A stretch of 64,000 bases of DNA. It comes from Leifsonia sp. ZF2019 (GTDB taxonomy: Bacteria > Actinomycetota > Actinomycetes > Actinomycetales > Microbacteriaceae). The stretch covers positions 1,674,001 to 1,738,000 of the forward strand of contig NZ_CP065037.1 of NCBI RefSeq assembly GCF_019924635.1. The letters run 5' to 3'. The translations under genes and the position numbers were made by a program. This document shows, piece by piece, positions 1-64,000 of this stretch. The notes beneath the pieces were generated by a model that had not been told where the DNA came from, ran no database searches, and was given only the letters and a program-made list of their open reading frames with translations. Numbering within the stretch: the first letter of the stretch is position 1; each line of letters opens with the position of its first letter.

Positions 1-968
1 GCCAGAAGCCGGCGCTTGCCGGTCGCGTCGTCGAGCGCCGCACGGTACTGCTCGGCGCGTGCGGGCACGTCGGCGAGCACCTCGAGCTTGCGTCTGGTGG
101 TCTCGAAGACGTCGTAGAGGGCGGAGGCCTCGCGGTAGCTGGACAGCGTGGTCTCCCAGCGCGAGAGTGCGCGCGGCTCGGTGAGAACGAACTGCTTGAA
201 CAGGTCGTCGATCGAGAACACACCCTTCGACGCCTGCGCCCGGCGCAGCAGCGTGAGGGCCTTCAGCTGTGACTCGTCGCTGCCGCCGATGCCGAGCTCG
301 GTGCACAGGCGAACGCGGAACTCGGGCTGCGAGCCGGTCACCAGGTCGCGGACGGGGTCGACGAGCCGGCCGAGCGAGCCGCGCGTCAACGGCGACGAGC
401 TGCCCGGCTCCGGCCGCAGCTCGGCCAGGCGCGTCAGGGGGAACTCGCCCTGTACGAAGACGTAGACCGTGGCGGCGGTGACCTCGTCCTGCGTCGCGGT
501 GTCGCGACCGAGCCACGCCAGGCGAGCGGCCGTGATCGTCTCGCCCAGTTCCGTGCGCCAGGTGATGGCCGCGCCGGAGGCGAAGGCGGTTCCGAGCGGA
601 CGCAGGAAGTGCGTGGTCGTGACATCGGAGCCCGCCTCGCGGACCTCATCGGTCTTACCGCGCGCGTAGCTGTAGACGGTCCGCTCCGACCGCTGGCGGG
701 TGTCGTCGCGCGCCGCCCGGTTGAACTCCTGGGGATTGGGCATGACGACGGCGGCCATCGCGTCGAGCACTGTGGACTTGCCGCGCCCCGTCGGGCCGAG
801 GATCGCAAGACCTCCGCGGCCGACGGGCATGGTGTGGAGGTCGTCGTAGCTGCCCCAGTTGAGCAGCTGCACCTGCTCGATCCGGAACTGACCGCTGTGG
901 ATGAGCCCGTCGGCCACGGGGAGGTCGTCGTCCAGCTGTTCGGGGCCGGTCGTCAGCAGATCGGTCAC
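1..968 (-). CDS. jetC: JetC, SMC-like ATPase of Wadjet system (5' part only)
   Basis: Read from the minus strand, an open frame begins with GTG at 968 and runs off the left edge (322 codons visible, no stop). Residues 58-66 form a Walker A of the SbcC/MukB type (GPTGRGKST), preceded by LNWGSYDDL, the typical N-terminal strand of MukB/MksF/JetC ATPases. The GTG overlaps the jetB stop by 4 bp (GTGA), which fixes the start and indicates coupled translation. In Wadjet systems JetC is the SMC-type motor of a JetABC complex that extrudes plasmid DNA before JetD cuts it. The coiled coils, Walker B and the expected jetD lie outside the window. Assignment rests on the Walker A plus jetA/jetB synteny. 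Confidence 0.85.
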   Translation of the reverse strand, partial: MTDLLTTGPEQLDDDLPVADGLIHSGQFRIEQVQLLNWGSYDDLHTMPVGRGGLAILGPTGRGKSTVLDAMAAVVMPNPQEFNRAARDDTRQRSERTVYSYARGKTDEVREAGSDVTTTHFLRPLGTAFASGAAITWRTELGETITAARLAWLGRDTATQDEVTAATVYVFVQGEFPLTRLAELRPEPGSSSPLTRGSLGRLVDPVRDLVTGSQPEFRVRLCTELGIGGSDESQLKALTLLRRAQASKGVFSIDDLFKQFVLTEPRALSRWETTLSSYREASALYDVFETTRRKLEVLADVPARAEQYRAALDDATGKRRLL

Positions 969-1684
969 GCGTCCACCTCCGTGGCGTCGATGCGGGTGTC
1001 GTCGGCGTCCGCCCCGTCGTCGCCGCGCAGCTCGGCGCCGCTCGCTTCCTGGAAGAGGCGTGTCAGGTGCGCGAGCTCGGTGGTCGTGACCAGCGGCACG
1101 ACGGCGGGTGAGACGACATAGAGATCGGGGTCGTCGGTCTCGGGGACGAGCAGCCCGATCCGCTCCATCGCCGCGATCGCCGCACGGATGCGCCGGTCGA
1201 CGCGCACCTCGTCGTGCGCGGCGTCGGTCTGGAATCGGCCGAGGAACTCGGAGATGTGGTCACGGCTCACGGTCACCGCGTCGTCGGAGGCGTCCGTGTA
1301 CGCGTGCTCCTGACGCAGCAGGACGAGCAGCAGCGACGCGTCGCGCGACAGCGGCTTCTCGCGACGGAGGAGCACGGGGGCGCCGTCCTCGGCGCTCTGC
1401 CGCTTGAACGCCACCTCGTGGTCGCGGTCGATCGACAAGGTGAGGAAGATCTCCTCAAGACGGGTGCGCACCTCGTCCTCGTGATCGATCAGCCCGCCCC
1501 ACGCCTCCGGATGCGTCGAACGGGTGATGAACCGGCTGGTCAACAGGGCGACCAGTGCGCGCCGGGCGGCGAGCGGGAGCCGCTCGTCGGCGGCGTCGCC
1601 GAACGCGTCGGTCGCGCCGTCGGCGTCGTTCGTCGCCGCCTCGGCCCCACGGTCCGATCCGGTCTCGGTGATGATCTCGCTCAT
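965..1684 (-). CDS. jetB: JetB, DUF4194 (MksE-like kite subunit of Wadjet)
   Basis: 239-residue acidic protein with the DUF4194 pattern: a winged-helix-like body (residues about 35-215) containing FITRSTHPEAW, LRREKPLSRDASLLLVLLR and a C-terminal acidic tail. DUF4194 proteins are the MksE/JetB kite-type subunits that bind the kleisin and the SMC ATPase. The first about 35 residues are low-complexity Ala/Asp/Thr and probably disordered. The ATG at 1684 overlaps the jetA stop (ATGA) and its own stop overlaps the jetC start, so jetA-jetB-jetC are translationally chained. Size and position match type I Wadjet operons. Confidence 0.85.
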   Translation of the reverse strand: MSEIITETGSDRGAEAATNDADGATDAFGDAADERLPLAARRALVALLTSRFITRSTHPEAWGGLIDHEDEVRTRLEEIFLTLSIDRDHEVAFKRQSAEDGAPVLLRREKPLSRDASLLLVLLRQEHAYTDASDDAVTVSRDHISEFLGRFQTDAAHDEVRVDRRIRAAIAAMERIGLLVPETDDPDLYVVSPAVVPLVTTTELAHLTRLFQEASGAELRGDDGADADDTRIDATEVDA

Positions 1685-3234
1685 CGTTCCGTCCTCCCGC
1701 CGCGTGCCGCGGCCGTCTCATCGTCCGCGCCGCCGAAACGGGATCGCGGGAAGGTCACCTCGCGGGCCGGCTCGTCCGGTACGTCGATGCGGACGGTGTC
1801 GGTGCCGTCCTGCACCGCGTCCCGCTCTGCGGCGTGGTCGAGGAGGCTGATCAGGAGGCCGAGCCGGCGGAACTCCGGCGGCGTCGCCGCGAAGACCTCG
1901 GCTCCGGTGACCGTGCCGCGCTCCGCCAGGAGGCGCTGGACGGTCTCCTGCACGGCGTCCGGTCCCGTCCCGACGGCGAGGCGCAGTGCGGCTCGCTCCG
2001 AATCGGGCAGCGCGTCCCTGCTCTCGGTCACGGCGACGCCGATCTCGGGCCGTTCGCCGCCGCGCCACACCTGGGTCTGCGTGATGTCGGTCAGCGCCCA
2101 CGGGCCGAGGCCGAGCACATCCTCCGGCACCGACACCGGTCCCGGACGCACCTGCGCCCAGTGCGCTCCCGCGGCGAGGGCCTGATCGGCGAGCGAGAGG
2201 AGGCGCTGGTGCCGGGCAGCGCCCGACCGGCTCAGGAACCGGCGCAGCGACGACATCCAGCGCAGGTAGGTCTCCTGCACTGTCTGCTCCTCCGCGAGGA
2301 GCGAGCCGATCAGGGTCTCCAGCTGCATGCGCTGGCGCTCGGTCATCCCCGTCGCGGTGTCCGGCTGGGAGAGCACGCGCTCGAGGTCGGCGCGCATGCC
2401 GTCGAGTCCGCGCGACGAGAGCATCGTGGCGAAGCCGCGGTACGCGCGCCCCTCCGGTGTCTGCTCGAGGAGGTCGTTGTCGCGGAGGTACTGCTCGACC
2501 AGTGCGCCTTTGCCGACCTGCTCCTCGGTCGCGCGGCGGGCGACCTCGCGGTGCCGCTGCTCGACCATGGCGCTGAGCCGGCGGAAGTCCTCGGGCAGGG
2601 AGGCGGTGAGGCGCAGCACCTCCCGCAGCTGGCGACGCACCGCTTCGCCGTCGACCGTCTCGAGGCCGCCCGCGGCGATGCGCTCGCGCCGGGCCTGCAG
2701 CTGCGCGATCTCGTCGTCGATCCGCGCGAGCTGAGTCCCGACGTCGGGGTCGGCCATGTCGGCGAGCTGGTGCACCGCGTGCGCGATGCTGCCGAAGCGG
2801 GCCTCCGACACGACGGAGTCCGCCTCCACCAGCTCGCGCACGATGCGGAGCGCCTGGAGGGAGTGCTGCGACAGGCGGTATTCGGCGCGCCCCTCGCGGT
2901 CGTGGGGCCGGGAGCGAACGAGCCAGCGGTTGTCGACCCAGGTGCGGCAGTAGTCGGCGGGGGCGGAACGGCGGGGGAGTGCCGCACCGTCGGCGGGCGT
3001 GTCCATGGCGGCGGCGTCGTCGGAGGCGGGGGAGGCGTCGCCCTCCGCGATCGTGCCGAGCGCCTCCGCCACCTTGCCGTGGAACCAATCGGCGGAGACC
3101 GGGCCGTCGGCGAATTCGAGGTGGCGTGAGAACAGGGGGAGGATCCACCGTCCGTTGTGGCTGCGCAGCAGCGCCCAGGTGGGATGCTGCTCCCAGGCGT
3201 CCGCGACGGTGTCGGCGGCGAGGGCCTCGTCCAT
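1681..3234 (-). CDS. jetA: JetA, DUF3375 (kleisin-like subunit of Wadjet)
   Basis: 517-residue DUF3375 protein, the first gene of the operon. Features include CRTWVDNRWLVRS and YRLSQHSLQALRIVRELV near residues 100-150, typical of the N-terminal winged helix of JetA/MksB-like kleisins, followed by long charged helices (residues about 180-330). The ATG at 3234 was chosen because GGAGGA lies 4 nt upstream and because the frame further upstream runs through the fMet tRNA and its terminator. Family length is about 480-520 residues, so the protein looks complete. JetA bridges JetC heads and JetB. The gene starts only about 40 bp beyond the terminator of the tRNA gene. Confidence 0.85.
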   Translation of the reverse strand: MDEALAADTVADAWEQHPTWALLRSHNGRWILPLFSRHLEFADGPVSADWFHGKVAEALGTIAEGDASPASDDAAAMDTPADGAALPRRSAPADYCRTWVDNRWLVRSRPHDREGRAEYRLSQHSLQALRIVRELVEADSVVSEARFGSIAHAVHQLADMADPDVGTQLARIDDEIAQLQARRERIAAGGLETVDGEAVRRQLREVLRLTASLPEDFRRLSAMVEQRHREVARRATEEQVGKGALVEQYLRDNDLLEQTPEGRAYRGFATMLSSRGLDGMRADLERVLSQPDTATGMTERQRMQLETLIGSLLAEEQTVQETYLRWMSSLRRFLSRSGAARHQRLLSLADQALAAGAHWAQVRPGPVSVPEDVLGLGPWALTDITQTQVWRGGERPEIGVAVTESRDALPDSERAALRLAVGTGPDAVQETVQRLLAERGTVTGAEVFAATPPEFRRLGLLISLLDHAAERDAVQDGTDTVRIDVPDEPAREVTFPRSRFGGADDETAAARGGRTER

Positions 3235-3271
3235 GTTCCTCCGCGCTCGAGGGCCACGAGACCCCGGGGTC

Positions 3272-3313
3272 AAAAAAGGCCCGGACCGGGGATTTCTCCC
3301 CGAAGTCCGGGCC
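3272..3313 (-). terminator. Intrinsic terminator of the tRNA-fMet gene
   Basis: A hairpin at 3278-3313 (arms GGCCCGGACC/GGGG and complement around TTTC) is followed on the minus strand by six T residues (3272-3277). It lies immediately after the tRNA 3' end and separates tRNA transcription from jetA. Confidence 0.85.
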
Positions 3314-3317
3314 TGTC

Positions 3318-3394
3318 TGGTTGCGGGGGCAGGATTTGAACCTACGACCTCTGGGTTATGAGCCCAGCGAGCTACCGAGCTGCTCCACCCCGCG
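3318..3394 (-). tRNA. Initiator tRNA-fMet (CAT)
   Basis: 77-nt cloverleaf with a CAT anticodon. Initiator hallmarks are seen: an unpaired C1-A72 end (CGCGGGG with CCCCGCA), and three G-C pairs at the base of the anticodon stem (GGG...CCC). CCA is encoded at 3318-3320. The D arm (GAGCAGCTCGGTAGCTC) and T arm (AGGTTCAAATCCT) are intact. Confidence 0.95.
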
Positions 3395-3497
3395 TCACAA
3401 GAAATGACTCTATCACGGCGCGGGGAGGCCGGGAAATCGAGCCGCGATCCCGGGCGCGTCCGGCGCGATTCTCCGCGTGGTAGACCGTCCGTCCCAC

Positions 3498-3503
3498 TAA
3501 AGT
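3498..3503 (+). promoter_or_regulatory. Candidate -10 box for the REC-PIG-L operon
   Basis: TAAAGT, 25 nt before the ATG at 3529. The leader also carries a ribosome binding site, GTAGGGGAAG, 3-4 nt before the start. I see no convincing -35 box, so this is only a plausible promoter for the seven-gene operon. Confidence 0.4.
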
Positions 3504-3528
3504 CGGGAGCAGGACGTAGGGGAAGCGT

Positions 3529-4593
3529 ATGGCGAGTGTTGCACAGAAGTACCGGGTCGTCGTGATCGAGGACGACCCGGATGTGGCCTTCTTCATGAAG
3601 ACCGTGCTCGAGAAGCGGGCGGACGCGGTGGTCGCCGCGGTGACGGACCCGTCGCGCGCGCTTTCGACCGTCGCCGACTTCGAGCCCGATCTGGTGCTGA
3701 CCGACATCGAGATGCCGGGCATCTCGGGGCTCGACCTCCTCAAGGATCTGCGCGCGCAGTACCCGGGGATGCCGGTCGTCGTCATGACGGCGCACGTCTC
3801 CGTCGACTACGCGGTCGCGGCTCTGCGCAGCCAGGCGGACGAGTTCCTCACCAAGCCGGTCGCGTCGGCCGACCTCGTGTCGATCGTGACGCGCTTGGCC
3901 GAGGAGGGGCGCACCAAGCGCTCAGCCAACCGCCAGCAGGTGGTCCTCGCGGTCGGAGCCCATCCCGATGACGTCGAGATCGGCGTCGGCGGCATCCTCG
4001 CCGCGCACCGCGACGCCGGCAACCAGGTGGTCATCCTGACCCTGTCGCGCGGAGCGCGGGGCGGAGACGCCAACGACCGTCAGCACGAGTCGCTCGCGGC
4101 CGCCGAGCTGCTCGGAGCGCGACTGTTCCTGGAAGACCTGGAGGACACCCGGATCTCGGCGGCCGACCCGACGGTCGGCATCATCGAGCGCGTCGTGCGC
4201 GAGGTGAACCCGGACATCGTCTACACCCACTCCGCGCACGACCGCCACCAGGATCATCGGGCGGTGAACGCCGCCGTCAGCGTGGCGACCCGCATCGTGC
4301 GCACGGTCTGCTGCTTCCAGAGCCCCAGCGCGACGATCGACTTCCGGCCGACCCGGTTCGTGCCGATCGACGGATTCACCGACGCCAAGCTCGCGCTCAT
4401 CGACTGCTTCCGCTCGCAGGACCTGCGCGCGTACCTCGAGCACGACTTCGTGCTCGCGACGGCCCGCTACTGGTCGCGCTTCGGCGGCGGCACCTGGTGC
4501 GAGCCGCTCGAGGTGATGCGCGACACGGCGGACATCTCCATCCCCGCCTCGACGATCTCGACCGAGGCCCGAATCCGAAGGACCGCCGAATGA
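3529..4593 (+). CDS. Receiver domain fused to PIG-L (LmbE-like) deacetylase
   Basis: 354-residue two-domain protein. Residues 8-125 are a CheY-like receiver: acidic pocket E14/D15/D16, phospho-acceptor D59, switch T87 and K109. Residues 138-345 are a PIG-L/LmbE deacetylase with AHPDDVE (zinc ligands H145, D148, catalytic D147) and HSAHDRHQDH (third ligand in 237-243). PIG-L enzymes are zinc hydrolases that remove acetyl groups from GlcNAc-type substrates. The fusion suggests phosphorylation-controlled enzyme activity, which is inference. It is the first gene of a chain of seven with 4-bp overlaps; its TGA overlaps the next ATG. A histidine kinase is encoded five genes downstream. No DNA-binding domain is present. 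Substrate unknown. Confidence 0.85.
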   Translation: MASVAQKYRVVVIEDDPDVAFFMKTVLEKRADAVVAAVTDPSRALSTVADFEPDLVLTDIEMPGISGLDLLKDLRAQYPGMPVVVMTAHVSVDYAVAALRSQADEFLTKPVASADLVSIVTRLAEEGRTKRSANRQQVVLAVGAHPDDVEIGVGGILAAHRDAGNQVVILTLSRGARGGDANDRQHESLAAAELLGARLFLEDLEDTRISAADPTVGIIERVVREVNPDIVYTHSAHDRHQDHRAVNAAVSVATRIVRTVCCFQSPSATIDFRPTRFVPIDGFTDAKLALIDCFRSQDLRAYLEHDFVLATARYWSRFGGGTWCEPLEVMRDTADISIPASTISTEARIRRTAE

Positions 4594-5588
4594 CCAGAGT
4601 TCTCGTGACCGGCGCGGGCGGGCCCGCGGGCGTCGCCGTCATCCGCTCGCTGCTGGCGAGGGACGACGTCGACGTGCTCGCCGCCGACATGGACGGCTGG
4701 GCGAGCGGCCTCTACCTGGTGGCCGCGGGGAATCGCCGCATCGTCCCCGCAGGCCGCTCGGAGACTTTCGTCGACGAGCTCATCACGATGTGCCGCACCG
4801 ACGGCGTCGACGTGCTGTTCTCGACGGTCGACGTCGAGCTGCCGGGGCTGGCCGCCCGCCGGGACGAGCTCCTCGCGGTCGGTACGGCCCTCGCGGCGCC
4901 GAGCTACGAGACTCTCGTCACCTGCCTCGACAAGCACGCCCTCGCCCAGCGGGTGGACGGCGCGGCGCGCATCCCGCTCACCCGGCTGCTCACTGCCGAG
5001 GGCGTCGCGGAGGATTGGGACTTCCCGGTCATCGTCAAGCCCCGCAGCGGTGCGGGATCCCGCGGCGTCCGGCTCATCCCCGATCGCGACGCGCTGGAGG
5101 GGCTGACGCTCGACGACAGCATCCTCATCCAGGAGAACCTGCCGGGTGAGGAGTTCTCGGTCGACGTGCTCGCCGGTCTCGACGGCGGCGTGATCGCCGC
5201 GGTGCCGCGCTCGCGCGAGCGCGTGGACTCGGGTGTCTCGATCGCCGGGCGCACCGTCAAGCGCGCCGAGCTCTCCGACACGGCGGCGGCCGTGGCCAGG
5301 GCGATCGGCCTCACCGGCGTCGCCAACGTGCAGCTGCGCTACAGCGTGGAGGGCGTGCCCGCGCTGCTCGAGGTGAACCCGCGCTTCCCCGGGGCCATGC
5401 CGCTCACCATTGCGGCCGGCGTCGACATGCCGTCCCTCCTGCTCGACCTGGTGCTGGGCCGCGAGGTGCCGTCGTCCGTCGACTTCCGCGAGCTCGCCAA
5501 CGTGCGCTTCCTCGAAGACGTCTTCCTCGACCCCGCGGACGTGCTGGTCTCGGAGAACGCGGCGCACGCGGACGAGCTCGACGAGTGA
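4590..5588 (+). CDS. ATP-grasp domain ligase, CarB-like
   Basis: 332-residue protein. An N-terminal Rossmann-like preATP-grasp fold starts with VLVTGAGGPAG (residues 4-14). The ATP-grasp fold follows, with the lysine K150 and Gly-rich loop SGAGSRG (153-159), hinge QENLPGEEFSVDV (181-193) and the Mg-binding EVNPRFPG (261-268). ATP-grasp enzymes activate a carboxylate as acyl-phosphate and join it to an amine or thiol. The CarB/amino-acid-ligase type is the nearest match, and the substrate cannot be told from sequence. The ATG overlaps the upstream stop and the TGA overlaps the next GTG, so it is coupled to the deacetylase and PHP genes. Confidence 0.85.
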   Translation: MTRVLVTGAGGPAGVAVIRSLLARDDVDVLAADMDGWASGLYLVAAGNRRIVPAGRSETFVDELITMCRTDGVDVLFSTVDVELPGLAARRDELLAVGTALAAPSYETLVTCLDKHALAQRVDGAARIPLTRLLTAEGVAEDWDFPVIVKPRSGAGSRGVRLIPDRDALEGLTLDDSILIQENLPGEEFSVDVLAGLDGGVIAAVPRSRERVDSGVSIAGRTVKRAELSDTAAAVARAIGLTGVANVQLRYSVEGVPALLEVNPRFPGAMPLTIAAGVDMPSLLLDLVLGREVPSSVDFRELANVRFLEDVFLDPADVLVSENAAHADELDE

Positions 5589-6361
5589 CCGGCGCACCCG
5601 CCGTGCTGGACGTCTCCGCGCTGCTGCGCGGCGATTACCACGTGCACTCCACCTTCTCGGACGACGCCGTCAGCACCCTCGCCGAGAACATCGCCGCTGC
5701 GAAGGCCGCCGGTCTCGCGCGTCTGCGACTCAACGACCACGTGCGCGCCTCCACCACCTGGGTACCCGAGTTCGTCGCGGCGGTCGCCGCAGAGCCGGTC
5801 CCGGCCGGGCTGACCGTCGTCACGGGCGTCGAGACCAAACTGCTGGACGTGTCGGGCGCGGTCGACATCCCGACCGACCTCGTGGTCGGGCGCGGCGGCG
5901 TCGACGCGATCGTGATCGGTGACCACCAGTTCCCCGGCACGGACGGCCCCTGGTCCCCGCAGGCGACGCGTGACCGGATCGCCGCGGGCCTCAGCGCGGA
6001 CGACGCCCTCGACCTGCTCGTCACCGCAAGCATCCGGGCGATGGAGCGCACCCCGCACGCACAGCTCGCCCACTGGTTCTCCATCCTGCCGAAGGTCGGC
6101 CTCGACGAGGCCGAGCTCGGCGCCGACCGGCTCGCCGCCTGGGCGCAGGCCGCGGCAGCGACGGGGACGGTCGTCGAGGTGAACGAGAAATGGGAGTGCC
6201 CGGGAGCCGACGCGATCGTCGCCCTCCACCGCGCGGGAGCGCGTATCGTTGCCTCCACCGACAGCCACATCGCGACCGACGTCGGGCGGTACGACCGCGT
6301 GACCGCGCTCCTCACCGCGGCGGCCGGCAAGATCGCGACCGAGGATGAGGACGAACAATGA
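5585..6361 (+). CDS. PHP-domain phosphoesterase
   Basis: 258-residue single-domain PHP protein. Metal ligands are visible in order: HVHS (H19, H21), D26, LNDHVR (D51, H52), a central glutamate in TGVETK, HW in AQLAHWFS, and STDSH near residue 225. This resembles histidinol-phosphatase-type PHP enzymes, which hydrolyse phosphomonoesters with a trinuclear metal site. It starts with GTG at 5585, overlapping the ATP-grasp stop by 4 bp. No other histidine-biosynthesis gene is adjacent, so a role in the local operon is more likely than HisK. Substrate unknown. Confidence 0.8.
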   Translation: MTGAPAVLDVSALLRGDYHVHSTFSDDAVSTLAENIAAAKAAGLARLRLNDHVRASTTWVPEFVAAVAAEPVPAGLTVVTGVETKLLDVSGAVDIPTDLVVGRGGVDAIVIGDHQFPGTDGPWSPQATRDRIAAGLSADDALDLLVTASIRAMERTPHAQLAHWFSILPKVGLDEAELGADRLAAWAQAAAATGTVVEVNEKWECPGADAIVALHRAGARIVASTDSHIATDVGRYDRVTALLTAAAGKIATEDEDEQ

Positions 6362-6513
6362 GCCCCGTCGAGCTGAACCGTGCCCAGCGCGCAGAGCTCC
6401 AGCGCGAGATCGACCAGAACCGCCGCTGGGAGCTGCGCCTGCCGGTCTACGGGGGGATCGCGCTGCTCGTCCTCGCGGCGATCGTCGTCGTCCGGGTGGT
6501 GTTCTTCTCGTGA
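6358..6513 (+). CDS. 51-residue single-pass membrane protein
   Basis: Small ORF, 51 residues. A charged amphipathic N-terminal helix (residues 5-26, rich in Arg, Gln and Glu) precedes one hydrophobic segment (residues about 30-49, GGIALLVLAAIVVVRVVFF). It was found from overlaps: its ATG overlaps the PHP stop (ATGA) and its TGA overlaps the GTG of the next receiver gene. Both junctions argue that it is translated. It may anchor or modulate the downstream sensor kinase or recruit the soluble enzymes to the membrane; this is inference. No family recognised. Confidence 0.75.
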   Translation: MSPVELNRAQRAELQREIDQNRRWELRLPVYGGIALLVLAAIVVVRVVFFS

Positions 6514-6896
6514 GCGGAGCGGTTCCCCGCATCGTCATCGCGGATGACGATGACGACATCCGGGGGCTCATGGTGATCGCGGCGAAGCGCGCCGGCGTGG
6601 AGGTCGCCGCAGCTGTGGACAACGGCCGCGCCGCCCTCGACGCGCTGCTCGCCGAGGACGTCGACCTCGCCGTGCTCGACATCTCGATGCCCGCATTGAA
6701 CGGCGTCGAGGTGGCGGAGGTGATCCGGGCCCAACGGCCCCGCACCCGCATCCTCATGGTCTCGGCGTCGGTGCAGCTACTCACGGATCACGGCGTCGTC
6801 GCCGAGCGGTCCGACGGCTTCATCGTCAAGCCGTTCAGCCCGCGCGTGCTGTCGGAGCGTATCCGGCAGATGCTCGAGATCGAGGCCACCGCATGA
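6510..6896 (+). CDS. Stand-alone receiver (CheY-like) response regulator
   Basis: 128 residues, receiver domain only. Acidic patch D12-D16, phospho-acceptor D57 (VLDISMP), S85, K107 (VKPF). There is no output domain, so signalling must pass through protein contact or phosphotransfer. The GTG at 6510 is chosen because it overlaps the stop of the 51-residue membrane gene by 4 bp and places the first beta strand at residue 7; longer in-frame alternatives would run through that gene. The ATG of the histidine kinase overlaps its stop, which pairs the two as a likely cognate set. Confidence 0.88.
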   Translation: MSGAVPRIVIADDDDDIRGLMVIAAKRAGVEVAAAVDNGRAALDALLAEDVDLAVLDISMPALNGVEVAEVIRAQRPRTRILMVSASVQLLTDHGVVAERSDGFIVKPFSPRVLSERIRQMLEIEATA

Positions 6897-8701
6897 CGCT
6901 CGACCGCTGGCTCGGCCGTCTCCCGATCGACTCGCCGTCGGTCCTCATGAAGCAGGTCCCCACCCTGGTGGGATTCCTGCTGGCCCTCACCGTCGCGCTG
7001 ATCCCGAATTTCGTGCCGGTCGACAACCTGGAGTTCGTCTGGGCGTCGATCGGCCTGATCGTCGTTGCCACCGTCCTCGCCGCCGTCGTGCCGTGGCCCC
7101 GGTTCCACGGGGCCTGGATCGTGGTCGTCCCCGTCCTCTCACTGTTCGCGATCGGCCTGCTGCGTCTGGGCACCGGCGGCGCGGCCTCGCCGATCGTCGT
7201 CATCCTGTTGCTCCCGTTCGTGTCGATCGCCACGGAGGAGGGGCGGAGGAACATCCTGATCGCGACGCTGGGCATGTTCGCCGTGCTGTTGGCGCCGATC
7301 TTCGCGACCAGTGTCCCCAGCACACCGGTCGACCTCGTACGCGCACTCTTCTCGCCGGTCGTGTATCTGATCCTCGCAACGGTCGTCAACGAGATCGCGC
7401 ACCGGTTGCGGGCGCAGCTCATCGTCACGCGGGCGGCGGCCGAGCAACGCGCCGAGCTGCTCGCCCACGCCGTCACGGCCCAGGACGAACTCGTGCTCAA
7501 CGAGGCGAGGCTCAAGACGGCGAACCGCCTCATCCAGAGCATCTGGAACGCAGTCACCGAGCAGTCCGTCATCGGCACCGATCTCGACGGCCTCATCGAC
7601 GTCTGGAACCCGGGCGCGGAGAAGATGCTCGGACTGACCGAGAAGCAGGTCGTCGAGGGTCGCCGGCACATCGTCGAGTTCCATCTCGAATCCGAGCTCG
7701 AGGATCGGCTGCGCGACATGGATGCGCGCTTCACGACGGTCGCCAGCGCGGACGACTTCTCGGCCCTGGTCGATACAGTGCGCGCCGGGTACGCCGATGT
7801 CCGCGACTGGACCTACGTGCGGGCCGACGGCAAGCTCGTGCCGGTGCAGGTGGCCGCCACTCCGCGGCTCGACGAGAACGGGCACCGGGTCGGCTTCATC
7901 TTCGTCGCGACCGATATGACCCAGGCTCGCGAGTTCGCGCGCCTCAAGGACGAGTTCGTCGGGCTCATCTCGCACGAGCTCCGCACCCCGCTCAGCTCGA
8001 TCCTCGGCTACCTCGAGCTCATGCGCGACGACGACGAGTCGCCCCTGTCGGACGAGCAGCTGCAGTATCTGGGCGTCGCCGAGCGCAACGCCCACCGGCT
8101 CCTGCGTCTGGTGGGGGACCTGCTCTTCACCGCGCAGGTCGAATCGGGCCGCTTCCCCCTGGACATCACGGACGTCGAGCTCAGTTCCGTCGTCGCCGCC
8201 TCCGTCGAGTCCGCGCGGCCGGTGGCCGGGGCCGCTGGGGTCGCGCTGGTCGGTGAGGTGCCCGAGCAGCAGGTGGTCGTCCGGGGCGACGCGGTACGCC
8301 TGGGACAGGCCGTCGACAACCTCATCTCCAACGCGGTGAAGTTCACTCCGTCGGGCGGCACGGTCACCGTGTCGCTGCGATCCGGTCGGGACGAGGCCGT
8401 CATCGCGGTGACCGACACCGGCATCGGCATCCCCGCGGTCGAGCTGAGCCAGCTCTCGCAGCGGTTCTTCCGCGCGTCCACCGCGACGCGCAACGCGGTC
8501 CCGGGCGTCGGGCTCGGCCTCACGATCACGAAGGCGATCGTCACCGCCCACGGCGGACGGCTCGACATCGCGAGCGAGGAGGGCATCGGCACCTCGATCA
8601 GTCTGGCCCTGCCGGTGGAGACCCCGCAGCCGGTCGTGGAGGCGCTCCCCGGCGCCGACGCGCGGCCCGCCGCCGGGTCGGTGCAGGGCACGGCATCATG
8701 A
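6893..8701 (+). CDS. Membrane sensor histidine kinase with PAS domain
   Basis: 602 residues. About six hydrophobic segments occupy residues 20-175, with a short coiled linker after them, a PAS domain (about 210-345, VIGTDLDGLIDVWNPGAEKMLGLTE), a HisKA box with phospho-acceptor H361 (SHELRTPLSS), and an HATPase domain with N box (NLISNAVKFTPSGG), G1 (DTGIGI) and G2 (GVGLGLTI). No receiver or HPt domain is attached. It probably phosphorylates the adjacent single-domain receiver and perhaps the receiver-PIG-L protein. The membrane part is not a recognised sensor family to me. Overlaps both neighbours by 4 bp. Confidence 0.9.
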   Translation: MTLDRWLGRLPIDSPSVLMKQVPTLVGFLLALTVALIPNFVPVDNLEFVWASIGLIVVATVLAAVVPWPRFHGAWIVVVPVLSLFAIGLLRLGTGGAASPIVVILLLPFVSIATEEGRRNILIATLGMFAVLLAPIFATSVPSTPVDLVRALFSPVVYLILATVVNEIAHRLRAQLIVTRAAAEQRAELLAHAVTAQDELVLNEARLKTANRLIQSIWNAVTEQSVIGTDLDGLIDVWNPGAEKMLGLTEKQVVEGRRHIVEFHLESELEDRLRDMDARFTTVASADDFSALVDTVRAGYADVRDWTYVRADGKLVPVQVAATPRLDENGHRVGFIFVATDMTQAREFARLKDEFVGLISHELRTPLSSILGYLELMRDDDESPLSDEQLQYLGVAERNAHRLLRLVGDLLFTAQVESGRFPLDITDVELSSVVAASVESARPVAGAAGVALVGEVPEQQVVVRGDAVRLGQAVDNLISNAVKFTPSGGTVTVSLRSGRDEAVIAVTDTGIGIPAVELSQLSQRFFRASTATRNAVPGVGLGLTITKAIVTAHGGRLDIASEEGIGTSISLALPVETPQPVVEALPGADARPAAGSVQGTAS

Positions 8702-9498
8702 CCGCCGTCGCGGTCGCCCAGTTCACCCCGCGGGACGACAAGACGCACAACCGCGACACGGTCGCGGGGTTGGTGGCTGTCGCAGCCGAGCGCGGTGCCC
8801 GGCTCGTCGTCTTTCCCGAGTACTCCTCGTACTTCACCGACCCGCTGGGTCCGTCGTTCGCGCGCAACGCGGAGGCGCTCGACGGCGCGTTCGTCGGCGC
8901 GCTCGCCCGTGCGGCGCGGGATCACGGCGTCCACATCGTCGCCGGTCTGGTCGAGAGCACCGGGGAGCGGCGTCGCTTCGCCAACGCCCTCGTCGCCGTG
9001 GCGCCGAGCGGCGACGTCGTCGCGGTCTACCGCAAGCAGCACCTGTACGACGCGTTCGGCTCCCGCGAGTCCGACTGGGTCGTCGCCGGTGAGACGGTCG
9101 AGCCGCAGATCTTCGAGGTCGACGGGCTCCGGGTGGGGATGCAGACCTGCTACGACCTGCGATTCCCGGAGGTGACGCGCACCCTCGCCGACGCCGGCGC
9201 CGAGCTGGTGGCGATCCCCGCGGAGTGGGTGCGCGGGCCGCTAAAGGAACATCACTGGTCCACGCTCCTGCAGGCGCGCGCGATCGAGAACACGCTCTAT
9301 GTGGCGGCCGCCGACCACACCCCGCCGATCGCGGTCGGGGGCAGCGCGATCGTCGATCCGATGGGTGCCGTGGTCGCGGGCGTCGCCGAGGTGGCCGGGG
9401 TCGCGATCGCCGACGTCTCCCGGGACCGGGTGCGGCAGGTCCGCGAGGTCAATCCCGCTCTCGCCCTGCGGCGCTACCGGGTGGTTCCACGCGATTGA
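8698..9498 (+). CDS. Carbon-nitrogen hydrolase (nitrilase superfamily amidase)
   Basis: 266 residues with the complete Glu-Lys-Cys triad: E41 (VFPEYSSYF), K113 (YRKQHLYD) and C151 (QTCYDLRFPE). CYDLRFPE is typical of the Nit/omega-amidase branch acting on deaminated glutathione or keto-acid amides. It is the last gene of the overlapping chain (ATG inside the kinase stop). In this operon it could hydrolyse an amide made by the ATP-grasp ligase, or act as a detoxifier of a side product; neither can be decided here. The stop at 9498 is followed by a convergent aminotransferase gene. Confidence 0.88.
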   Translation: MTAVAVAQFTPRDDKTHNRDTVAGLVAVAAERGARLVVFPEYSSYFTDPLGPSFARNAEALDGAFVGALARAARDHGVHIVAGLVESTGERRRFANALVAVAPSGDVVAVYRKQHLYDAFGSRESDWVVAGETVEPQIFEVDGLRVGMQTCYDLRFPEVTRTLADAGAELVAIPAEWVRGPLKEHHWSTLLQARAIENTLYVAAADHTPPIAVGGSAIVDPMGAVVAGVAEVAGVAIADVSRDRVRQVREVNPALALRRYRVVPRD

Positions 9499-9546
9499 GC
9501 GATCCTGACCGAGCAGGCCGCCGGCCAGGCCGCGGGCGCCGCTTCC

Positions 9547-10743
9547 TCAGGCCCGCAGCGCCGAGAGCCGCGCGGCGGCCTCGGTGAGCACGGCCTCCCG
9601 CTTGCAGAACGCGAAGCGGCCCAGGGAGGCGGTGCGCGCCGCGTACTCGGGGCGGCAGAACGCGGCGAGCGGGACGCCCACCACCCCGGCGAGTTCCGGG
9701 AGCGCCCGGCAGAAGCCGACCGCGTCGGAGTGGCCGAGCGGAGCCGCGTCCGCGACGACGAAGTATGTGCCATCGGTCGGCAGAACGCCGAACCCTGCCT
9801 CCCGGAGACCGGCGGACAGGATGTCCCGCTTGCGTGCGAGCTCCGCGGCGATACCGGAGAAGAACGAGTCGGGCAGTGCGAGGCCCGTGGCGATGGCCGG
9901 CTGGAACGGCGCCCCGTTCACGTAGGTCAGGAACTGCTTCACCGCCAGCACCGCGGTCACCAGCTCCGGGGGAGCGGTGAGCCAGCCCACCTTCCATCCG
10001 GTGGTGTTGAAGGTCTTCCCGCCCGAGGAGATCGTCACGGTGCGCCCCTGTGCACCCGGCAGCGTCGCGACGGGAATGTGCTCGGGCCCGAAGGTGAGGT
10101 GCTCGTAGACCTCGTCGGTCACGATCACGGCGTCGTGGCGCTCGGCGAGCTCGACGATGGTGGTGAGCAGTTCGCGGTCGAAGACGGTCCCGGTCGGATT
10201 GTGGGGCGTGTTCACGAGGATGACGCGCGTCCTGTCTGTCACTGCCGCTCGCAACCGGTCGGGATCGGGGAGGAACGTGGGAGGTTCGAGCGGCACCGTG
10301 ACGTGGCGGCCTCCGGCCAGGGCGATCATGGCGCCGTACTCGTCGTAGAAGGGCTCGAAGGTCACGACCTCGTCGCCAGGCTCCAGCAGGGCGAGCAACG
10401 TGGCGGCGATGGCTTCGGTGGCGCCCGCGGTGATCAGCACCTCCCTGTCGGGATCCGGCTCGAGGCCGTAGAACCGGTGCTGGTGCTCCGCGACGGCCTG
10501 CCGGAGTGCGGGGATGCCCGGGCCGGGCGGATACTGGTTGGCGCCCGAGCGGATCGCGGCGACCGCGGCCTCGAGCACCTCAGCGGGACCGTCCTCGTCG
10601 GGGAACCCCTGCCCCAGATTGATCGCGCCCGTGCGGGAGGCCAGGGCGCTCATCTCGGCGAAGATCGTCGGACGGACCGAACCGTCGGAGCCGAGCAGAC
10701 CCGCCCCGCCCGCCGCTCGACGCCAGGCTCCCGAGACCGACAT
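9547..10743 (-). CDS. Class I/II PLP aminotransferase (DapC/KAT-like)
   Basis: 398 residues. PLP-fold motifs: INLGQGFPDEDGP near residue 40, NTPHNPTG, TDEVYEHL and the Schiff-base lysine in SSGGKTFNTTGWKVGW. The N-terminal pattern and FFSGIAAEL are shared by kynurenine-oxoglutarate transaminases and actinobacterial N-succinyl-diaminopimelate aminotransferases, so substrate is unresolved. ATG at 10743 is preferred over the in-frame GTG at 10749 because AAAGGGG then lies 5 nt upstream. It is divergent from the HtrA gene and convergent with the nitrilase gene, so it is not part of that operon. Confidence 0.85.
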   Translation of the reverse strand: MSVSGAWRRAAGGAGLLGSDGSVRPTIFAEMSALASRTGAINLGQGFPDEDGPAEVLEAAVAAIRSGANQYPPGPGIPALRQAVAEHQHRFYGLEPDPDREVLITAGATEAIAATLLALLEPGDEVVTFEPFYDEYGAMIALAGGRHVTVPLEPPTFLPDPDRLRAAVTDRTRVILVNTPHNPTGTVFDRELLTTIVELAERHDAVIVTDEVYEHLTFGPEHIPVATLPGAQGRTVTISSGGKTFNTTGWKVGWLTAPPELVTAVLAVKQFLTYVNGAPFQPAIATGLALPDSFFSGIAAELARKRDILSAGLREAGFGVLPTDGTYFVVADAAPLGHSDAVGFCRALPELAGVVGVPLAAFCRPEYAARTASLGRFAFCKREAVLTEAAARLSALRA

Positions 10744-10909
10744 GTCCACCCCTTTCTCCGCTGCTCTCCAACCTAACCGCCCGGGCGGCGCGCGACCCGT
10801 CGACTACGTTAGGGAGAGTCATCGACAGGCGGAAGGCAGCCCACAGGGGGCGCAAATAGAACACCCAGGTTCGCGTCCCAAGCTGTCTGTGCTTGGAAGG
10901 AGCAACACC

Positions 10910-12709
<1,800 letters not shown>

Positions 12710-12728
12710 CCCCGCCCCGCGACCGGAT

Positions 12729-12757
12729 AGGCGCCCCGTGCCCGGCACGGGGCGCCT
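12729..12757 (+). terminator. Terminator hairpin after the HtrA gene
   Basis: Perfect 12-bp arms AGGCGCCCCGTG / CACGGGGCGCCT with loop CCCGG, 19 bp after the stop, followed by TCCTCGT. The T tract is weak, as is common in high-GC actinobacteria. Confidence 0.75.
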
Positions 12758-12820
12758 TCCTCGTGCATCGAAGCCGCTCAGCAACCGGCTGGTAGGCTCG
12801 GGCGGACCCTGGAATCACGA

Positions 12821-13873
12821 ATGGAACGCATGCCGGACGACACCCCGAACACCGTGCCCGGTGTCTCGTACGTGATGCCCGTGCTCAACGAGGCGACACA
12901 CGTCCGCGCCGCCGTCGACAGCCTGCTGGCGCAGGACTACGCGGGCCCGATCGAGGTGACCATCGCCCTCGGTCCGAGCATCGACGGAACCACCGAGCTC
13001 GTGGAGGAGCTCGCGGCCGTCGACCAGCGCATCCGAGTCGTCGACAACGTCGTCGGGTCCACGCCGGCCGGGCTCAACCTGGCCATCCGCGAGTCGCACT
13101 TCCCGATCATCGTCCGCGTCGACGCGCACAGCGTGCTTCCCGTCGACTACACCCGCATCGCCGTGGAGACGATGCTCGAGACCGGTGCCGACAACGTCGG
13201 CGGTCTGATGGACGCGCAGGGCACCACCGATTTCGAGCGGGCGGTGGCGCGCGCATACGGCAGCCGGGTCGGTCTGGGCGGCACCAAGCTCCACGTGGGC
13301 GGCTCCGCGGGCGCCGCCGAGACGGTCTACCTGGGCGTGTTCCGACGCGACAAGCTGCTGGAAGTCGGGCTCTTCGACGAGGAGATCAAGCGCGGCCAGG
13401 ACTGGGAGCTGAATCGGCGCATCCGGCACTCGGGCGGTACGGTCTGGTTCACCCCGCGGCTGACGGTCACGTACCGCCCGCGACCCAATCTCTATCGGCT
13501 GGGCCGCCAATTCTTCTCGACGGGTATCTGGCGCGGCGAGCTGGCTCGCCGGTATCCGGCCTCCAATGGCCTGCGCTATTTCGCTCCGCCCGTGATGGTT
13601 CTGGGCGTCGCCATCGGCACGCTCCTCGGCCTGGTCGGCATCGTGCAGAATGCGGTGGGGGCCGCGCCGTGGCTTCTGTGGGGCTTCGCCGCGCCCGCCT
13701 TCTACCTGCTGATCGTCGTGGTCTCCGCCGTGCTCTGGGGGCGTCGCGACGGTTTTCGCCCCTTCCTCTGGTTTCTCGTAGTCTTGCCGTGCATTCATTT
13801 CTGCTGGGGGACCGGTTTCGTGCTCGGGTACCTGTCTCTCACGCGCAACATCACGGCCCATACGGGAAGGTAG
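12821..13873 (+). CDS. Family 2 glycosyltransferase with C-terminal membrane segments
   Basis: 350 residues. GT2 fold with YVMPVLNEATHV at the N-terminus, the acidic motif RVDAHS near residue 105 in place of the usual DxD, and a QDWELNRRI acceptor-site motif near residue 195. Four hydrophobic segments (about 245-345) anchor it to the membrane. It resembles succinoglycan/EPS-type transferases that add sugars to lipid-linked intermediates. A TAGGCT box at 12793-12798 could be its promoter. The next gene starts 2 bp after the stop, so GT2, CDP-alcohol transferase and the second GT2 form an operon. Confidence 0.85.
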   Translation: MERMPDDTPNTVPGVSYVMPVLNEATHVRAAVDSLLAQDYAGPIEVTIALGPSIDGTTELVEELAAVDQRIRVVDNVVGSTPAGLNLAIRESHFPIIVRVDAHSVLPVDYTRIAVETMLETGADNVGGLMDAQGTTDFERAVARAYGSRVGLGGTKLHVGGSAGAAETVYLGVFRRDKLLEVGLFDEEIKRGQDWELNRRIRHSGGTVWFTPRLTVTYRPRPNLYRLGRQFFSTGIWRGELARRYPASNGLRYFAPPVMVLGVAIGTLLGLVGIVQNAVGAAPWLLWGFAAPAFYLLIVVVSAVLWGRRDGFRPFLWFLVVLPCIHFCWGTGFVLGYLSLTRNITAHTGR

Positions 13874-13875
13874 GC

Positions 13876-14694
13876 ATGTCAGCACAGGGTAGCGGGGCGC
13901 GGACGACCCGCCCGGCCTCGATCGCCGAGCTCAAGGCGGTCGCACAGCCGCCCGAGGTCCGCGGCCGTCGCAACGCCGAGCACTGGACGGCGTCGCTGTA
14001 CCTGCGCATGCTCTCGCCGTACCTCACGTGGATCCTGCTCAAGACCTCCATCTCCGCCAACGGCGTCACCGGACTGATGATCCTGACCGGCTGGGCCACC
14101 GCGGCCAGCCTGCTCGTCCCGGGCATCGGGGGAGCGGCGCTTGCGCTCGTCCTGGGCCAGCTGCAGATGCTGGTCGACTGCTGCGACGGTGAAGTCGCGC
14201 GCTGGCGCAAGACGTCGTCGCCCGCCGGGATATTCCTCGACAACGTGGGCCACTACACCACGGAGACGCTCATCGCGATCGTCCTCGGCGTGCGCGCCGC
14301 GGGCTTCCCGTTCGAGGCGCCCCAGGACTTCCTCTGGACGAACCTCGGTACGCTCCTCGCGCTGCTGATCGTGCTGAACAAAGCTCTGAACGACATGGTC
14401 CGGGTCGCCCGCGCCAACGCAGGCCTCCCCAAGCTCGCGGACACGAAGGCTGCGTACGCGCCGACCAACGGTGTGATCGCCTCGCTCCGCCGGGCGGCGC
14501 GCTACCTGCCGTTCCACCGCCTGTACCACTCGGTCGAGCTGACGATCCTGATCTTCGTGTTCGCGATCGTCGGGCTCTTCATCGGTCCGGTCCTCGCGGA
14601 TCGGATTCTTCTCTCGGCTCTCGTCCCGCTCGCCCTCCTCGCCGTGATCGGGCACTTCGTCGCGATCATGGCCTCCCGGCGCGTCCGTGGCTGA
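13876..14694 (+). CDS. CDP-alcohol phosphatidyltransferase family membrane protein
   Basis: 272 residues with about six TM segments. The CDP-alcohol phosphotransferase motif is seen as D101-x2-D104-G105-x2-A108-R109-x8-G118-x3-D122-x3-H126. The last position is normally Asp, proposed as catalytic base in this family; here it is His. Family enzymes transfer a phospho-alcohol from CDP-alcohol to a hydroxyl acceptor at the membrane. Its place between two GT2 genes, plus a nucleotidyltransferase gene at 19.2-19.9 kb, suggests a phospho-polyol step in a cell-wall glycopolymer or glycolipid rather than ordinary phospholipid synthesis. Substrate unknown. Confidence 0.82.
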   Translation: MSAQGSGARTTRPASIAELKAVAQPPEVRGRRNAEHWTASLYLRMLSPYLTWILLKTSISANGVTGLMILTGWATAASLLVPGIGGAALALVLGQLQMLVDCCDGEVARWRKTSSPAGIFLDNVGHYTTETLIAIVLGVRAAGFPFEAPQDFLWTNLGTLLALLIVLNKALNDMVRVARANAGLPKLADTKAAYAPTNGVIASLRRAARYLPFHRLYHSVELTILIFVFAIVGLFIGPVLADRILLSALVPLALLAVIGHFVAIMASRRVRG

Positions 14695-15571
14695 GCAGCC
14701 CGCCGTCGGCGTCGTGGTGCTCACGCAGGGCACCCGCTCCGTCGAGCTGCGGCACGGTCTCGAGTCCGTGCTGGCGCAGCGGGGTGTTCGCATCGACATC
14801 GTCGTCGTCGGCAACGGCTGGGACCCGGCGACCGCCGAACCGCCCCTCCCGGACGGCGTCGCGGCGCTCGCGCTGCCCGAGAACCTCGGTATCCCGGCCG
14901 GCCGCAACCGCGGTGTTCCGCTCGTGAACGGCGAGTGGCTCTTCTTCCTCGACGACGATGCGAGCATCCCGTCTCCGACCTTCCTCGCCGACGCCATCGG
15001 CCTCCTCGTCGAGGATCCGTCGATCGGGATGCTGCAACCCCGGCTCGCCGACCCGGACGGCGGGGAATCGCCGCGGCGCTGGATCCCGCGGATCCGCAAG
15101 GGCGATCCGACGGCGTCGAGCACCGTGTTCTCGGTGCTGGAGGCGGCGATCGTGCTTCCTCGCACCGTGTTCGAGCGTGCCGGCGGGTGGGCCGATCCGT
15201 TCTTCTACGCCCACGAGGGCATCGATCTCGCGTGGAAGGTGTGGGATCAGGACAAGCGGGTCTGGTACGCGGGCGATCTCCTTGCCGAGCACCCGGCTGT
15301 GTCTCCCACCCGCCACGCCTATTACTACCGCCTCAACGCCCGCAATCGCGTCTGGTTGGCCCGGCGCAATCTCCCCGCCGTCCTCGTCCCGGTCTATGTC
15401 GGCTCGTGGACCGGCATCCAGCTCCTGCGCTGGTTCCGCAAGCCCGCGGTGCTGCGTGCCTGGTTCGGCGGCTGGGTCGAGGGGTGGCGCACGGATCCCG
15501 GTGAACGGCGGCCGATCCGGTGGCGCACCGTCTGGCGCATGGCACGTGCCGGGCGCCCGCCGATCGTCTGA
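14687..15571 (+). CDS. Family 2 glycosyltransferase (rhamnosyl/galactofuranosyl type)
   Basis: 294 residues. GT2 signatures: VVVLTQG at the N-terminus, ENLGIPAGRNRG near 65-80, FFLDDDA (DxD, about residue 87), and FFYAHEGIDLAWKVW (the ED-like acceptor motif). The downstream YYYRLNARNRVWLARRNLP motif is typical of actinobacterial surface-polysaccharide GT2 enzymes. It starts with GTG at 14687, overlapping the preceding stop by 8 bp. Likely cytoplasmic or membrane-associated through a C-terminal amphipathic region. Sugar and acceptor are not predictable. Confidence 0.85.
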   Translation: MAEQPAVGVVVLTQGTRSVELRHGLESVLAQRGVRIDIVVVGNGWDPATAEPPLPDGVAALALPENLGIPAGRNRGVPLVNGEWLFFLDDDASIPSPTFLADAIGLLVEDPSIGMLQPRLADPDGGESPRRWIPRIRKGDPTASSTVFSVLEAAIVLPRTVFERAGGWADPFFYAHEGIDLAWKVWDQDKRVWYAGDLLAEHPAVSPTRHAYYYRLNARNRVWLARRNLPAVLVPVYVGSWTGIQLLRWFRKPAVLRAWFGGWVEGWRTDPGERRPIRWRTVWRMARAGRPPIV

Positions 15572-15600
15572 GCGGCCGCCTGTCTGATGGCCGGGGCCTC

Positions 15601-16515
15601 TCAGGCCGTCGGCCCGTCCGCTCCGTCCGCCGCATCGAGCTCGTGCGGTTCGGGAACCGGTGCCACAGACGATCGGGTGCCCGCGCGTCGAGGGAGTGCT
15701 CCGCGGATCACCGTGCCGACCCGGAGTACGCGGTCCCCCGTCGCGCGGCCGAGACGGATCACGGCGCCCGGCCCGTCGCCGGGCTGGAGGGTCGCGGGCA
15801 CCGCGAGAGGCGCGGCGCCGAAGGCCAATCGCGAGTTGTGCACCACTCGGCGGCCGAGGATGTTGTTGCCGGCTCCTCCGACGACGGCCCCGACCCCGAA
15901 CGGGATCGCGCGCGCCACGATCCCCGCACCACCGCGGACCGCGAACTGCCGAAGGAATACGCTCTTCAACCGGTCGACCAGCGGTCCGACCACCATCGAC
16001 GGCAGTGTGGACGTGACGAGTTCACCCCAGTAGGCCGTGCGGGTCACGCTTCCCCCGCCCACCTGCCCGGCCAGTTGCCGCACGAGATCGGAGCCCTCCT
16101 TGCCCAGCATCATCGTGAGGACGAGCGCTCGCGCGCGGTTCGGGTCGTCGACCGCGATTCCGTGCAGTTCGCTGAGCGACTGCGCATAGAGCGCGGTCGC
16201 CTCCAGGAAGGCGGCGGTCTCGAGCCCCGACAGCGCCAGTGTGATCCCCGTGCCGATGGCCGGGATCACCGCCGTCGCGCCGACCGCAGCGCCTCCGGTG
16301 GTGACCGCCGCGAGGTACCGCCGTTCGAGCATGGCCGCCAGTTCGGGCCCGGTCGCCTCGGGATGCCGTCGTCGCAGCGCGCGGAGGTGGGCGATGACCG
16401 CCGGGCGCTGGACGCCCAGGAACCGATCGAGGGTGGCGTCGACGAGTCGGGGCGTGTCGCCGCCACGCGGCGGTCCGCCGGTCGCGGAGACGTAGGGGAG
16501 CTGCTTCTTGGCCAT
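15601..16515 (-). CDS. Hypothetical protein, EcsC-like
   Basis: 304 residues. Central Gly/Ala-rich hydrophobic stretch (residues about 75-100, GGAAVGATAVIPAIGTGITLAL) followed by LETAAFLEATALYAQSLSELHGI, which resembles the EcsC family found with membrane-stress and ABC systems. Two further hydrophobic regions lie near 165 and 200. Start at ATG 16515 is preceded by TACACT with 8 nt between, compatible with a leaderless or near-leaderless mRNA; the longer frame upstream lacks a ribosome binding site. Convergent with the GT2 gene. Function not established and the family call is moderate. Confidence 0.6.
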   Translation of the reverse strand: MAKKQLPYVSATGGPPRGGDTPRLVDATLDRFLGVQRPAVIAHLRALRRRHPEATGPELAAMLERRYLAAVTTGGAAVGATAVIPAIGTGITLALSGLETAAFLEATALYAQSLSELHGIAVDDPNRARALVLTMMLGKEGSDLVRQLAGQVGGGSVTRTAYWGELVTSTLPSMVVGPLVDRLKSVFLRQFAVRGGAGIVARAIPFGVGAVVGGAGNNILGRRVVHNSRLAFGAAPLAVPATLQPGDGPGAVIRLGRATGDRVLRVGTVIRGALPRRAGTRSSVAPVPEPHELDAADGADGPTA

Positions 16516-16716
16516 TGCTACAGAGTGTAGGCGCACTGCCCGAGCGGGCATTCAGCTGACGGCTCTGGTCGTCTCGCGCACCCGCGCGCCCATGGCCCAC
16601 AGCGGTTGCACCCGAGGCGGTGAAGCTGGATGCATGCGTTCGATGCATTTGATGCTCTAACCTCCTGAGGCTCTAGCGCTCTGGCCCTGTCGACGGCTGA
16701 TCACTAGGAATGAGAC

Positions 16717-17022
16717 ATGCTAGAACCACTCTCTCCCGCCGCGGAGATCTTCGGGAGCCGTGTTCGGATGGCCCGCATCGAGCTCGGGCTGAGTCAGGAG
16801 GCCGTCGCCGACCTCGCCCAGATGCACGTGACGAACTACGGCAAGATCGAGCGCGGTACGGCCAACCCGAGCCTCTTGACCGTGCTGCGGATCGCCAGCG
16901 TGCTCGGACGCGATATCGGGTACTTCACGGAGGCGATCACCGCAGAGCATCTTCCGGCCGAACTGACCGTACTCACGGCTGCTGACTACATCCGCGCCCG
17001 CGACACGAGCCGGGTCTCCTAG
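16717..17022 (+). CDS. XRE-family helix-turn-helix regulator
   Basis: 101 residues. A Cro/CI-type HTH covers residues about 11-65: VRMARIELGLSQEAVADLAQM, then NYGKIERGTANPSLLTVLRIASVLG. The remaining 35 residues carry no clear ligand-binding domain. The AGGAATGAG sequence 3-8 nt upstream supports the ATG at 16717. The 200-bp leader upstream contains short GATGC repeats but no operator I can define. Targets unknown; flanking genes concern surface polysaccharides. Confidence 0.85.
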   Translation: MLEPLSPAAEIFGSRVRMARIELGLSQEAVADLAQMHVTNYGKIERGTANPSLLTVLRIASVLGRDIGYFTEAITAEHLPAELTVLTAADYIRARDTSRVS

Positions 17023-17040
17023 CCTCGCCCGCGATCCTCC

Positions 17041-17069
17041 GGCCGGCGAGGGCTCGACCCTCGCCGGCC
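17041..17069 (+). terminator. Terminator hairpin between convergent genes
   Basis: Perfect 12-bp arms GGCCGGCGAGGG / CCCTCGCCGGCC around CTCGA, located between the XRE gene and a convergent small gene. No T tract; it could serve both strands. Confidence 0.7.
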
Positions 17070-17076
17070 CGCCGGC

Positions 17077-17394
17077 TCAGAACGACACCTGCCAGAGGTA
17101 CTCGCGGCCGTCCGGTGGGAACCAGCGAACGACGAGGATGGTGTCACGCGCCAGGTCGGAGCCGGAAAGGCTCGCTCTGACCCATTCGCCCGGGCTCACG
17201 GAGGTGGGTGCGCTCATGCGCAGTTCGGAGTGGCCCGCCACGCTGACGCTGACGCCCGTGAGCACGTCGCCGCCGGTGTTCACGAGCCGATAGTGCGGAG
17301 CGGTGCTGCGGTCGACGCTCCACGGGACGCGATACGCGAAGCGGCGGAGCGGCAAGGCGGGACGGGGGCTGCGGAGGTTTCGTCGGTCTCTCAT
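17077..17394 (-). CDS. Hypothetical protein, 105 residues
   Basis: Short protein with an Arg/Pro-rich N-terminus and a beta-rich body (HYRLVNTGGDVLTGVSVSV, TILVVRWFPPDG). No signal peptide or TM segment is obvious, and I do not recognise a family. The start is uncertain: ATG at 17394 is given, and an in-frame GTG at 17412 (111 residues) is equally possible because neither has a strong ribosome binding site. Coding is supported by third-position GC and absence of a longer overlapping frame. Confidence 0.5.
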   Translation of the reverse strand: MRDRRNLRSPRPALPLRRFAYRVPWSVDRSTAPHYRLVNTGGDVLTGVSVSVAGHSELRMSAPTSVSPGEWVRASLSGSDLARDTILVVRWFPPDGREYLWQVSF

Positions 17395-17534
17395 GCCGAC
17401 GACGTTAGCCACCCCGTCCGACGCTCCCGCCCCCGAATCGGGCAGTTAAGCCACATGTGGGGAAAACTCGATCGGATTCTTTTTGTGGAGAGATCCGTGC
17501 TGCTCTCGAAAAGTGCCCTGATCGGGGATTCTCG

Positions 17535-18269
17535 TCAGCCTCCGTAGTCCTGGTTGTAGAGATCCAGAACGTCCGAGATCGGCCCATCGAGCACGAGTCC
17601 GCCCTTGTCGAGGTAGAGCCCGCGAGCACAGAACCGGCGCAGGTCCTTCTCGTTGTGCGAGACGAAGAACAGCGTCCGCCCGCCGGCGAGGAGCTCCTCG
17701 ATGCGCCGGTAGCACTTCTCGCGGAACCCCCGGTCGCCGACCGCCAGCACCTCGTCGACCAGCAGCACGGGCTCCTCCAGCTGCGAGATCACGGAGAAGG
17801 CGATCCGTACCTTCATTCCGCTCGAGAGATGCTTGTACGGCGTGTCCACGAAGTCGCCGATCTCGGCGAACCCGATGATCTCGTCGAAGCGCGCGTCGAT
17901 CTGAGCGCGCGTCATGCCGTGGAGGCCCGCGGTGAGGTAGACGTTGTCGCGGACCGTGAGGTCGTCCACGAAGCCGCCGGTGATCTCGATCAGCGGCGCG
18001 ACGCCCTCGTGCACGCGCACGGAGCCCTCGTCCGGCAGGAGCACGCCGGCGACGAGCTTCAACAGCGTCGACTTCCCCTGTCCGTTCCGGCCGACGACGC
18101 CGATCGCCTCGCCGGCCTCGACCCGGAACGAGACACCGCGCAGTGCCCAGAAGTCGTCCGGTCGCGTGCGCCGCTGGCGCGACGCGAAAAGGTCCTTGAA
18201 CGATCTCCGGCCACCGCGATTGCGGCGGAACCGCACGCCGAGCCCGGCGACCTCGATGACGGGCGCCAC
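17535..18269 (-). CDS. Polysaccharide/teichoic-acid ABC exporter, ATP-binding subunit (Wzt/TagH-like)
   Basis: 244 residues. Walker A GRNGQGKST, a characteristic insertion ITGGFVDDLTVRDNVYL, signature LSSGMKVR and Walker B VLLVDEVLAVGD: all typical of the ABC-2 glycopolymer exporter ATPases. No C-terminal carbohydrate-binding domain is present, so it is the short TagH/Wzt form. Its GTG follows the permease stop directly with no gap, so the permease-ATPase pair is one transcript. Likely exports the polymer assembled by the GT2/CDP-alcohol transferase genes nearby; that link is inference. Confidence 0.92.
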   Translation of the reverse strand: MAPVIEVAGLGVRFRRNRGGRRSFKDLFASRQRRTRPDDFWALRGVSFRVEAGEAIGVVGRNGQGKSTLLKLVAGVLLPDEGSVRVHEGVAPLIEITGGFVDDLTVRDNVYLTAGLHGMTRAQIDARFDEIIGFAEIGDFVDTPYKHLSSGMKVRIAFSVISQLEEPVLLVDEVLAVGDRGFREKCYRRIEELLAGGRTLFFVSHNEKDLRRFCARGLYLDKGGLVLDGPISDVLDLYNQDYGG

Positions 18270-19157
18270 TCAGATCTCCTTCAGCACATCGCGCTCGTAG
18301 CGCTTGAACACCAGCCAGCCGACCAACAGGATGACCACGGACATCGCGGCGCTCACACCGACGAGGAACCAGTCGAGCTCCGCCGCGAAGAAGGTCGCCC
18401 GATACAGGCTGAAGATGCCGGTGAGGGGGTTGAACGCGGACCAGAAGTGCAGCGAGAAGAGCGTGTCTCCGATCGCGTCCGGGTGGGCAGCCGCGTACGC
18501 GGCGCAGTGCTTGGCGGCGACGTCGGCGCCTCCGCAGCCTCCGGGCAGATCGCGCGCGCTGTAGATGATCGGCGACGCGTAGAACAGGAAGCGGAGGGCG
18601 AGCTTGACCACCCGCTCGAGGTCGCGGAAGAGCACGACGAGGGGGGCGATCAGGAGCCCGATCCCGATCGTGAGCACCGTCTGGATCAGCACGGCAAGCG
18701 GGAACAGCAGGATGTCGATGTTCACCCGCGCGCCGGTGGCGATCGCGAACACCGCGAGCACCGGCAGCGACAGCAGGAACTCGATGCCCTTGGATGCGAC
18801 GATGCGGTTGACCCAGATCGTGCGCGGGATCATCGTCGACCGGATGAGCTTGGACTCCCGCAGGAACGCCCGTGTGCTGTCCGACACCGCTCCGTTGAAC
18901 CACACCCACGGCAGCAGGGCCGCGAGCAGGAAGACGATGTACGGGTCCTCGCCGACGCCGCGATGGAAGATCACCGTGAAGACGAACCAGTAGATCGCGC
19001 TCATCACGAGCGGATCCAGGATCGACCACAGGTAACCGAGGGCGCTGGTCGAGTAGCGGACGCGGAGGTCGCGTTTGGTCAGCAACCAGAGGGAGTGCCG
19101 ATAGCGTGCGAAACGGGTCCGCTGCGCAGGGCGCACCTCAAGCGAAGAACTGGTCAC
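18270..19157 (-). CDS. Polysaccharide/teichoic-acid ABC exporter permease (Wzm/TagG-like)
   Basis: 295 residues, ABC-2 membrane fold with six hydrophobic segments. The N-terminal amphipathic RDLRVRYSTSALGYLWSILDPL and LLPWVWFNGAVSD are signatures of TagG/Wzm permeases. A short Cys-containing insertion (GGCGGADVAAKHCAAY, about residue 195) lies in an external loop and could form a disulfide. GTG at 19157 sits 8 nt after a TACGAT box, compatible with leaderless translation. Partner ATPase follows directly. Confidence 0.92.
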   Translation of the reverse strand: MTSSSLEVRPAQRTRFARYRHSLWLLTKRDLRVRYSTSALGYLWSILDPLVMSAIYWFVFTVIFHRGVGEDPYIVFLLAALLPWVWFNGAVSDSTRAFLRESKLIRSTMIPRTIWVNRIVASKGIEFLLSLPVLAVFAIATGARVNIDILLFPLAVLIQTVLTIGIGLLIAPLVVLFRDLERVVKLALRFLFYASPIIYSARDLPGGCGGADVAAKHCAAYAAAHPDAIGDTLFSLHFWSAFNPLTGIFSLYRATFFAAELDWFLVGVSAAMSVVILLVGWLVFKRYERDVLKEI

Positions 19158-19207
19158 GAGTACCCATCGTATTGATCGAAGCTGCGTGATCCGTCACGCG
19201 GCTTCGA

Positions 19208-19900
19208 CTACACGAAAAGATTCGCGCGCTCCAGGTCCTCCTGGAAGTCGACCTCCACCGCATAGAGATCGGAGATGTCCACCGGCTCGGCCAGCAGGCG
19301 GTCCTGCTCGATGGCGAGCTCGATGCCGCGTTCGAAATAGTCCTGGTCGCCGACGCGCTGCAACTGGCGCACGAGGGCTGCCTTGTCGGCGCTCGAGATG
19401 TAGTTTATGCCCACGGCCTCGCCCAGGCCGCCCTTGACGGTCTTCGAGAGCTCCTGGATGTAGCCTTCCGGGCCGGTCGTGTACTTGACCTCCTCGTCGG
19501 CGACCGACGAGGTGTTGACCGTCACGAACGTCTGGTCGCGGCTCACCATGGCCGCGCCGCGCACCAGAACGGCGGGGTCGAACACCACGTCACCGTTCAT
19601 CCAGAGCACGCCGCCGGGGCCGGAGGCCTGCAGGGCGCGCATGAGGCTCTTGGAGGTGTTGGTCTGGTCGTACTGCTCGTTGTAGACGAACTGGGCGTCC
19701 GGGAAGGCCTCGATGATGTGCTCGAGTTTGTAGCCGACGACGATCGTGACCGTGACATCCGTGCCGAAGGCGGCGTGGATGTTGTCGAACTGCTGCTGCA
19801 TGATCGTGCGGCCGTCGCTCAGCTCGGTCAGCGGCTTCGGAAGGCTGCGGCCGAGGCGGCTGCCCATCCCGGCCGCGAGGATCACTACCTGGGTCGTCAC
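19208..19900 (-). CDS. Sugar/polyol-phosphate nucleotidyltransferase
   Basis: 230 residues. NTP-transferase fold: VVILAAGMGSRLG and LPKPLTEL (substrate lysine) at residues about 5-30, WMNGDVVFD (metal Asp, about 105), and a C-terminal AVEVDFQEDLERAN. Comparable to LicC/IPCT-type cytidylyl- or uridylyltransferases. The start is decided by the ribosome binding site: AAGGAG abuts the ATG at 19906 with zero spacing but stands 6 nt before the GTG at 19900. It may supply the CDP-alcohol used by the transferase at 13.9 kb (inference). Same strand as the ABC exporter, 51 bp upstream of it. Confidence 0.82.
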   Translation of the reverse strand: MTTQVVILAAGMGSRLGRSLPKPLTELSDGRTIMQQQFDNIHAAFGTDVTVTIVVGYKLEHIIEAFPDAQFVYNEQYDQTNTSKSLMRALQASGPGGVLWMNGDVVFDPAVLVRGAAMVSRDQTFVTVNTSSVADEEVKYTTGPEGYIQELSKTVKGGLGEAVGINYISSADKAALVRQLQRVGDQDYFERGIELAIEQDRLLAEPVDISDLYAVEVDFQEDLERANLFV

Positions 19901-20056
19901 AATCATCTCCTTGGAATCCGCGCGGACGGGCGCTGCGGCTTCGTAGCCACGCACCGGGACTGGGACGGTTAACCCAGGGTTCATCAGCGCTTACGCGTAT
20001 AGACACCCCTTCATGCCTCGACCAGACTACCGACGCCCCCTCTCCGGGGGCAGGGG

Positions 20057-20087
20057 TTGACGGATGTCGTTGCGGGGTCGTTATGTT
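20057..20087 (+). promoter_or_regulatory. Candidate sigma-A-type promoter
   Basis: TTGACG (20057-20062) and TATGTT (20082-20087) separated by 19 bp, in the 273-bp divergent gap between the nucleotidyltransferase and the ABC ATPase gene. Spacing is slightly long. A second -10-like box, TACGTT, lies 6 nt before the GTG at 20174. Confidence 0.5.
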
Positions 20088-20173
20088 CCTCACAGGTGTT
20101 TCAGAGGTGCTCCGGCGCGCCCGAATCGCACCGGAGGGCTGTCCTGAGGTGAGCCTGTTGGTACGTTAGCGGG

Positions 20174-21244
20174 GTGAGTTTCGAGCGTGTGCATCAGGAC
20201 GACGCCGAGCCCGTCGAGGACACGGGCGTCGCCGTGGAGCACACGGGCACTGCGGGGGATACGGGGGAGACCATGACGGAGAGCACGAGCGAGGGGGCGC
20301 AGGCCAAGCCGCGCCCGGCTCCGCGGCGCACGCCGGCGAAGACCGCGCCGGCCGCCACCGGCACCAGCACGCGGGCGCCGCGCAAGCGCAGCACGTCCGC
20401 GAAGGCCCGCACGGCATCGCCCGCGACCGTCGCCGCAGAGGAGGCGGCGACGGAACAGACCCCGGCTCCCGCCCCGGATCCGCGCCCGACCGTGCTCGCC
20501 GTCCGCGACATCCACAAGCGCTTCGGCGACACGGTGGCGGTCGACCACGTGAGCCTCGACGTGCGCGAGGGTTCCTTCTACGGCATCGTCGGTCCGAACG
20601 GCGCGGGCAAGACCACGACGCTCTCGATGGTCACCGGCCTCCTTCGCCCGGACGCCGGGTCGGTGATCGTGCACGGCGTGGACGCGTGGGCCGACCCGAT
20701 CCGAGCCAAGCGCGTCATCGGCGTGCTCCCCGATCGTCTCCGGCTGTTCGATCGCCTCACGGGCGCGCAGTTCCTGCAGTATGCAGGCACGCTCCGCGGG
20801 CTCAGCGCCAAGACGGTGCGAGCCCGCTCGGCCGACCTCGCGACGGCCTTCGGCATCGACGACGCTCTCGACCGCCTCGTAGCCGACTACTCGGCCGGGA
20901 TGACGAAGAAGATCGCTCTGGCCGCCGCGATGATCCACTCGCCGCGCCTCCTGGTGCTCGACGAGCCCTTCGAGTCGGTCGACCCGGTCTCCGCGGCGAA
21001 CGTCGTCGACATCCTGCAGCGCTACACCGCTGCCGGCGGCACGGTCGTGCTGTCGAGTCACGGCATGGACATGATCCAGCGCGTGTGCGACAGCGTCGCC
21101 ATCATCGTGCGCGGCAAGGTCCTCGCGGCCGGCACCATCGACGAGGTGCGCGGCGAGCAGACGCTCGAGGAGCGGTTCGTCGACCTCGCGGGCGGACGCA
21201 AGGCAGCGGAGGGCATGGAGTGGTTGCACAGTTTCTCGGACTGA
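20174..21244 (+). CDS. ABC transporter ATP-binding protein with long N-terminal extension
   Basis: 356 residues. Residues 1-105 are low-complexity Ala/Pro/Thr/Lys/Arg, unlike typical ABC ATPases. The ATPase follows: Walker A GPNGAGKTT (about 140), Walker B LLVLDEP, H-loop SSHGMD. The signature is YSAGMTKK rather than LSGGQ, as in many ABC-2 type exporters. GTG at 20174 stands 6 nt after TACGTT, so translation from a leaderless mRNA is plausible. The downstream permease gene overlaps its 3' end by 25 bp. Substrate unknown; the pair resembles ABC-2 drug/lipid exporters. Confidence 0.85.
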   Translation: MSFERVHQDDAEPVEDTGVAVEHTGTAGDTGETMTESTSEGAQAKPRPAPRRTPAKTAPAATGTSTRAPRKRSTSAKARTASPATVAAEEAATEQTPAPAPDPRPTVLAVRDIHKRFGDTVAVDHVSLDVREGSFYGIVGPNGAGKTTTLSMVTGLLRPDAGSVIVHGVDAWADPIRAKRVIGVLPDRLRLFDRLTGAQFLQYAGTLRGLSAKTVRARSADLATAFGIDDALDRLVADYSAGMTKKIALAAAMIHSPRLLVLDEPFESVDPVSAANVVDILQRYTAAGGTVVLSSHGMDMIQRVCDSVAIIVRGKVLAAGTIDEVRGEQTLEERFVDLAGGRKAAEGMEWLHSFSD

Positions 21245-22797
21245 AGCTCCGGCTGATGGGCAACGCCTTCCGGCGCAGCCCGTGGCAGGTTTTCGGGCTG
21301 GTCCTGGGGGTCGTCTACGGCGGCGTCATCACCGTGCTGGCCGTCTCGGCGCTGGTCGCGGCGCGCCTGGTGACCGATGTCGACGCCGTGCACGATGTGC
21401 TCGTCGTGCTCGGCTCGATCGTCGTGGCCGGTTTCCTCCTGCTGCCGCTGCTGTTCGGCGTCGACGATACGCTCGACCCCCGAAAGTTCGCCCTGTTCGG
21501 CCTCCCGAACCGGGTCCTGTCGACCGGGCTGCTGCTGGCGGGCCTGGTCGGCATCCCGTCGTTCGTGCTCATCGTGTGCAGCGCCGCGACGGTCGTCACC
21601 TGGTCGCGGGATCCGATGACCACGATCGTCGCCCTCGTCTCGGCCGTGCTGGTGGTCGCCACCTGCGTGCTGGCCTCGCGCGTCTCGACCGCGCTCGCGT
21701 CGTTCCTGCTGGCGACCAGGCGGTCGCGGGAGGCGGGCGGCGTCGTCGCCACGCTGCTGCTCGTCCTCCTGGCGCCGGCCGTGCTGCTGCTGGTGACCGT
21801 CGACTGGGGCCGCGACGGGCTCGGGGCGCTCTCGGGGGCGGCGTCCTGGATGTCGTGGACGCCGTTGGGTGCGGCCTGGAGCGCTCCCGGGGCAGCCGCC
21901 TCGGGCGACCTCGGTCGCGCGCTCCTGCAGCTGCTCGTTGCCGTGGCGACCGTCGGGCTCCTCTGGCTCGTCTGGGACGTCCTGGTGAGCACCGTCCTCG
22001 TCACGTCCCCGCGCCGTGCGCGCACCAAGGCCTACCACGGCACGGGCTGGTTCGGCCGGCTCCACGGCGGACCGACCGCGGCGATCGCGGCGCGTTCGAT
22101 GACGTACTGGGGTCGCGATCCGCGTTACTGGGTCTCGATCGTCATGATCCCGGTGATCCCGGTCTTCGTCATCGTCGCGCTCCTGCTCGCAGGGCTGCCG
22201 TCGCACTACGTCTCGCTGGTCCCGCTGCCGTTGGTGTGCCTGTTCCTCGGCTGGAGCGTCCACAACGACGTGGCGTTCGACGGCACGGCCGTGTGGCTGC
22301 ACATCGTCTCCGGAACCCGCGGCATCGCCGACCGCGTCGGGCGTCTCTTCCCCCCGATCGTGATCGGCATCCCGGTGATCGCGATCGGCTCGATCGCGAC
22401 CACGATCGCCTACGGCGACTGGGCGATCCTGCCGACCGTCGCCGCGCTGAGCGGGGCGATCCTGGTGATCGGGCTGGGCCTCTCGTCGATCTCCTCGGTG
22501 CTGTTCCCGTATCCCGCCACGAAACCGGGTGACAGCGCCTTCACCCAGCCGCAGACGTCCGGCGCTTCGGCGGCGTTGGTGCAGTCGCTCAGCTTCTTCG
22601 CCATCCTCCTCCTGGCCTCTCCGGTGGTCGTGTTCCTCGTGCTGGGCCTGGTGGTGAACCCGTTCTGGCTCGGGGTCGCCCCCGTCGTCGCGGTGATCAT
22701 CGGCTTCGCCTGCCTGTTCGGCGGCCTCTGGGCCGGTGCCCGCCTGTTCGACCGGCGCGGGACCGACGTCATGGCGTTCGCCACGCGCAACGGCTGA
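21220..22797 (+). CDS. ABC-2 type exporter permease
   Basis: 525 residues with about 12 hydrophobic segments. The GTG at 21220 is chosen because GGAGGG lies 6 nt upstream and translation would begin right before the amphipathic QFLGLKLRLMGNAFRRS; a longer open frame upstream only shadows the ATPase gene. A large polar loop around residues 255-290 contains SPRRARTKAYHGTGWFGRLHGGPTAA. Partner of the preceding ATPase through the 25-bp overlap. I do not recognise a characterised substrate class. Confidence 0.8.
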   Translation: MVAQFLGLKLRLMGNAFRRSPWQVFGLVLGVVYGGVITVLAVSALVAARLVTDVDAVHDVLVVLGSIVVAGFLLLPLLFGVDDTLDPRKFALFGLPNRVLSTGLLLAGLVGIPSFVLIVCSAATVVTWSRDPMTTIVALVSAVLVVATCVLASRVSTALASFLLATRRSREAGGVVATLLLVLLAPAVLLLVTVDWGRDGLGALSGAASWMSWTPLGAAWSAPGAAASGDLGRALLQLLVAVATVGLLWLVWDVLVSTVLVTSPRRARTKAYHGTGWFGRLHGGPTAAIAARSMTYWGRDPRYWVSIVMIPVIPVFVIVALLLAGLPSHYVSLVPLPLVCLFLGWSVHNDVAFDGTAVWLHIVSGTRGIADRVGRLFPPIVIGIPVIAIGSIATTIAYGDWAILPTVAALSGAILVIGLGLSSISSVLFPYPATKPGDSAFTQPQTSGASAALVQSLSFFAILLLASPVVVFLVLGLVVNPFWLGVAPVVAVIIGFACLFGGLWAGARLFDRRGTDVMAFATRNG

Positions 22798-22819
22798 GCG
22801 ACGCGTCTACACTGGAGGG

Positions 22820-23098
22820 ATGAACGAGGCGAGCATCTCCGAACCAGGCGGTCTGCCCTCGGGCGGCGGTGCGGCGACGCTGGACCGCGAGCTCGAGGAG
22901 CTCCTCCAGAACGTCGAGCCGGGCGATCACGAGCGCTTCTCGCACTACGTGAAGAAGGAGCAGATCCTCGAGTCCGCGATCACCGGCAAGCCCGTCAAGG
23001 CGCTGTGCGGCAAGAAGTGGACCCCCGGGCGTGACCCGGAGAAGTTCCCCGTCTGCCCGTCGTGCAAAGAGATCTACGAGAAGCTCAAGGACGAGTAG
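22820..23098 (+). CDS. DUF3039 family protein
   Basis: 92 residues. Conserved DUF3039 body: DHERFSHYVKKEQILESAITGKPVKALCGKKWTP then a CPSCKEIY motif. Two Cys pairs (CGKKW, CPSC) could bind zinc. The family is restricted to Actinobacteria and its function is unknown. A TACACT box ends 6 nt before the ATG and the GGAGGG between them is too close to act as a ribosome binding site, so a leaderless transcript is likely. It was convergent with pncB before the IS inserted. Confidence 0.9.
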   Translation: MNEASISEPGGLPSGGGAATLDRELEELLQNVEPGDHERFSHYVKKEQILESAITGKPVKALCGKKWTPGRDPEKFPVCPSCKEIYEKLKDE

Positions 23099-23107
23099 AG
23101 CCACCTA

Positions 23108-24077
23108 GGGCGTGTCTCCTAACCGTTGTTGTGGTCGTGGTGCAGGCTGGGCGTTGTGTCGCGGTCTCGGGTGTTGTCGGATTCTCAGTGGGAGCGGATC
23201 GCGTCGTTGATGCCGGCCCCGTCGCCGAAGGGCGGTCGCCCGTTCGGTGATCATCGTTTGGTGGTCGAGGCCATCATTTGGCGGTATCGGACCGGGATTC
23301 CGTGGCGGGATCTGCCGGCGGAGTTCGGTCCCTGGCAGACGGTCTGGAAGCGTCACAACCGATTCAGTCACGACGGCACCTGGGACCGGGTGCATGCTGC
23401 GCTGTTGACTGAGGCCGACGCGGCCGGGGTGCTGGATTGGACGGTGAGCGTGGATTCCACGATCAACCGAGCCCACCAGCATGCGACCACCTTCGCCCGT
23501 GTCGAGGAGCCCGCGGGCCGCCGCCCCACCAACACCCCAGGGGGCACGATCGAATCACAAGAATCTTCGTCAGGAACCCGCTGACCACGCGATCGGCCGC
23601 TCGCGTGGCGGCCTGTCGACGAAGATCCACCAACTCGTCGATGGCAACGGACTCCCGCTTGTCGTGCTCCTCACGCCGGGCCAGTCCGGTGATTCGCCGA
23701 TGTTTGACGCCTTGATGGGACAGCTCCGAGTAGATCGAATGGGTCGAGCTCGCACCCGGCCCGACGCCGTCCGCGGCGACAAAGCGTATTCATCACGCGC
23801 AATCCGCTCCCACCTCCGCCGACGCGGTATCGCGGCAGTCATCCCCGAACCCGACGATCAGAAGCGACACCGCCTCAACCGCGGCAGCGCGGGCGGCAGA
23901 CCACCCCGATTCGACGCGATCAACTACCGAGGACGGAACGTCATCGAACGCGGCTTCTGCGACACCAAGCAATGGCGAGGCCTCGCCACCCGCTACGACA
24001 ACCTCGCCGTCACCTACCGGGGAGCAGTCGTCCTCCGCGCAATCACACTCTGGCTCAAACGGTTAGAAGACACGCCC
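23108..24077 (+). mobile_element. IS5-family insertion sequence (IS427-like), about 970 bp
   Basis: Terminal inverted repeats GGGCGTGTCTCCTAACCGTT (left) and the right-end complement with one mismatch (C to T at position 11). Both ends are flanked by CTAG (23105-23108 and 24077-24080), consistent with a TA or CTAG target duplication as in the IS427 group of IS5. It carries a two-frame DDE transposase. If the duplication is TA the element is 23108-24077; if CTAG it is 2 bp shorter. Confidence 0.88.
23156..23584 (+). CDS. IS5-type transposase, first frame (OrfA)
   Basis: Starts with GTG at 23156; the open frame upstream is in the IS terminus. Contains the IS5 DUF4096-type N-terminus (LSDSQWERIASLMP, GRPFGDHRLVVEAIIWRYRTGIPWRDLP) and the first catalytic Asp in SVDSTI. 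It ends at 23584 in a Pro/Gly-rich stretch, while the rest of the catalytic domain continues in the next frame. Full activity would need a frameshift near 23540-23580. Confidence 0.85.
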   Translation: MSRSRVLSDSQWERIASLMPAPSPKGGRPFGDHRLVVEAIIWRYRTGIPWRDLPAEFGPWQTVWKRHNRFSHDGTWDRVHAALLTEADAAGVLDWTVSVDSTINRAHQHATTFARVEEPAGRRPTNTPGGTIESQESSSGTR

Positions 24078-24080
24078 TAG
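23481..24080 (+). CDS. IS5-type transposase, second frame (OrfB)
   Basis: Carries the remaining DDE residues: RGDKAYSS (second Asp) and ERGFCDTKQWRGLATRYDN (Glu, Y-x2-R-like motif). Homology begins around 23570 with HAIGRSRGGLSTKIH; coordinates give the whole open frame and no own start is clear. It lies one base forward of OrfA, so a +1 (or -2) shift would join them. Its TAG stop at 24078-24080 is formed by the target-site CTAG at the element's right border. Confidence 0.8.
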   Translation: MRPPSPVSRSPRAAAPPTPQGARSNHKNLRQEPADHAIGRSRGGLSTKIHQLVDGNGLPLVVLLTPGQSGDSPMFDALMGQLRVDRMGRARTRPDAVRGDKAYSSRAIRSHLRRRGIAAVIPEPDDQKRHRLNRGSAGGRPPRFDAINYRGRNVIERGFCDTKQWRGLATRYDNLAVTYRGAVVLRAITLWLKRLEDTP

Positions 24081-25387
24081 GCGAAGATCGTCGGCAGCAC
24101 CGGGTCGCCGCGTCCGACGCGGAACGCCTGCTCCGGGAGCTCCCGCATCGCGCGTTCACGGTGCTCCCTCGCCCGGCGGGTACCGTCCGCGCCGAGGTGC
24201 TCGGGGTGGATCTCACCATCGGTGACGAGCGGGACGAGCAGGTCTCGCCCGGTGTCATCGGGAACATCGCCCTCGTCGACGATGTGGACGACCTCCGCCA
24301 CCGCCAGACCGCGCTCGTCGAGCCGACGCACGGGGTGCTTGCGCCCGCCGACGCTCGCCTTGCCGTCCGACTTCTTGGCGACGGGAACCCACTCGCCGGT
24401 GCCGTCGACCGTGCGGTGAGCCACGAGCTTGTAGACCATGCCGGAGGCGGGGGACCCGGAGCCGGTGACGACCGAGGTCCCGACGCCGTACGAGTCGACC
24501 GGGGACGCGGCGAGGGCGGCGATGGTGAACTCGTCGAGGTCGTTCGTGACGGTGATCTTCGTCTCCGTCGCGCCGAGACCGTCGAGCTTCTCGCGCACCC
24601 GTCTCACCAGCTTCGGGAGGTCACCAGAGTCGAGGCGCACCGCGCCCAGCCCGGGCCCCGCGACCTTCACGGCGGTCTCGATCGCCCGCTCGACGTCGTA
24701 GGTGTCGACGAGCAGGGTGGTGCCGGGCCCGAGGGCGTCGACCTGGGCGCGGAAGGCGTCCTCCTCCGAGTCGTGCAGCAGGGTGAAGGCGTGCGCCGCC
24801 GTCCCCATGGTCGGGACGCCCCAGGTGCGGCCGGCTTCGAGGTTCGACGTCGCACCGAAACCGGCGATGTACGCGGCGCGGGCGGCGGCGACGGCGCTGC
24901 GCTCGTTGGCGCGGCGCGAGCCCATCTCTGCGAGGGGGCGGCCGGCGGCGGCGGAGACCATGCGCGCGGCGGCGGAGGCCACCGCGGAGTCGTAGTTGAA
25001 GACGCTCAGGATGAGGGTCTCGAGCACCACGCCCTCGGCGAACGGCGCGTCCACGATCAGGAAGGGCGATCCGGGGAAGAACACCTCGCCCTCGCGATAG
25101 CCGCGGATGGTGCCGGAGAACCGGTACCCGGCGAGCCAGTCCAGCGTCTCCGACCGGACGACGGCGTTCTCGCGCAGGTAGTCGAGCTCCTCATCGCGGA
25201 ACCGGAACTCCCGGAGCAGCTCGAGCAGCCTCCCGGTGCCGGCGAGGACCCCGTAGCGTCGCCCCTCCGGCAGCCTGCGGGTGAACGCCTCGAAGACGCA
25301 GCCGCGGTCATGCGTGCCCTTCAGAAGGGCGGCGTCGATCATGGTGAGCTCGTAGCGGTCGGTCAGGAGCGCGGATGACTCGGTCAC
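24077..25387 (-). CDS. pncB: Nicotinate phosphoribosyltransferase
   Basis: 436 residues, full length. NAPRTase motifs: LLTDRYELTM at the N-terminus, FRFRDEELDYLRENAVV, SVFNYDSAVASAAARM, TSNLEAGRTWGVPTMGT, VRLDSGDL (PRPP/nucleotide site) and SYGVGTSVVTGSG. It converts nicotinate and PRPP to nicotinate mononucleotide in NAD salvage. GTG at 25387 lies 6 nt after a TAGGCT box, suggesting a leaderless mRNA. The TAG stop (24079-24077) is inside the CTAG target duplication of the IS element, so the protein is unchanged by the insertion. Confidence 0.95.
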   Translation of the reverse strand: MTESSALLTDRYELTMIDAALLKGTHDRGCVFEAFTRRLPEGRRYGVLAGTGRLLELLREFRFRDEELDYLRENAVVRSETLDWLAGYRFSGTIRGYREGEVFFPGSPFLIVDAPFAEGVVLETLILSVFNYDSAVASAAARMVSAAAGRPLAEMGSRRANERSAVAAARAAYIAGFGATSNLEAGRTWGVPTMGTAAHAFTLLHDSEEDAFRAQVDALGPGTTLLVDTYDVERAIETAVKVAGPGLGAVRLDSGDLPKLVRRVREKLDGLGATETKITVTNDLDEFTIAALAASPVDSYGVGTSVVTGSGSPASGMVYKLVAHRTVDGTGEWVPVAKKSDGKASVGGRKHPVRRLDERGLAVAEVVHIVDEGDVPDDTGRDLLVPLVTDGEIHPEHLGADGTRRAREHRERAMRELPEQAFRVGRGDPVLPTIFA

Positions 25388-25393
25388 CCGTTC

Positions 25394-25431
25394 AGCCTAG
25401 CGGCGTGCCGCACCGGACGGCGGGGTAGGCT
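25394..25431. promoter_or_regulatory. Divergent -10 boxes for pncB and murI
   Basis: Minus-strand TAGGCT at 25394-25399 ends 6 nt before the pncB GTG, and plus-strand TAGGCT at 25426-25431 ends 8 nt before the murI GTG. The identical hexamers and start-codon distance suggest leaderless transcripts for both genes. Confidence 0.6.
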
Positions 25432-25439
25432 GGATCGCT

Positions 25440-26258
25440 GTGACGGATGCGCCGATTGGGATCTTCGACTCGGGAGTCGGCGGGCTCACGGTCGCGCGTG
25501 CGATCCGCGACCAGCTCCCGAACGAGTCGATCCTCTACGTGGGCGACACCGCGCATTCGCCGTACGGGCCGAAGCCGATCGCCGACGTGCGGCGGTACTC
25601 GCTCGAGGTGCTGGACTTCCTGGTCGAACAGGGCGTGAAGCTGCTGGTGATCGCGTGCAACACCGCGTCGTCGGCGATGCTGCGCGACGCCCGCGAGCGC
25701 TACTCCGTCCCGGTGATCGAGGTCATCCAGCCGGCCGTCCGGCGCGCTGTGCGCGCAACGCGCACCGGTCGGGTCGGAGTGATCGGCACGGTCGGCACCA
25801 TCGCCTCCCGCGCCTACGAGGACGCCTTCGCCGCCGCGCCGACGCTCGAGCTCTTCACGCAGGCGTGCCCGCGGTTCGTCGAGTTCGTCGAAGCGGGCAT
25901 CACCAGCGGCGACGAGGTGCTGCAGGTGACCGCCGACTACCTGGAGCCGCTGCGCGACGCCGATGTCGACACACTCGTGCTCGGCTGCACGCACTATCCC
26001 TTCCTCAAAGGCGCGATCTCCTACGTGATGGGCGAGGGCGTCTCCCTGGTCTCCAGCGACACGGAGACCGCGAAGGACGTCTACCGGACGCTCGTGGGCG
26101 GAGGCCTGGAGCGCCAGTCCGCCGAAGCGCCGACGATCCACTACGAGGCGACCGGCCTCGACGCCGACAACTTCCTGCGCCTCGCGCACCGCTTCATCGG
26201 CCCGGAGGTCTCCCGTGTCGACCTGGTGCAGACCGGCGTCATCGACCTTCCGTTCTGA
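25440..26258 (+). CDS. murI: Glutamate racemase
   Basis: 272 residues. [17 protein letters not shown] with the substrate Asp/Ser pair at the N-terminus, catalytic cysteines in [10 protein letters not shown] and LGCTHYPF, and [11 protein letters not shown]. Produces D-glutamate for peptidoglycan. First gene of murI-rph-rdgB, a common actinobacterial order. Start GTG 25440 is placed 8 nt after TAGGCT and fits the family N-terminus. Confidence 0.97.
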
Positions 26259-26285
26259 CCACCCCATCCACACGAGGAGAGCCAC

Positions 26286-27026
26286 GTGACCGATATGATC
26301 CGCGCCGACGGGCGCACCGCCGACCAGCTCCGCCCGGTCACCATCGAGCGCGGCTGGAGCAAGCAGGCGGAGGGATCGGCGCTCATCTCGTTCGGCGACA
26401 CCCGCGTGCTGTGCACGGCGTCGTTCACGAACGGCGTGCCCCGATGGATGGCGGGCAAAGGCCGTGGCTGGGTGACCGCGGAGTACGCCATGCTGCCCCG
26501 CTCGACCAACGACCGGATGGACCGGGAGGCGGTCAAGGGGAAGATCGGCGGCCGCACCCACGAGATCAGCCGGCTGATCGGCCGCAGCCTGCGCGCCGTC
26601 GTCGATATGAAGGCGCTCGGCGAGAACACGATCGTGATCGACTGCGACGTGCTGCAGGCAGACGGAGGGACCCGCACCGCCGCCATCACCGGCGCCTATG
26701 TCGCCCTCTCGGACGCACTCGAGTGGGGTCGTGAGCACCGCTTCATCGCACAGCGGGCGACGCCGCTGATCGACTCCGTCTCGGCCGTCTCGGTCGGCAT
26801 CATCGACGGCACGCCGATGCTCGACCTCGCCTACGTGGAGGACGTGCGTGCCGAGACGGACATGAACGTCGTCGTCACCGGCCGCGGTCTGTTCGTGGAG
26901 GTGCAGGGCACCGCCGAGGGCGCCCCGTTCGACCGCTCCGAGCTCAATTCGCTGCTCGACCTCGCGCTGCTCGGCACGACCGAGCTGTCGAACGTGCAGA
27001 AGGCCGCCATCGGCGCGGGGGCTTGA
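26286..27026 (+). CDS. rph: Ribonuclease PH
   Basis: 246 residues. [13 protein letters not shown] at the N-terminus, [44 protein letters not shown] and [19 protein letters not shown], which hold the phosphate-binding Arg residues and metal-binding Asp of RNase PH. It trims tRNA 3' ends by phosphorolysis. GTG start 26286 has GAGGAG 6 nt upstream. The gene lies 27 bp after murI and 3 bp before rdgB. Confidence 0.97.
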
Positions 27027-27029
27027 GCC

Positions 27030-27623
27030 GTGGTGCGCGTCGTCCTCGCCACTCACAACGTGCACAAGGCGGTGGAGTTCCAGCAGATCCTGGGCGATGC
27101 CGTCCCCGGGATCGAGATCGTGCGGTATGACGGACCCGAGCCTGTCGAGGACGGGTCGACGTTCGCGGAGAACGCCCTCATCAAGGCGCGCGCGGCCTCC
27201 GAGCACACGGGCCTCCCGGCACTCGCGGACGATTCCGGCATCTGCGTCGACGTCATGGGCGGCTCGCCCGGCATCTTCTCGGCCCGCTGGGCGGGAGGTC
27301 ACGGCGACGCGCAGGCCAACCTCCAGTTGCTGCTCGACCAGCTCTCGGACATGCCGGACGCGTCCCGTGCCGCGCACTTCACGGCCACTCTGGCACTCGT
27401 CGTGCCGGGGGAGGAACCGACGGTGGTCGACGGAATCTGGCCCGGCAGGATCTCCCGGCAGGCCAGGGGAGCGCACGGCCACGGCTACGATCCGATCTTC
27501 GTGCCGGAGGGGTACGACGAGACGGCCGCGGAGCTCGGCCCCGACACGAAGAACCGCGAGAGCCACCGCGCCCGGGCGTTCGCCGCGATCGTGCCCGCGT
27601 TGCGCGACCTCGCCGGCCGCTGA
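27030..27623 (+). CDS. rdgB: XTP/dITP diphosphatase (non-canonical purine NTPase)
   Basis: 197 residues. LATHNVHKAVEFQQIL (substrate loop), FAENALIKARAAS, ADDSGICVDVMGG (catalytic Asp and metal), GHGYDPIFVP and a C-terminal SHRARAF. Removes ITP/XTP from the nucleotide pool. GTG 27030 starts 3 bp after the rph stop; a second GTG follows at once, so the exact start is ambiguous by one residue. Confidence 0.95.
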   Translation: MVRVVLATHNVHKAVEFQQILGDAVPGIEIVRYDGPEPVEDGSTFAENALIKARAASEHTGLPALADDSGICVDVMGGSPGIFSARWAGGHGDAQANLQLLLDQLSDMPDASRAAHFTATLALVVPGEEPTVVDGIWPGRISRQARGAHGHGYDPIFVPEGYDETAAELGPDTKNRESHRARAFAAIVPALRDLAGR

Positions 27624-27702
27624 CCCCAGCTGAGAACGGCACTCATTCCTATCTAGCGGGATCGCTGGCGGCGGGCCCGGGCTTCTGTCTACCGTAGAAG
27701 GG

Positions 27703-28605
27703 ATGAGTCACGACCACGGTCATTCCGCCAACCGCAACCGCCTCCTGATCGCGATCGGCATCGTGTCGACGGTGCTGGTCGTGGAGGTCGTCGGCGCCTG
27801 GCTGAGCGGCTCGCTCGCCCTCCTCGCCGATGCCGGTCACATGCTGAGCGACCTGACCGGCCTGATCGTCGCGCTCGTCGCCACCATCATCGCCGCGCGG
27901 CCGGCGACGGACCGGCAGACGTTCGGCTTCCGCCGCGCCGAGGTCTTCGGCGCGCTCATCAACGGGCTGATCCTGGTCGTCGTCGCCGTGGGGGTCGCGA
28001 TCGGCGCGATCGGCCGGCTCGTGGCGGGTGTGTCGGAGGTGCAGAGCGGGCCGATGCTCATCGTGGCCGTCATCGGTCTCGTGGCGAACTTCGTGGCTCT
28101 CATGCTCCTGCGGCCCGCGGCCGGGCACTCGATCAACATGCGCGGCGCCTACCTGGAGGTGTTCGGCGACCTCGTCGGGTCGGTCACGGTCATCGTCGCG
28201 GCCGTCGTGATCATGGCCACCGGCTGGGGGCCCGCCGACGCGATCGCGTCCCTCCTGATCGCCGCGTTCATCGTGCCGCGCGCCTATCTGCTGCTGCGCG
28301 ACGTCGTCCACGTGCTGAGCGAGGCGGCGCCCGCCGACACCGACGTGGCGCAGATCCGCGACCACATCCTCCGGGCGAGGGGCGTCGTGGCGGTGCACGA
28401 CGTGCACGTGTGGGCGATCACCTCGGGCGCGCCGGTGTTCACCGCTCACGTCGTGGTCGAGCAGGAGGTGTTCCGGTCGGGGTCGACGGGAGCGCTGCTG
28501 GACGAGCTGTCCGGTTGCCTCGCCGAGCACTTCGACGTGGAGCACTCGACTTTTCAGCTCGAGCCGGCGGAGCACGCCGAGCACGAGGACGAGTTCCACC
28601 GCTAG
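27703..28605 (+). CDS. Cation diffusion facilitator (CzcD/ZntA-type metal exporter)
   Basis: 300 residues, six TM segments followed by a cytoplasmic domain (about 205-300). Metal site A is visible as HMLSD in TM2 and EVFGDLVGS in TM5. The N-terminus MSHDHGHS and the C-terminal HAEHEDEFHR are His-rich. Exports Zn/Co/Cd-type ions by proton exchange in this family. TACCGT ends 7 nt before the ATG with AGAAGGG between; either leaderless or with a tight ribosome binding site. Convergent with the DedA gene. Confidence 0.92.
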   Translation: MSHDHGHSANRNRLLIAIGIVSTVLVVEVVGAWLSGSLALLADAGHMLSDLTGLIVALVATIIAARPATDRQTFGFRRAEVFGALINGLILVVVAVGVAIGAIGRLVAGVSEVQSGPMLIVAVIGLVANFVALMLLRPAAGHSINMRGAYLEVFGDLVGSVTVIVAAVVIMATGWGPADAIASLLIAAFIVPRAYLLLRDVVHVLSEAAPADTDVAQIRDHILRARGVVAVHDVHVWAITSGAPVFTAHVVVEQEVFRSGSTGALLDELSGCLAEHFDVEHSTFQLEPAEHAEHEDEFHR

Positions 28606-28620
28606 GCGGGACCGCCGCGG

Positions 28621-29340
28621 TCAGGCCTCCGGTGTGGGAGCGGGGTGCGCCGCTGCGGCGTCCGCGTCGGCGGCCGCGTCCGCGAGGCGCTTCTTCTTCG
28701 ACTTGCGCACCGACTGGAAGTAGTGGAACAGCGTCGGGATGAGCGTGATGACGACGGCGCCGATGAGGATGACGTCGATGTAGCTCGACACGAAATGCGC
28801 GACCGGCGGGATATAGCCGATGAGGAAGCCGAACAGTGTCAGCCCGGCACCCCAGATCAGTGCGCCGATCGCGTTGTAGAGCGAGTACTTCTTGTAGTTC
28901 ATGTGGCCGACGCCGGCGGCGACGGGCGCGAACGTGCGGACGATCGGAACGAAGCGGGCGAGGATGATCGCCAGGGCACCGAAACGGTCGAAGAACGCGT
29001 TGGTCCGGCGCACGTTCTCCATGCTGAAGAGCCCGCTCTCCTTGCGTTCGAAGATCCGTGGTCCGGCCTTGTGGCCGATCAGGTAGCCGACCTCGCCGCC
29101 GAGGAAGGCGGCGAACGCGATCGCGAGGCACACCCACCAGATGTCGACCCCGAACACGAGCGAGGTGTGGGTCAGCAGCCCCGAGATGACCAGGAGCGTG
29201 TCGCCCGGCAGGAGGAACCCGACGAGGAGCCCTGTCTCGGCGAACACGATGCCGCACACGACGACGAGCGCCCACGGCCCGGCGGCCGTGATGATGGTGT
29301 TCGGGTCGAGCCAAGGGATGAGGCCGGCGTGATGGATCAA
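28621..29340 (-). CDS. DedA family membrane protein
   Basis: 239 residues, about five hydrophobic segments. DedA/VTT core: FAETGLLVGFLLPGDTLL (acidic and reentrant loop), GGEVGYLIGHKAG, FDRFGALAIILARFVPIVRTFAPVAAGVGHM. The Arg-rich RFVPIVRTF motif is the family hallmark. Members are lipid scramblase/transporter-like, involved in undecaprenyl-phosphate or phospholipid recycling. Start is TTG at 29340 with GGAG 4 nt upstream. C-terminal 35 residues are Lys/Ala-rich and cytoplasmic. Confidence 0.9.
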   Translation of the reverse strand: MIHHAGLIPWLDPNTIITAAGPWALVVVCGIVFAETGLLVGFLLPGDTLLVISGLLTHTSLVFGVDIWWVCLAIAFAAFLGGEVGYLIGHKAGPRIFERKESGLFSMENVRRTNAFFDRFGALAIILARFVPIVRTFAPVAAGVGHMNYKKYSLYNAIGALIWGAGLTLFGFLIGYIPPVAHFVSSYIDVILIGAVVITLIPTLFHYFQSVRKSKKKRLADAAADADAAAAHPAPTPEA

Positions 29341-29479
29341 GACGCTCCAGACGGGTTCGAGGTACGGGGCCGAGTTTAGTGGCCGGAACCTGCACGAACC
29401 GTGCGAATTGTCGCGATGCGGACGAAGATCATCCTGTGGTCCTACTGTGCGGCGTCTTTGTCGTGCAGAGGGCCTCCGG

Positions 29480-29561
29480 TGCGGGAGAAGGGACTCGAAC
29501 CCTCACGCCGTGAAGCACAGGAACCTAAATCCTGCGTGTCTGCCAGTTTCACCACTCCCGC
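29480..29561 (-). tRNA. tRNA-Leu (TAG)
   Basis: 82-nt type II tRNA with a long variable arm. Acceptor GCGGGAG pairs with CTCCCGC, discriminator A. Anticodon loop TTTAGGT gives TAG. CCA is not fully encoded (the genome reads CCG). Confidence 0.93.
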
Positions 29562-29579
29562 GGCGCGCGCTGGGCGCGG

Positions 29580-30617
29580 CTACGACAATAGCTCATGCAC
29601 GCGCGGGGCGACCTCGGTGCCGTACAGCTCGATGGCGCGCATGAGGTGGTCGTGCCCGAGCGTGCCGTTGCTGATCTTGAGGTCGAAGCGCTCGATGCCG
29701 AGGCCGCGGGCGGTGTACGCGATCTTCTTCGCGACCGTCTCCGGCGAGCCGACGACCAGGGCGCCGTCCTCTCCCGCCTCGTGCTCGAAGCGGGCGCGCG
29801 AGGCCGGGGGCCAGCCGCGCTCGCGTCCGATCCGGTTGGTCATGGCCTCGTAATGCGGCCACAGGATCTCCTTGGCCTCCTCGTCGGTGGCGGCGACGAA
29901 CCCGGGGGAGTGCACGCCGATCGGCAGTTCGGCGTCCTGCCCGAACTGGTCGAGGGCCTTGCGGTAGAGCTCGGCGAGCGGCTGGAAGCGCATCGGGCCG
30001 CCGCCGATGATGGCGAGCATCAGGGGAAGCCCGTAGTGCGCGGCCCGGATGACGGACTCCGGGCTCCCGCCCACGCCGATCCAGGTCTTCAGCGGGCCGT
30101 GCTCGAGGTGCGGGTAGACCGACTGCCCGGTGAGCGGGGCTCGGAGGCTGCCTTCCCACGTCACCGGCTCCTGCGTGCGCAGCGCGGCGAACAGTTCGAG
30201 CTTCTCCTCGAAGAGCTCCTCGTACTGGCCGAGGTCGAGCCCGAAGAGGGGGAACGACTCGATGAACGAGCCGCGCCCGAGGATGACCTCGGCGCGACCG
30301 CCCGAGACGCCGTCCAGGGTTGCGAAACGCTGGAACACCCGCACGGGGTCGTCCGAGCTGAGCACGGTCACCGCGGAGCCGAGGTGGATGCGTTCGGTGC
30401 GGCCTGCGACGGCGGCGAGCACGACCTCCGGGGCCGAGACGGCGAAGTCCGCGCGGTGGTGCTCGCCGATGCCGATGAAGTCGAGGCCGACCTGATCGGC
30501 CAGGACGCCCTCTTCCACGACGTTGCGCAGCACCTGCGCGTGGGGCAGGGGCGCGCCGTCGGCGTCGCGGGTGACGTCTCCGAAGGTGTCGATCCCGAGT
30601 TCGAGCCTGGTCGCCAT
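29580..30617 (-). CDS. LLM-class flavin-dependent oxidoreductase (luciferase-like)
   Basis: 345 residues. Luciferase-like barrel: ELGIDTFGD, GIGEHHRADFAVSAPEVVLAA, IHLGSAVTVLSSDDPVRVFQRFATLDGVSGGRAEVILGRGSF and PLKTWIGVGGSPESV. Probably uses reduced flavin (F420H2 or FMNH2); the substrate is unknown. ATG at 30617 is preferred because GAGGA lies 5 nt upstream; an earlier ATG at 30635 would lack this. It lies just after tRNA-Leu on the same strand and downstream of the MFS gene. Confidence 0.9.
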   Translation of the reverse strand: MATRLELGIDTFGDVTRDADGAPLPHAQVLRNVVEEGVLADQVGLDFIGIGEHHRADFAVSAPEVVLAAVAGRTERIHLGSAVTVLSSDDPVRVFQRFATLDGVSGGRAEVILGRGSFIESFPLFGLDLGQYEELFEEKLELFAALRTQEPVTWEGSLRAPLTGQSVYPHLEHGPLKTWIGVGGSPESVIRAAHYGLPLMLAIIGGGPMRFQPLAELYRKALDQFGQDAELPIGVHSPGFVAATDEEAKEILWPHYEAMTNRIGRERGWPPASRARFEHEAGEDGALVVGSPETVAKKIAYTARGLGIERFDLKISNGTLGHDHLMRAIELYGTEVAPRVHELLS

Positions 30618-30695
30618 GTCAGTCCTCACATTCATGCGTTTGCATGAAGCCGAACGGCCTCGACGCCGAGCCTATTCCCCGGCCCCGCCCGTCTG

Positions 30696-31961
30696 TCAGG
30701 CGGGCCGCGCCGTGCGGGGAACGTACCGGGGGATGTAGCGCCCGAGCATCATCGCCCCCAGCAGTCCCAGCACGCCCATCACTCCGCCGGCGAACGAAAT
30801 CGAGACGACCGCCGTCAACAGGGAGACGACGAGCGGGGCGACGGCCTGACCGGCGTCGCTCGAGAAGCGCCAGGCTCCGAGGAACGGCGCGGGCGCCTCC
30901 CGCGGCGCGAGGTCGGCGCCGAGCGTCATCACGATGCCCGATCCGATGCCGTTGGCGACGGAGAGGAAGAGCGAGACGCCGATGTACCAGGCGACGCGCG
31001 CATCCAGGTCGTGCGTGAAGGACAGGGCCAAGAAGCCGGCACCGAGCCCGATCATCGACGGGATGGCGCTCCACATCCGGCCGAACCGGTCCATGATCTG
31101 CCCGCTCGCGTAGAACAGGGCGAAGTCGACGGCACCGGCGATGCCGATGATGAGCGCCGTGTTCGCCTCACTCAGGCCGATGGAGACGGCCCACAGGGGC
31201 ATGAGCACGGTGCGCGCCGAGCGCACGGCGCTCACGAGCGCGACGCCCGAGCCCATCCGGATCAGCACGGCGCGGAACAGCCAGATCGTGCGGAACAGGC
31301 CGTGAGTGCGCTCCTCCGCCTCCTCCTCGCCCGCGGTGACCGGCTCGCCCTTCGGATCCGCGGCGCGCGGAGCCGGCCCGAACATCTTCTCCGGGTCCGG
31401 CAGTGCGATCAGCACCACGACGGCGCCGACGCAGCCGACCACGAAGATCCAGAACACCGACTGCGTCGAGCCGGTCAGAGCGATGACGGCGGAGGCGATG
31501 AGCGGGCCGACGAACCACCCGCCGCGGAAGATCCCGCCGAGCGTCGAGAGTGCGCGCGCACGGTACTGCTGCGGAACGTAGGTCGTCATGAAGGCGTGCC
31601 GGGCGAGTGCGAACACCGCCGTCGCCAGGCCGACCACGAAGATGCCGACCATGAGCACCCAGTAGTTCGGCGCGAGGAGGCAGACCGCGATTCCGATGAT
31701 CGCCACCAGGGCGGCGGCGATCATCGATCGGCGCTCGCCGAAGCGCGACACGATCCAGCCGCTCGGGATGTCGCCGGTCAGCTCGCCGAGCATCACCATC
31801 GAGGCGATGAAACCGGCCATCGCGAGCGACGCGCCGAGGTTGCCGGCGGCGATCGGGATGATCGGGATGATCGCGCCCTCGCCGATCGAGAAGAGCAGCG
31901 TCGGCAGGAAGGCGGCGAGGGCGACGGAGCGGAAGCGGAAGGGGCGCTCGTCGATAGTCAT
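30696..31961 (-). CDS. MFS transporter
   Basis: 421 residues, 12 predicted TM segments with a charged central loop (about 205-235, [19 protein letters not shown]). MFS motif A is partly visible in [12 protein letters not shown] and in [12 protein letters not shown]. Substrate unknown; multidrug-type efflux is the default reading. ATG at 31961 has AAGGAG abutting it with no spacer, so initiation may be weak or leaderless. Divergent from prfB with 70 bp between. Confidence 0.88.
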
Positions 31962-32031
31962 CTCCTTAATACCGTACAACTTTCCGCGGCCGTCCCCGGT
32001 CGCACGCCCGGCCGGTAGGCTGGACGCCGAC

Positions 32032-33150
32032 ATGATTGAACTGGACCTCTCCCCGCAGATCGCCGAGCTGCGCTCGACCCTGGCCGACATCACCGCCGTC
32101 GTCGACCCCGACAAGCTCCGCGCCGAGATCGCCGAGCTGAGCGAGCAGGCGGGTGCCCCCGACCTCTGGGACGACACCGCCAACGCGCAGAAGGTCACCA
32201 GCGCGCTGAGCCACCGCCAGGCCGAGCTCGGCCGCATCACCACCATCGAGCGGCGCCTCGACGATCTCGAGGTGCTCGTCGAGCTCGCCAACGAGGGCGA
32301 CGACGAGGAGTCCGCCGCCGAGGCGCGCACCGAGCTCGAGTCCCTGCAGAAGGCGCTCGGCGACCTGGAGGTGCAGACCCTGCTGAGCGGCGAGTACGAC
32401 GAGCGCGCGGCCATCGTCACCATCCGCTCCGGCGCGGGCGGCGACGACGCCACCGACTTCGCCGAGATGCTCATGCGCATGTACCTGCGCTGGGCGGAGC
32501 AGCACAAGTACCCGGTCAAGGTGATGGACACCTCCTACGCCGAGGGCGCCGGCATCAAGTCGGCGACCTTCGAGGTCGATGTCCCGTACGCGTTCGGCAC
32601 GCTCTCGGTCGAGGCCGGCACGCACCGATTGGCCCGCATCAGCCCGTTCGGGTCCGCCGACAAGCGCCAGACGTCGTTCGCCGCGGTCGAGGTCATCCCG
32701 CTCATGGAGGAGGCCACGCAGGTCGACATCCCGGAGGGCGACATCCGCGTCGACGTGTTCCGCTCCTCCGGCCCGGGTGGCCAGTCGGTCAACACGACCG
32801 ACTCCGCCGTGCGCATCACCCACCTCCCCACGGGCATCGTCGTCTCCATGCAGAACGAGAAGTCGCAGATCCAGAACCGCGCCGCCGCCATGCGCGTGCT
32901 GCAGACGCGCCTGCTCCTGCTCCAGAAGGAGGAGGAGGCGGCCAAGAAGAAGGAGCTCGCCGGCACCATCACGGCCAGCTGGGGCGATCAGATGCGCTCG
33001 TACTTCCTCTACGGCCAGCAGCTCGTCAAGGATCTGCGTACGGGGTACGAGTCGGGGAACCCCGCCACCGTCTTCGACGGCGACCTCGACGGGTTCATCG
33101 CGGCGGGCATCCGCTGGCGTGCGGGGAACAAAGCCGAGTCCCAGGACTAG
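32032..33150 (+). CDS. prfB: Peptide chain release factor 2
   Basis: 372 residues. Coiled N-terminal domain, SPF recognition tripeptide at 204-206 ([16 protein letters not shown]), and GGQ at 249-251 ([10 protein letters not shown]) that triggers peptidyl-tRNA hydrolysis. SPF marks RF2 (UGA/UAA). No programmed frameshift is present: one frame runs through, as usual in Actinobacteria. ATG at 32032 follows a TAGGCT box by 10 nt; an upstream open frame exists but is a shadow of the MFS gene. Confidence 0.96.
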
Positions 33151-33261
33151 TCGATCCGGGACGCACCGCGCACCGACCGCACGCACGGCGCGCTGTCAGG
33201 CTCGCGCCACGCCCGCGTCACTACGGCGGATGCGACCGAAGATGCATAGTCTCTAGAGGTC

Positions 33262-34347
33262 ATGATCCGGTTCGAACACGTATCCAAGCAGTACTCGGGC
33301 ACGACCCGCCCGGCGCTGAACGGCATCAACCTCGAGGTGCTGCGCGGTGAGTTCGTCTTCCTGGTCGGCGCGTCCGGCTCGGGCAAGTCGAGTTGCCTGC
33401 GCCTCATCCTGAAAGAGGAGAAGCCCACCAAGGGCAGCATCCACGTGCTGGGGCAGGACCTCGGCTCGATCTCCTCGCGCAAGGTGCCGTACTTCCGCCG
33501 CAACCTCGGAGTCGTCTTCCAGGACTTCCGCCTGCTCCCCAACAAGAACGTCTTCCAGAACGTCGCCTTCACGCTGCAGGTCATCGGGAAGTCCCGTGGC
33601 TTCATCCAGGAAGCGGTTCCGGACGTGCTGAAGATGGTCGGGCTCGACGGCAAGGCCCAGCGGTTGCCGCACGAGCTCTCCGGTGGCGAGCAGCAGCGCG
33701 TGGCGATCGCGAGAGCCGTCGTCAACAAGCCCCAGATCCTCCTCGCGGACGAGCCGACGGGAAACCTGGACCCTGCGACCAGTGCCGGCATCATGGCCGT
33801 GCTCGAGCGGATCAACGCCGGCGGCACCACGGTGCTGATGGCGACGCACGAGGCCGCGATCGTCGACCAGATGAAGCGACGCGTGATCGAGCTCGTCGGC
33901 GGCCAGATCGTGCGCGACGAGCGCCACGGCGGTTACGGCGTGACGGCTGCCGTCCCGGTCCAGCGGGACCAGGTCACCGTTGCCGCGCCGGCCCCGGTCG
34001 GCGTTCCCGTCGGCGCTGCGGCGCCGGCGCCGTACGTCGCGCCCGCGAGCGAGCCGATGACGCGCCCGCACACCCCCGTGAGCAACCCCACCGGACCGGT
34101 CGCGGTGCCGCAGCAGACCGGGCCGCAGCCGTCCGCTCCGCAGCCGGTCGCGTACCCGCCGGCGGCGCAGCAGCCCGTCGCACCGCCACCGGCCGCTCCG
34201 CAGCCGGTGCAGCAGCCCGCCGCCGCCCCGGTGGCGCCGGGGGAGTCGCTGCCCGACCACCTCAACTTCACCGCGAACCTCGACCTCCGGGGCCTGCGCG
34301 AGAACTCCGACCGTGACGGCGAGCAGAATGTGGGGCCGACCAAATGA
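33262..34347 (+). CDS. ftsE: FtsE, cell-division ABC ATPase with Pro/Gln-rich C-terminal extension
   Basis: 361 residues; standard FtsE is about 230. Residues 1-226 hold the ATPase: Walker A GASGSGKS (36-43), Q-loop VVFQDFRLL, signature LSGGEQQ, Walker B ILLADEPT. Residues 227-361 add a Pro/Ala/Gln/Val-rich tail ending in a more structured SLPDHLNFTANLDLRGLRE. FtsEX activates peptidoglycan hydrolases at the septum. ftsX overlaps its stop by 4 bp. A TAGTCT box 9 nt upstream of the ATG may be its promoter. Confidence 0.95.
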   Translation: MIRFEHVSKQYSGTTRPALNGINLEVLRGEFVFLVGASGSGKSSCLRLILKEEKPTKGSIHVLGQDLGSISSRKVPYFRRNLGVVFQDFRLLPNKNVFQNVAFTLQVIGKSRGFIQEAVPDVLKMVGLDGKAQRLPHELSGGEQQRVAIARAVVNKPQILLADEPTGNLDPATSAGIMAVLERINAGGTTVLMATHEAAIVDQMKRRVIELVGGQIVRDERHGGYGVTAAVPVQRDQVTVAAPAPVGVPVGAAAPAPYVAPASEPMTRPHTPVSNPTGPVAVPQQTGPQPSAPQPVAYPPAAQQPVAPPPAAPQPVQQPAAAPVAPGESLPDHLNFTANLDLRGLRENSDRDGEQNVGPTK

Positions 34348-35249
34348 GATTCGGACTGATCTGGTCCGAGGTCGGCAACGGCCTGCGCCGCAACCTCTCG
34401 ATGGTGATCTCCGTCATCCTGGTCACGTTCATCTCGCTGACCTTCGTCGGCACGGCAGCCCTGCTGCAGATGCAGATCGGCCAGATGAAGACCTACTGGT
34501 ACGACCGCGCCCAGGTGGCGGTCTACATGTGCACGGAGGCCGACAACTGCCAAGCGGGCCCGGCGACCGAGCAGTCCGTCGAGGCCGTCAAGAAGCAGCT
34601 GGAGTCTCCCGAGCTCTCGCCGTACATCCAGAAGTTCTACTTCCAGAACCAGCAGCAGGCGTACGACGAGTTCAAGCAGCAGTTCAAGGGCAACCAGATC
34701 GCGGACTTCGTCACGCCGGACATGATCCCGCAGACCTTCTGGATCAACCTCAAGGATCCGAACCAGTCCGCGGTGCTCACGGAGACACTCGCCGGCACGG
34801 CCGGCGTGCAGAGCGTCGTGGATCAGCGCAGCTACCTGGACCAGATCTTCAACATCCTCGGCGCGGCCAGCGCCACCGCGCTCGTGGTGGCGGTGGTGAT
34901 GCTCGTCGCCGCGGTCCTGCTGATCGCTACGACGATCCGCCTGTCGGCGTTCTCGCGACGGCGGGAGATCGGGATCATGCGCCTGGTCGGCGCCTCGAAC
35001 AGGTTCATCCAGACGCCGTTCATCATCGAGGGCGTGCTGGCGGCGCTGATCGGCGCATTGCTGGCGGCCGGTGTCCTCGTCGTCATCGTGCAGCTGTTCG
35101 TGCGCGGCCCGCTGCAGAACAGCATCCAGTCGATCAACTTCGTGTCGATGGCGCAGGCCTGGCCGGTCATCCCGCTGATCGTGCTGGTGGGCGTGCTCCT
35201 GGCGGCGGCCTCCGCGAACTTCGCGATCAAGCGCTACCTGAAGGTCTGA
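34344..35249 (+). CDS. ftsX: FtsX, cell-division ABC permease
   Basis: 301 residues. One N-terminal TM segment (about 20-45), a periplasmic/extracellular loop (about 50-165) with a Cys pair (MCTEADNCQAG) that may form a disulfide, and three C-terminal TM segments. RRREIGIMRLVGAS is the FtsX/MacB hallmark. Works with FtsE to control septal hydrolases. ATG overlaps the ftsE stop. Confidence 0.96.
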   Translation: MRFGLIWSEVGNGLRRNLSMVISVILVTFISLTFVGTAALLQMQIGQMKTYWYDRAQVAVYMCTEADNCQAGPATEQSVEAVKKQLESPELSPYIQKFYFQNQQQAYDEFKQQFKGNQIADFVTPDMIPQTFWINLKDPNQSAVLTETLAGTAGVQSVVDQRSYLDQIFNILGAASATALVVAVVMLVAAVLLIATTIRLSAFSRRREIGIMRLVGASNRFIQTPFIIEGVLAALIGALLAAGVLVVIVQLFVRGPLQNSIQSINFVSMAQAWPVIPLIVLVGVLLAAASANFAIKRYLKV

Positions 35250-35256
35250 CGCACGA

Positions 35257-35292
35257 TAGACTGGTCTGCTGCCCGGCGATGCGCCGGGCAGC
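35257..35292 (+). promoter_or_regulatory. smpB promoter and 5' hairpin
   Basis: TAGACT at 35257-35262 is a good -10 box. About 6 nt downstream a hairpin with 10-bp arms GCTGCCCGGC / GCCGGGCAGC (35268-35292) would form at the very 5' end of the smpB mRNA, or act as the ftsEX terminator. Confidence 0.5.
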
Positions 35293-35319
35293 ACCACCAT
35301 CGAACGTCAGGAGTCAGCC

Positions 35320-35796
35320 GTGCCCAGGGAACAGGGACAGAAGGTCGTCGCGACCAACCGTCGCGCCCGCCACGACTACATCCTCGAGGACACCTTCGAG
35401 GCCGGCCTCGTCCTGACCGGCACCGAAGTCAAATCGCTGCGGATGGGGCGCGCCTCGCTGGTCGACGGCTACGCCTTCGTCGACGGCGGCGAGGCGTGGC
35501 TCGATGCCGTGCACATCCCGGAGTACGCGGACGGCACGTGGAACAATCACGCGCCGCGCCGCAAGCGCAAGCTCCTGCTGCACAAGGCTCAGATCCTGAA
35601 GATCGAGAACAAGGTGAAGCAGGGCGGGTACACGATCGTGCCGCTCCAGATCTATTTCAACGACGGCCGCGCCAAGGTCGAGATCGCCGTGGCCAAGGGC
35701 AAGAAAGACTACGACAAGCGGCAGGCGCTGCGTGAGCGGCAGGACAACCGCGAGGCGCAGCGGGCGATGTCGAGCCGCCGCCACCTCGGCGAGTAG
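35320..35796 (+). CDS. smpB: SmpB, tmRNA-binding protein
   Basis: 158 residues. OB-fold with [61 protein letters not shown] and a basic C-terminal tail ([25 protein letters not shown]) that occupies the empty mRNA channel. Delivers tmRNA to stalled ribosomes. GTG 35320 has CAGGAG 6 nt upstream. The tmRNA gene lies 2.3 kb downstream on the same strand. Confidence 0.97.
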
Positions 35797-35852
35797 CCGC
35801 GCCTGCACAGGCTGTTCGCGGCGCGGTCGGTCGCACCTGGCAGACTGAGGCC

Positions 35853-36593
35853 ATGACCAGCACCGCGCAGCGCATCCCCGTCCCCGGCACGTACAACTTC
35901 CGCGATGTGGGCGGGTACGCGGTCGACGGCGGGACCACTCGCAGCGGCAAGCTGTTCCGAGCCGATGCGCTCGGCCGCCTCGGCGACCCCGGCAAGCAGA
36001 GCCTCCGGGACCTCGGCGTGCGGGTCGTCATCGACCTGCGGGACCAGTTCGAGGTGGATGTGCTCCCCGACGACCTCGACGGCCTCGACGTCGACGTGCT
36101 GCGGCTCCCGGTGTTCGAGGGGTCCGGCGCTTCGCAGGCCACCATCGGGGCGACGCTCGTCGACCTCTACGAGAAGATCCTGCTCCAGCACCGGGACGTC
36201 GTCGTGCGCGCTCTGCGCGAGATCGCGGACACGGCCGATGCGCCGGTCGTCGTGCACTGCACCGCAGGCAAGGATCGCACGGGCATCGTCGTGGCCCTCG
36301 CCCTGCTGGCCGTCGGCGTCGATCGCGAGACCGTGCTCGACGACTACGCGGCGACGCAGGCGAACCTGGCGGGTGAGTGGCTCGACGGCATGCTGGAGCT
36401 GGTGCGCCGCCATGGAGTGGAGGTGACGCCCGACCTCCGCGTCATCATGGGAGGCAGCCCGCCGGAGGCGATGGCGGCGGCGCTCGACCTGCTCGACCGC
36501 GACTTCGGGGGCGCACGCGCCTACCTGCTGGACGCGGGCCTCGACGAGGTGGAGCTGGTGAAACTCCGCTCGGTGCTCGTGCGGCCGGCCTGA
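35853..36593 (+). CDS. Tyrosine-protein phosphatase (Y_phosphatase3/PtpB-like)
   Basis: 246 residues. NFRDVGGYAVDGG at the N-terminus and the P-loop HCTAGKDRTG with catalytic C136 and R142 place it in the PtpB-like tyrosine/phosphoinositide phosphatase family. A Lys after Gly in the P-loop is shared with phosphoinositide-active members. CAGACT ends 6 nt before the ATG. No kinase or partner gene is adjacent. Confidence 0.9.
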   Translation: MTSTAQRIPVPGTYNFRDVGGYAVDGGTTRSGKLFRADALGRLGDPGKQSLRDLGVRVVIDLRDQFEVDVLPDDLDGLDVDVLRLPVFEGSGASQATIGATLVDLYEKILLQHRDVVVRALREIADTADAPVVVHCTAGKDRTGIVVALALLAVGVDRETVLDDYAATQANLAGEWLDGMLELVRRHGVEVTPDLRVIMGGSPPEAMAAALDLLDRDFGGARAYLLDAGLDEVELVKLRSVLVRPA

Positions 36594-36684
36594 TCGCTGC
36601 CGCTCTCAGACAGGGCGTCGATTCACAGGGGAGTCATCAGTCGTTCGCAGGTCGGTCGCGGGCAGCGCGTGCTTTCCTGGGAGC

Positions 36685-37308
36685 ATGGACGAGAATCAGC
36701 CGACGGAGCCGCTTCCGCCACAGCATCCGGAGCCTCCGCGCCCGCAGGCGGAGGCTCCTGCCGTTGTGCCCGCTGAGCCGTTCTACAAGCGCCACGGCCT
36801 CGCGTTCGCCATCTCCACGCTTGTCCTCGGCGTCGTCGTCCTGCTCGGTGTCGTCGGTGCGGGCACCGTCGTCGCCGTCACGGTGGTGTCCCACTCGGTC
36901 TCGGCCCGTGACCACTCCTCGCAGGAGGGGCCGCGCGGGCCGGGTGACGGGCGTCAGGACGGGGGACCTGGACGGGAAGGCCCCGGCCAGGGCGGCCAGG
37001 GCGGCCAGGGCGCCGGCGGCACGCAGCGCGAGCTCGTCCGCGGCACGCTGGAGTCCGCCTCCGGATCGGAGTGGAGCGTCACGACGGCCGCGGGCACGAC
37101 GATCACGGTGAAGATCACGTCGTCGACGGCTTACGGCCTGCCGAAGCAGTCGATGTCGGCCTCGGACTTCGCCTCGGGCGACGAGGTCATCGTGGTCGGC
37201 ACCGACCGCAGCGGCGACACGGTCACAGCTGCTCGCATCCTCAAGCTCGCCGACATCCCGCGCCCGGGATCGACTCCGGGGCCGACTCCCGGTTCCGGCG
37301 GACTCTGA
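36685..37308 (+). CDS. Membrane-anchored DUF5666-like protein
   Basis: 207 residues. Pro-rich cytoplasmic N-terminus (1-33), one TM segment (about 40-65), a Gly/Gln-rich spacer (GGQGGQGAGG), then a small beta domain (about 110-190: RGTLESASGSEWSVTTAAGTTITVKI, SDFASGDEVIVVGT) resembling DUF5666 / OB-like secreted domains, and a Pro-rich end. Probably faces the cell wall. Function unknown. Confidence 0.7.
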   Translation: MDENQPTEPLPPQHPEPPRPQAEAPAVVPAEPFYKRHGLAFAISTLVLGVVVLLGVVGAGTVVAVTVVSHSVSARDHSSQEGPRGPGDGRQDGGPGREGPGQGGQGGQGAGGTQRELVRGTLESASGSEWSVTTAAGTTITVKITSSTAYGLPKQSMSASDFASGDEVIVVGTDRSGDTVTAARILKLADIPRPGSTPGPTPGSGGL

Positions 37309-37333
37309 CGCGCGTCAGCGTGTCCCAGGCCGC

Positions 37334-38002
37334 TCAGGAAGCCGCGAACCGAGCGTGCACCTGCACCGCGACGCGGATGTCCTCCGGCGCCAGTGCGAGT
37401 GCCCCGCCCGCCATGTCGGCGGACATCGTGCGCGCCCCCAGCGGGGTAGGCGACCCGGGCGGAGCGCCCGCGTCGCCGAGCAGTCCGGGGTCGCTGAGCG
37501 CGACGGGCCGCAGCTCGGTGAGACCGAGCGCCGACGCATACCGCCGGGCCGTCGCGACGGCGTCCTCGACAGCGAGGCGGGACACCTCGTCGACGAGGGC
37601 CTCCCTGGTCTCGTCGGAGAGCCTCCACTCGACGCCGTCGACGGAGACCCCCTCGCGCAGCGTCACCGTGCTCACCCAGTCCGAGACGGCGGCGGCCTCG
37701 GCGAACTCCGCTCGCAGCCCGAGTTCGGCGTGGTGCACGATCGGCAGCTGCTCGCCGCTCTGACTCCATGGCCGGTCGCCCCACACCCGCACCTGATCCG
37801 ACGACCAGCGCAGCAGCGGACCGCCCGCCGCCTCCTCCAACTCGCGCAGGCCGGCCACCAGCTCCGCGTGACGCTGCGTCGCCAGTGCGAGCGTCTCGTG
37901 CCGCGAGGAGCCGTCGTACATCACCCGGACGCGTACGCTCCCGTGCTCCGCCGTCCGTTTCTGCTCGTGCTCGCCCAGGACCGTGATGATCGTCTCCGAC
38001 AT
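37334..38002 (-). CDS. SIMPL domain-containing protein
   Basis: 222 residues, DUF541/SIMPL fold: an initial ITVLGEHEQK strand, VDGVEWRLSDETREALVDEVSRLAVEDAVATARRYASALGL (the conserved helix) and a C-terminal VAVQVHARFAAS strand. No signal peptide, unlike many secreted SIMPL proteins, so it is probably cytoplasmic. ATG 38002 gives the family N-terminus; longer frames overlap the ssrA promoter. Convergent with the DUF5666-like gene. Confidence 0.8.
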   Translation of the reverse strand: MSETIITVLGEHEQKRTAEHGSVRVRVMYDGSSRHETLALATQRHAELVAGLRELEEAAGGPLLRWSSDQVRVWGDRPWSQSGEQLPIVHHAELGLRAEFAEAAAVSDWVSTVTLREGVSVDGVEWRLSDETREALVDEVSRLAVEDAVATARRYASALGLTELRPVALSDPGLLGDAGAPPGSPTPLGARTMSADMAGGALALAPEDIRVAVQVHARFAAS

Positions 38003-38040
38003 AGGGTGATCGTGGCATAGAACGGGTGGCTGCGCTGTTG

Positions 38041-38046
38041 TATGAT
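38041..38046 (+). promoter_or_regulatory. Candidate -10 box of ssrA
   Basis: TATGAT, about 80 nt before the mature tmRNA 5' end, which would leave a processed leader. No clear -35 box. Confidence 0.4.
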
Positions 38047-38126
38047 GAGAAGCTCGCTGAGAGGCGAGAGCGGTATCTACACAACTCAACAGCGCGTGAC
38101 AGCGACCCAGCCTGATGGCTGCGCAC

Positions 38127-38522
38127 GGGGATGATCGGTTTCGACATTGTCTGCGTGACTGTGAGAAGCGGGTCGAGGATGCATGCTTATCTCGTAAACG
38201 ACGCATGCAAAACCATAAGTGCCAATTCCAAGAGCACTGTCTCGGCCAAGGCCGACTTCGCCCTCGCGGCGTAAGTCCTCCTCCGCCATCTAAAGAGACC
38301 GTCAGACCGGGAACTGTTCTCTACCCGGATCCTGGCGTCAGCTAGAGAACTTGCTTCTGCGTTGCGTATCAGGGCGCAGAGGGACTTCAACTGATGCTGG
38401 GCCCGTCGGATCAGGTGCCAGTGGCAAGATCCGGGGCCGAGAAAACGCCTTCACTGGCTACACCCGTAGAAGGCACATGACCACAGCAGTGGACGGGGGT
38501 TCGATTCCCCCCATCTCCACCA
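38127..38522 (+). ncRNA. ssrA: Transfer-messenger RNA
   Basis: 396 nt. 5' GGGGATG pairs with 3' CATCTCC, followed by an encoded CCA. The GGTTTCGACA start and the GGTTCGATTCCCCCC T-arm are typical. The reading frame resumes at GCC 38221, after ATAAGT, and ends at TAA 38272-38274, giving the tag ANSKSTVSAKADFALAA. The ALAA end is the Clp protease signal. The resume codon is inferred by position. Confidence 0.95.
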
Positions 38523-38558
38523 CCAGGTCGCTGTCACGCGTTGTTCGAGTCACGACAC

Positions 38559-38590
38559 GACGAAGGGCCGCCCCGAGAGATGGCGGGTTC
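38559..38590 (+). terminator. Left half of terminator hairpin split by the IS30 element
   Basis: Arm GACGAAGGGCCGCCC (38559-38573) and inner arm GGCGGGTTC (38582-38590). Their complements lie beyond the IS at 40036-40064. Sited between ssrA and the convergent permease gene, it was probably a bidirectional terminator. Confidence 0.75.
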
Positions 38591-38594
38591 TAAT

Positions 38595-38635
38595 GGTGGT
38601 CGCAACACTCCGGTTTTCGGGAGGTTGCGACCACC
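38595..38635 (+). promoter_or_regulatory. Hairpin covering the transposase ribosome binding site
   Basis: Perfect 12-bp arms GGTGGTCGCAAC / GTTGCGACCACC with inner CTCC/GGAG pairing; the GGGAGG ribosome binding site (38619-38624) is in the stem and the GTG start is the next base. It can form only in transcripts that enter from outside the IS. Confidence 0.7.
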
Positions 38636-40009
38636 GTGTCGTTTTCGGAGGAGCAGGATCGGCGTCGGGCTGAGTTCCTAGCGTTGTTGGGGTCGTTGGG
38701 CAGTGTGACTCTTGCCGCGCGTGAGTTGGGGTTGAACACGAATACCGCGTTCGGTTGGGCGCGGAAGGCCGGGTTCCGGGCGAAGGCGTATCCGGCCAGG
38801 CCGCACCCGGGACGAGAGGAGTTCGCCCGATTGCGGGCGGAGGGCGTGTCACGCCGGGAGGCAGCGGCGCGAGTCGGGATCCACGAGCGCACCGGCCGCG
38901 ACTGGGATTACGGCGTGAGGAAGTCGCGGAATTCGCGGTTTTACTCGGACGGGCGACGTGTTGATTACACGACCGGGCGCACCACGATGGAGTCCATGAC
39001 GAGTCCACCGCCGAAGGTTCCGGAGCAGGTTGGCTCCCGTCTCCTGTCGCTTATGGAGCGGGAGACGATCGCCGATCTCAGACGGGCCGGGCTCACACTG
39101 CGGGCGATTGGACGGGCGCTAGACAGGCCCGCATCGACGATCAAACGCGAACTCGATGCGCGTTCGAAGGGCGGTCTCTATCTCCCGCACGGCGCGCATC
39201 GGGATGCCGCCACCAAGCGAGCTCGCCCGAAACCTGCGAAGCTCGCACAGCCCGGACGGTTGCGTGAGTATGTCGCCCAGCGACTGAGGGAACAATGGTC
39301 TCCGGAGCAGATCAGCGGCGTCTTGTCGCGTGATTACGCAGATGACGAGAGCATGCAGGTGAGCACGGAGACGATCTATCAAGCGATCTACATCCAGGCC
39401 CGCGGTGGGCTCAAACGCGAGATCGCCGACGCGTTGCGCACCGGCCGCGCCCGCCGCAAACCCCACCGGTCACCCGAGCAACGCACCAGCCGGTTCGTGG
39501 ATCCGATGGTGATGATCTCAGAGCGTCCGCCGGAGGTCGAAGACCGCGCCGTCCCCGGCCACTGGGAAGGTGACCTGATCGTCGGCGCGAACAACCAGTC
39601 CGCGATCCTCACACTGGTAGAGCGCACCACCCGCTACGTGATGCTCGGCCACCTCCCCGGCGAGCACACCGCCGAAGCCGTCCGCGACGTCCTCGTCGAA
39701 CTGATCGGCACGCTCCCACAACACCTGCGCGGGTCGTTGACCTGGGACCAGGGAGCAGAAATGGCCGCTCACAAGGCCTTCCGGGTCGCCACCGGCGTCC
39801 CGGTCTACTTCTGCGACCCCGCGTCCCCCTGGCAACGCGGCTCGAACGAGAACACTAACGGGCTGCTGCGCCAATACTTCCCCAAGGGCACCGACCTGAC
39901 CGCTCACGGCCCGGAGGACCTCGAACACGTTGCCCAGAAACTCAACAGCCGGCCACGCAAAACGCTCGGCTGGGATACCCCAGCCGAGCGTCTGATACAA
40001 CTCGTTTAG
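38636..40009 (+). CDS. IS30-family transposase
   Basis: 457 residues. Two N-terminal HTH regions (residues about 20-80, and 135-180 with the IS30 motif RAIGRALDRPASTIKREL), then the DDE core: GHWEGDLIVG, TWDQGAEMA and SPWQRGSNENTNGLLRQYFPKGTD. Length is greater than the classical IS30 transposase (about 380) because of the extra N-terminal domain. Frame intact, so probably active. Confidence 0.93.
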   Translation: MSFSEEQDRRRAEFLALLGSLGSVTLAARELGLNTNTAFGWARKAGFRAKAYPARPHPGREEFARLRAEGVSRREAAARVGIHERTGRDWDYGVRKSRNSRFYSDGRRVDYTTGRTTMESMTSPPPKVPEQVGSRLLSLMERETIADLRRAGLTLRAIGRALDRPASTIKRELDARSKGGLYLPHGAHRDAATKRARPKPAKLAQPGRLREYVAQRLREQWSPEQISGVLSRDYADDESMQVSTETIYQAIYIQARGGLKREIADALRTGRARRKPHRSPEQRTSRFVDPMVMISERPPEVEDRAVPGHWEGDLIVGANNQSAILTLVERTTRYVMLGHLPGEHTAEAVRDVLVELIGTLPQHLRGSLTWDQGAEMAAHKAFRVATGVPVYFCDPASPWQRGSNENTNGLLRQYFPKGTDLTAHGPEDLEHVAQKLNSRPRKTLGWDTPAERLIQLV

Positions 40010-40035
40010 TTCACTTAGTGTTGCGACGACCCCTT

Positions 40036-40064
40036 GAATCCGCCGATCCGGGCGGCCCTTCGTC
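40036..40064 (+). terminator. Right half of terminator hairpin split by the IS30 element
   Basis: Inner arm GAATCCGCC (40036-40044) and outer arm GGGCGGCCCTTCGTC (40050-40064), complementary to 38582-38590 (one G-T pair) and 38559-38573. It lies 20 bp after the permease stop on the other strand. Confidence 0.75.
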
Positions 40065-40083
40065 GTCGGTCGAGGGGGGACGC

Positions 40084-41493
40084 CTACTCGTCGTCCCGCG
40101 TGATCGCCTTGTTGAACCCGGTGACCGGCTGGGCCTCGTCGAAAGCGGCGACCTTGCGGCGGAAGCCGCGGGTGAGAGCGAGCAGGTAGACGAAGCCGAT
40201 CACGGCCCAGACGAGGCCGCCGATGAGGGCGTCTGTGTGCAGGTTGACCCAGAGGATGCCGGTCAGGAGCATGCCGATGCCGGGGAGGACGATGAACGTG
40301 ACGATGTCCTTCGCCTTTTTGCGGCGCCCCTTGCGGATGGCGAACCAGGCGATCACCGAGACGTTCACGAAGGTGAAGGCGATGAGGGCCCCGAAGTTGA
40401 TGAACGCCGCGATCAGCTCGAGGGTGAAGGCCGCGGCAAGCAGGCTGATGACCCCGACGAGGACGATGTCGAACGTCGGGGTGTGGGTCTTGGGGCTGAT
40501 GTACCCGAAGAGGCGCTGGGGGAGCACGTTGTTGCGGCCCATGACGAGCAGCATGCGCGAGACCGAGGCGTGCGAGGCGAGACCGGAGGCGAGCGTGGCG
40601 GCGAAACCGGCCGCCGTCAGGACCGCCTGGAGTACGGGTCCGCCGACCTGCAGACCGATCTGCGGGAGCGTGCTGTCCTCGATGGCGTCGGTGGGGAACG
40701 CCGACGACGATGGGAAGCGCAGCTGGGTGAAGTACGCCGCCACGAGGAAGATCCCGCCGCCGATGAGCACCGTGAACAGGATCGCCTTCGGCATGATCCG
40801 CGGGTGCTTCGCCTCCTCGGCGTACATCGTGACGGCGTCGAAGCCGATGAAGGAGAAGCAGACGATGGTCGCGCCCATGAGGACGGCCCCGAGGGTCACG
40901 CCGTCGTGGAAGAAAGGCTGCACCGACGCGACCGTGCCGGCGCCCTGCCCCTGGACGAGCTGGGCGATGACCATGATCACGAAGACCGCCATGACGACGA
41001 TCGAGAAGACCAGGAGGAGCATGTTCATGTTCGACGTGCCGCGCATGGTCAGGTAGATGACCGACGTGACGACCGCGCAGTAGATCACGACCCAGATCCA
41101 GCCCGGCACGTCCGGGAAGATCGCCTCCAGATAGCTCCGGATGATCAGGCAGTTCACCATCGGCAGCAGCACGTAGTCGATGAGGGAGGTCCAGCCGACC
41201 ATGAAGCCGACGTTCGGGTGGACCGACTCGCGCACGTAGGTGTAGGCCGACCCCGCGCTCGGGATCGCGCCCGCCATTCTGCCGTAGCTGATCGCCGTGA
41301 ACATCATCACGACGAGCGCCACCAGGTAAGCGGAGGGGACGACGTTGTCCGTGTCGCGCGCCACCATCCCGAAGGTGTCGAAGACGACCGTCGGCGTCAT
41401 GTAACCGAGACCCAGCCCGACGATCGCCCAGAGTCCGAGGTTCCGTCGGAGGGAGCCGGACTTCGATGTGGCGGGGGCTGATGTACTCGTCAC
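40084..41493 (-). CDS. APC-family amino acid/polyamine permease
   Basis: 469 residues, 12 predicted TM segments. APC signature GLGLGYMTPTVVF in TM1, GAIPSAGSAYTYVRESVHPNVGFMVGW, FSFIGFDAVTMYAEEAKHPRIMPKAI and SHASVSRMLLVMGRNNVLP. Closest in pattern to putrescine/amino-acid importers (PuuP-like) but substrate is not certain. GTG at 41493 has AAGGAG 5 nt upstream. A cluster of GCGGACGAG motifs lies in the leader. Confidence 0.9.
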   Translation of the reverse strand: MTSTSAPATSKSGSLRRNLGLWAIVGLGLGYMTPTVVFDTFGMVARDTDNVVPSAYLVALVVMMFTAISYGRMAGAIPSAGSAYTYVRESVHPNVGFMVGWTSLIDYVLLPMVNCLIIRSYLEAIFPDVPGWIWVVIYCAVVTSVIYLTMRGTSNMNMLLLVFSIVVMAVFVIMVIAQLVQGQGAGTVASVQPFFHDGVTLGAVLMGATIVCFSFIGFDAVTMYAEEAKHPRIMPKAILFTVLIGGGIFLVAAYFTQLRFPSSSAFPTDAIEDSTLPQIGLQVGGPVLQAVLTAAGFAATLASGLASHASVSRMLLVMGRNNVLPQRLFGYISPKTHTPTFDIVLVGVISLLAAAFTLELIAAFINFGALIAFTFVNVSVIAWFAIRKGRRKKAKDIVTFIVLPGIGMLLTGILWVNLHTDALIGGLVWAVIGFVYLLALTRGFRRKVAAFDEAQPVTGFNKAITRDDE

Positions 41494-41517
41494 GGTCTCT
41501 CCTTACGAACAGGGCGA

Positions 41518-41610
41518 GCGGACGAGGGGCCTCCCGCTCGTCCGCGAGCAGTGACAGCCATCATGGCAGAGCGGACGAGCGACCCGCACCACACACTCCG
41601 TCGGACGAGC
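41518..41610. repeat. Cluster of four GCGGACGAG-type motifs upstream of the permease
   Basis: GCGGACGAG at 41518-41526, its complement CTCGTCCGC at 41537-41545 (together a 9-bp-arm hairpin), GCGGACGAG again at 41571-41579 and CGGACGAGC at 41602-41610. Could be an operator array or a leader structure of the permease gene. Confidence 0.5.
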
Positions 41611-41694
41611 CGACGATTCCGGATGATCTGACCTGTCGCTGACGCTGCGGCCGCCACTCCCATGCGGCCGCACGGAGCGCTCGCTTCGCGCGTC

Positions 41695-42525
41695 CTATCG
41701 GCTGAGCGCCCAATCGAGGGCGACGCCCAGCCCGGTGAGCACGGAGATGTGGCCCTCGCGCGGACGCAGCCAGAGCTCGCCGCGGTGCAGTCGCGCGAGC
41801 TGGAGAGCCGCATGGCCGGGTGGGACGACGCGGTCGGCGCCGCCCTGCACGAGCAGCGCCGGGCAGCGCACGGCGGCGAGGTCGACGCCCCACGGCGTGA
41901 CGTAGGCGACGTCGTCGTCGACCTCGCCGTCCGGGCCGTCGGCCGACCCGGCGCCCGCGTCCGCGCCCAGGGGTCCCCAGTCGCCGTTCAGCGCCTCGTA
42001 GTCGCGCGCCGTGAAGGAGTCCGGGTCGAACTCGGCCGTCTGCGCGTGCGCGAGCCGCGCGTCGCGGCCGCTCAGCGCGGCGCCGAGGCCGGAGGGATCG
42101 GCCATCCCGGTGAACCAGTCGGGCGAGGCGGTGTAGGGGGCGATCCCCGCCAGCACCACCGCCGCGCGCACGCGGTCGGGGGCGACGGCGGCGAGCGCGA
42201 GCGCGTGCGGGCCGCCGCCGGACGCGCCGGCGGCGATGACCTCCCGCACGTCGAGTTCGTCGAGCACGGCGACGACGTCGGCGGCCGCGTCCGCAACGGT
42301 CCGCCCGGGCAGCGGGTCCGACCCGGGATAGCCGGGACGGGCGCACGAGACGACACGGAGCCCGCGTGCGGACGCCGCGGCCGCGACGGGTGCGATGACG
42401 GCGCCGGTCTGCGGCGTGCCGTGATGCCAGACGAGAACCGGAGCTCCGGCTGCGCCTCCGGTGTCGAACCAGCGGACGCGGCGCCCGTCCGCGGTCGTGA
42501 GGGCCCCCGTCGTGTCTGCTTTCAT
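41695..42525 (-). CDS. Alpha/beta hydrolase
   Basis: 276 residues. Oxyanion-hole HHGTPQTG, nucleophile elbow GASGGGPHA, an acidic residue in VQGGADRVVPPGH and the catalytic His in REGHISV. The start at ATG 42525 overlaps the deaminase stop (ATGA), so the two genes are coupled. Substrate unknown. Confidence 0.87.
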   Translation of the reverse strand: MKADTTGALTTADGRRVRWFDTGGAAGAPVLVWHHGTPQTGAVIAPVAAAASARGLRVVSCARPGYPGSDPLPGRTVADAAADVVAVLDELDVREVIAAGASGGGPHALALAAVAPDRVRAAVVLAGIAPYTASPDWFTGMADPSGLGAALSGRDARLAHAQTAEFDPDSFTARDYEALNGDWGPLGADAGAGSADGPDGEVDDDVAYVTPWGVDLAAVRCPALLVQGGADRVVPPGHAALQLARLHRGELWLRPREGHISVLTGLGVALDWALSR

Positions 42526-43559
42526 CCTCGCCATGCCTCCAACTCCTGCAACAGCTCCGCCTTGCGCCCGTCGCTCGCGAAGGACGCCTCGATCGAGTTG
42601 CGCGCGTACCGTGCGGCCCGCTCCGCGGTGAGGCCGAGGGCGTCTCGCACGGCGATGAAGTTGTCGCCGACGTAGCCGCCGAAGTACGCGGGGTCGTCGG
42701 AGTTGATCGTGACCGCGACCCCGGCGTCGTCGAGCTCGTGCAGCGGGTGGTCGGCCAGCACGGGAACGGCGCGCAGGCGCAGGTTCGACAGCGGGCACAC
42801 CGTGAGGGCGATGCGTTCGGCGGCCAGCCGCTGCACGAGCGCGTCGTCCTCGACCGAGCGGATGCCGTGGTCGATCCGCTCAGCGCCGAGCAGGTCGAGC
42901 GCGTCGCGGACATAGCCGGCCGGACCCTCCTCGCCGGCGTGCGCGACCACGCGTAGACCGGCCTCGCGGGCGCGCCGGTACACGGCCTCGAACAGCGCGG
43001 GCGGGTAGCCGACCTCGGCGGAGTCGAGCCCGACGCCGATGATGCGGTCGGTTCGGGTGAGGCCGGCGCTCAGGATCTGCTCCGCCGACTCCACGCTCTC
43101 GTCGCGGAGGAAGCAGAGGATGATGCCGCTCGTGATTCCGAGGTCGCGCTCCGCCTCGTCCAGTGCGGCGCCGATGCCGTCGACGACGTCGTCGAGACGG
43201 ACTCCGCGTGCCACGTGCGCCTGCGGGTCGAAGAACAGCTCGACGTGCCGGACGCCCTGCTCGGCCGCGCGGGCCAGGTAGCGCCGGGTCAGTTCGGCGA
43301 AGTCGTCTTTCGTGCGGAGGACGTCCATCGTGGCGTAGTAGAGGTCGAGGAACGACTGCAGGTCCGCGAAGTCGTACTGTGCGGCGAGCTCCTCCACCGA
43401 CGCGTAGGGGAGGGGCACGCCGTTGCGGCCCGCCAGCTCGAACACGAGGTCCGGCTCCAGCGTGCCCTCGATGTGGAGGTGCAGCTCCGCCTTGGGCAGA
43501 GCCATCAGGGCGGAATCGGACGGAGCGGAGGGGGAGGGGGCGGGCACGGCATCGGTCAT
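42522..43559 (-). CDS. Adenine deaminase, Aah1 type (adenosine-deaminase-like)
   Basis: 345 residues. Zinc site HLHIEG at the N-terminus, VVAHAGEEGPAGYV (catalytic Glu) and NSDDPAYFGGYVGDNF near the C-terminus. KAELHLHIEGTLEPDLVFELAGRN, FFDPQAHVARG, GLDSAE and SDDPAYFGGY match the fungal/bacterial Aah1-type adenine deaminases rather than adenosine deaminases, which read HLDG and NTDDP. It should convert adenine to hypoxanthine in purine salvage. ATG at 43559 with GGGAGGA upstream. Commonly labelled adenosine deaminase. Confidence 0.85.
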   Translation of the reverse strand: MTDAVPAPSPSAPSDSALMALPKAELHLHIEGTLEPDLVFELAGRNGVPLPYASVEELAAQYDFADLQSFLDLYYATMDVLRTKDDFAELTRRYLARAAEQGVRHVELFFDPQAHVARGVRLDDVVDGIGAALDEAERDLGITSGIILCFLRDESVESAEQILSAGLTRTDRIIGVGLDSAEVGYPPALFEAVYRRAREAGLRVVAHAGEEGPAGYVRDALDLLGAERIDHGIRSVEDDALVQRLAAERIALTVCPLSNLRLRAVPVLADHPLHELDDAGVAVTINSDDPAYFGGYVGDNFIAVRDALGLTAERAARYARNSIEASFASDGRKAELLQELEAWRG

Positions 43560-43640
43560 GCACCGATCCTCCCACCTGCGGCGGACGGGATCATCCGGGC
43601 GGCGGATGCCCGGGCGCGGCGCGGGCGTTAGCGTCGGGGG

Positions 43641-44084
43641 ATGCGCCGCCTCGTCCTGCTCATCCTGGCCGTCCTCGTCATCGCGGCCGGCCTTGCCGTG
43701 CACACCGCGACCTCGGGGGAACCGGGCGGCTTCGTCGGAGACGCCCTCTATGCGGTGCTGGTGTTCCTGCTCGCGGCGCTGGTGGCCCCGCGCGCCTCCG
43801 TGCTGCTGACCGGTGGTGCCGCGCTCGCTCTCTGCTGGGGCGTCGAGCTGCTGCAGCTGACGGGCATCCCCGCCGTGCTGGCGCGATCCGTCCCGGGCGC
43901 GTCGCTGGCGCTGGGGACCACGTTCGAGGCCCTCGACCTCGTCGCCTACGCGGTGGGCGTCGGCACGGCGGTCTCGGTGGACGCGCTCATCCGGCGCGCA
44001 GCAGGATCTTGCCGAGGTGGGCCGACGACTCCATCCGCCGGTGCGCCTGGCTCGCGTCGGCCAGAGGGAACACCGAGTCGATGA
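43641..44084 (+). CDS. DUF2809 family membrane protein
   Basis: 147 residues, four hydrophobic segments (about 5-125). WGVELLQLTGIP and LGTTFEALDLVAYAVGVG are DUF2809 hallmarks. TAGCGT ends 6 nt before the ATG. Residues after about 116 are polar, Gly/Pro/Ser-rich and lie on the other strand's oxidoreductase gene (98-bp convergent overlap), so the true family stop may have been lost. Function unknown. Confidence 0.82.
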   Translation: MRRLVLLILAVLVIAAGLAVHTATSGEPGGFVGDALYAVLVFLLAALVAPRASVLLTGGAALALCWGVELLQLTGIPAVLARSVPGASLALGTTFEALDLVAYAVGVGTAVSVDALIRRAAGSCRGGPTTPSAGAPGSRRPEGTPSR

Positions 44085-44967
44085 CGGGGCGCAGCCGCCC
44101 GTCCGCCAGCAGGGGCCACACCCGTCGTTCCACGTCCGCGACGATCTCGCGGCGCTCGGCGAGTGGACGCGCCCGGAGGGTCGTCCCGTGCACGAGGGCG
44201 CGCTTGCGCATGAGCAGTCCCATGTCGAGGGAGGCCGGGGCGCTCTCGCGCGTCGCGATGGACATGATGCGGCCGCCCGTCGCGAGCGCGTCGAGGTCGC
44301 GGGCGATGTACGAGCCGCCGACGATGTCGAGCACGACGTCGGCTCCACGCCCGTCGGTGACGGCGAGCACGGCCTCCACGAAGTCCTGGGAGCGATAGTC
44401 GACCGCCGCCTCCGCGCCGAGGTCGCGGCAGAACGCCGTCTTGACGTCGCTGCCCGCGGTGGCGATCACGCGGGCGCCGAACGCGCGCCCGAGCTGGATG
44501 GCGGTGCTGCCGATCCCGCTCGATCCCCCGTGGACGAGGAGGGTCTCACCGTCCGCGAGCCGGGCGATCCGGAACACGTTCGACCACACGGTCGCGACCG
44601 CCTCCGGCAGGCCGGCGGCCTCGACCAGGTCGATCCCGTCGGGCACGGGGAGCACGAGGCCCGCATCCACCGCCACCTGTTCGGCGTAGCCGCCGCCGGG
44701 GAGCAGGGCGCACACACGGTCGCCGACGCTCCAGCGCTCGACGCCGCCTCCGACGCGGACGACCGTGCCGGACACCTCCAGTCCGGGCCATTCGGGCGCC
44801 CCCGCGGGAGGCGGATAGAAGCCCCGGCGCTGGCTGAGGTCCGCGCCGTTGAGTCCGGCGGCGGCGACCCGGATGAGCACCTCGCCGGCGGCGGGCTGCG
44901 GGTCCGCGACCTCGCGGAGCCGGAGGACCTCCGGACCGCCCGGCTCGGCGATGGTCACGGCTCGCAT
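43987..44967 (-). CDS. Quinone oxidoreductase-like MDR protein (zinc-independent)
   Basis: 326 residues. Medium-chain dehydrogenase fold: GLNGADLSQRRGFYPPPAG, GYAEQV, LLVHGGSSGIGSTAIQLG (NADP-binding Rossmann loop), and a C-terminal HRRMESSAHLGKILL. The structural-zinc cysteines of alcohol dehydrogenases are absent, as in QOR/TP53I3-like enzymes. ATG at 44967 shares one base with the ABC permease stop (TGATG), so it is coupled to that operon. Confidence 0.9.
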   Translation of the reverse strand: MRAVTIAEPGGPEVLRLREVADPQPAAGEVLIRVAAAGLNGADLSQRRGFYPPPAGAPEWPGLEVSGTVVRVGGGVERWSVGDRVCALLPGGGYAEQVAVDAGLVLPVPDGIDLVEAAGLPEAVATVWSNVFRIARLADGETLLVHGGSSGIGSTAIQLGRAFGARVIATAGSDVKTAFCRDLGAEAAVDYRSQDFVEAVLAVTDGRGADVVLDIVGGSYIARDLDALATGGRIMSIATRESAPASLDMGLLMRKRALVHGTTLRARPLAERREIVADVERRVWPLLADGRLRPVIDSVFPLADASQAHRRMESSAHLGKILLRAG

Positions 44968-46208
44968 CAGCGGGCGACCCGGTCCGCGTCGCGGCGGGCG
45001 CTCAGCACGTCGCGGATCTTGACGCGGCTCGAGTACTGGATCGAGCCGTAGCGGAACAGCCGGACGGCGAGGCGCAGCACGATCGCCGCGAGCACAAAGA
45101 GCTCCACGATGATCACGATCGCCTGCCACAGCGGCAGGGAGCCGAAGGCGTTCAGGATGAGCGCGGTAATGGGCGCGGTGTAGGGGAAGAACGCCAGGAT
45201 CTGCACGATCGGCGACTCGGGCGCGCTGACCGCGAAGCTCGACGCGTAGAGGGGGATGACGACGGCGAAGATCACGACGGAGAACACGGGGGCTGCATCC
45301 TTCGCGGTCGGCATCACGGCGCCCACGGCCACGAGGGTTCCGGTGAACAGGGCGAAGCCGCCGATGAGGATCAGCGACCCGACGACCATCTTCTGCGGAT
45401 CGAAGACGAGCCCGCTGAGATCCAGGTTCGGGATGTCGAGCTGATCGCGGAAGAACAAGTACCCGACGAGGACAGGCAGGGCGAACACCGCGATCTGGAT
45501 GATGCCGACGGCGAAGAGGGAGATCACCTTGCCGATCAGCAGGTTGGTCGGGTTGATCGTCGTCAGGATCATCTCGGTGACGCGGTTCTCCTTCTCCTCC
45601 AGCGTGGAGTTCAGCATCTGGTTGCCGAGGAACACGATCACGATGAAGAACGCGGCCAGGAAGATGAGCGCAGGGATGATCGCCTCGAAACCGGGGGCGA
45701 CCGCCCCGTCCTTGAAGGTCGTCGTCGAGGTGGAGACCTCGCCGCGGAGGATGGCCACGTCGATCGGGGAGTCGAGCCGTTGCTCCACGCTCGCCGACAG
45801 CAGCGCCTGCGCGACCGAGGAGTACTTGCCGTTCTGGAACACTCCGACGTCGGCGCCCCAGACCTTGATGGCGTCGGTCTTCGGGTCGGCCGGGTAGTCG
45901 AAGTACGCCGCCGTTCCGCCGATCTGCACCTCCTCGACGCCCTCCGCGTCGCTCTGGATCAGCTTTCCGCCGTACTCGCGCGCGATCGTCGGGTTCACGA
46001 GTCCGGAGGCGTCGCTGTAGAGGAAGTCGAAACGCGCGTTCTTCTGCGCGTCCGCCGAGTTCGACGTCGAGACGTTGGCCGAGATGATCAGCGCGCCGAG
46101 GCCGAAGACCAGTAGCGGGAGGATGAGGGTGACGACCCAGAAGGACCGCTTCGACACAGTGCGCTTGAACTCGAACGAGATGACGGTGGAGAGGTTGTGG
46201 CGGGCCAT
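44967..46208 (-). CDS. ABC-2 type permease (NatB-like)
   Basis: 413 residues. One N-terminal TM segment (about 25-45), a large extracytoplasmic domain (about 50-175), then five TM segments. STLEEKENRVTEMILTTINPTNLLIGK is the NatB/ABC-2 coupling region. Family members export Na+ or hydrophobic drugs; the substrate here is unknown. ATG lies 1 bp after the ATPase stop. Confidence 0.88.
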   Translation of the reverse strand: MARHNLSTVISFEFKRTVSKRSFWVVTLILPLLVFGLGALIISANVSTSNSADAQKNARFDFLYSDASGLVNPTIAREYGGKLIQSDAEGVEEVQIGGTAAYFDYPADPKTDAIKVWGADVGVFQNGKYSSVAQALLSASVEQRLDSPIDVAILRGEVSTSTTTFKDGAVAPGFEAIIPALIFLAAFFIVIVFLGNQMLNSTLEEKENRVTEMILTTINPTNLLIGKVISLFAVGIIQIAVFALPVLVGYLFFRDQLDIPNLDLSGLVFDPQKMVVGSLILIGGFALFTGTLVAVGAVMPTAKDAAPVFSVVIFAVVIPLYASSFAVSAPESPIVQILAFFPYTAPITALILNAFGSLPLWQAIVIIVELFVLAAIVLRLAVRLFRYGSIQYSSRVKIRDVLSARRDADRVAR

Positions 46209-46209
46209 G

Positions 46210-47133
46210 TCAGTCCTCCTGGCGGCTTTCGGCGCCGTAGACCTCGACGAAGATGTCGTCGAGCGACTTGCGGGTGGGGGCGAAGCGGGTCACGGCGAGG
46301 CCGGCGTCGAGCAGGCCTCGCAGGATGGCGGCGTCGTCGGCGTCGTTCGCCACCTCCAGCTCGGCGTGGCCGGCCGCGTCGAAGGCGATCCGGTAGGCAG
46401 GGGAGGCGGGCACGACGCCGTCGTGGTCGACGTGGATGATCGTGCCGCCGAACTGCTCCTGCACCTCCGGCACGGTGCCGTACGCGCGGGAGACGCCGTC
46501 CTTCAGCAGGATGACCCGGTCGCAGAGCCGCTCGACCTCTTCCATCTGGTGGGTCACCATCATGACCGTGGAGCCCCCGCGCTTCTGATCGGCGATGATG
46601 TCCATCAGCAGCCGCCGATTGACCGGGTCGAAGCCCTTCGTCGGCTCGTCGAGGATGAGCAGCTCGGGGTCGTTCATGATCGTGACGCCCAGTTGCACCT
46701 TCTGCTGCTGGCCGCCGGAGAGCTTGTCGAGGCGCGTCTTCTCCTTGTCGCCGAGTCCGACTCGCTCCAGGTACTCCCGCGACCAGTGACGGGCCTGTTC
46801 GGCGCCGAGACCCTTGAGACGGCCGAAGTAGACCATCACGTCGATGACGGACTCCTTCTTGTAGAGCCCGCGCTCCTCCGGCAGGTACCCCAGGCGCTCA
46901 CCGGTCTCCGGAGAGAACGGCTTGCCGTCGATGTGCAGCACGCCCGCGGTCGGCTGGTAGATGCCGAGCAATGCGCGGATGGTCGTCGTCTTGCCGGACC
47001 CGTTGCTGCCGAGGAAGCCGAACGTCTCCCCGCGGTTGATGTCGAAAGAGAGGTCGCGGATGACCGTCGTGCGGCCGAAGTCCATCCGGAATCCCTGGAT
47101 GTGGACGAGGGGTTCGAGTGTCGATGCGCTCAC
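46210..47133 (-). CDS. ABC transporter ATP-binding protein (NatA-like)
   Basis: 307 residues. Walker A GSNGSGKTT, YLPEERGLYKKESVIDVM, signature LSGGQQQKVQLG, Walker B LLILDEPTKGFDP, and a DUF4162 C-terminal domain (about 225-305). GTG at 47133 stands 7 nt after a TAGGCT box; the longer frame upstream lacks a ribosome binding site and would pass through this box. Pairs with the downstream NatB-like permease. Confidence 0.92.
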   Translation of the reverse strand: MSASTLEPLVHIQGFRMDFGRTTVIRDLSFDINRGETFGFLGSNGSGKTTTIRALLGIYQPTAGVLHIDGKPFSPETGERLGYLPEERGLYKKESVIDVMVYFGRLKGLGAEQARHWSREYLERVGLGDKEKTRLDKLSGGQQQKVQLGVTIMNDPELLILDEPTKGFDPVNRRLLMDIIADQKRGGSTVMMVTHQMEEVERLCDRVILLKDGVSRAYGTVPEVQEQFGGTIIHVDHDGVVPASPAYRIAFDAAGHAELEVANDADDAAILRGLLDAGLAVTRFAPTRKSLDDIFVEVYGAESRQED

Positions 47134-47184
47134 GCCCCCAAGCCTAGGGGTGGCCCTCCTGCGCGTCACCGGGCCACGCCCGCG

Positions 47185-47967
47185 TCAGGCGAGCGCCTCA
47201 AGCAGGGCCGGGTGGAGGCGGCCGTTGCTCGCCAGGGACGACCCGTTGCCCGGTCCGGGCGTGCCGTCGACGGAGGTGAACCGGCCGCCCGCCTCCTCCA
47301 CGATCGGGATCAGCGCCGCCAGGTCGTAGGTCTTCACGTCGAACTCGGCGACCGCGTCCAGCACGCCCTCGGCGAGGAGCATGTACGACCACATGTCGCC
47401 GTAGGCCCGATCGCGCCACACCGCGCGGGACAGCGCGATGAGCTTGTCGAGATACCCGGCGTCGTCCCACTGGGCGATGCTCTGGAAGCTGAGCGACGCG
47501 TGCTCCAGTTCGGCGACACCCGAGACGTGGAGGCGGCGCGGCTCGCCGCTCGCCTCGTCCGCGGTCCAGGCGCCGTCGCCCGCCGCCCCCCACCAGCGGC
47601 GGCCGAGAGCGGGGGAGCTCACCACGCCGACGACCGGCACGCCGTCGACCGCGAGGGCGATCAGGGTGCCCCACACGGGCACGCCGCGCAGGTAGTTCGC
47701 GGTGCCGTCGATCGGGTCGACGATCCACTGGCGCGCGGCGTCGCCCTCGGTGCCGTACTCCTCGCCCAGGATGCCGTCGTCCGGCCGTTCGGCGGCGATC
47801 GCCTCCCGCAGCGCCCTCTCCACCGCCAGGTCGGCCTCGGTCACGAACGACCGGTCCGGCTTGGTGTCGATGCGCAGATCCTGCGCCCGGAAATGCTCGG
47901 ATGAGATGCGGTCGGCGATGTCGGCGAGGCGCAGAGCGAGAGCGAGGTCGTCGGTGTAGCGGGTCAC
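47185..47967 (-). CDS. Inositol monophosphatase-family phosphatase (HisN-like)
   Basis: 260 residues. IMPase motifs: ILGEEYG (metal Glu), WIVDPIDGTANY (metal Asp residues) and TYDLAALIPIVEEAGG (C-terminal WDxxAG variant, here YDLAA). The sequence resembles actinobacterial histidinol-phosphate phosphatases of this fold. A histidine operon is not adjacent, so inositol-phosphate activity remains possible. GTG 47967 lies 7 nt after TAGGCT. Confidence 0.87.
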   Translation of the reverse strand: MTRYTDDLALALRLADIADRISSEHFRAQDLRIDTKPDRSFVTEADLAVERALREAIAAERPDDGILGEEYGTEGDAARQWIVDPIDGTANYLRGVPVWGTLIALAVDGVPVVGVVSSPALGRRWWGAAGDGAWTADEASGEPRRLHVSGVAELEHASLSFQSIAQWDDAGYLDKLIALSRAVWRDRAYGDMWSYMLLAEGVLDAVAEFDVKTYDLAALIPIVEEAGGRFTSVDGTPGPGNGSSLASNGRLHPALLEALA

Positions 47968-48051
47968 GAGGACGAGCCTAGCGGGGGCCGCGTCACGCGG
48001 CATCCACCCGCCGCAGCGTCTAAGCTGATGCGGGTTCACGACCGGAGGATC

Positions 48052-49035
48052 ATGAAGACGGCACCATCAGCGCGCTCGGCGGGCATCGACGCGGTCCGCG
48101 TCCTCGGCATCGGCGCGGTCATCTTCGGGCACACCTTCACCGGGCACCTCACGCACGAGTTCATCTACGCCTGGCACGTGCCCGTCTTCTTCTTCCTCAC
48201 CGGATACCTGTGGAAGCGGGGGCGGACCGTCGGGGACGAGTTCGTCAAGCGCGGCCGGACGCTCGGACTGCCCTACATCGGATGGTTCGTGGTCGTCTCG
48301 CTCCTCGTCGCCGTCGACATGGCACGGTCCGGTGCGGTCGACCTGTCCTTCCTCGGGCCCTCGGGGTACGGCGGCCTGAGCGCCCGCGGCGCTTTCGGGA
48401 CCTTCTGGTTCGTGTCCACCCTCTTCTTCGCGGCCCTCCTCTACCGGATGATCGAGCGTCTGCCACGCGCGGTCGTCTGGATCGTCGCCATCGCCGGCCT
48501 CGCCGCCGGATACCTGTTCGGCGGCTGGCTCGCGTCGACACCGCTGGCCATCGGGTCGGCGCTCCCGTGCCTGATCTTCCTGGCGGTCGGCACAGCCGCG
48601 AGGGAGGTCGAGCCGCGCATCCCGCGCAAGCCGCTCGTGGGCCTCGCCCTGATCGTCCTTCCGCTCGTCGTCATCGCCCTCGTGCAGCCGGAGCCGATCG
48701 ACATCAAGCAGGGGCTCTACGGCGCCCCGGCCGTCGGCGTCCTGTTCGCCTGCGCCATCTCGTTCGGCCTCGTGCTCGTCGCGCAGGCGATTCCATACCC
48801 CCGGGTGCTCGGCGGCCTCGTCACGGAGCTCGCCGTCGTCGGCATCGCCGTCGTCCTCTTCCACCCCTACGTCCTCGCCTATTCACGCGCGCACGGCCTT
48901 CCGGCGGTCGGGATGTTCCTGGCGGCGGTCATCGTCCCGTGGGTCGTCGCCCTGCTGCTACACCGCACACCCCTCTCCGCACTCCTCATCGGGTTCCCGC
49001 GGCGGGCTTTCCGGCGGGTGCTGGACCGCGTCTGA
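48052..49035 (+). CDS. Acyltransferase family (AT3/OafA-like) membrane protein
   Basis: 327 residues, ten hydrophobic segments. GIDAVRVLGIGAVIFGH at the N-terminus and YAWHVPVFFFLTGYLWKRG are acyltransferase-3 signatures. These enzymes O-acetylate surface sugars or peptidoglycan. ATG 48052 has GGAGGA 2-7 nt upstream; an upstream in-frame start lacks that. No SGNH domain is fused. Confidence 0.85.
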   Translation: MKTAPSARSAGIDAVRVLGIGAVIFGHTFTGHLTHEFIYAWHVPVFFFLTGYLWKRGRTVGDEFVKRGRTLGLPYIGWFVVVSLLVAVDMARSGAVDLSFLGPSGYGGLSARGAFGTFWFVSTLFFAALLYRMIERLPRAVVWIVAIAGLAAGYLFGGWLASTPLAIGSALPCLIFLAVGTAAREVEPRIPRKPLVGLALIVLPLVVIALVQPEPIDIKQGLYGAPAVGVLFACAISFGLVLVAQAIPYPRVLGGLVTELAVVGIAVVLFHPYVLAYSRAHGLPAVGMFLAAVIVPWVVALLLHRTPLSALLIGFPRRAFRRVLDRV

Positions 49036-49175
49036 CCGCCCGGGCACGATACACGCCGGCGTCCCGTCGGCCCCGCGCGAACGGCAGGTCGGCGTGAGCG
49101 GGATCCGGTCGGCACTGCAGATCTCTGGCCAGTCTGGAGGTGGTGTCGCTCCGCAGCGCGGCACCCGACGACGAC

Positions 49176-49217
49176 GAAGCCCCCGGCCGCGCTGCTTTCA
49201 GCGTGACCGGGGGCTTC
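49176..49217 (-). terminator. Terminator hairpin after tRNA-Lys
   Basis: Arms GAAGCCCCCGG / CCGGGGGCTTC (11 bp) with a 20-nt loop, 6 nt past the tRNA 3' end on the minus strand. No T tract. Confidence 0.65.
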
Positions 49218-49223
49218 TTCTGC

Positions 49224-49299
49224 TGGTGCGCCCCCAGGGACTTGAACCCTGAACCCATTGATTAAGAGTCAATTGCTCTGCCGATTGAGCTAGAGGCGC
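49224..49299 (-). tRNA. tRNA-Lys (CTT)
   Basis: 76 nt. Acceptor GCGCCTC with GGGGCGC, encoded CCA at 49224-49226, anticodon loop CTCTTAA giving CTT, T arm GGGTTCAAGTCCC. Confidence 0.95.
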
Positions 49300-49387
49300 A
49301 TTCGATTCGGTGACCCGAACCGAGGCTCAACATTAGCATCGGTTTCGGCCGCTCCGCCAATCGAGTGATCCTCGGGTGTGTCGGCGG

Positions 49388-50494
49388 TCAGCGGAGCTCC
49401 TTGCGGGGCATGACGACCTCTTTGATGATCAGGATGATGCCGGCGGAGATGGGGATGGCGACCAGGGCGCCGGGGAGGCCGAAGAGCGTGGAGCCGGCGA
49501 GGGCGGAGATGAGGACGACGGAGCCGGGGACCTGGACCGCCTTGCCCATGACCTTGGGGGTCAGGATGTACGCCTCCACCTGCATGTAGATCAGCATGAA
49601 GATGAGGACGACGACCGCGCTCACAGGGGAGTGGATAAGTGCGAGGACGGTCATCACCGCCGTGGTCAGGACCGTTCCGATGAGCGGGATGAGCGTGATG
49701 AAGAACGCGGCGAGACCGATGAGGAATGCTCCGGGGACGCCCGTGACGACGAGGAGGATCGTGCTGTAGACGGCGTTGAAGAATGCGAGGACGACCATCC
49801 CGCTCAGGTACTTGCCGAAGTTCTGCAGGATGCGCTCGGTGTACTTGGTGAAGCTGTCGCGGTGCGACTTCGAGACGAGCCGGTACAGGGAGGCCTTGGT
49901 CGCGTCGTAGGAGGCGATGAAGTAGAGCGTCAGGATGGCGATGAAGAAGCCGGTCGTGAGGCCGTTGACGACCGAGAGGCCGAACCCGACCAGCCCCGAG
50001 CCGACGCTCGCCCAGAGCTGTGGTTCCTGCACCTCCTTCGCGATCCAGTTGAGGGCGGCGGCGAGGGTGCCGTTGCTGGTCTCATTGGCGGGGTCGAACC
50101 ACCCTTGCGCCTTCAGGGCGGCGATCTGCTTGGGGATCGAGACCGCGAGCGACTGGATCTGCTCGATCACCAGGGGGAGCACCACCCAGATGATCGCGAC
50201 GATCACGCCGATGAGCAGGAGGCTGACGGTGACGATCGCCCAGCCGCGCTTCATGCCGCGGCGCTGGAACCAGCGGATCAACGGGTCCAGGCCGACGGTC
50301 GCGAACGCCGCGAGGAACACCGAGAAGATGATCGAGCGCAGCCCGTACAGCATGAGGCCGGTGACCACCGCACCCACCGCGCCCAGCGTGATCAGATAGC
50401 CGAACAGCAGCGGGCTGCGGTTCACGAGCGGCTCCGAGCGTCGCTCCTCGATCGCACGGGAGGCCGGGGTCGCCGGCGGACGGGTGAAGCGCAT
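49388..50494 (-). CDS. AI-2E family transporter (PerM/YdiK-type)
   Basis: 368 residues with about eight TM segments and a central soluble domain (about 110-210). AI-2E core: LPLIVEQIQSL-like region at about 105, FFIAILTLYFIASYD, GVPGAFLIGLAAFFITLIPLIGTVLTTA, EAYILTPKVMGKAVQVPGSVVLIS. Substrate not established for most members. ATG 50494 has AAGGAGG 5 nt upstream; the longer frame upstream is not needed. Confidence 0.9.
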   Translation of the reverse strand: MRFTRPPATPASRAIEERRSEPLVNRSPLLFGYLITLGAVGAVVTGLMLYGLRSIIFSVFLAAFATVGLDPLIRWFQRRGMKRGWAIVTVSLLLIGVIVAIIWVVLPLVIEQIQSLAVSIPKQIAALKAQGWFDPANETSNGTLAAALNWIAKEVQEPQLWASVGSGLVGFGLSVVNGLTTGFFIAILTLYFIASYDATKASLYRLVSKSHRDSFTKYTERILQNFGKYLSGMVVLAFFNAVYSTILLVVTGVPGAFLIGLAAFFITLIPLIGTVLTTAVMTVLALIHSPVSAVVVLIFMLIYMQVEAYILTPKVMGKAVQVPGSVVLISALAGSTLFGLPGALVAIPISAGIILIIKEVVMPRKELR

Positions 50495-50675
50495 CGCGCC
50501 CTCCTTCAGGTTCCAGCTGAGCGTATTGGCCGCGCTGATGGGCGACAAGTGCAACACGCACCGCATGGACGCGCGGCGGCACAGCGCATTTGCGTCTTGT
50601 GGCACTGGAGGCGGCGGACGAGACTGAACGGAACGGTCGCGGAGGACCGCGGCCGCCGACGACCGAGGAGGACGC

Positions 50676-51797
50676 GTGGAGTACAAGGACATTCCCACCA
50701 AGGCCGACATCGAGCGGATCGCCGCACATCGCGAACCGGGCTGCGTGAGCATCTATCTGCCCACGGGCACCACCCCGCCGGAAGCGGACCGGGCACGCAT
50801 CGAGCTCAAGAACCATCTCAGCCAGGCGGTCCGCGCGCTCGAGTCCCTCGGCGTGGCCAAGGCCCGGGTCGGGGCCGTGCAGGCCGAGGGGGAGCTGATC
50901 CTGGAGGACCGCGACTTCTGGCGCTACCAGTCCCGCTCACTCGCGGTCTTCCTCGACGGCGAGGTGGCCGAGACCTTCCGCCTCCCGAACCGACTGAACG
51001 GCGCGTGCGAAGTCGCCGACCGCTTCTACGTCAAACCGCTGCTGCGCGCAGTCACCTTCCCCCAGTCCGCCCTCATCCTCGCACTCGCGCAGAACTCGGT
51101 GCGGTTGATCCGGATCGCCGCGGAGGCGCCTCCCACCGTGGTGGAGGTCGAGGGGATGCCGCAGGACGTGGCATCGGCCGCGGGCCTGGCCTCGATCAGC
51201 GGGCGCTCGCCCGACGGACGCATCCAGGGCTCCGAAGGCCAGAAGGTGCGGATGCTGGAATACGTGCAGGCGATCGACCGGGCGCTGCACCCGCTGCTCG
51301 CGAACAGCACGGAGCCGCTCATCCTGGCCGCGGCGGAGCCGCTGAGCGGCATCTTCCGCGGCGCGAGCGCCTATCCCCATCTCGTCGAGGAGACCATCGG
51401 CGGCAATCCCGAGGACAAGACCGACGAGGAGCTCTCCGCCGCCGCCCGAGGCGTGCTCGACGCCGTCTACGCCCGCAGGACGGAGGAGATCAAGGACGAT
51501 TTCGAGGCGCGGATCGCTGCGGGCACGGCGCTCGTCGACCTCAGCGACATCGCACGTGCGGCGACGTTCGGCGCGGTCGAGGCGCTCGTCTTCGACATCG
51601 ACCGTCGCGTGCCGGGAACCGTCGACGACGAGAGCGGTGCGATCAGCTTCGCGCCCGACGACGCGCCCGGATACTACGGAGTCGTCGACGAGATCATCCG
51701 CCGGTCGCTGGCCTCCAAGGCGAGGGTCTACGCCGTCCGCTCCGAGGACGTGCCGGGTGGAGGCGCGGTCGCGGCCGCGGTGCGGTTCCCGGTCTGA
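50676..51797 (+). CDS. baeRF-like protein (bacterial eRF1/Pelota-related fold)
   Basis: 373 residues. The order of a mixed N-terminal domain (GCVSIYLPTG, FLDGEVAETFRLPNRL, RFYVKPLL), a central ALILALAQNSVRLIRI strand and a C-terminal domain with ARVYAVRSEDVPGGGAVAAAVRF follows the baeRF families, bacterial relatives of archaeo-eukaryotic release factor 1 found in stress or conflict loci. GTG 50676 with GAGGAGGAC upstream. Divergent from the AI-2E gene with 181 bp between. The family call is by pattern and moderate; biochemical role unknown. Confidence 0.7.
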   Translation: MEYKDIPTKADIERIAAHREPGCVSIYLPTGTTPPEADRARIELKNHLSQAVRALESLGVAKARVGAVQAEGELILEDRDFWRYQSRSLAVFLDGEVAETFRLPNRLNGACEVADRFYVKPLLRAVTFPQSALILALAQNSVRLIRIAAEAPPTVVEVEGMPQDVASAAGLASISGRSPDGRIQGSEGQKVRMLEYVQAIDRALHPLLANSTEPLILAAAEPLSGIFRGASAYPHLVEETIGGNPEDKTDEELSAAARGVLDAVYARRTEEIKDDFEARIAAGTALVDLSDIARAATFGAVEALVFDIDRRVPGTVDDESGAISFAPDDAPGYYGVVDEIIRRSLASKARVYAVRSEDVPGGGAVAAAVRFPV

Positions 51798-51827
51798 GCC
51801 GGGACGCGCCCGCCGTGGCGCTCGGCC

Positions 51828-52331
51828 CTAGCCGCGGCCGAGCGAGAGAACGAGGGACTCCTGCACGACGGCGAGCCAGTCGAAGACCGTCCGGCGGATC
51901 TGCGACTCCTCGTCGTGCTGGTCGCCCTCGTCGCCGTCCTGCACGATGCCGAGGCGTGCCGCGAGCACGAGCCGGATGTCGGTGAGGCAGCGCAGCCAGG
52001 CCGTCGCCTGTGCCTCGTCCAGGGTGACATCCACCCGGGAGGCGTCGGAGCGGGCGAGGCATTCGACGACGATGCGCGCGTTGAGGGCCTTGCGCTCGGC
52101 GATCCCGTCCGCGGTGAACCGGCGGAACTCGGCGGAGGCCTTCGCGTCGCCCGGGTAGGCGTCGGGCATCAGGCGGATGAGGGCCGGGTCGGCGCGCAGG
52201 TCGTCGTCGACCGCGGCGGCCTCGGAGGCGAGCTCGGCGGCGTCCGCGGCGAGCCGCAGGAGGAGTTCGGCCTCCTCCGGCTCGAAGCGGGCGGTGACGC
52301 TCCCGTGGCCCGCCGGGCGGAACAGCCTCAT
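51828..52331 (-). CDS. DUF2017 family protein
   Basis: 167 residues. Actinobacterial DUF2017, seen next to clpS in many genomes. [20 protein letters not shown] near residue 15, [31 protein letters not shown]. Mostly helical, no TM. Its ATG overlaps the clpS stop (ATGA), so it is translated with ClpS; a role in N-degron or Clp control is only suggested by the association. Confidence 0.9.
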
Positions 52332-52630
52332 GCGTCCGCCTTCGTCAGCGTGGCCCAGAGACCGTAGTCGTGCATCGCCTCCACGTGCCGCTCCATCTCC
52401 TCGCGCGTCCCGGTCGCGACGACGGCGCGGCCCTCGGTGTGTACCAGCATCATGAGCCGTTCGGCCTCCCGGCGGGGATACCCGAAATAAGTCTGGAACA
52501 CGTGCGTCACGTAGGACATGAGGTTCACGGGGTCGTTCCAGACGAGGGTCACCCACGGCGACCCGAGCTCCAGGCGCTCCTCGACCCCGAGGGCGCCCTC
52601 GGTACGTTCCGCCGGTCGGGCGTCCGTCAC
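52328..52630 (-). CDS. clpS: ClpS adaptor for ClpAP/ClpCP
   Basis: 100 residues. The core [27 protein letters not shown] (binding pocket for N-degrons) and [35 protein letters not shown] are complete. An N-terminal extension of about 25 residues contacts the Clp ATPase. GTG 52630 overlaps the GH15 stop by 4 bp (GTGA), and the stop overlaps DUF2017. Confidence 0.96.
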
Positions 52631-54402
52631 CGGCCGGCCGCCGCGATCGCGTCCGCCGCGCGCACCAGAGTGAGGTGGGTGAGCGCCTGCGGGGTGTTGC
52701 CGGCCTGCGACCGCCCGTCGACGTCGTACTCCTCGGAGATCATGCCGACGTCGTTGGCGAGCGCCACCAGGCGGTCCATGAGTCGCGTCGCGTCGTCCAG
52801 GCGGTGCGAGCGTGCGTACTGCTCCACCAGCCAGAACGAGCAGGCGAGGAACGGGTGCTCCCCGGGAGGGAGACCGTCGACCCCCTTCTCCGTGCGATAG
52901 CGCAGCACCAGCCCGTGACGCAGCAGATCCTCCTCGATCGCCCGCACGGTGCCGAGCATCCGCGGGTCCTCCCAATCGCAATAGCCGACCTGCGCCAGTT
53001 GGAGCAGCGAGGCGTCGACCTCGGAGGAGCCGTAGTGCTGCACGTACGTGCCGCGCACGGCGTCGAACCCGTTGGCCTCGATGTCGGCGCGCACTTCGTC
53101 GCGCAGCGCACGCCAGCGCACGACGGGGCCGTCCAGACCGTCGCGCTCGACGGCCTGGATGGCGGAGTCGAACGCGGCCCACACCATTGCGCGGGAATGG
53201 GTGAAGGCCTGCGGCTCGCCCCGGATCTCCCAGATTCCGTGGTCGGCATCCCGCCAGTGCTGTTCCAGGTACCCCAGGAGCGCACGCTGCAGCGCCCAGG
53301 AGAACTTCGTCTCTTCGCTCCCGTCCTCGCGGCCGCGCCGGAGAGCGATCATGACCTCGCCGATCACGTCGCCCTGGAACTGCGTGGAGGCGCCATTGCC
53401 GACCCGAACGGGGTGCGCGCCCTGATAGCCGGGCAGCGACGACAGCTCCCGCTCCGCGAGGTCGCGCTCGCCGGAGAGGCCGTACATGATCTGCAGGTCG
53501 GCCGGGTCGCCGGCGATCGCCCGCAGCAGCCAGTCGCGCCAATGGTCGACATAGTCGTCGTACCCGTGCGCCAGCAGCACCGCGATGGTGAGGGAGGCGT
53601 CCCGCAGCCACACGTACCGGTAGTCCCAGTTCCGCTCGCCGCCGAACGCCTCGGGCAGGGAGGTGGTCGCCGCCGCCACGATCCCGCCGGTCTCGAGGTG
53701 GGTCAGCGCCCGCAGCAGCAGGAGCGATCGCACGACCTCGTCGCGGTACGGGCCGTCGTGGGAGCAGCCTGCTGCCCAGCCGGTCCACCAGCCGCGTGTC
53801 TCCCGGAGCGCGTGCTCGACGTCGAGGGCCTCGGGGGTCGGCCGGTGGGAGGGGAACCAGGTCAGGCTGAGGTCGACGGTCTCGCCGGCCTTCACGTCGA
53901 ACTCGCCGTGGTGCGAGTGATCGGCTGCGTGCAGCATCGGCCCGCGGACGACGATCGCGTCGGGGCCGGCCACCGCCACCAGGGCGGACGGCCGTTCGGA
54001 GGTGTCCTTACGCACCCACGGCACGGCCGAGGCGTAGCCGAAGCGGATGCGGAGGTCCTGCTGCATCCGCACCGTCCCGCGCACGCCGCGCACCCGCCGC
54101 ACCACATCGGCACGATGGTCGCCCATGGGCATCGCGTCGGTGACTTCCACTTCGCCGTCCGGCGTGCGCCAGCGCGTCACCAGGATCATCGTGTCGCCGT
54201 CGTAGCGGCGCGTGCTCTCGGCGGTGGCGTCCGTGGGGGCGACGAGCCAGCGGCCGTGATCCTCGGTGCCGAGCAGGGCCCCGAACATCGACGCGGAGTC
54301 GTAGCGGGGCAGGCACAGCCAGTCGATGCTGCCGTCCTTGCCGACGAGCGCTCCGGTGAAGCAGTCACTGATCAGGGCGTAATCCTCGATGGGGAGCGAC
54401 AT
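52627..54402 (-). CDS. Glycoside hydrolase family 15 protein (trehalase/glucoamylase-like)
   Basis: 591 residues, standard GH15 length. [34 protein letters not shown] is the N-terminal GH15 beta-sandwich signature; the (alpha/alpha)6 part has [23 protein letters not shown] (catalytic region), and [13 protein letters not shown] at the end. Actinobacterial enzymes of this group act on trehalose or alpha-glucans. No signal peptide, so cytoplasmic. CATACT ends 6 nt before the ATG. First gene of the GH15-clpS-DUF2017 chain, divergent from zwf. Confidence 0.92.
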
Positions 54403-54408
54403 ATCCCC

Positions 54409-54424
54409 AGTATGGCCGTACTGT
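54409..54424. promoter_or_regulatory. Back-to-back -10 boxes of GH15 and zwf
   Basis: Minus-strand CATACT (54409-54414) and plus-strand TACTGT (54419-54424) are only 4 bp apart and end 6 and 7 nt before their start codons. RNA polymerase could not occupy both at once. Confidence 0.55.
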
Positions 54425-54431
54425 GAAGTCC

Positions 54432-55808
54432 ATGACGCAGTCGGTCGACACTCTCGCGATTCTCGGAGCGAGCGGCGATCTCTCCGCCCGCCTTCTCCTC
54501 CCCGCCATCGGCCAGTTGCTCTCGGATCACCCCGACCGGCGCTTCCGGCTGGTCGGCGCCGGCTTCGAGGACTGGACCGACGCGCATTGGCGCTCGGTGG
54601 TGCGGGCATCGTTCAAGACCATCCGGGCCTCGGGCCCGACGGTCGAGCGCGTGCTGAAGGAGACCGTCTACGTGCAGGCGGACGTCACCCGCGCGGACGA
54701 CCTCCAGCGCATCTTCGACGCGTGCGAGGGAGCTCCCGCGCTCTACTTCGCGCTCCCGCCCGCGATCACTGCCAAGGCGTGCGCCGTTCTCGGGACGATG
54801 CACCTGCCGCGCGGTCTGACGCTCGCGCTCGAGAAGCCGTTCGGCACGGACAAGCGCAGCGCGATCGCGCTCAACAAGCAGCTCGCGACGCTCGTGCCGG
54901 AGGAGCGCATCCACCGCGTCGACCACTTCCTCGGCCGGTCCACGGTCTTCAATCTGATCGGCCTGCGGTTCGCGAACAGCATCCTCGAGCCGCTGTGGAA
55001 CGCCGACCACATCGAGCGCGTCGACATCGTCTATGACGAGACGCTCGCGCTCGAGGGGCGCGCCCGCTACTACGACAACGCCGGCGCCCTGGTCGACATG
55101 ATCCAGAGCCACCTGCTGCAGGTCCTCGCCATCGTGGCGATGGAGCCGCCGTCGACCCTCGACGCGACCGACCTGCGCGACGCGAAGGCGACCGTCCTGC
55201 GCGCGACCCGGGTGTGGAAGGACAGCCCGAAGGAGTCCAGCAGACGCGCCCGCTACACCGCCGGCACCGTCGAGGGCGAGTCGGTCCCCGCCTACGTCAA
55301 GGAGCCGGGTGTCGACCCCGCGCGGGGCACCGAGACGCTCGCCGAGGTGACCGTGCAGATCGACACCTGGCGCTGGGCCGGCGTGCCGTTCACGCTGCGG
55401 TCGGGCAAGGCGCTCGGGGAGCGGCGGCGGGAGGTCGTCGTCACGTTCAAGCCGGCCCGGCACGTCCCGAAGGGCCTCAGAGGCACCCGCGAGCCGACGG
55501 TGCTGCGCGTCATGCTCGCCCCCGACGAGATGTCCCTGGAGATCAACATCAACGGCCCGGGCGACCCGTTCGAGATCGAGCGGGCGGCGATGCGGTTGGA
55601 GTTCGGCCCGGGCCAGCTGCTGGCCTACGCGGAGGTGCTGGAGGGCATCCTCGACGGCGACCCGGCGCTGTCGGTGCGTGCCGACACGGCGGTCGACTGC
55701 TGGCGCATCGTGGCGCCGGTGCTGACGGAGTGGGCGAAGGACGAGGTCCCGCTGCAGAACTACCGAGCGGGGTCGGCGGGTCCGGCGTCGTGGAAGAGGG
55801 TGGGCTGA
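54432..55808 (+). CDS. zwf: Glucose-6-phosphate dehydrogenase
   Basis: 458 residues. NADP site GASGDLSARLLLPA, EKPFGTD, and the substrate/catalytic RVDHFLGR (H and D). Later FLxS-type region is replaced by NAGALVDMIQSHLLQVLAIVAMEPP, typical of G6PDH. ATG 54432 is 7 nt from TACTGT; an in-frame GTG at 54423 overlaps that box and is less likely. No gnd or opcA is adjacent; it may be a second zwf paralogue, which the window cannot show. Confidence 0.93.
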   Translation: MTQSVDTLAILGASGDLSARLLLPAIGQLLSDHPDRRFRLVGAGFEDWTDAHWRSVVRASFKTIRASGPTVERVLKETVYVQADVTRADDLQRIFDACEGAPALYFALPPAITAKACAVLGTMHLPRGLTLALEKPFGTDKRSAIALNKQLATLVPEERIHRVDHFLGRSTVFNLIGLRFANSILEPLWNADHIERVDIVYDETLALEGRARYYDNAGALVDMIQSHLLQVLAIVAMEPPSTLDATDLRDAKATVLRATRVWKDSPKESSRRARYTAGTVEGESVPAYVKEPGVDPARGTETLAEVTVQIDTWRWAGVPFTLRSGKALGERRREVVVTFKPARHVPKGLRGTREPTVLRVMLAPDEMSLEININGPGDPFEIERAAMRLEFGPGQLLAYAEVLEGILDGDPALSVRADTAVDCWRIVAPVLTEWAKDEVPLQNYRAGSAGPASWKRVG

Positions 55809-55835
55809 TCCGGCCGCGCGAGCGGACGGCGGTCG

Positions 55836-56279
55836 TCAGGCGGCGTTGCGCTCGGCGATCGCCGGGATCTCGCCCGTGACGGGCTTGCGGAGGTCGGTCC
55901 AGACGGTGATCGGGGCAGGCTCCCAGCTGAACGCGGCGGGCTCGCCCTGGTCGGCCGTCCGGGTGCTGTCGGCCGCCGGGGTCTCCTCCGGCTCGGCCAG
56001 GTGCTGCGGCTCGGTGACGGCGCCCATGTCGCCGGCTTCCAGGCGCCGGCGGGCGTCGACCAGGGCGGCGGCGATCCCGACGGAGACCGACTGCGCGAGC
56101 ACGGAGTGGAAGATCGTGTCGGTGTCGTCGGCGGACCGGCGCGAGACCGTCCACTCGCCGTCCTCGCCGATCAGCGCGGCGATCTTCCCGTGCACGATCT
56201 CGAGGATCTGCGCATCCGTCAACTGAGGCACCGGCGCCGCCGGAACCTCGGCTGCGGCGTGCCGCCTGCGTCCAAACAT
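55836..56279 (-). CDS. Hypothetical protein, 147 residues
   Basis: N-terminal MFGRRRHAAAE basic patch, a helical middle (QLTDAQILEIVHGKIAALIGEDGEWTVS, SVSVGIAAALVDARRRL) and an acidic Pro/Glu-rich C-terminal half. Not recognised. ATG 56279 has AGGAGAGGGG 7-16 nt upstream. Convergent with zwf. Confidence 0.6.
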   Translation of the reverse strand: MFGRRRHAAAEVPAAPVPQLTDAQILEIVHGKIAALIGEDGEWTVSRRSADDTDTIFHSVLAQSVSVGIAAALVDARRRLEAGDMGAVTEPQHLAEPEETPAADSTRTADQGEPAAFSWEPAPITVWTDLRKPVTGEIPAIAERNAA

Positions 56280-56388
56280 CGCGATACCCCTCTCCTGGCC
56301 CTCGTCGTATACCAGTGTCGGTGAGGAACGCGCCCTCTCCCTCCCGGACACGCCGGTTGACCAGCGGAAATCCGCGGGAGAGCGAGGT

Positions 56389-56607
56389 TCAGGAGCTCTT
56401 GCGGGCGCCGAGCGGCTTGGATTCGCGCTCGGCCGCCTCCTTGGACTCGTCGATGACGGTGCCGATCGCGATCGCCAGCGAGATGGCTGCGCCGATCCAG
56501 AGCAGCGGAACGCGCCAGTCGCGCACCCCGTTCTTCGTCGACTGGATGGTGGTCCACAGACCGAGGACGGCCGAGATCACCGCACCGTTGAAGACGTACT
56601 TGCGCAT
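56389..56607 (-). CDS. Small membrane protein, 72 residues
   Basis: Two hydrophobic segments (about 5-22 and 33-52) around a polar turn (QSTKNGVRDWR), and a charged tail (DESKEAAERESK). ATG 56607 with GGAAGGA 5 nt upstream; an ATG two codons earlier is possible. No family recognised. Confidence 0.6.
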   Translation of the reverse strand: MRKYVFNGAVISAVLGLWTTIQSTKNGVRDWRVPLLWIGAAISLAIAIGTVIDESKEAAERESKPLGARKSS

Positions 56608-56683
56608 CCGCATCCTTCCGCTCTCCCCGTAGCGTACGCTGCCTACGGCGCCGGAGGGACCCGGCCAGGACGGAAGGGACCGG

Positions 56684-57838
56684 ATGCGCACTGCGTTGGT
56701 GGGAGCGGTGCTCCTGATTCTCGGCGTGATCGCCGTCGCCGTCGGCATCCTCCCGCTGCCGGAGGTGGCCGAGCTGTGGGACCGCGTGTGGCCCATCCTG
56801 CTTTTCGTCGTCGCGGTGACCGTCGTCACGGAGCTCGCCGCGGAGGCTGGGCTGTTCACCTGGGTGGCGCAGCGCACGGCGCGGTGGGGGCGCGGCCGCG
56901 CGTGGGTGCTCTGGCTGTTCGTCGTTCTCGTCGCCGCCCTCTGCACCGTGTTCCTCTCGCTGGACACCACAGCGGTGCTGCTCACGCCGGTCGTGATCGT
57001 GCTCGCCCGCCACGCGGGACTCAACCCCCTGCCGTTCGCGCTGACGACGGTGTGGATGGCGAACGCCGGCTCGCTGCTGCTGCCGGTGTCGAACCTCACG
57101 AACCTGCTGGCGCAACACGCCATGGGCGATCCGTCGCCCGCAGCCTTCGCCGCGCTCATGTGGGCGCCCGCCGTGGTCGCGATGGTCGTGCCGATGGTCG
57201 CCGTGTTCCTCATCTCCCGGCGCTCCCTGGTCGTGCGCTACGAGGCGGGGGAGGAGGAGCCGGTCGGCGATCGGGTCCTGTTCACGGCCAGTGCGGTCGT
57301 CGTGGTGGCGCTGGTACCGCTGCTCGTCTCGGGGCTCCCGGTGTGGCTGCCCGCGTCGGCAGCCGCCGTCGCGCTCGCCGTCGTGTTCCTCGTCCGCCGC
57401 CGCTCGGTGCTCCGGTTCGGCCTCGTCCCGTGGCAGCTCGTCGTGCTCGCCTCCGGCCTCTTCCTGTTCATCGAGGCGCTGCACGCCCTCGGGCTCGGCC
57501 AGCTGCTCGCCGCCGTGTCCGGGACGGGGGACTCCCCGCTGGCGCTCCTGCGCCTCTCGCTGACCGGGATGGTCGGCGCCAACGCCATCGACAACCTCCC
57601 GGCCTATCTCGCCCTGGAGCCCGTCGCCGGGTCGCCCGTGCGCCTCGCCGCCCTCCTGATCGGCGTCAACGCGGGACCGCTGATCACCCCGTGGGCCTCG
57701 CTCGCGACTCTCCTCTGGCATCAGCGCCTGACGTCGTTCGATGTGGACCTGCGCTGGAGGCGCTACGTGCTGCTCGGGCTCGTGGTCGCGCCGCTCACCG
57801 TGGTGCTGGCGACGCTGGCGCTGGCAGTGACCGCCTGA
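56684..57838 (+). CDS. NhaD/ArsB-like ion transporter (IT superfamily)
   Basis: 384 residues, about ten TM segments. WPILLFVVAVTVVTELAAEAGLF, SLDTTAVLLTPVVIVLARHAG, ANAGSLLLPVSNLTNLLA and GANAIDNLPAYLAL are hallmark re-entrant motifs of the ArsB/NhaD/SLC13-related family. Might transport anions such as arsenite or exchange Na+; no arsR or arsC is adjacent. ATG 56684 has GGAAGGG 5 nt upstream. Confidence 0.88.
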   Translation: MRTALVGAVLLILGVIAVAVGILPLPEVAELWDRVWPILLFVVAVTVVTELAAEAGLFTWVAQRTARWGRGRAWVLWLFVVLVAALCTVFLSLDTTAVLLTPVVIVLARHAGLNPLPFALTTVWMANAGSLLLPVSNLTNLLAQHAMGDPSPAAFAALMWAPAVVAMVVPMVAVFLISRRSLVVRYEAGEEEPVGDRVLFTASAVVVVALVPLLVSGLPVWLPASAAAVALAVVFLVRRRSVLRFGLVPWQLVVLASGLFLFIEALHALGLGQLLAAVSGTGDSPLALLRLSLTGMVGANAIDNLPAYLALEPVAGSPVRLAALLIGVNAGPLITPWASLATLLWHQRLTSFDVDLRWRRYVLLGLVVAPLTVVLATLALAVTA

Positions 57839-57859
57839 GGCCGGCGCCGCGTCGCGCCA

Positions 57860-59821
57860 CTACTCCGCGGGCAGCAACTGCGCCGCCCGCACCACGCGCC
57901 TGCGTGCGATGGCGAAGAGGGCGAGGCCGAACCCCAACGCGGCCCAGAGCAGCAGGCCGCCGAGTCCGCGCCAGACGTCCGAGCTGCCGGCCACGACACC
58001 CTGCAGCGCTGTGATCGCCGGCGAGGTCGGCAGCCACGGTATCGCGGCGTCGAAGAACGCGGGCGCCGTCGACACGATCCCCGAGGCCAGCGTGACCACG
58101 ACGACCAGCATGGAGAGGAACCGTCCGACACCGCCGAGGAGCGCGACGAGCCCGTGGTTGACCGCGGCGAACGCGACCCCCACGCCGATCGCGACCGCCG
58201 CGAAGCCGAACCACCGTCCCGCGTCGAGCGAGAGCGCCGGCTGCATGATGGCCGCGACGAGCACGCCCTGCACCGCGCCGAGGACAGCGGCGGGGACGAA
58301 CCCGTCCAATACGATCAGCCCTGCGGCGCGCGAGGTCAGCAGCGCGCGCCGCGAGACGGCCTGCAGCACGAGGAACGACGCGAGCGCGCCCAGCCAGAGC
58401 GCGACGGAGGCGAACAGCGGGATGCTCGTCGAACCGAACGCGGAGGTGCCGCTGGTCTTCTGCGTCACCGGATCGGAGACGACGGACGCCAGATTGGTGC
58501 GCTCGCCGGAGTCGTAGCTCGGCAGCTGTGCCACGGCCGACTTCAGGCCGGAGGCGAGGGAGGCCGCACCCGAGGCCGACTGGTCGGCGCCGGAGGCGAG
58601 CGGTGCGACACCCGAGGCGAGCTGCGAGACGCCGTCGGAGAGCTGCGCGGCACCGCTCGCGGACTGGGACGCGCCCGACGCGACCTGGGCGGCGCCGGAG
58701 GCGGACTGCTGGGTGCCGGAGGCGAGCTGCTGGGCGGCCGTGGCGGATTGGGCGATTCCGTCCGTGAGGGTGGGGAGGCTCTTCGAGTACTTCGACGCGC
58801 CGGCGGCCGTCTGGGCGGCCGCGTCGACGAGGCTGGGCTGGCCATCTGCCGCCGTTGTCATCCCCTTCGCGATCGCGGCTACCTGAACGCACACCGGGTC
58901 GGCCGCGGGACAGCTCGCGGCGAGGGCGTCGAGCGCGGCAGATGTCTTGGACACGCCGCTGGACACTCCCGATGTTCCCGTCGCGATCTGATCGGCGCCC
59001 GCTTGGACGTCGCCCATCGAGTTCTGGATCGTCGAAAGCCCGCCCGCGAGTCCCGACGCTCCGTCGGACAACTTCGCGAGCCCGCTCGACAGCCCGCTCG
59101 CCCCCGAGCTCAGCTGCGCGGTCCCGCTCGCCAGCGACGACGCTCCCGTGGAGAGCTGCCCGGCGGCGTCGTTCAACTGGTGGGTGCCGCTCGTCAGCTG
59201 GGTGAGGCCGTCGGAGAGCGAGGCGGCACCGGTGGCGGCCTGGCCGATCTGGTCGTGCAGGGTGTTGAAGCCGACGTAGACGTTCTCGAGGTAGGTCGAC
59301 GTGAGCTGCTTGTTGAGCACCGTCGTGGCCGTGCTCGTGACGACCTGGCTGATCGCGGGGTCGACGAGTTTCGACTTGTCGCTGGTGCGCACGTCGATCG
59401 TCGCCTGCGTGGCGTCGGCGGCGTCGCCCGAAGGGGAGGTCGCCGCCTTCGAGAACGATTTCGGGATGGTGACCACCGCGACGTAGGTGCCGTCGGCGAT
59501 GCCCGCGTCGGCGTCCTTCTGATCGGTGAGCACCCAGGAGAAGTTGTCGTTCTCGCTGTCGAGCAGCCCGGCCGAGAGCTGGCGGCCCAGCGGCACGGTC
59601 TTGCCGTCGACCTTCACGGGCTGGTCCAGGTTGACGACCGCGGCCTTGACATCGCCGAGACGCTCGGTCGGGTTCCACAGCGCCCAGACGAGCAGGCCGC
59701 CGATGGTGAGCGGCACGAGCACGATGCCGACGATGGTGAGCCAGGTGATGCGCTTGTCGGAGCGCACGCGCTCCAACGAGAACAGCGAGCGGGGCCGGCG
59801 GAGGGGGGAGGGGGTGGTCAT
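57860..59821 (-). CDS. YhgE/Pip-family membrane protein
   Basis: 653 residues. One N-terminal TM (about 28-50), an extracellular region with a long series of about 10-residue ASGAxxLSSG-like repeats (about 215-440), and five to six C-terminal TM segments (about 475-640) of ABC-2-like type. The architecture matches YhgE/Pip (phage infection protein) relatives, which associate with MMPL and type VII-like export. ATG 59821 shares its first base with the MMPL stop (TGATG), so the pair is coupled. Confidence 0.9.
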   Translation of the reverse strand: MTTPSPLRRPRSLFSLERVRSDKRITWLTIVGIVLVPLTIGGLLVWALWNPTERLGDVKAAVVNLDQPVKVDGKTVPLGRQLSAGLLDSENDNFSWVLTDQKDADAGIADGTYVAVVTIPKSFSKAATSPSGDAADATQATIDVRTSDKSKLVDPAISQVVTSTATTVLNKQLTSTYLENVYVGFNTLHDQIGQAATGAASLSDGLTQLTSGTHQLNDAAGQLSTGASSLASGTAQLSSGASGLSSGLAKLSDGASGLAGGLSTIQNSMGDVQAGADQIATGTSGVSSGVSKTSAALDALAASCPAADPVCVQVAAIAKGMTTAADGQPSLVDAAAQTAAGASKYSKSLPTLTDGIAQSATAAQQLASGTQQSASGAAQVASGASQSASGAAQLSDGVSQLASGVAPLASGADQSASGAASLASGLKSAVAQLPSYDSGERTNLASVVSDPVTQKTSGTSAFGSTSIPLFASVALWLGALASFLVLQAVSRRALLTSRAAGLIVLDGFVPAAVLGAVQGVLVAAIMQPALSLDAGRWFGFAAVAIGVGVAFAAVNHGLVALLGGVGRFLSMLVVVVTLASGIVSTAPAFFDAAIPWLPTSPAITALQGVVAGSSDVWRGLGGLLLWAALGFGLALFAIARRRVVRAAQLLPAE

Positions 59822-62709
59822 CAGGCGTTCGCCTTCTCGAGGTGGGCCGGCTGGTGGGCCGTGCGGTCGGGGGAAGCGGTGGGGTCGTCCGGCAGGAGCA
59901 CGGTGCCGGTCTCGACCCCGTCGGGGAGCAGATCGTCGAGGCCGGACGGGTCGACGCAGCTGACGACGAGCGCGAACGGGCGCTGCTCGACGCGGGCGCG
60001 GCTGAGCGCGGCCGTCAGCTCCGAGTGGATGCGGCGCCGCTCCACGGGATCGGTTACGGCGTCGACGGCGTCGAGCGCGAGCAGCTGCGGTCGGCTGGCG
60101 AGGGCGCGCCGCACGTCGTCGACCGGGGTGTCGGAGGCGTCGAGGCGGACGACGGAGGTGCGGGAGCGCACGCCCGAGCCACGTGTCGGGAGTACCAGGC
60201 CGGCGACCTTCATCGTGCCGGCGTCCGGCTTGGTGCGGCCGGACACGGCCATCAGCAGGGTCAGCGCGGCGGTGCGGTCGTCGCCGTGGACGACGAGCAC
60301 CTCGCCGTCGCCGAGCCGGAACGAGACGTCGCGGAGCACCGGACGGCCACGCACGCTCACCGCGAGACCGTCCGCCGCGGCGACGAAGCGCGCGCCGGGC
60401 TCCGGCCACTCCGCCAGTTCCAGCTCCTTCTGCAGGCCGTCGCCCTCCACGTCGAACGAGGGGAGGACGCGGTCGAGCCAGCGCGGCATCCACCATGCTT
60501 TGTCGCCGAGGAGCTGCAGTACCGCGGGAACCAGCGTCATGCGCACGATGAAGGCATCGACGAAGACGCCCACCGCGAGGCCGAGGGCGATCGGCTTGAT
60601 GGAGGTGTCACCCTCCGGGACGAACGCGGCGAAGACGGAGATCATGATGATCGCGGCCGCGGTGACGACCTTGGCGGAGCCGACGAAACCGCTCTGCACC
60701 GCGCGCCGCGCATCTTTGCCGTGCACATAGTCCTCGCGGATCCGGCTGACGAGGAACACCTCGTAGTCCATCGCGAGGCCGAACAGCACGCCCATGAGGA
60801 TGATCGGCATGAAACTGATCACGGGACCGGTCTTGTCCACGTGCAGCGCGTCGGCGAGCCACCCCCATTCGAAGACCGCGGTCACCGCGCCGAAGGCGAC
60901 GCCGACGGAGAGCAGATAGCCGAGCGCGGCTTTGATGGGCACGGCGATCGAGCGGAACACCATCGTGAGCAGCACGAGCGAGAGACCGACGACGAGGATG
61001 CCGAACGGCAGCAGAGCCCCCGCGAGGCGGTTGGAGACGTCGATCTGGGCGGCGGTCGTCCCCGTCACCTTGAGATCGACCCCGTACTCGTCGAGGAAGT
61101 GCTGGTGCTTGGCCCGCAGCTCGGCGACCAGGTCGGAGGTGCGCTGGTCGTCGGGGCCCGTCGTCGGGATGACCTGGACGATGCCGGTGTCCGCGGTCGC
61201 GTTCGGCGTCGCCAGTGGCACCGCGGCGACACCGGGCAGGTCCGCGATCTCCGCGCCGATCTTGTCCATCAGCCCGACCGGGTCGGTGCTGGAGATGATC
61301 GAGCCGGTGACGATCAGCGGGCCGTTGTAGCCGGGGCCGAAGTGCTCCGAGATCAGGTCGTAGGTGATGCGGGCGGGGTCGTCGGAGGCGTGCGAGCCCG
61401 CGTCCGGAAGGGCGAGCCGCAGCTGCATCGCGGGCAGGGCGGCGATCCCGAGCGCGACGACGACCGCGACCACCGTGACGATCGGGAAGCGGGTGACGGC
61501 GCGGACCCAGCCGCGGAAGAAGCCGCGTGGGATCTCGGCCGTCGCGGCGTGCGCGAGGCTGGGCGTCGCGGAGGGGGTGGATGCGGATTCCGCGGGCGCG
61601 TCGGCAGAGTCGGGCGCCGTGGCCGCGGTCCCCGCGGAGGTCGACGCCCGCGCAGCGCGCTTCGCGGCGCGGCGGCCGGCGCGTCGTCCCGGAGTGATCC
61701 GCGCACCGGCGAAGCCGAGGAGCGCGGGCGTCAGAGTCAGTGCGACGAGAACGGCGACGGCGACGGCCGCCGAGGCGGCGAAGCCCATGGTCGTGAGGAA
61801 GGGGATGTTCGCCACGGCGAGCCCGGCCAGCGCGATGATCACCGTGATGCCCGCGAAGAGCACCGCGGACCCGGCTGTGGCGACCGAGCGGGCCGTCGAC
61901 TCCTCGGGATCGACGCCGGCCTTCAACTGGCTCTGATGTCGCGAGATGATGAACAGCGAGTAGTCGATGCCGACCGCCAGGCCGAGCATGAGCGCGAGGA
62001 GCGGGGTGGTGGAGGAGATGGGGCCGAAGACGGTGGCGATGAAGATCAGCGCCATCGAGAGCGCGACGCCGAGCAGCGCCGTCGCCAGAGGCATCCCCGC
62101 GGCGATGATCGAGCCGAACGTCACGATGAGCACGACGAGCGCGATCCCCACGCCGACGAGCTCGGTGAGGGAGAGCGTCGGCAGGCTCTGGGAGAACAAC
62201 TGCCCGCCCACCGCGACCCGCGAGCCGTCGGGGAGCTCCTTCTGCAGCTCGGCCCCCGCGTCTTTCAGAGCGGTCTTCGTCTCCGCGGTGACGGTGGTCT
62301 GCTGGCCGGTCAGCTGCACGGTGATGATCGCCGCCGTGCGGTCGTCCGAGATGAGGTTCTTGACGGTCGTGCTGTACGGGGAGGTCGCCCCCGACACCCC
62401 GTCGACCTTCGCGAGGTCGGCGACGGTGGACTCCACGGGGTGCGTGATCGCGGGCTGGTCGACGGTCTCGCCCTCGGGCGCGACGACCACGATCTGTGCG
62501 CTCGTCCCGCTGACCTGCGGGAAGGTGCGGCTCAGCGTGTCGAGCGCCTCCTGCGACTCGGTGCCCGGGATGCTGAAGGTGTTGTCGGTGCCGTGGTTGA
62601 ACGCGACCGCGCCGCCGGCGAGCAGCACGAGCAGCAACAGCCACAGCGAGACGACCAGCTTGCGGGCGCGGAAGGCCCAGCGGCCGATCGAATACAGGAG
62701 TGAGGACAC
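59821..62709 (-). CDS. MMPL/RND transporter with C-terminal degenerate ABC-ATPase-like domain
   Basis: 962 residues. Residues about 1-730 are a typical MMPL transporter: N-terminal LLYSIGRWAFRARKLVVSLW, two sets of TM segments and two extracellular domains, with a Pro/Ala-rich cytoplasmic loop between. Residues 775-962 look like an ABC ATPase: GLAVSVRGRPVLRDVSFRLGDGEVLVVHG, then HGDDRTAALTLL where Walker A should be, and QLLALDAVDAV at the Walker B place. The P-loop lysine and LSGGQ are missing, so ATP hydrolysis is unlikely. GTG 62709 has GGAGAA 3 nt upstream; chosen because translation then begins at the conserved N-terminus. Confidence 0.88.
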   Translation of the reverse strand: MSSLLYSIGRWAFRARKLVVSLWLLLLVLLAGGAVAFNHGTDNTFSIPGTESQEALDTLSRTFPQVSGTSAQIVVVAPEGETVDQPAITHPVESTVADLAKVDGVSGATSPYSTTVKNLISDDRTAAIITVQLTGQQTTVTAETKTALKDAGAELQKELPDGSRVAVGGQLFSQSLPTLSLTELVGVGIALVVLIVTFGSIIAAGMPLATALLGVALSMALIFIATVFGPISSTTPLLALMLGLAVGIDYSLFIISRHQSQLKAGVDPEESTARSVATAGSAVLFAGITVIIALAGLAVANIPFLTTMGFAASAAVAVAVLVALTLTPALLGFAGARITPGRRAGRRAAKRAARASTSAGTAATAPDSADAPAESASTPSATPSLAHAATAEIPRGFFRGWVRAVTRFPIVTVVAVVVALGIAALPAMQLRLALPDAGSHASDDPARITYDLISEHFGPGYNGPLIVTGSIISSTDPVGLMDKIGAEIADLPGVAAVPLATPNATADTGIVQVIPTTGPDDQRTSDLVAELRAKHQHFLDEYGVDLKVTGTTAAQIDVSNRLAGALLPFGILVVGLSLVLLTMVFRSIAVPIKAALGYLLSVGVAFGAVTAVFEWGWLADALHVDKTGPVISFMPIILMGVLFGLAMDYEVFLVSRIREDYVHGKDARRAVQSGFVGSAKVVTAAAIIMISVFAAFVPEGDTSIKPIALGLAVGVFVDAFIVRMTLVPAVLQLLGDKAWWMPRWLDRVLPSFDVEGDGLQKELELAEWPEPGARFVAAADGLAVSVRGRPVLRDVSFRLGDGEVLVVHGDDRTAALTLLMAVSGRTKPDAGTMKVAGLVLPTRGSGVRSRTSVVRLDASDTPVDDVRRALASRPQLLALDAVDAVTDPVERRRIHSELTAALSRARVEQRPFALVVSCVDPSGLDDLLPDGVETGTVLLPDDPTASPDRTAHQPAHLEKANA

Positions 62710-62759
62710 ACGTTCTCCAGCGGTGAGGTGACCAGCGGCGTCACGGAATGATGAGTTTC

Positions 62760-62809
62760 GATACACCGTTGTATCCGATGCTCGACTGTATCGGATACAC
62801 TCGTGTATC
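62760..62809. promoter_or_regulatory. 50-bp near-palindromic operator between MMPL and TetR genes
   Basis: Two 16-bp sites, GATACACCGTTGTATC (62760-62775) and GATACACTCGTGTATC (62794-62809), and inner 10-bp arms TGTATCCGAT / ATCGGATACA. The whole 50 bp is symmetric with 17 of 20 matching positions per arm. A TACACT -10 box at 62796-62801 is buried in it. Confidence 0.75.
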
Positions 62810-62836
62810 TGGAACTCGACTCAGGAAGGTTTCAGC

Positions 62837-63523
62837 TTGGACAGCACAGCTCTCACAGAAGGACACGAGGATGCGCCCGTCGAGGATGCACCCGTGGAGT
62901 CGGCGCGCCGCCGTCGCACCCGGGCTCGGCTGCTGGACGCCGCATTCGACGTGTTCGCCGAGCAGGGCGTCCGCGCGGCGAGCGTCGAGACGATCGCCGA
63001 GGCGGCCGGTTTCACCCGCGGCGCCTTCTATTCGAACTTCTCCACCAAGGAGGAGCTGTTCTTCGCGCTGATGGAGCGCGAGAAGACCATGCGGCTCGAG
63101 CAGCTCGACCTCGGCCTGGCCCAGCACCTCGCCCCGCTCGTCGACGCCGGGGTGGTGGAGCTCGACGACGCACAGGTGCTGGACATCGTCACGAAGATCC
63201 TGGAGCTGCAGTCCGACGACCGCCGCTGGTGGCTCGTGCAGTCGGAGTTCCAGCTGCTCGCCCTGCGCGACCCCGCGATCGCGGGCGGCTACCTCGCCTT
63301 CCAGGACGGTTTCTACAGCGACCTGACCGAGGTCGTCGTCGCGGCACTGGCGAGCGCCCGCCGGCGCTTCACGATCGAGCCGGCGGAGGCGGTCCGTGTG
63401 ATCGCAGACCTGTGCGCCAGCGAGGAGGCGCGCGCACTGCTCTCGGGCGACGAGCGCAAGTTCTCGGAGCGGCTGTCGGAGAGCGTGCCCGCGGTGCTCC
63501 TGGCGCTGACGGAGCGCCTCTGA
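62837..63523 (+). CDS. TetR-family transcriptional regulator
   Basis: 228 residues. HTH (about 27-72): ARLLDAAFDVFAEQGVRAASVETIAEAAGFTRGAFYSNF with the TetR F/Y-x-S/Y-N/H-F motif. Ligand-binding C-terminal domain of the TetR_C type. Start is TTG at 62837 with GGAAGG 7 nt upstream. It probably represses itself and the divergent MMPL-YhgE operon via the palindrome at 62760-62809. Confidence 0.9.
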   Translation: MDSTALTEGHEDAPVEDAPVESARRRRTRARLLDAAFDVFAEQGVRAASVETIAEAAGFTRGAFYSNFSTKEELFFALMEREKTMRLEQLDLGLAQHLAPLVDAGVVELDDAQVLDIVTKILELQSDDRRWWLVQSEFQLLALRDPAIAGGYLAFQDGFYSDLTEVVVAALASARRRFTIEPAEAVRVIADLCASEEARALLSGDERKFSERLSESVPAVLLALTERL

Positions 63524-63587
63524 CCGTCCGGCGGACGCACGGCGACATCGGAGCCGACGTCGAGCCGGGTTCGGTACGCTCGATCAG

Positions 63588-64000
63588 ATGCGACGCAGAG
63601 CCCTCCCGAACGCACTCGCCGGCGTCCTCGCCGCCGCCGTGCTGACCCTGGTCGCCGCCTGCTCCGGCGCAGCCGACACCGCCCCGGCGGCCACGCCGCA
63701 GGCCGAGACGACTGCGACGCCGACCGCAACGCCGGACCCCTTCCCGCGCCGCCCGCTGACGGCGAGCACCCGCTACGTCGCGCTCGGGGACTCGTTCGCC
63801 GCGGGAATGGGCGGCGGCAACGAGACGGGCAAGTGCCGTTCGAGTTCGGCGAGCTATCCCGACGTCTTCACCAAGGAGGCCGGGATCGACCTGATCGTGA
63901 ACGCGGCCTGCTCCGGGGCCACCACCTCCGACCTCCTGCGCAAGCAGCTCGTCTCGCTCGACGACCGGACGGACCTGGTCACCGTCAGCATCGGCGGCAA
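63588..64000 (+). CDS. SGNH/GDSL hydrolase, lipoprotein-type (3' truncated by window)
   Basis: 137 codons visible, no stop. Signal peptide with a lipobox-like LVAAC (Cys at residue about 25), a Thr/Pro/Ala-rich spacer, then SGNH block I YVALGDSFAAG with the nucleophilic Ser, CSGATTSDLL, and block III GGN at the edge. Probably a secreted esterase/lipase anchored to the membrane. TACGCT ends 7 nt before the ATG. Confidence 0.85.
   Translation, partial: MRRRALPNALAGVLAAAVLTLVAACSGAADTAPAATPQAETTATPTATPDPFPRRPLTASTRYVALGDSFAAGMGGGNETGKCRSSSASYPDVFTKEAGIDLIVNAACSGATTSDLLRKQLVSLDDRTDLVTVSIGG

Follow-up and report, generated by a model that had tools for sequence, protein, structure and literature searches.

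Gene organization of the operon

In the window, which is the whole stretch of 64,000 nucleotides of the Leifsonia sp. ZF2019 genome that was analysed, seven open reading frames were read on the forward strand from position 3529 to position 9498. The first gene (3529 - 4593; 354 amino acids) codes for a protein that combines a receiver domain with a PIG-L (LmbE-type) N-deacetylase (RR-PIGL; Pfam Response_reg and PIG-L). It is followed by genes coding for an ATP-grasp ligase of the PRK12767/2pn1 type (4590 - 5588; 332 amino acids; Pfam ATPgrasp_Ter/ATP-grasp_3), a PHP-domain phosphoesterase (5585 - 6361, alternative start 5603; 258 amino acids; Pfam PHP, 3.8e-07), a peptide with a single transmembrane (TM) helix that belongs to no Pfam family (6358 - 6513; 51 amino acids), a stand-alone receiver with a GTG start (6510 - 6896; 128 amino acids; Pfam Response_reg, 1.2e-21), a histidine kinase with a membrane N-terminus, PAS, HisKA (H361), and HATPase_c (6893 - 8701; 602 amino acids), and a nitrilase-superfamily amidase, which is accessory to the core (8698 - 9498; 266 amino acids; Pfam CN_hydrolase, 2e-51). 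An earlier note, made from the nucleotide sequence, had described these seven coupled genes and assigned them to these families; all assignments were borne out by the Pfam profiles, which also found no DNA-binding domain in either receiver protein, as the note had stated. The 4-bp overlap claimed for every junction can be read at all six (ATGA or GTGA). That between the ATP-grasp and PHP genes hinges on the choice of the PHP start, as the codon-usage gene caller favours the later GTG (5603); with the same caller, this overlap was found in 57 of 79 loci. The gene order and the tight junctions were found again across genera, beyond what is expected by chance. A promoter and terminator scan gave no useful result.

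Conservation of gene content and gene order

Matches to RR-PIGL, the ATP-grasp ligase, and the PHP protein occurred together in all of 80 related actinobacterial loci from several genera, and a kinase match was present in 75 of them. These loci were the top-ranking 80 among 131 confirmed places, found with window-derived peptides as queries, so that the sample leans to near relatives. Gene calls came from a simple codon-usage caller, by which some genes were missed or shortened (e.g., in L010, L019, and L021). In the gene-called loci, the usual order was PIGL-ATPG-PHP-GT2-TM-(RR)-HK, a gene for a membrane GT2 glycosyltransferase lying beside those for the PHP protein and the membrane peptide in 65 of 81 loci. 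The nitrilase was matched in 23 of the 80 loci, on either flank of the operon, and was therefore rejected as a core gene. The operon is thus real and widely conserved among bacteria, and its gene order is kept outside this strain. The seven genes, which had been taken as the unit, are an incomplete set of the usual operon, which adds the GT2 gene and mostly does without the nitrilase gene.

A phylum-wide search with the ATP-grasp ligase yielded matches in 18 of 296 genomes (E<=1e-20), the source genome included, and the surroundings of seven of these matches were retrieved. RR-PIGL, ATP-grasp, PHP, and GT2 genes were all present in L164 (49% identity). No operon gene was called in the surroundings of L165, L167, and L172, and no gene at all in the latter two, which is uninformative because the caller was trained on the codon use of the source genome. 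Among eight relatives of G189, the only positive one was G189 itself. Literature searches on the family combination and neighbouring ideas, covering listings and the openings of abstracts, found no described pathway with this set, in agreement with the unfamiliarity of the combination signalled earlier. Likewise, the gene set is absent from the available passages of PMC7112194, the subject of which is PNAG operons.

A membrane glycosyltransferase encoded elsewhere in the genome

A GT2 gene of the source genome was located at G000:C1:3749053-3750543, where it stands alone, 2.07 Mb from the operon. Hydropathy and motifs indicate a membrane-bound protein with the QxxRW motif. Its relatives include PgaC, NodC, and cellulose synthase; the nearest NCBIfam family is PgaC_IcaA, with a score below the cut-off (118.8 versus 422.3 bits), as was also the case for the Nocardioides homologue (116.6 bits). 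With the PIG-L, ATP-grasp, PHP, and TM peptide genes in the window and the GT2 gene elsewhere, all five genes of the conserved core are present in the genome. The window probably contains the larger part of an operon that has been split in two, the likely synthase being encoded elsewhere.

A GT2 gene was found in 19 of 20 operon-bearing genomes tested (E<=1e-50), among them all 12 related Leifsonia genomes that have none in the operon. Two genomes with a partial operon had no detected GT2, namely that of L050 (at E<=1e-50) and G563 (at E<=1e-100), the operon of the latter being RR-PIGL-ATPG-HK, without PHP. Among 199 Microbacteriaceae genomes, the ATP-grasp ligase and GT2 were confined to the same 17, in four of which, all of one genus, the genes were unlinked. 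In an order-wide sample of 297 genomes, 14 contained the ATP-grasp ligase and 14 the GT2, 13 being shared; the sole GT2-only genome carried PIG-L-ATPG-PHP-GT2-TM with a diverged ATP-grasp. Furthermore, two Cellulomonas genomes contained the GT2 and TM peptide genes together, away from the operon.

The lineage of the Leifsonia GT2 differs from that expected by the ATP-grasp phylogeny (30 rows, L018 and L019 left out). Similarly, grouping of the orphan GT2 with its expected relative was rejected by an AU test (p 5e-48), the group being chosen after inspection of the first tree. Both results rule out that the orphan gene is a relocated operon copy and indicate that a second GT2 copy replaced a lost one; G340 contains both copies. 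Since the Leifsonia GT2 is of another lineage, its product could differ. Genes for an LLM flavin monooxygenase and an FMN reductase adjoin the orphan GT2 gene and, in Cellulomonas, RR-PIGL. A link of these genes with the operon was rejected, because the LLM family occurs in 193 of the 199 Microbacteriaceae genomes (148 above the cut-off).

Enzyme families

The PIG-L part of RR-PIGL is closest to BC1534/BshB by structure and, within the PDB, to BshB by sequence, its score being below the cut-off of the BshB1 family (86.5 versus 182.5 bits). A sequence comparison with the PDB gave E. coli YcdX (7e-05) as the sole relative of the PHP protein with E<=0.01. The HxH motif of the PHP protein and further His, Asp, and Glu residues are conserved over 78 rows. 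The nitrilase is nearest to the NCBIfam family de_GSH_amidase (NF033621; 239.3 bits, below the cut-off of 355). Indeed, GT2, PIG-L, ATP-grasp, and nitrilase all score under the cut-offs of their nearest function-specific NCBIfam families. The 51-residue peptide has its TM helix at the C-terminus (residues 32 - 50), preceded by conserved E17 and E25 (65 rows). Its gene lies directly 3' of the GT2 gene in most relatives with a GT2 in the operon, the two being adjacent in 52 loci, of which 44 show a 4-bp overlap. The ATP-grasp ligase scores above the Pfam cut-off of PF15632 (108.6 versus 29.1 bits), a feature shared with Ter-associated clusters. Unlike these, the source genome has no match to TerD (PF02342; 0 matches), so membership of a Ter pathway was rejected; among the seven operon proteins, there was no other match to a Ter family.

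Two-component signalling

RR-PIGL, which has no TM helix by hydropathy, contains the phospho-acceptor D59, the PIG-L motif HPDD (residues 145 - 148), and H240/H243. In its receiver, D59, T87, and K109 are present in all 81 aligned rows, D15 in 79, and D16 in 78, the exceptions being gaps apart from one E. The stand-alone receiver keeps D57 and K107 in at least 97% of 72 rows, and the histidine kinase, whose gene is adjacent, has intact H, N, and G residues (conservation over 72 rows). A few distant loci without a kinase match nearby have lost the receiver or show it in a decayed form; this matching of receiver and kinase is drawn from five distant loci. A kinase is present and the key receiver residues are kept in L164; PIG-L occurs without a receiver in L174 and L166, and has lost T87, K109, and the Pfam receiver match in L176 and L177, no kinase being found in the 9 - 17 kb retrieved for these four. 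Against this matching, the receiver is intact in five near loci (L023, L032, L046, L058, and L076) whose retrieved stretches contain no kinase, although each of these stretches reaches a contig end.

Judging from these sequence features, the two-component signal likely acts directly on the N-deacetylase, and the kinase may phosphorylate both the fused and the stand-alone receiver. The earlier note had proposed the enzymes or the membrane peptide as target, of which an enzyme is the likely one. Response regulators with enzymatic output, such as CheB and PleD, exist. RR-PIGL resembles them in the fusion of an intact receiver to an enzyme and in the kinase encoded adjacently, but differs in having an N-deacetylase as output. 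Among the papers listed in literature searches, none was found to describe a response regulator with such an output.

Proposed function of the operon

The products of the operon probably serve to synthesise and modify a sugar molecule of the cell surface. The reading towards which we lean is a pathway for an aminosugar glycan or glycolipid at the membrane, encoded by a split operon, in which the two-component signal would act on the N-deacetylase itself. The membrane GT2 would add or polymerise N-acetylhexosamine at the cytoplasmic membrane face, assisted by the small single-TM peptide. RR-PIGL would take off the N-acetyl group, the ATP-grasp ligase would use the amine thus exposed, or a different nucleophile, to attach a carboxylate to the product or to a precursor, and the PHP protein would strip phosphate from a precursor or product. 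Phosphorylation of the fused and stand-alone receivers by the membrane kinase would alter deacetylation directly, not via transcription. We infer the substrate, the product, the order of the steps, the direction of control, and the action of the kinase on these receivers, whereas the protein families, their intact catalytic residues, the conservation of gene order, and the co-occurrence with GT2 were observed. The BshB-like PIG-L part and the glycan-related surroundings of distant ATP-grasp relatives (L166, L168, and L169) also speak for this reading; the scores under the family cut-offs, the two genomes without a detected GT2, and the different lineage of the Leifsonia GT2 speak against it. 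PIG-L enzymes are mostly cytosolic and act on small-molecule substrates, so that a glycolipid or a soluble precursor fits better than a secreted polymer. The making, trimming, and breaking of a metabolite suggested earlier is tentatively narrowed here to the chemistry of a membrane aminosugar glycan or glycolipid. The sensor-controlled biosynthesis or modification system also proposed keeps its basis in the coupling of two-component and enzyme genes, but loses the seven-gene set as its usual unit.

A soluble pseudo-disaccharide has to be considered too, formed by glycosyl transfer, dephosphorylation by the PHP protein, deacetylation by PIG-L, and amide formation by the ATP-grasp ligase, with the nitrilase as repair amidase. 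Mycothiol and bacillithiol are made by such a logic of glycosyl transfer, deacetylation (MshB, BshB), and amide formation, and mycothiol also fits the combination of glycosyltransferase, phosphatase, deacetylase, and ligase. Fold and sequence place the PIG-L part with the BshB-type enzymes, and the nitrilase is nearest to a deaminated-glutathione amidase. However, the glycosyltransferase that is conserved is not a soluble enzyme but a membrane GT2 with QxxRW, whose relatives include PgaC, NodC, and cellulose synthase, the membrane peptide accompanies it both within the operon and in the two Cellulomonas genomes, the nitrilase is outside the core, and PIG-L falls under the BshB1 cut-off. The membrane GT2, the ATP-grasp ligase, and the two-component control set the operon apart from the bacillithiol and mycothiol systems. 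Such a molecule seems unlikely. A biofilm exopolysaccharide of the PNAG type, polymerised by GT2, partly deacetylated, and exported as a matrix with TasA/SipW-type fibres, seems somewhat less likely still. In the Pga and Ica operons (PgaC/PgaD, IcaA/IcaD), an N-deacetylase is encoded together with a membrane GT2 synthase and its small membrane partner, as found here, and PgaC_IcaA is the family nearest to this GT2. Moreover, distant ATP-grasp relatives sit in polysaccharide-type clusters: L166 contains PIG-L, a PgaC-like GT2, an exosortase, and ATP-grasp together, and those of L168 and L169 adjoin glycosyltransferases and exopolysaccharide-type sugar-phosphate transferases (about 270 bits, just below the cut-off of 295.6). 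In loci of Blastococcus and Cellulomonas, the operon has TasA-like and SipW-like genes as neighbours. Yet TasA, found in 30 of the 199 Microbacteriaceae genomes, occurs in one of the 17 operon-bearing ones and has no match in the source genome, so the matrix link is unsupported in this family. PNAG deacetylases (PgaB/IcaB) are of the CE4 type, whereas none of the seven proteins is an extracellular CE4 deacetylase according to Pfam, the deacetylase here being a TM-less PIG-L fused to a receiver. The GT2 is also far under the PgaC_IcaA cut-off, the TM helix of the partner peptide is a single one, and the operon adds ATP-grasp, PHP, and kinase genes.

The least probable of these alternatives is that the enzymes form an effector cassette of the regulator unrelated to GT2, their co-occurrence reflecting shared ancestry and ancestral linkage only. 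The restriction of the four unlinked cases to one genus, related genomes not being independent, and the two operon-bearing genomes without detected GT2 would agree with this. Against it stand the replacement of a lost GT2 by a second copy, the presence of both copies in G340, and the off-operon pairing of GT2 and TM peptide in Cellulomonas.

A bolder form of the membrane aminosugar pathway, which we put forward tentatively and with considerable doubt, is a new class of two-component output, in which receiver phosphorylation would directly switch N-deacetylation of a nascent membrane aminosugar and the ATP-grasp ligase would cap the freed amine. Actinobacteria would thereby make a glycolipid or polymer of a kind not described so far, containing an aminoacyl- or acyl-aminosugar. 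The core of PIG-L, ATP-grasp, PHP, GT2, and TM peptide would be ancient, and two-component signalling would have captured it later. If the membrane aminosugar pathway is true, a two-component phosphosignal is tied straight to a probable glycan-chemistry enzyme, bypassing transcription, and many Actinobacteria contain an uncharacterised conserved pathway. The seven-gene operon would then not be understandable alone, the likely synthase having to be sought elsewhere in the genome, and a set of five proteins is defined for reconstitution. Downstream of the core, L176 and L177 encode a secreted-looking protein without a Pfam, NCBIfam, or PDB match, two homologues of which are named lanthionine synthetase-like and glucoamylase, names that serve as hints only.

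Operon structure and conservation

The operon of Leifsonia sp. ZF2019 (window at G000:C1:1674001-1738000; genome size of 4.34 Mb) belongs to a real and conserved system, for which no description was found in the literature searched. Among named proteins, the closest ones come from Leifsonia. The positions of the seven open reading frames (3529-9498, +) claimed by the earlier note were confirmed, and profile matches agreed with its family assignments, namely a receiver fused to a PIG-L N-deacetylase (RR-PIGL), ATP-grasp, PHP, a membrane (TM) peptide, a receiver, a histidine kinase, and a nitrilase. The six 4-bp junction overlaps were present as read, except that the PHP start is uncertain according to the gene caller. 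Upstream, on the opposite strand, lie tRNA-Met (3318-3394, -) and, beside it, Wadjet-type genes for JetC, which the window start truncates, JetB, and JetA (3-3234, -). Six Leifsonia loci (L005-L007, L013, L015, and L017) have JetC/JetB/JetA gene clusters at the corresponding position, and others have different genes; given this variable gene content, the flank may be an insertion hotspot.

A contig scan with the ATP-grasp protein yielded 131 confirmed places, the best 80 of which were analysed, including Leifsonia, Okibacterium, Salinibacterium, Microbacterium, Agromyces, Pseudoclavibacter, Cellulomonas, Sanguibacter, Janibacter, Blastococcus, Nocardioides, Nakamurella, and others. The gene-order check proposed earlier revealed conservation beyond the strain, as RR-PIGL, ATP-grasp, and PHP were each found by sequence search in 80/80 of these best places, with recurrent tight junctions, the kinase in 75/80, and the nitrilase in 23/80. 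Gene-caller clustering of 81 loci (these 80 plus the window) gave RR-PIGL in 80, ATP-grasp in 81, PHP in 79, a membrane glycosyltransferase (GT2) in 65, kinase in 75, receiver in 64, nitrilase in 23, and the TM peptide in 52, with a longer Blastococcus form in 13. The commonest order was RR-PIGL, ATP-grasp, PHP, GT2, TM peptide, one or two receivers, and kinase; in Blastococcus, receiver and kinase are instead upstream. Overlaps of 4 bp occurred at RR-PIGL/ATP-grasp (31/80 pairs), ATP-grasp/PHP (57/79), PHP/GT2 (44/64), GT2/TM peptide (44/52), TM peptide/receiver (32/45), and receiver/kinase (48/62).

At 17 loci, the kinase gene is followed, after a median gap of 125 bp, by an FAD-linked oxidase gene (Cellulomonas, e.g. 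L048:12576-13976), whose nearest NCBIfam model is BagK/FevA1, below cut-off. Two lineages have genes for TasA-like (PF12389) proteins and SipW-like signal peptidases bordering the operon: Blastococcus (L030 among other loci) and Cellulomonas (L059, 9253-10697, among other loci).

Displacement of the glycosyltransferase

The window shows the system with its probable synthase, GT2, displaced. No GT2 gene was called at the operon locus of the window or at L005-L015, L017, L050, L059, and L076, the last being a short contig ending inside PHP. The window's genome contains one clear relative outside the operon (G000:C1:3749053-3750543; 52% identity to a Nocardioides homologue, 546 bits; second-best match 40 bits), neighboured by non-operon genes. 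At E<=1e-50, GT2 was found in 19/20 operon-bearing genomes searched, that of L050 being the sole exception; all 12 Leifsonia genomes with a GT2-less locus carry it elsewhere (as two contig-end pieces for L014), as do those of L059 and L076, where a TM peptide follows it.

Among 199 Microbacteriaceae genomes (85 genera), ATP-grasp (E<=1e-60) and GT2 (E<=1e-100) occurred in an identical set of 17 genomes (11 genera), with the reservation that related genomes are not independent. The genes were adjacent in 13/17; the four genomes that have them apart all belong to the window's genus, and one of these, G438, has them on separate contigs. Genome G340 has one linked and one unlinked GT2 copy. For comparison, TasA-type proteins occurred in 30/199 genomes (one among the 17) and the LLM family in 193/199. 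An order-wide sample (297 genomes, partly overlapping) had ATP-grasp in 14, GT2 in 14, and both in 13. Genome G513, containing PIG-L without receiver, ATP-grasp, PHP, GT2, and a 44-aa TM peptide, was scored GT2-only because its ATP-grasp is too diverged for the threshold; the ATP-grasp-only genome G563, which carries RR-PIGL, ATP-grasp, and kinase but neither PHP nor GT2, departs from the pattern at the thresholds used.

The ATP-grasp tree (30 rows) grouped Leifsonia with Diaminobutyricibacter L016 (support 100/98). The GT2 tree (80 rows) placed the orphan Leifsonia copies and the G340 orphan in one clade (100/100), nested in a clade of 17 rows that includes L018, L019, L022, and L027 and lies apart from L016; constraining the orphans to L016 was rejected (p-AU 5e-48, 32 rows; group chosen after the first GT2 tree was seen). 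This conflict and rejection argue that a second copy, gained or duplicated, replaces the lost operon copy. Such retention is consistent with GT2 being functionally required.

Receiver and kinase

No kinase was found in the stretches fetched around the distant loci L174, L166, L176, and L177 (17, 16, 16, and 9 kb). PIG-L lacks a receiver in L174 and L166; in L176 and L177 it keeps an N-terminal extension, with T87 and K109 lost and no Pfam receiver match. L164 retains D15, D59, T87, and K109, and a kinase and an OmpR-type regulator adjoin. This tracking of receiver state with kinase suggests, from small counts, that the enzyme core is older than the signalling part and that the receiver is retained for a kinase. 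Five of the best 80 loci (L023, L032, L046, L058, and L076) run counter to it, with the receiver intact and no match for a kinase; all five extend to a contig end, so that a kinase could be encoded beyond it. A probably secreted protein without family match follows the TM peptide in L176 (9091-10896) and L177 (9598-11097), both without kinase found; two homologues' names hint at an alpha/alpha toroid.

Probable glycan context

The system is probably a pathway for an aminosugar glycan or glycolipid, and one that two-component signalling controls directly; its chemistry is inferred. In the distant actinobacterial locus L166 (51-4836, -), genes for a choice-of-anchor P protein, PIG-L, PgaC-like GT2, exosortase, and ATP-grasp lie in a row and may represent a sortase-linked version of the pathway. 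At loci L168 and L169, the relative of ATP-grasp adjoins glycosyltransferases and a sugar-phosphate transferase (nearest EPS_sugtrans, ~270 bits versus a cut-off of 295.6). A possible surface-glycan cluster lies 3-10 kb downstream of the operon in the window (12830-15571, +; 17535-19900, -), with genes coding for two glycosyltransferases, a CDP-alcohol phosphatidyltransferase, an ABC-2 type transporter pair, and an NTP transferase. Further on, an integrase-core (rve) open frame (39353-40009, +) is probably a piece of an insertion sequence.
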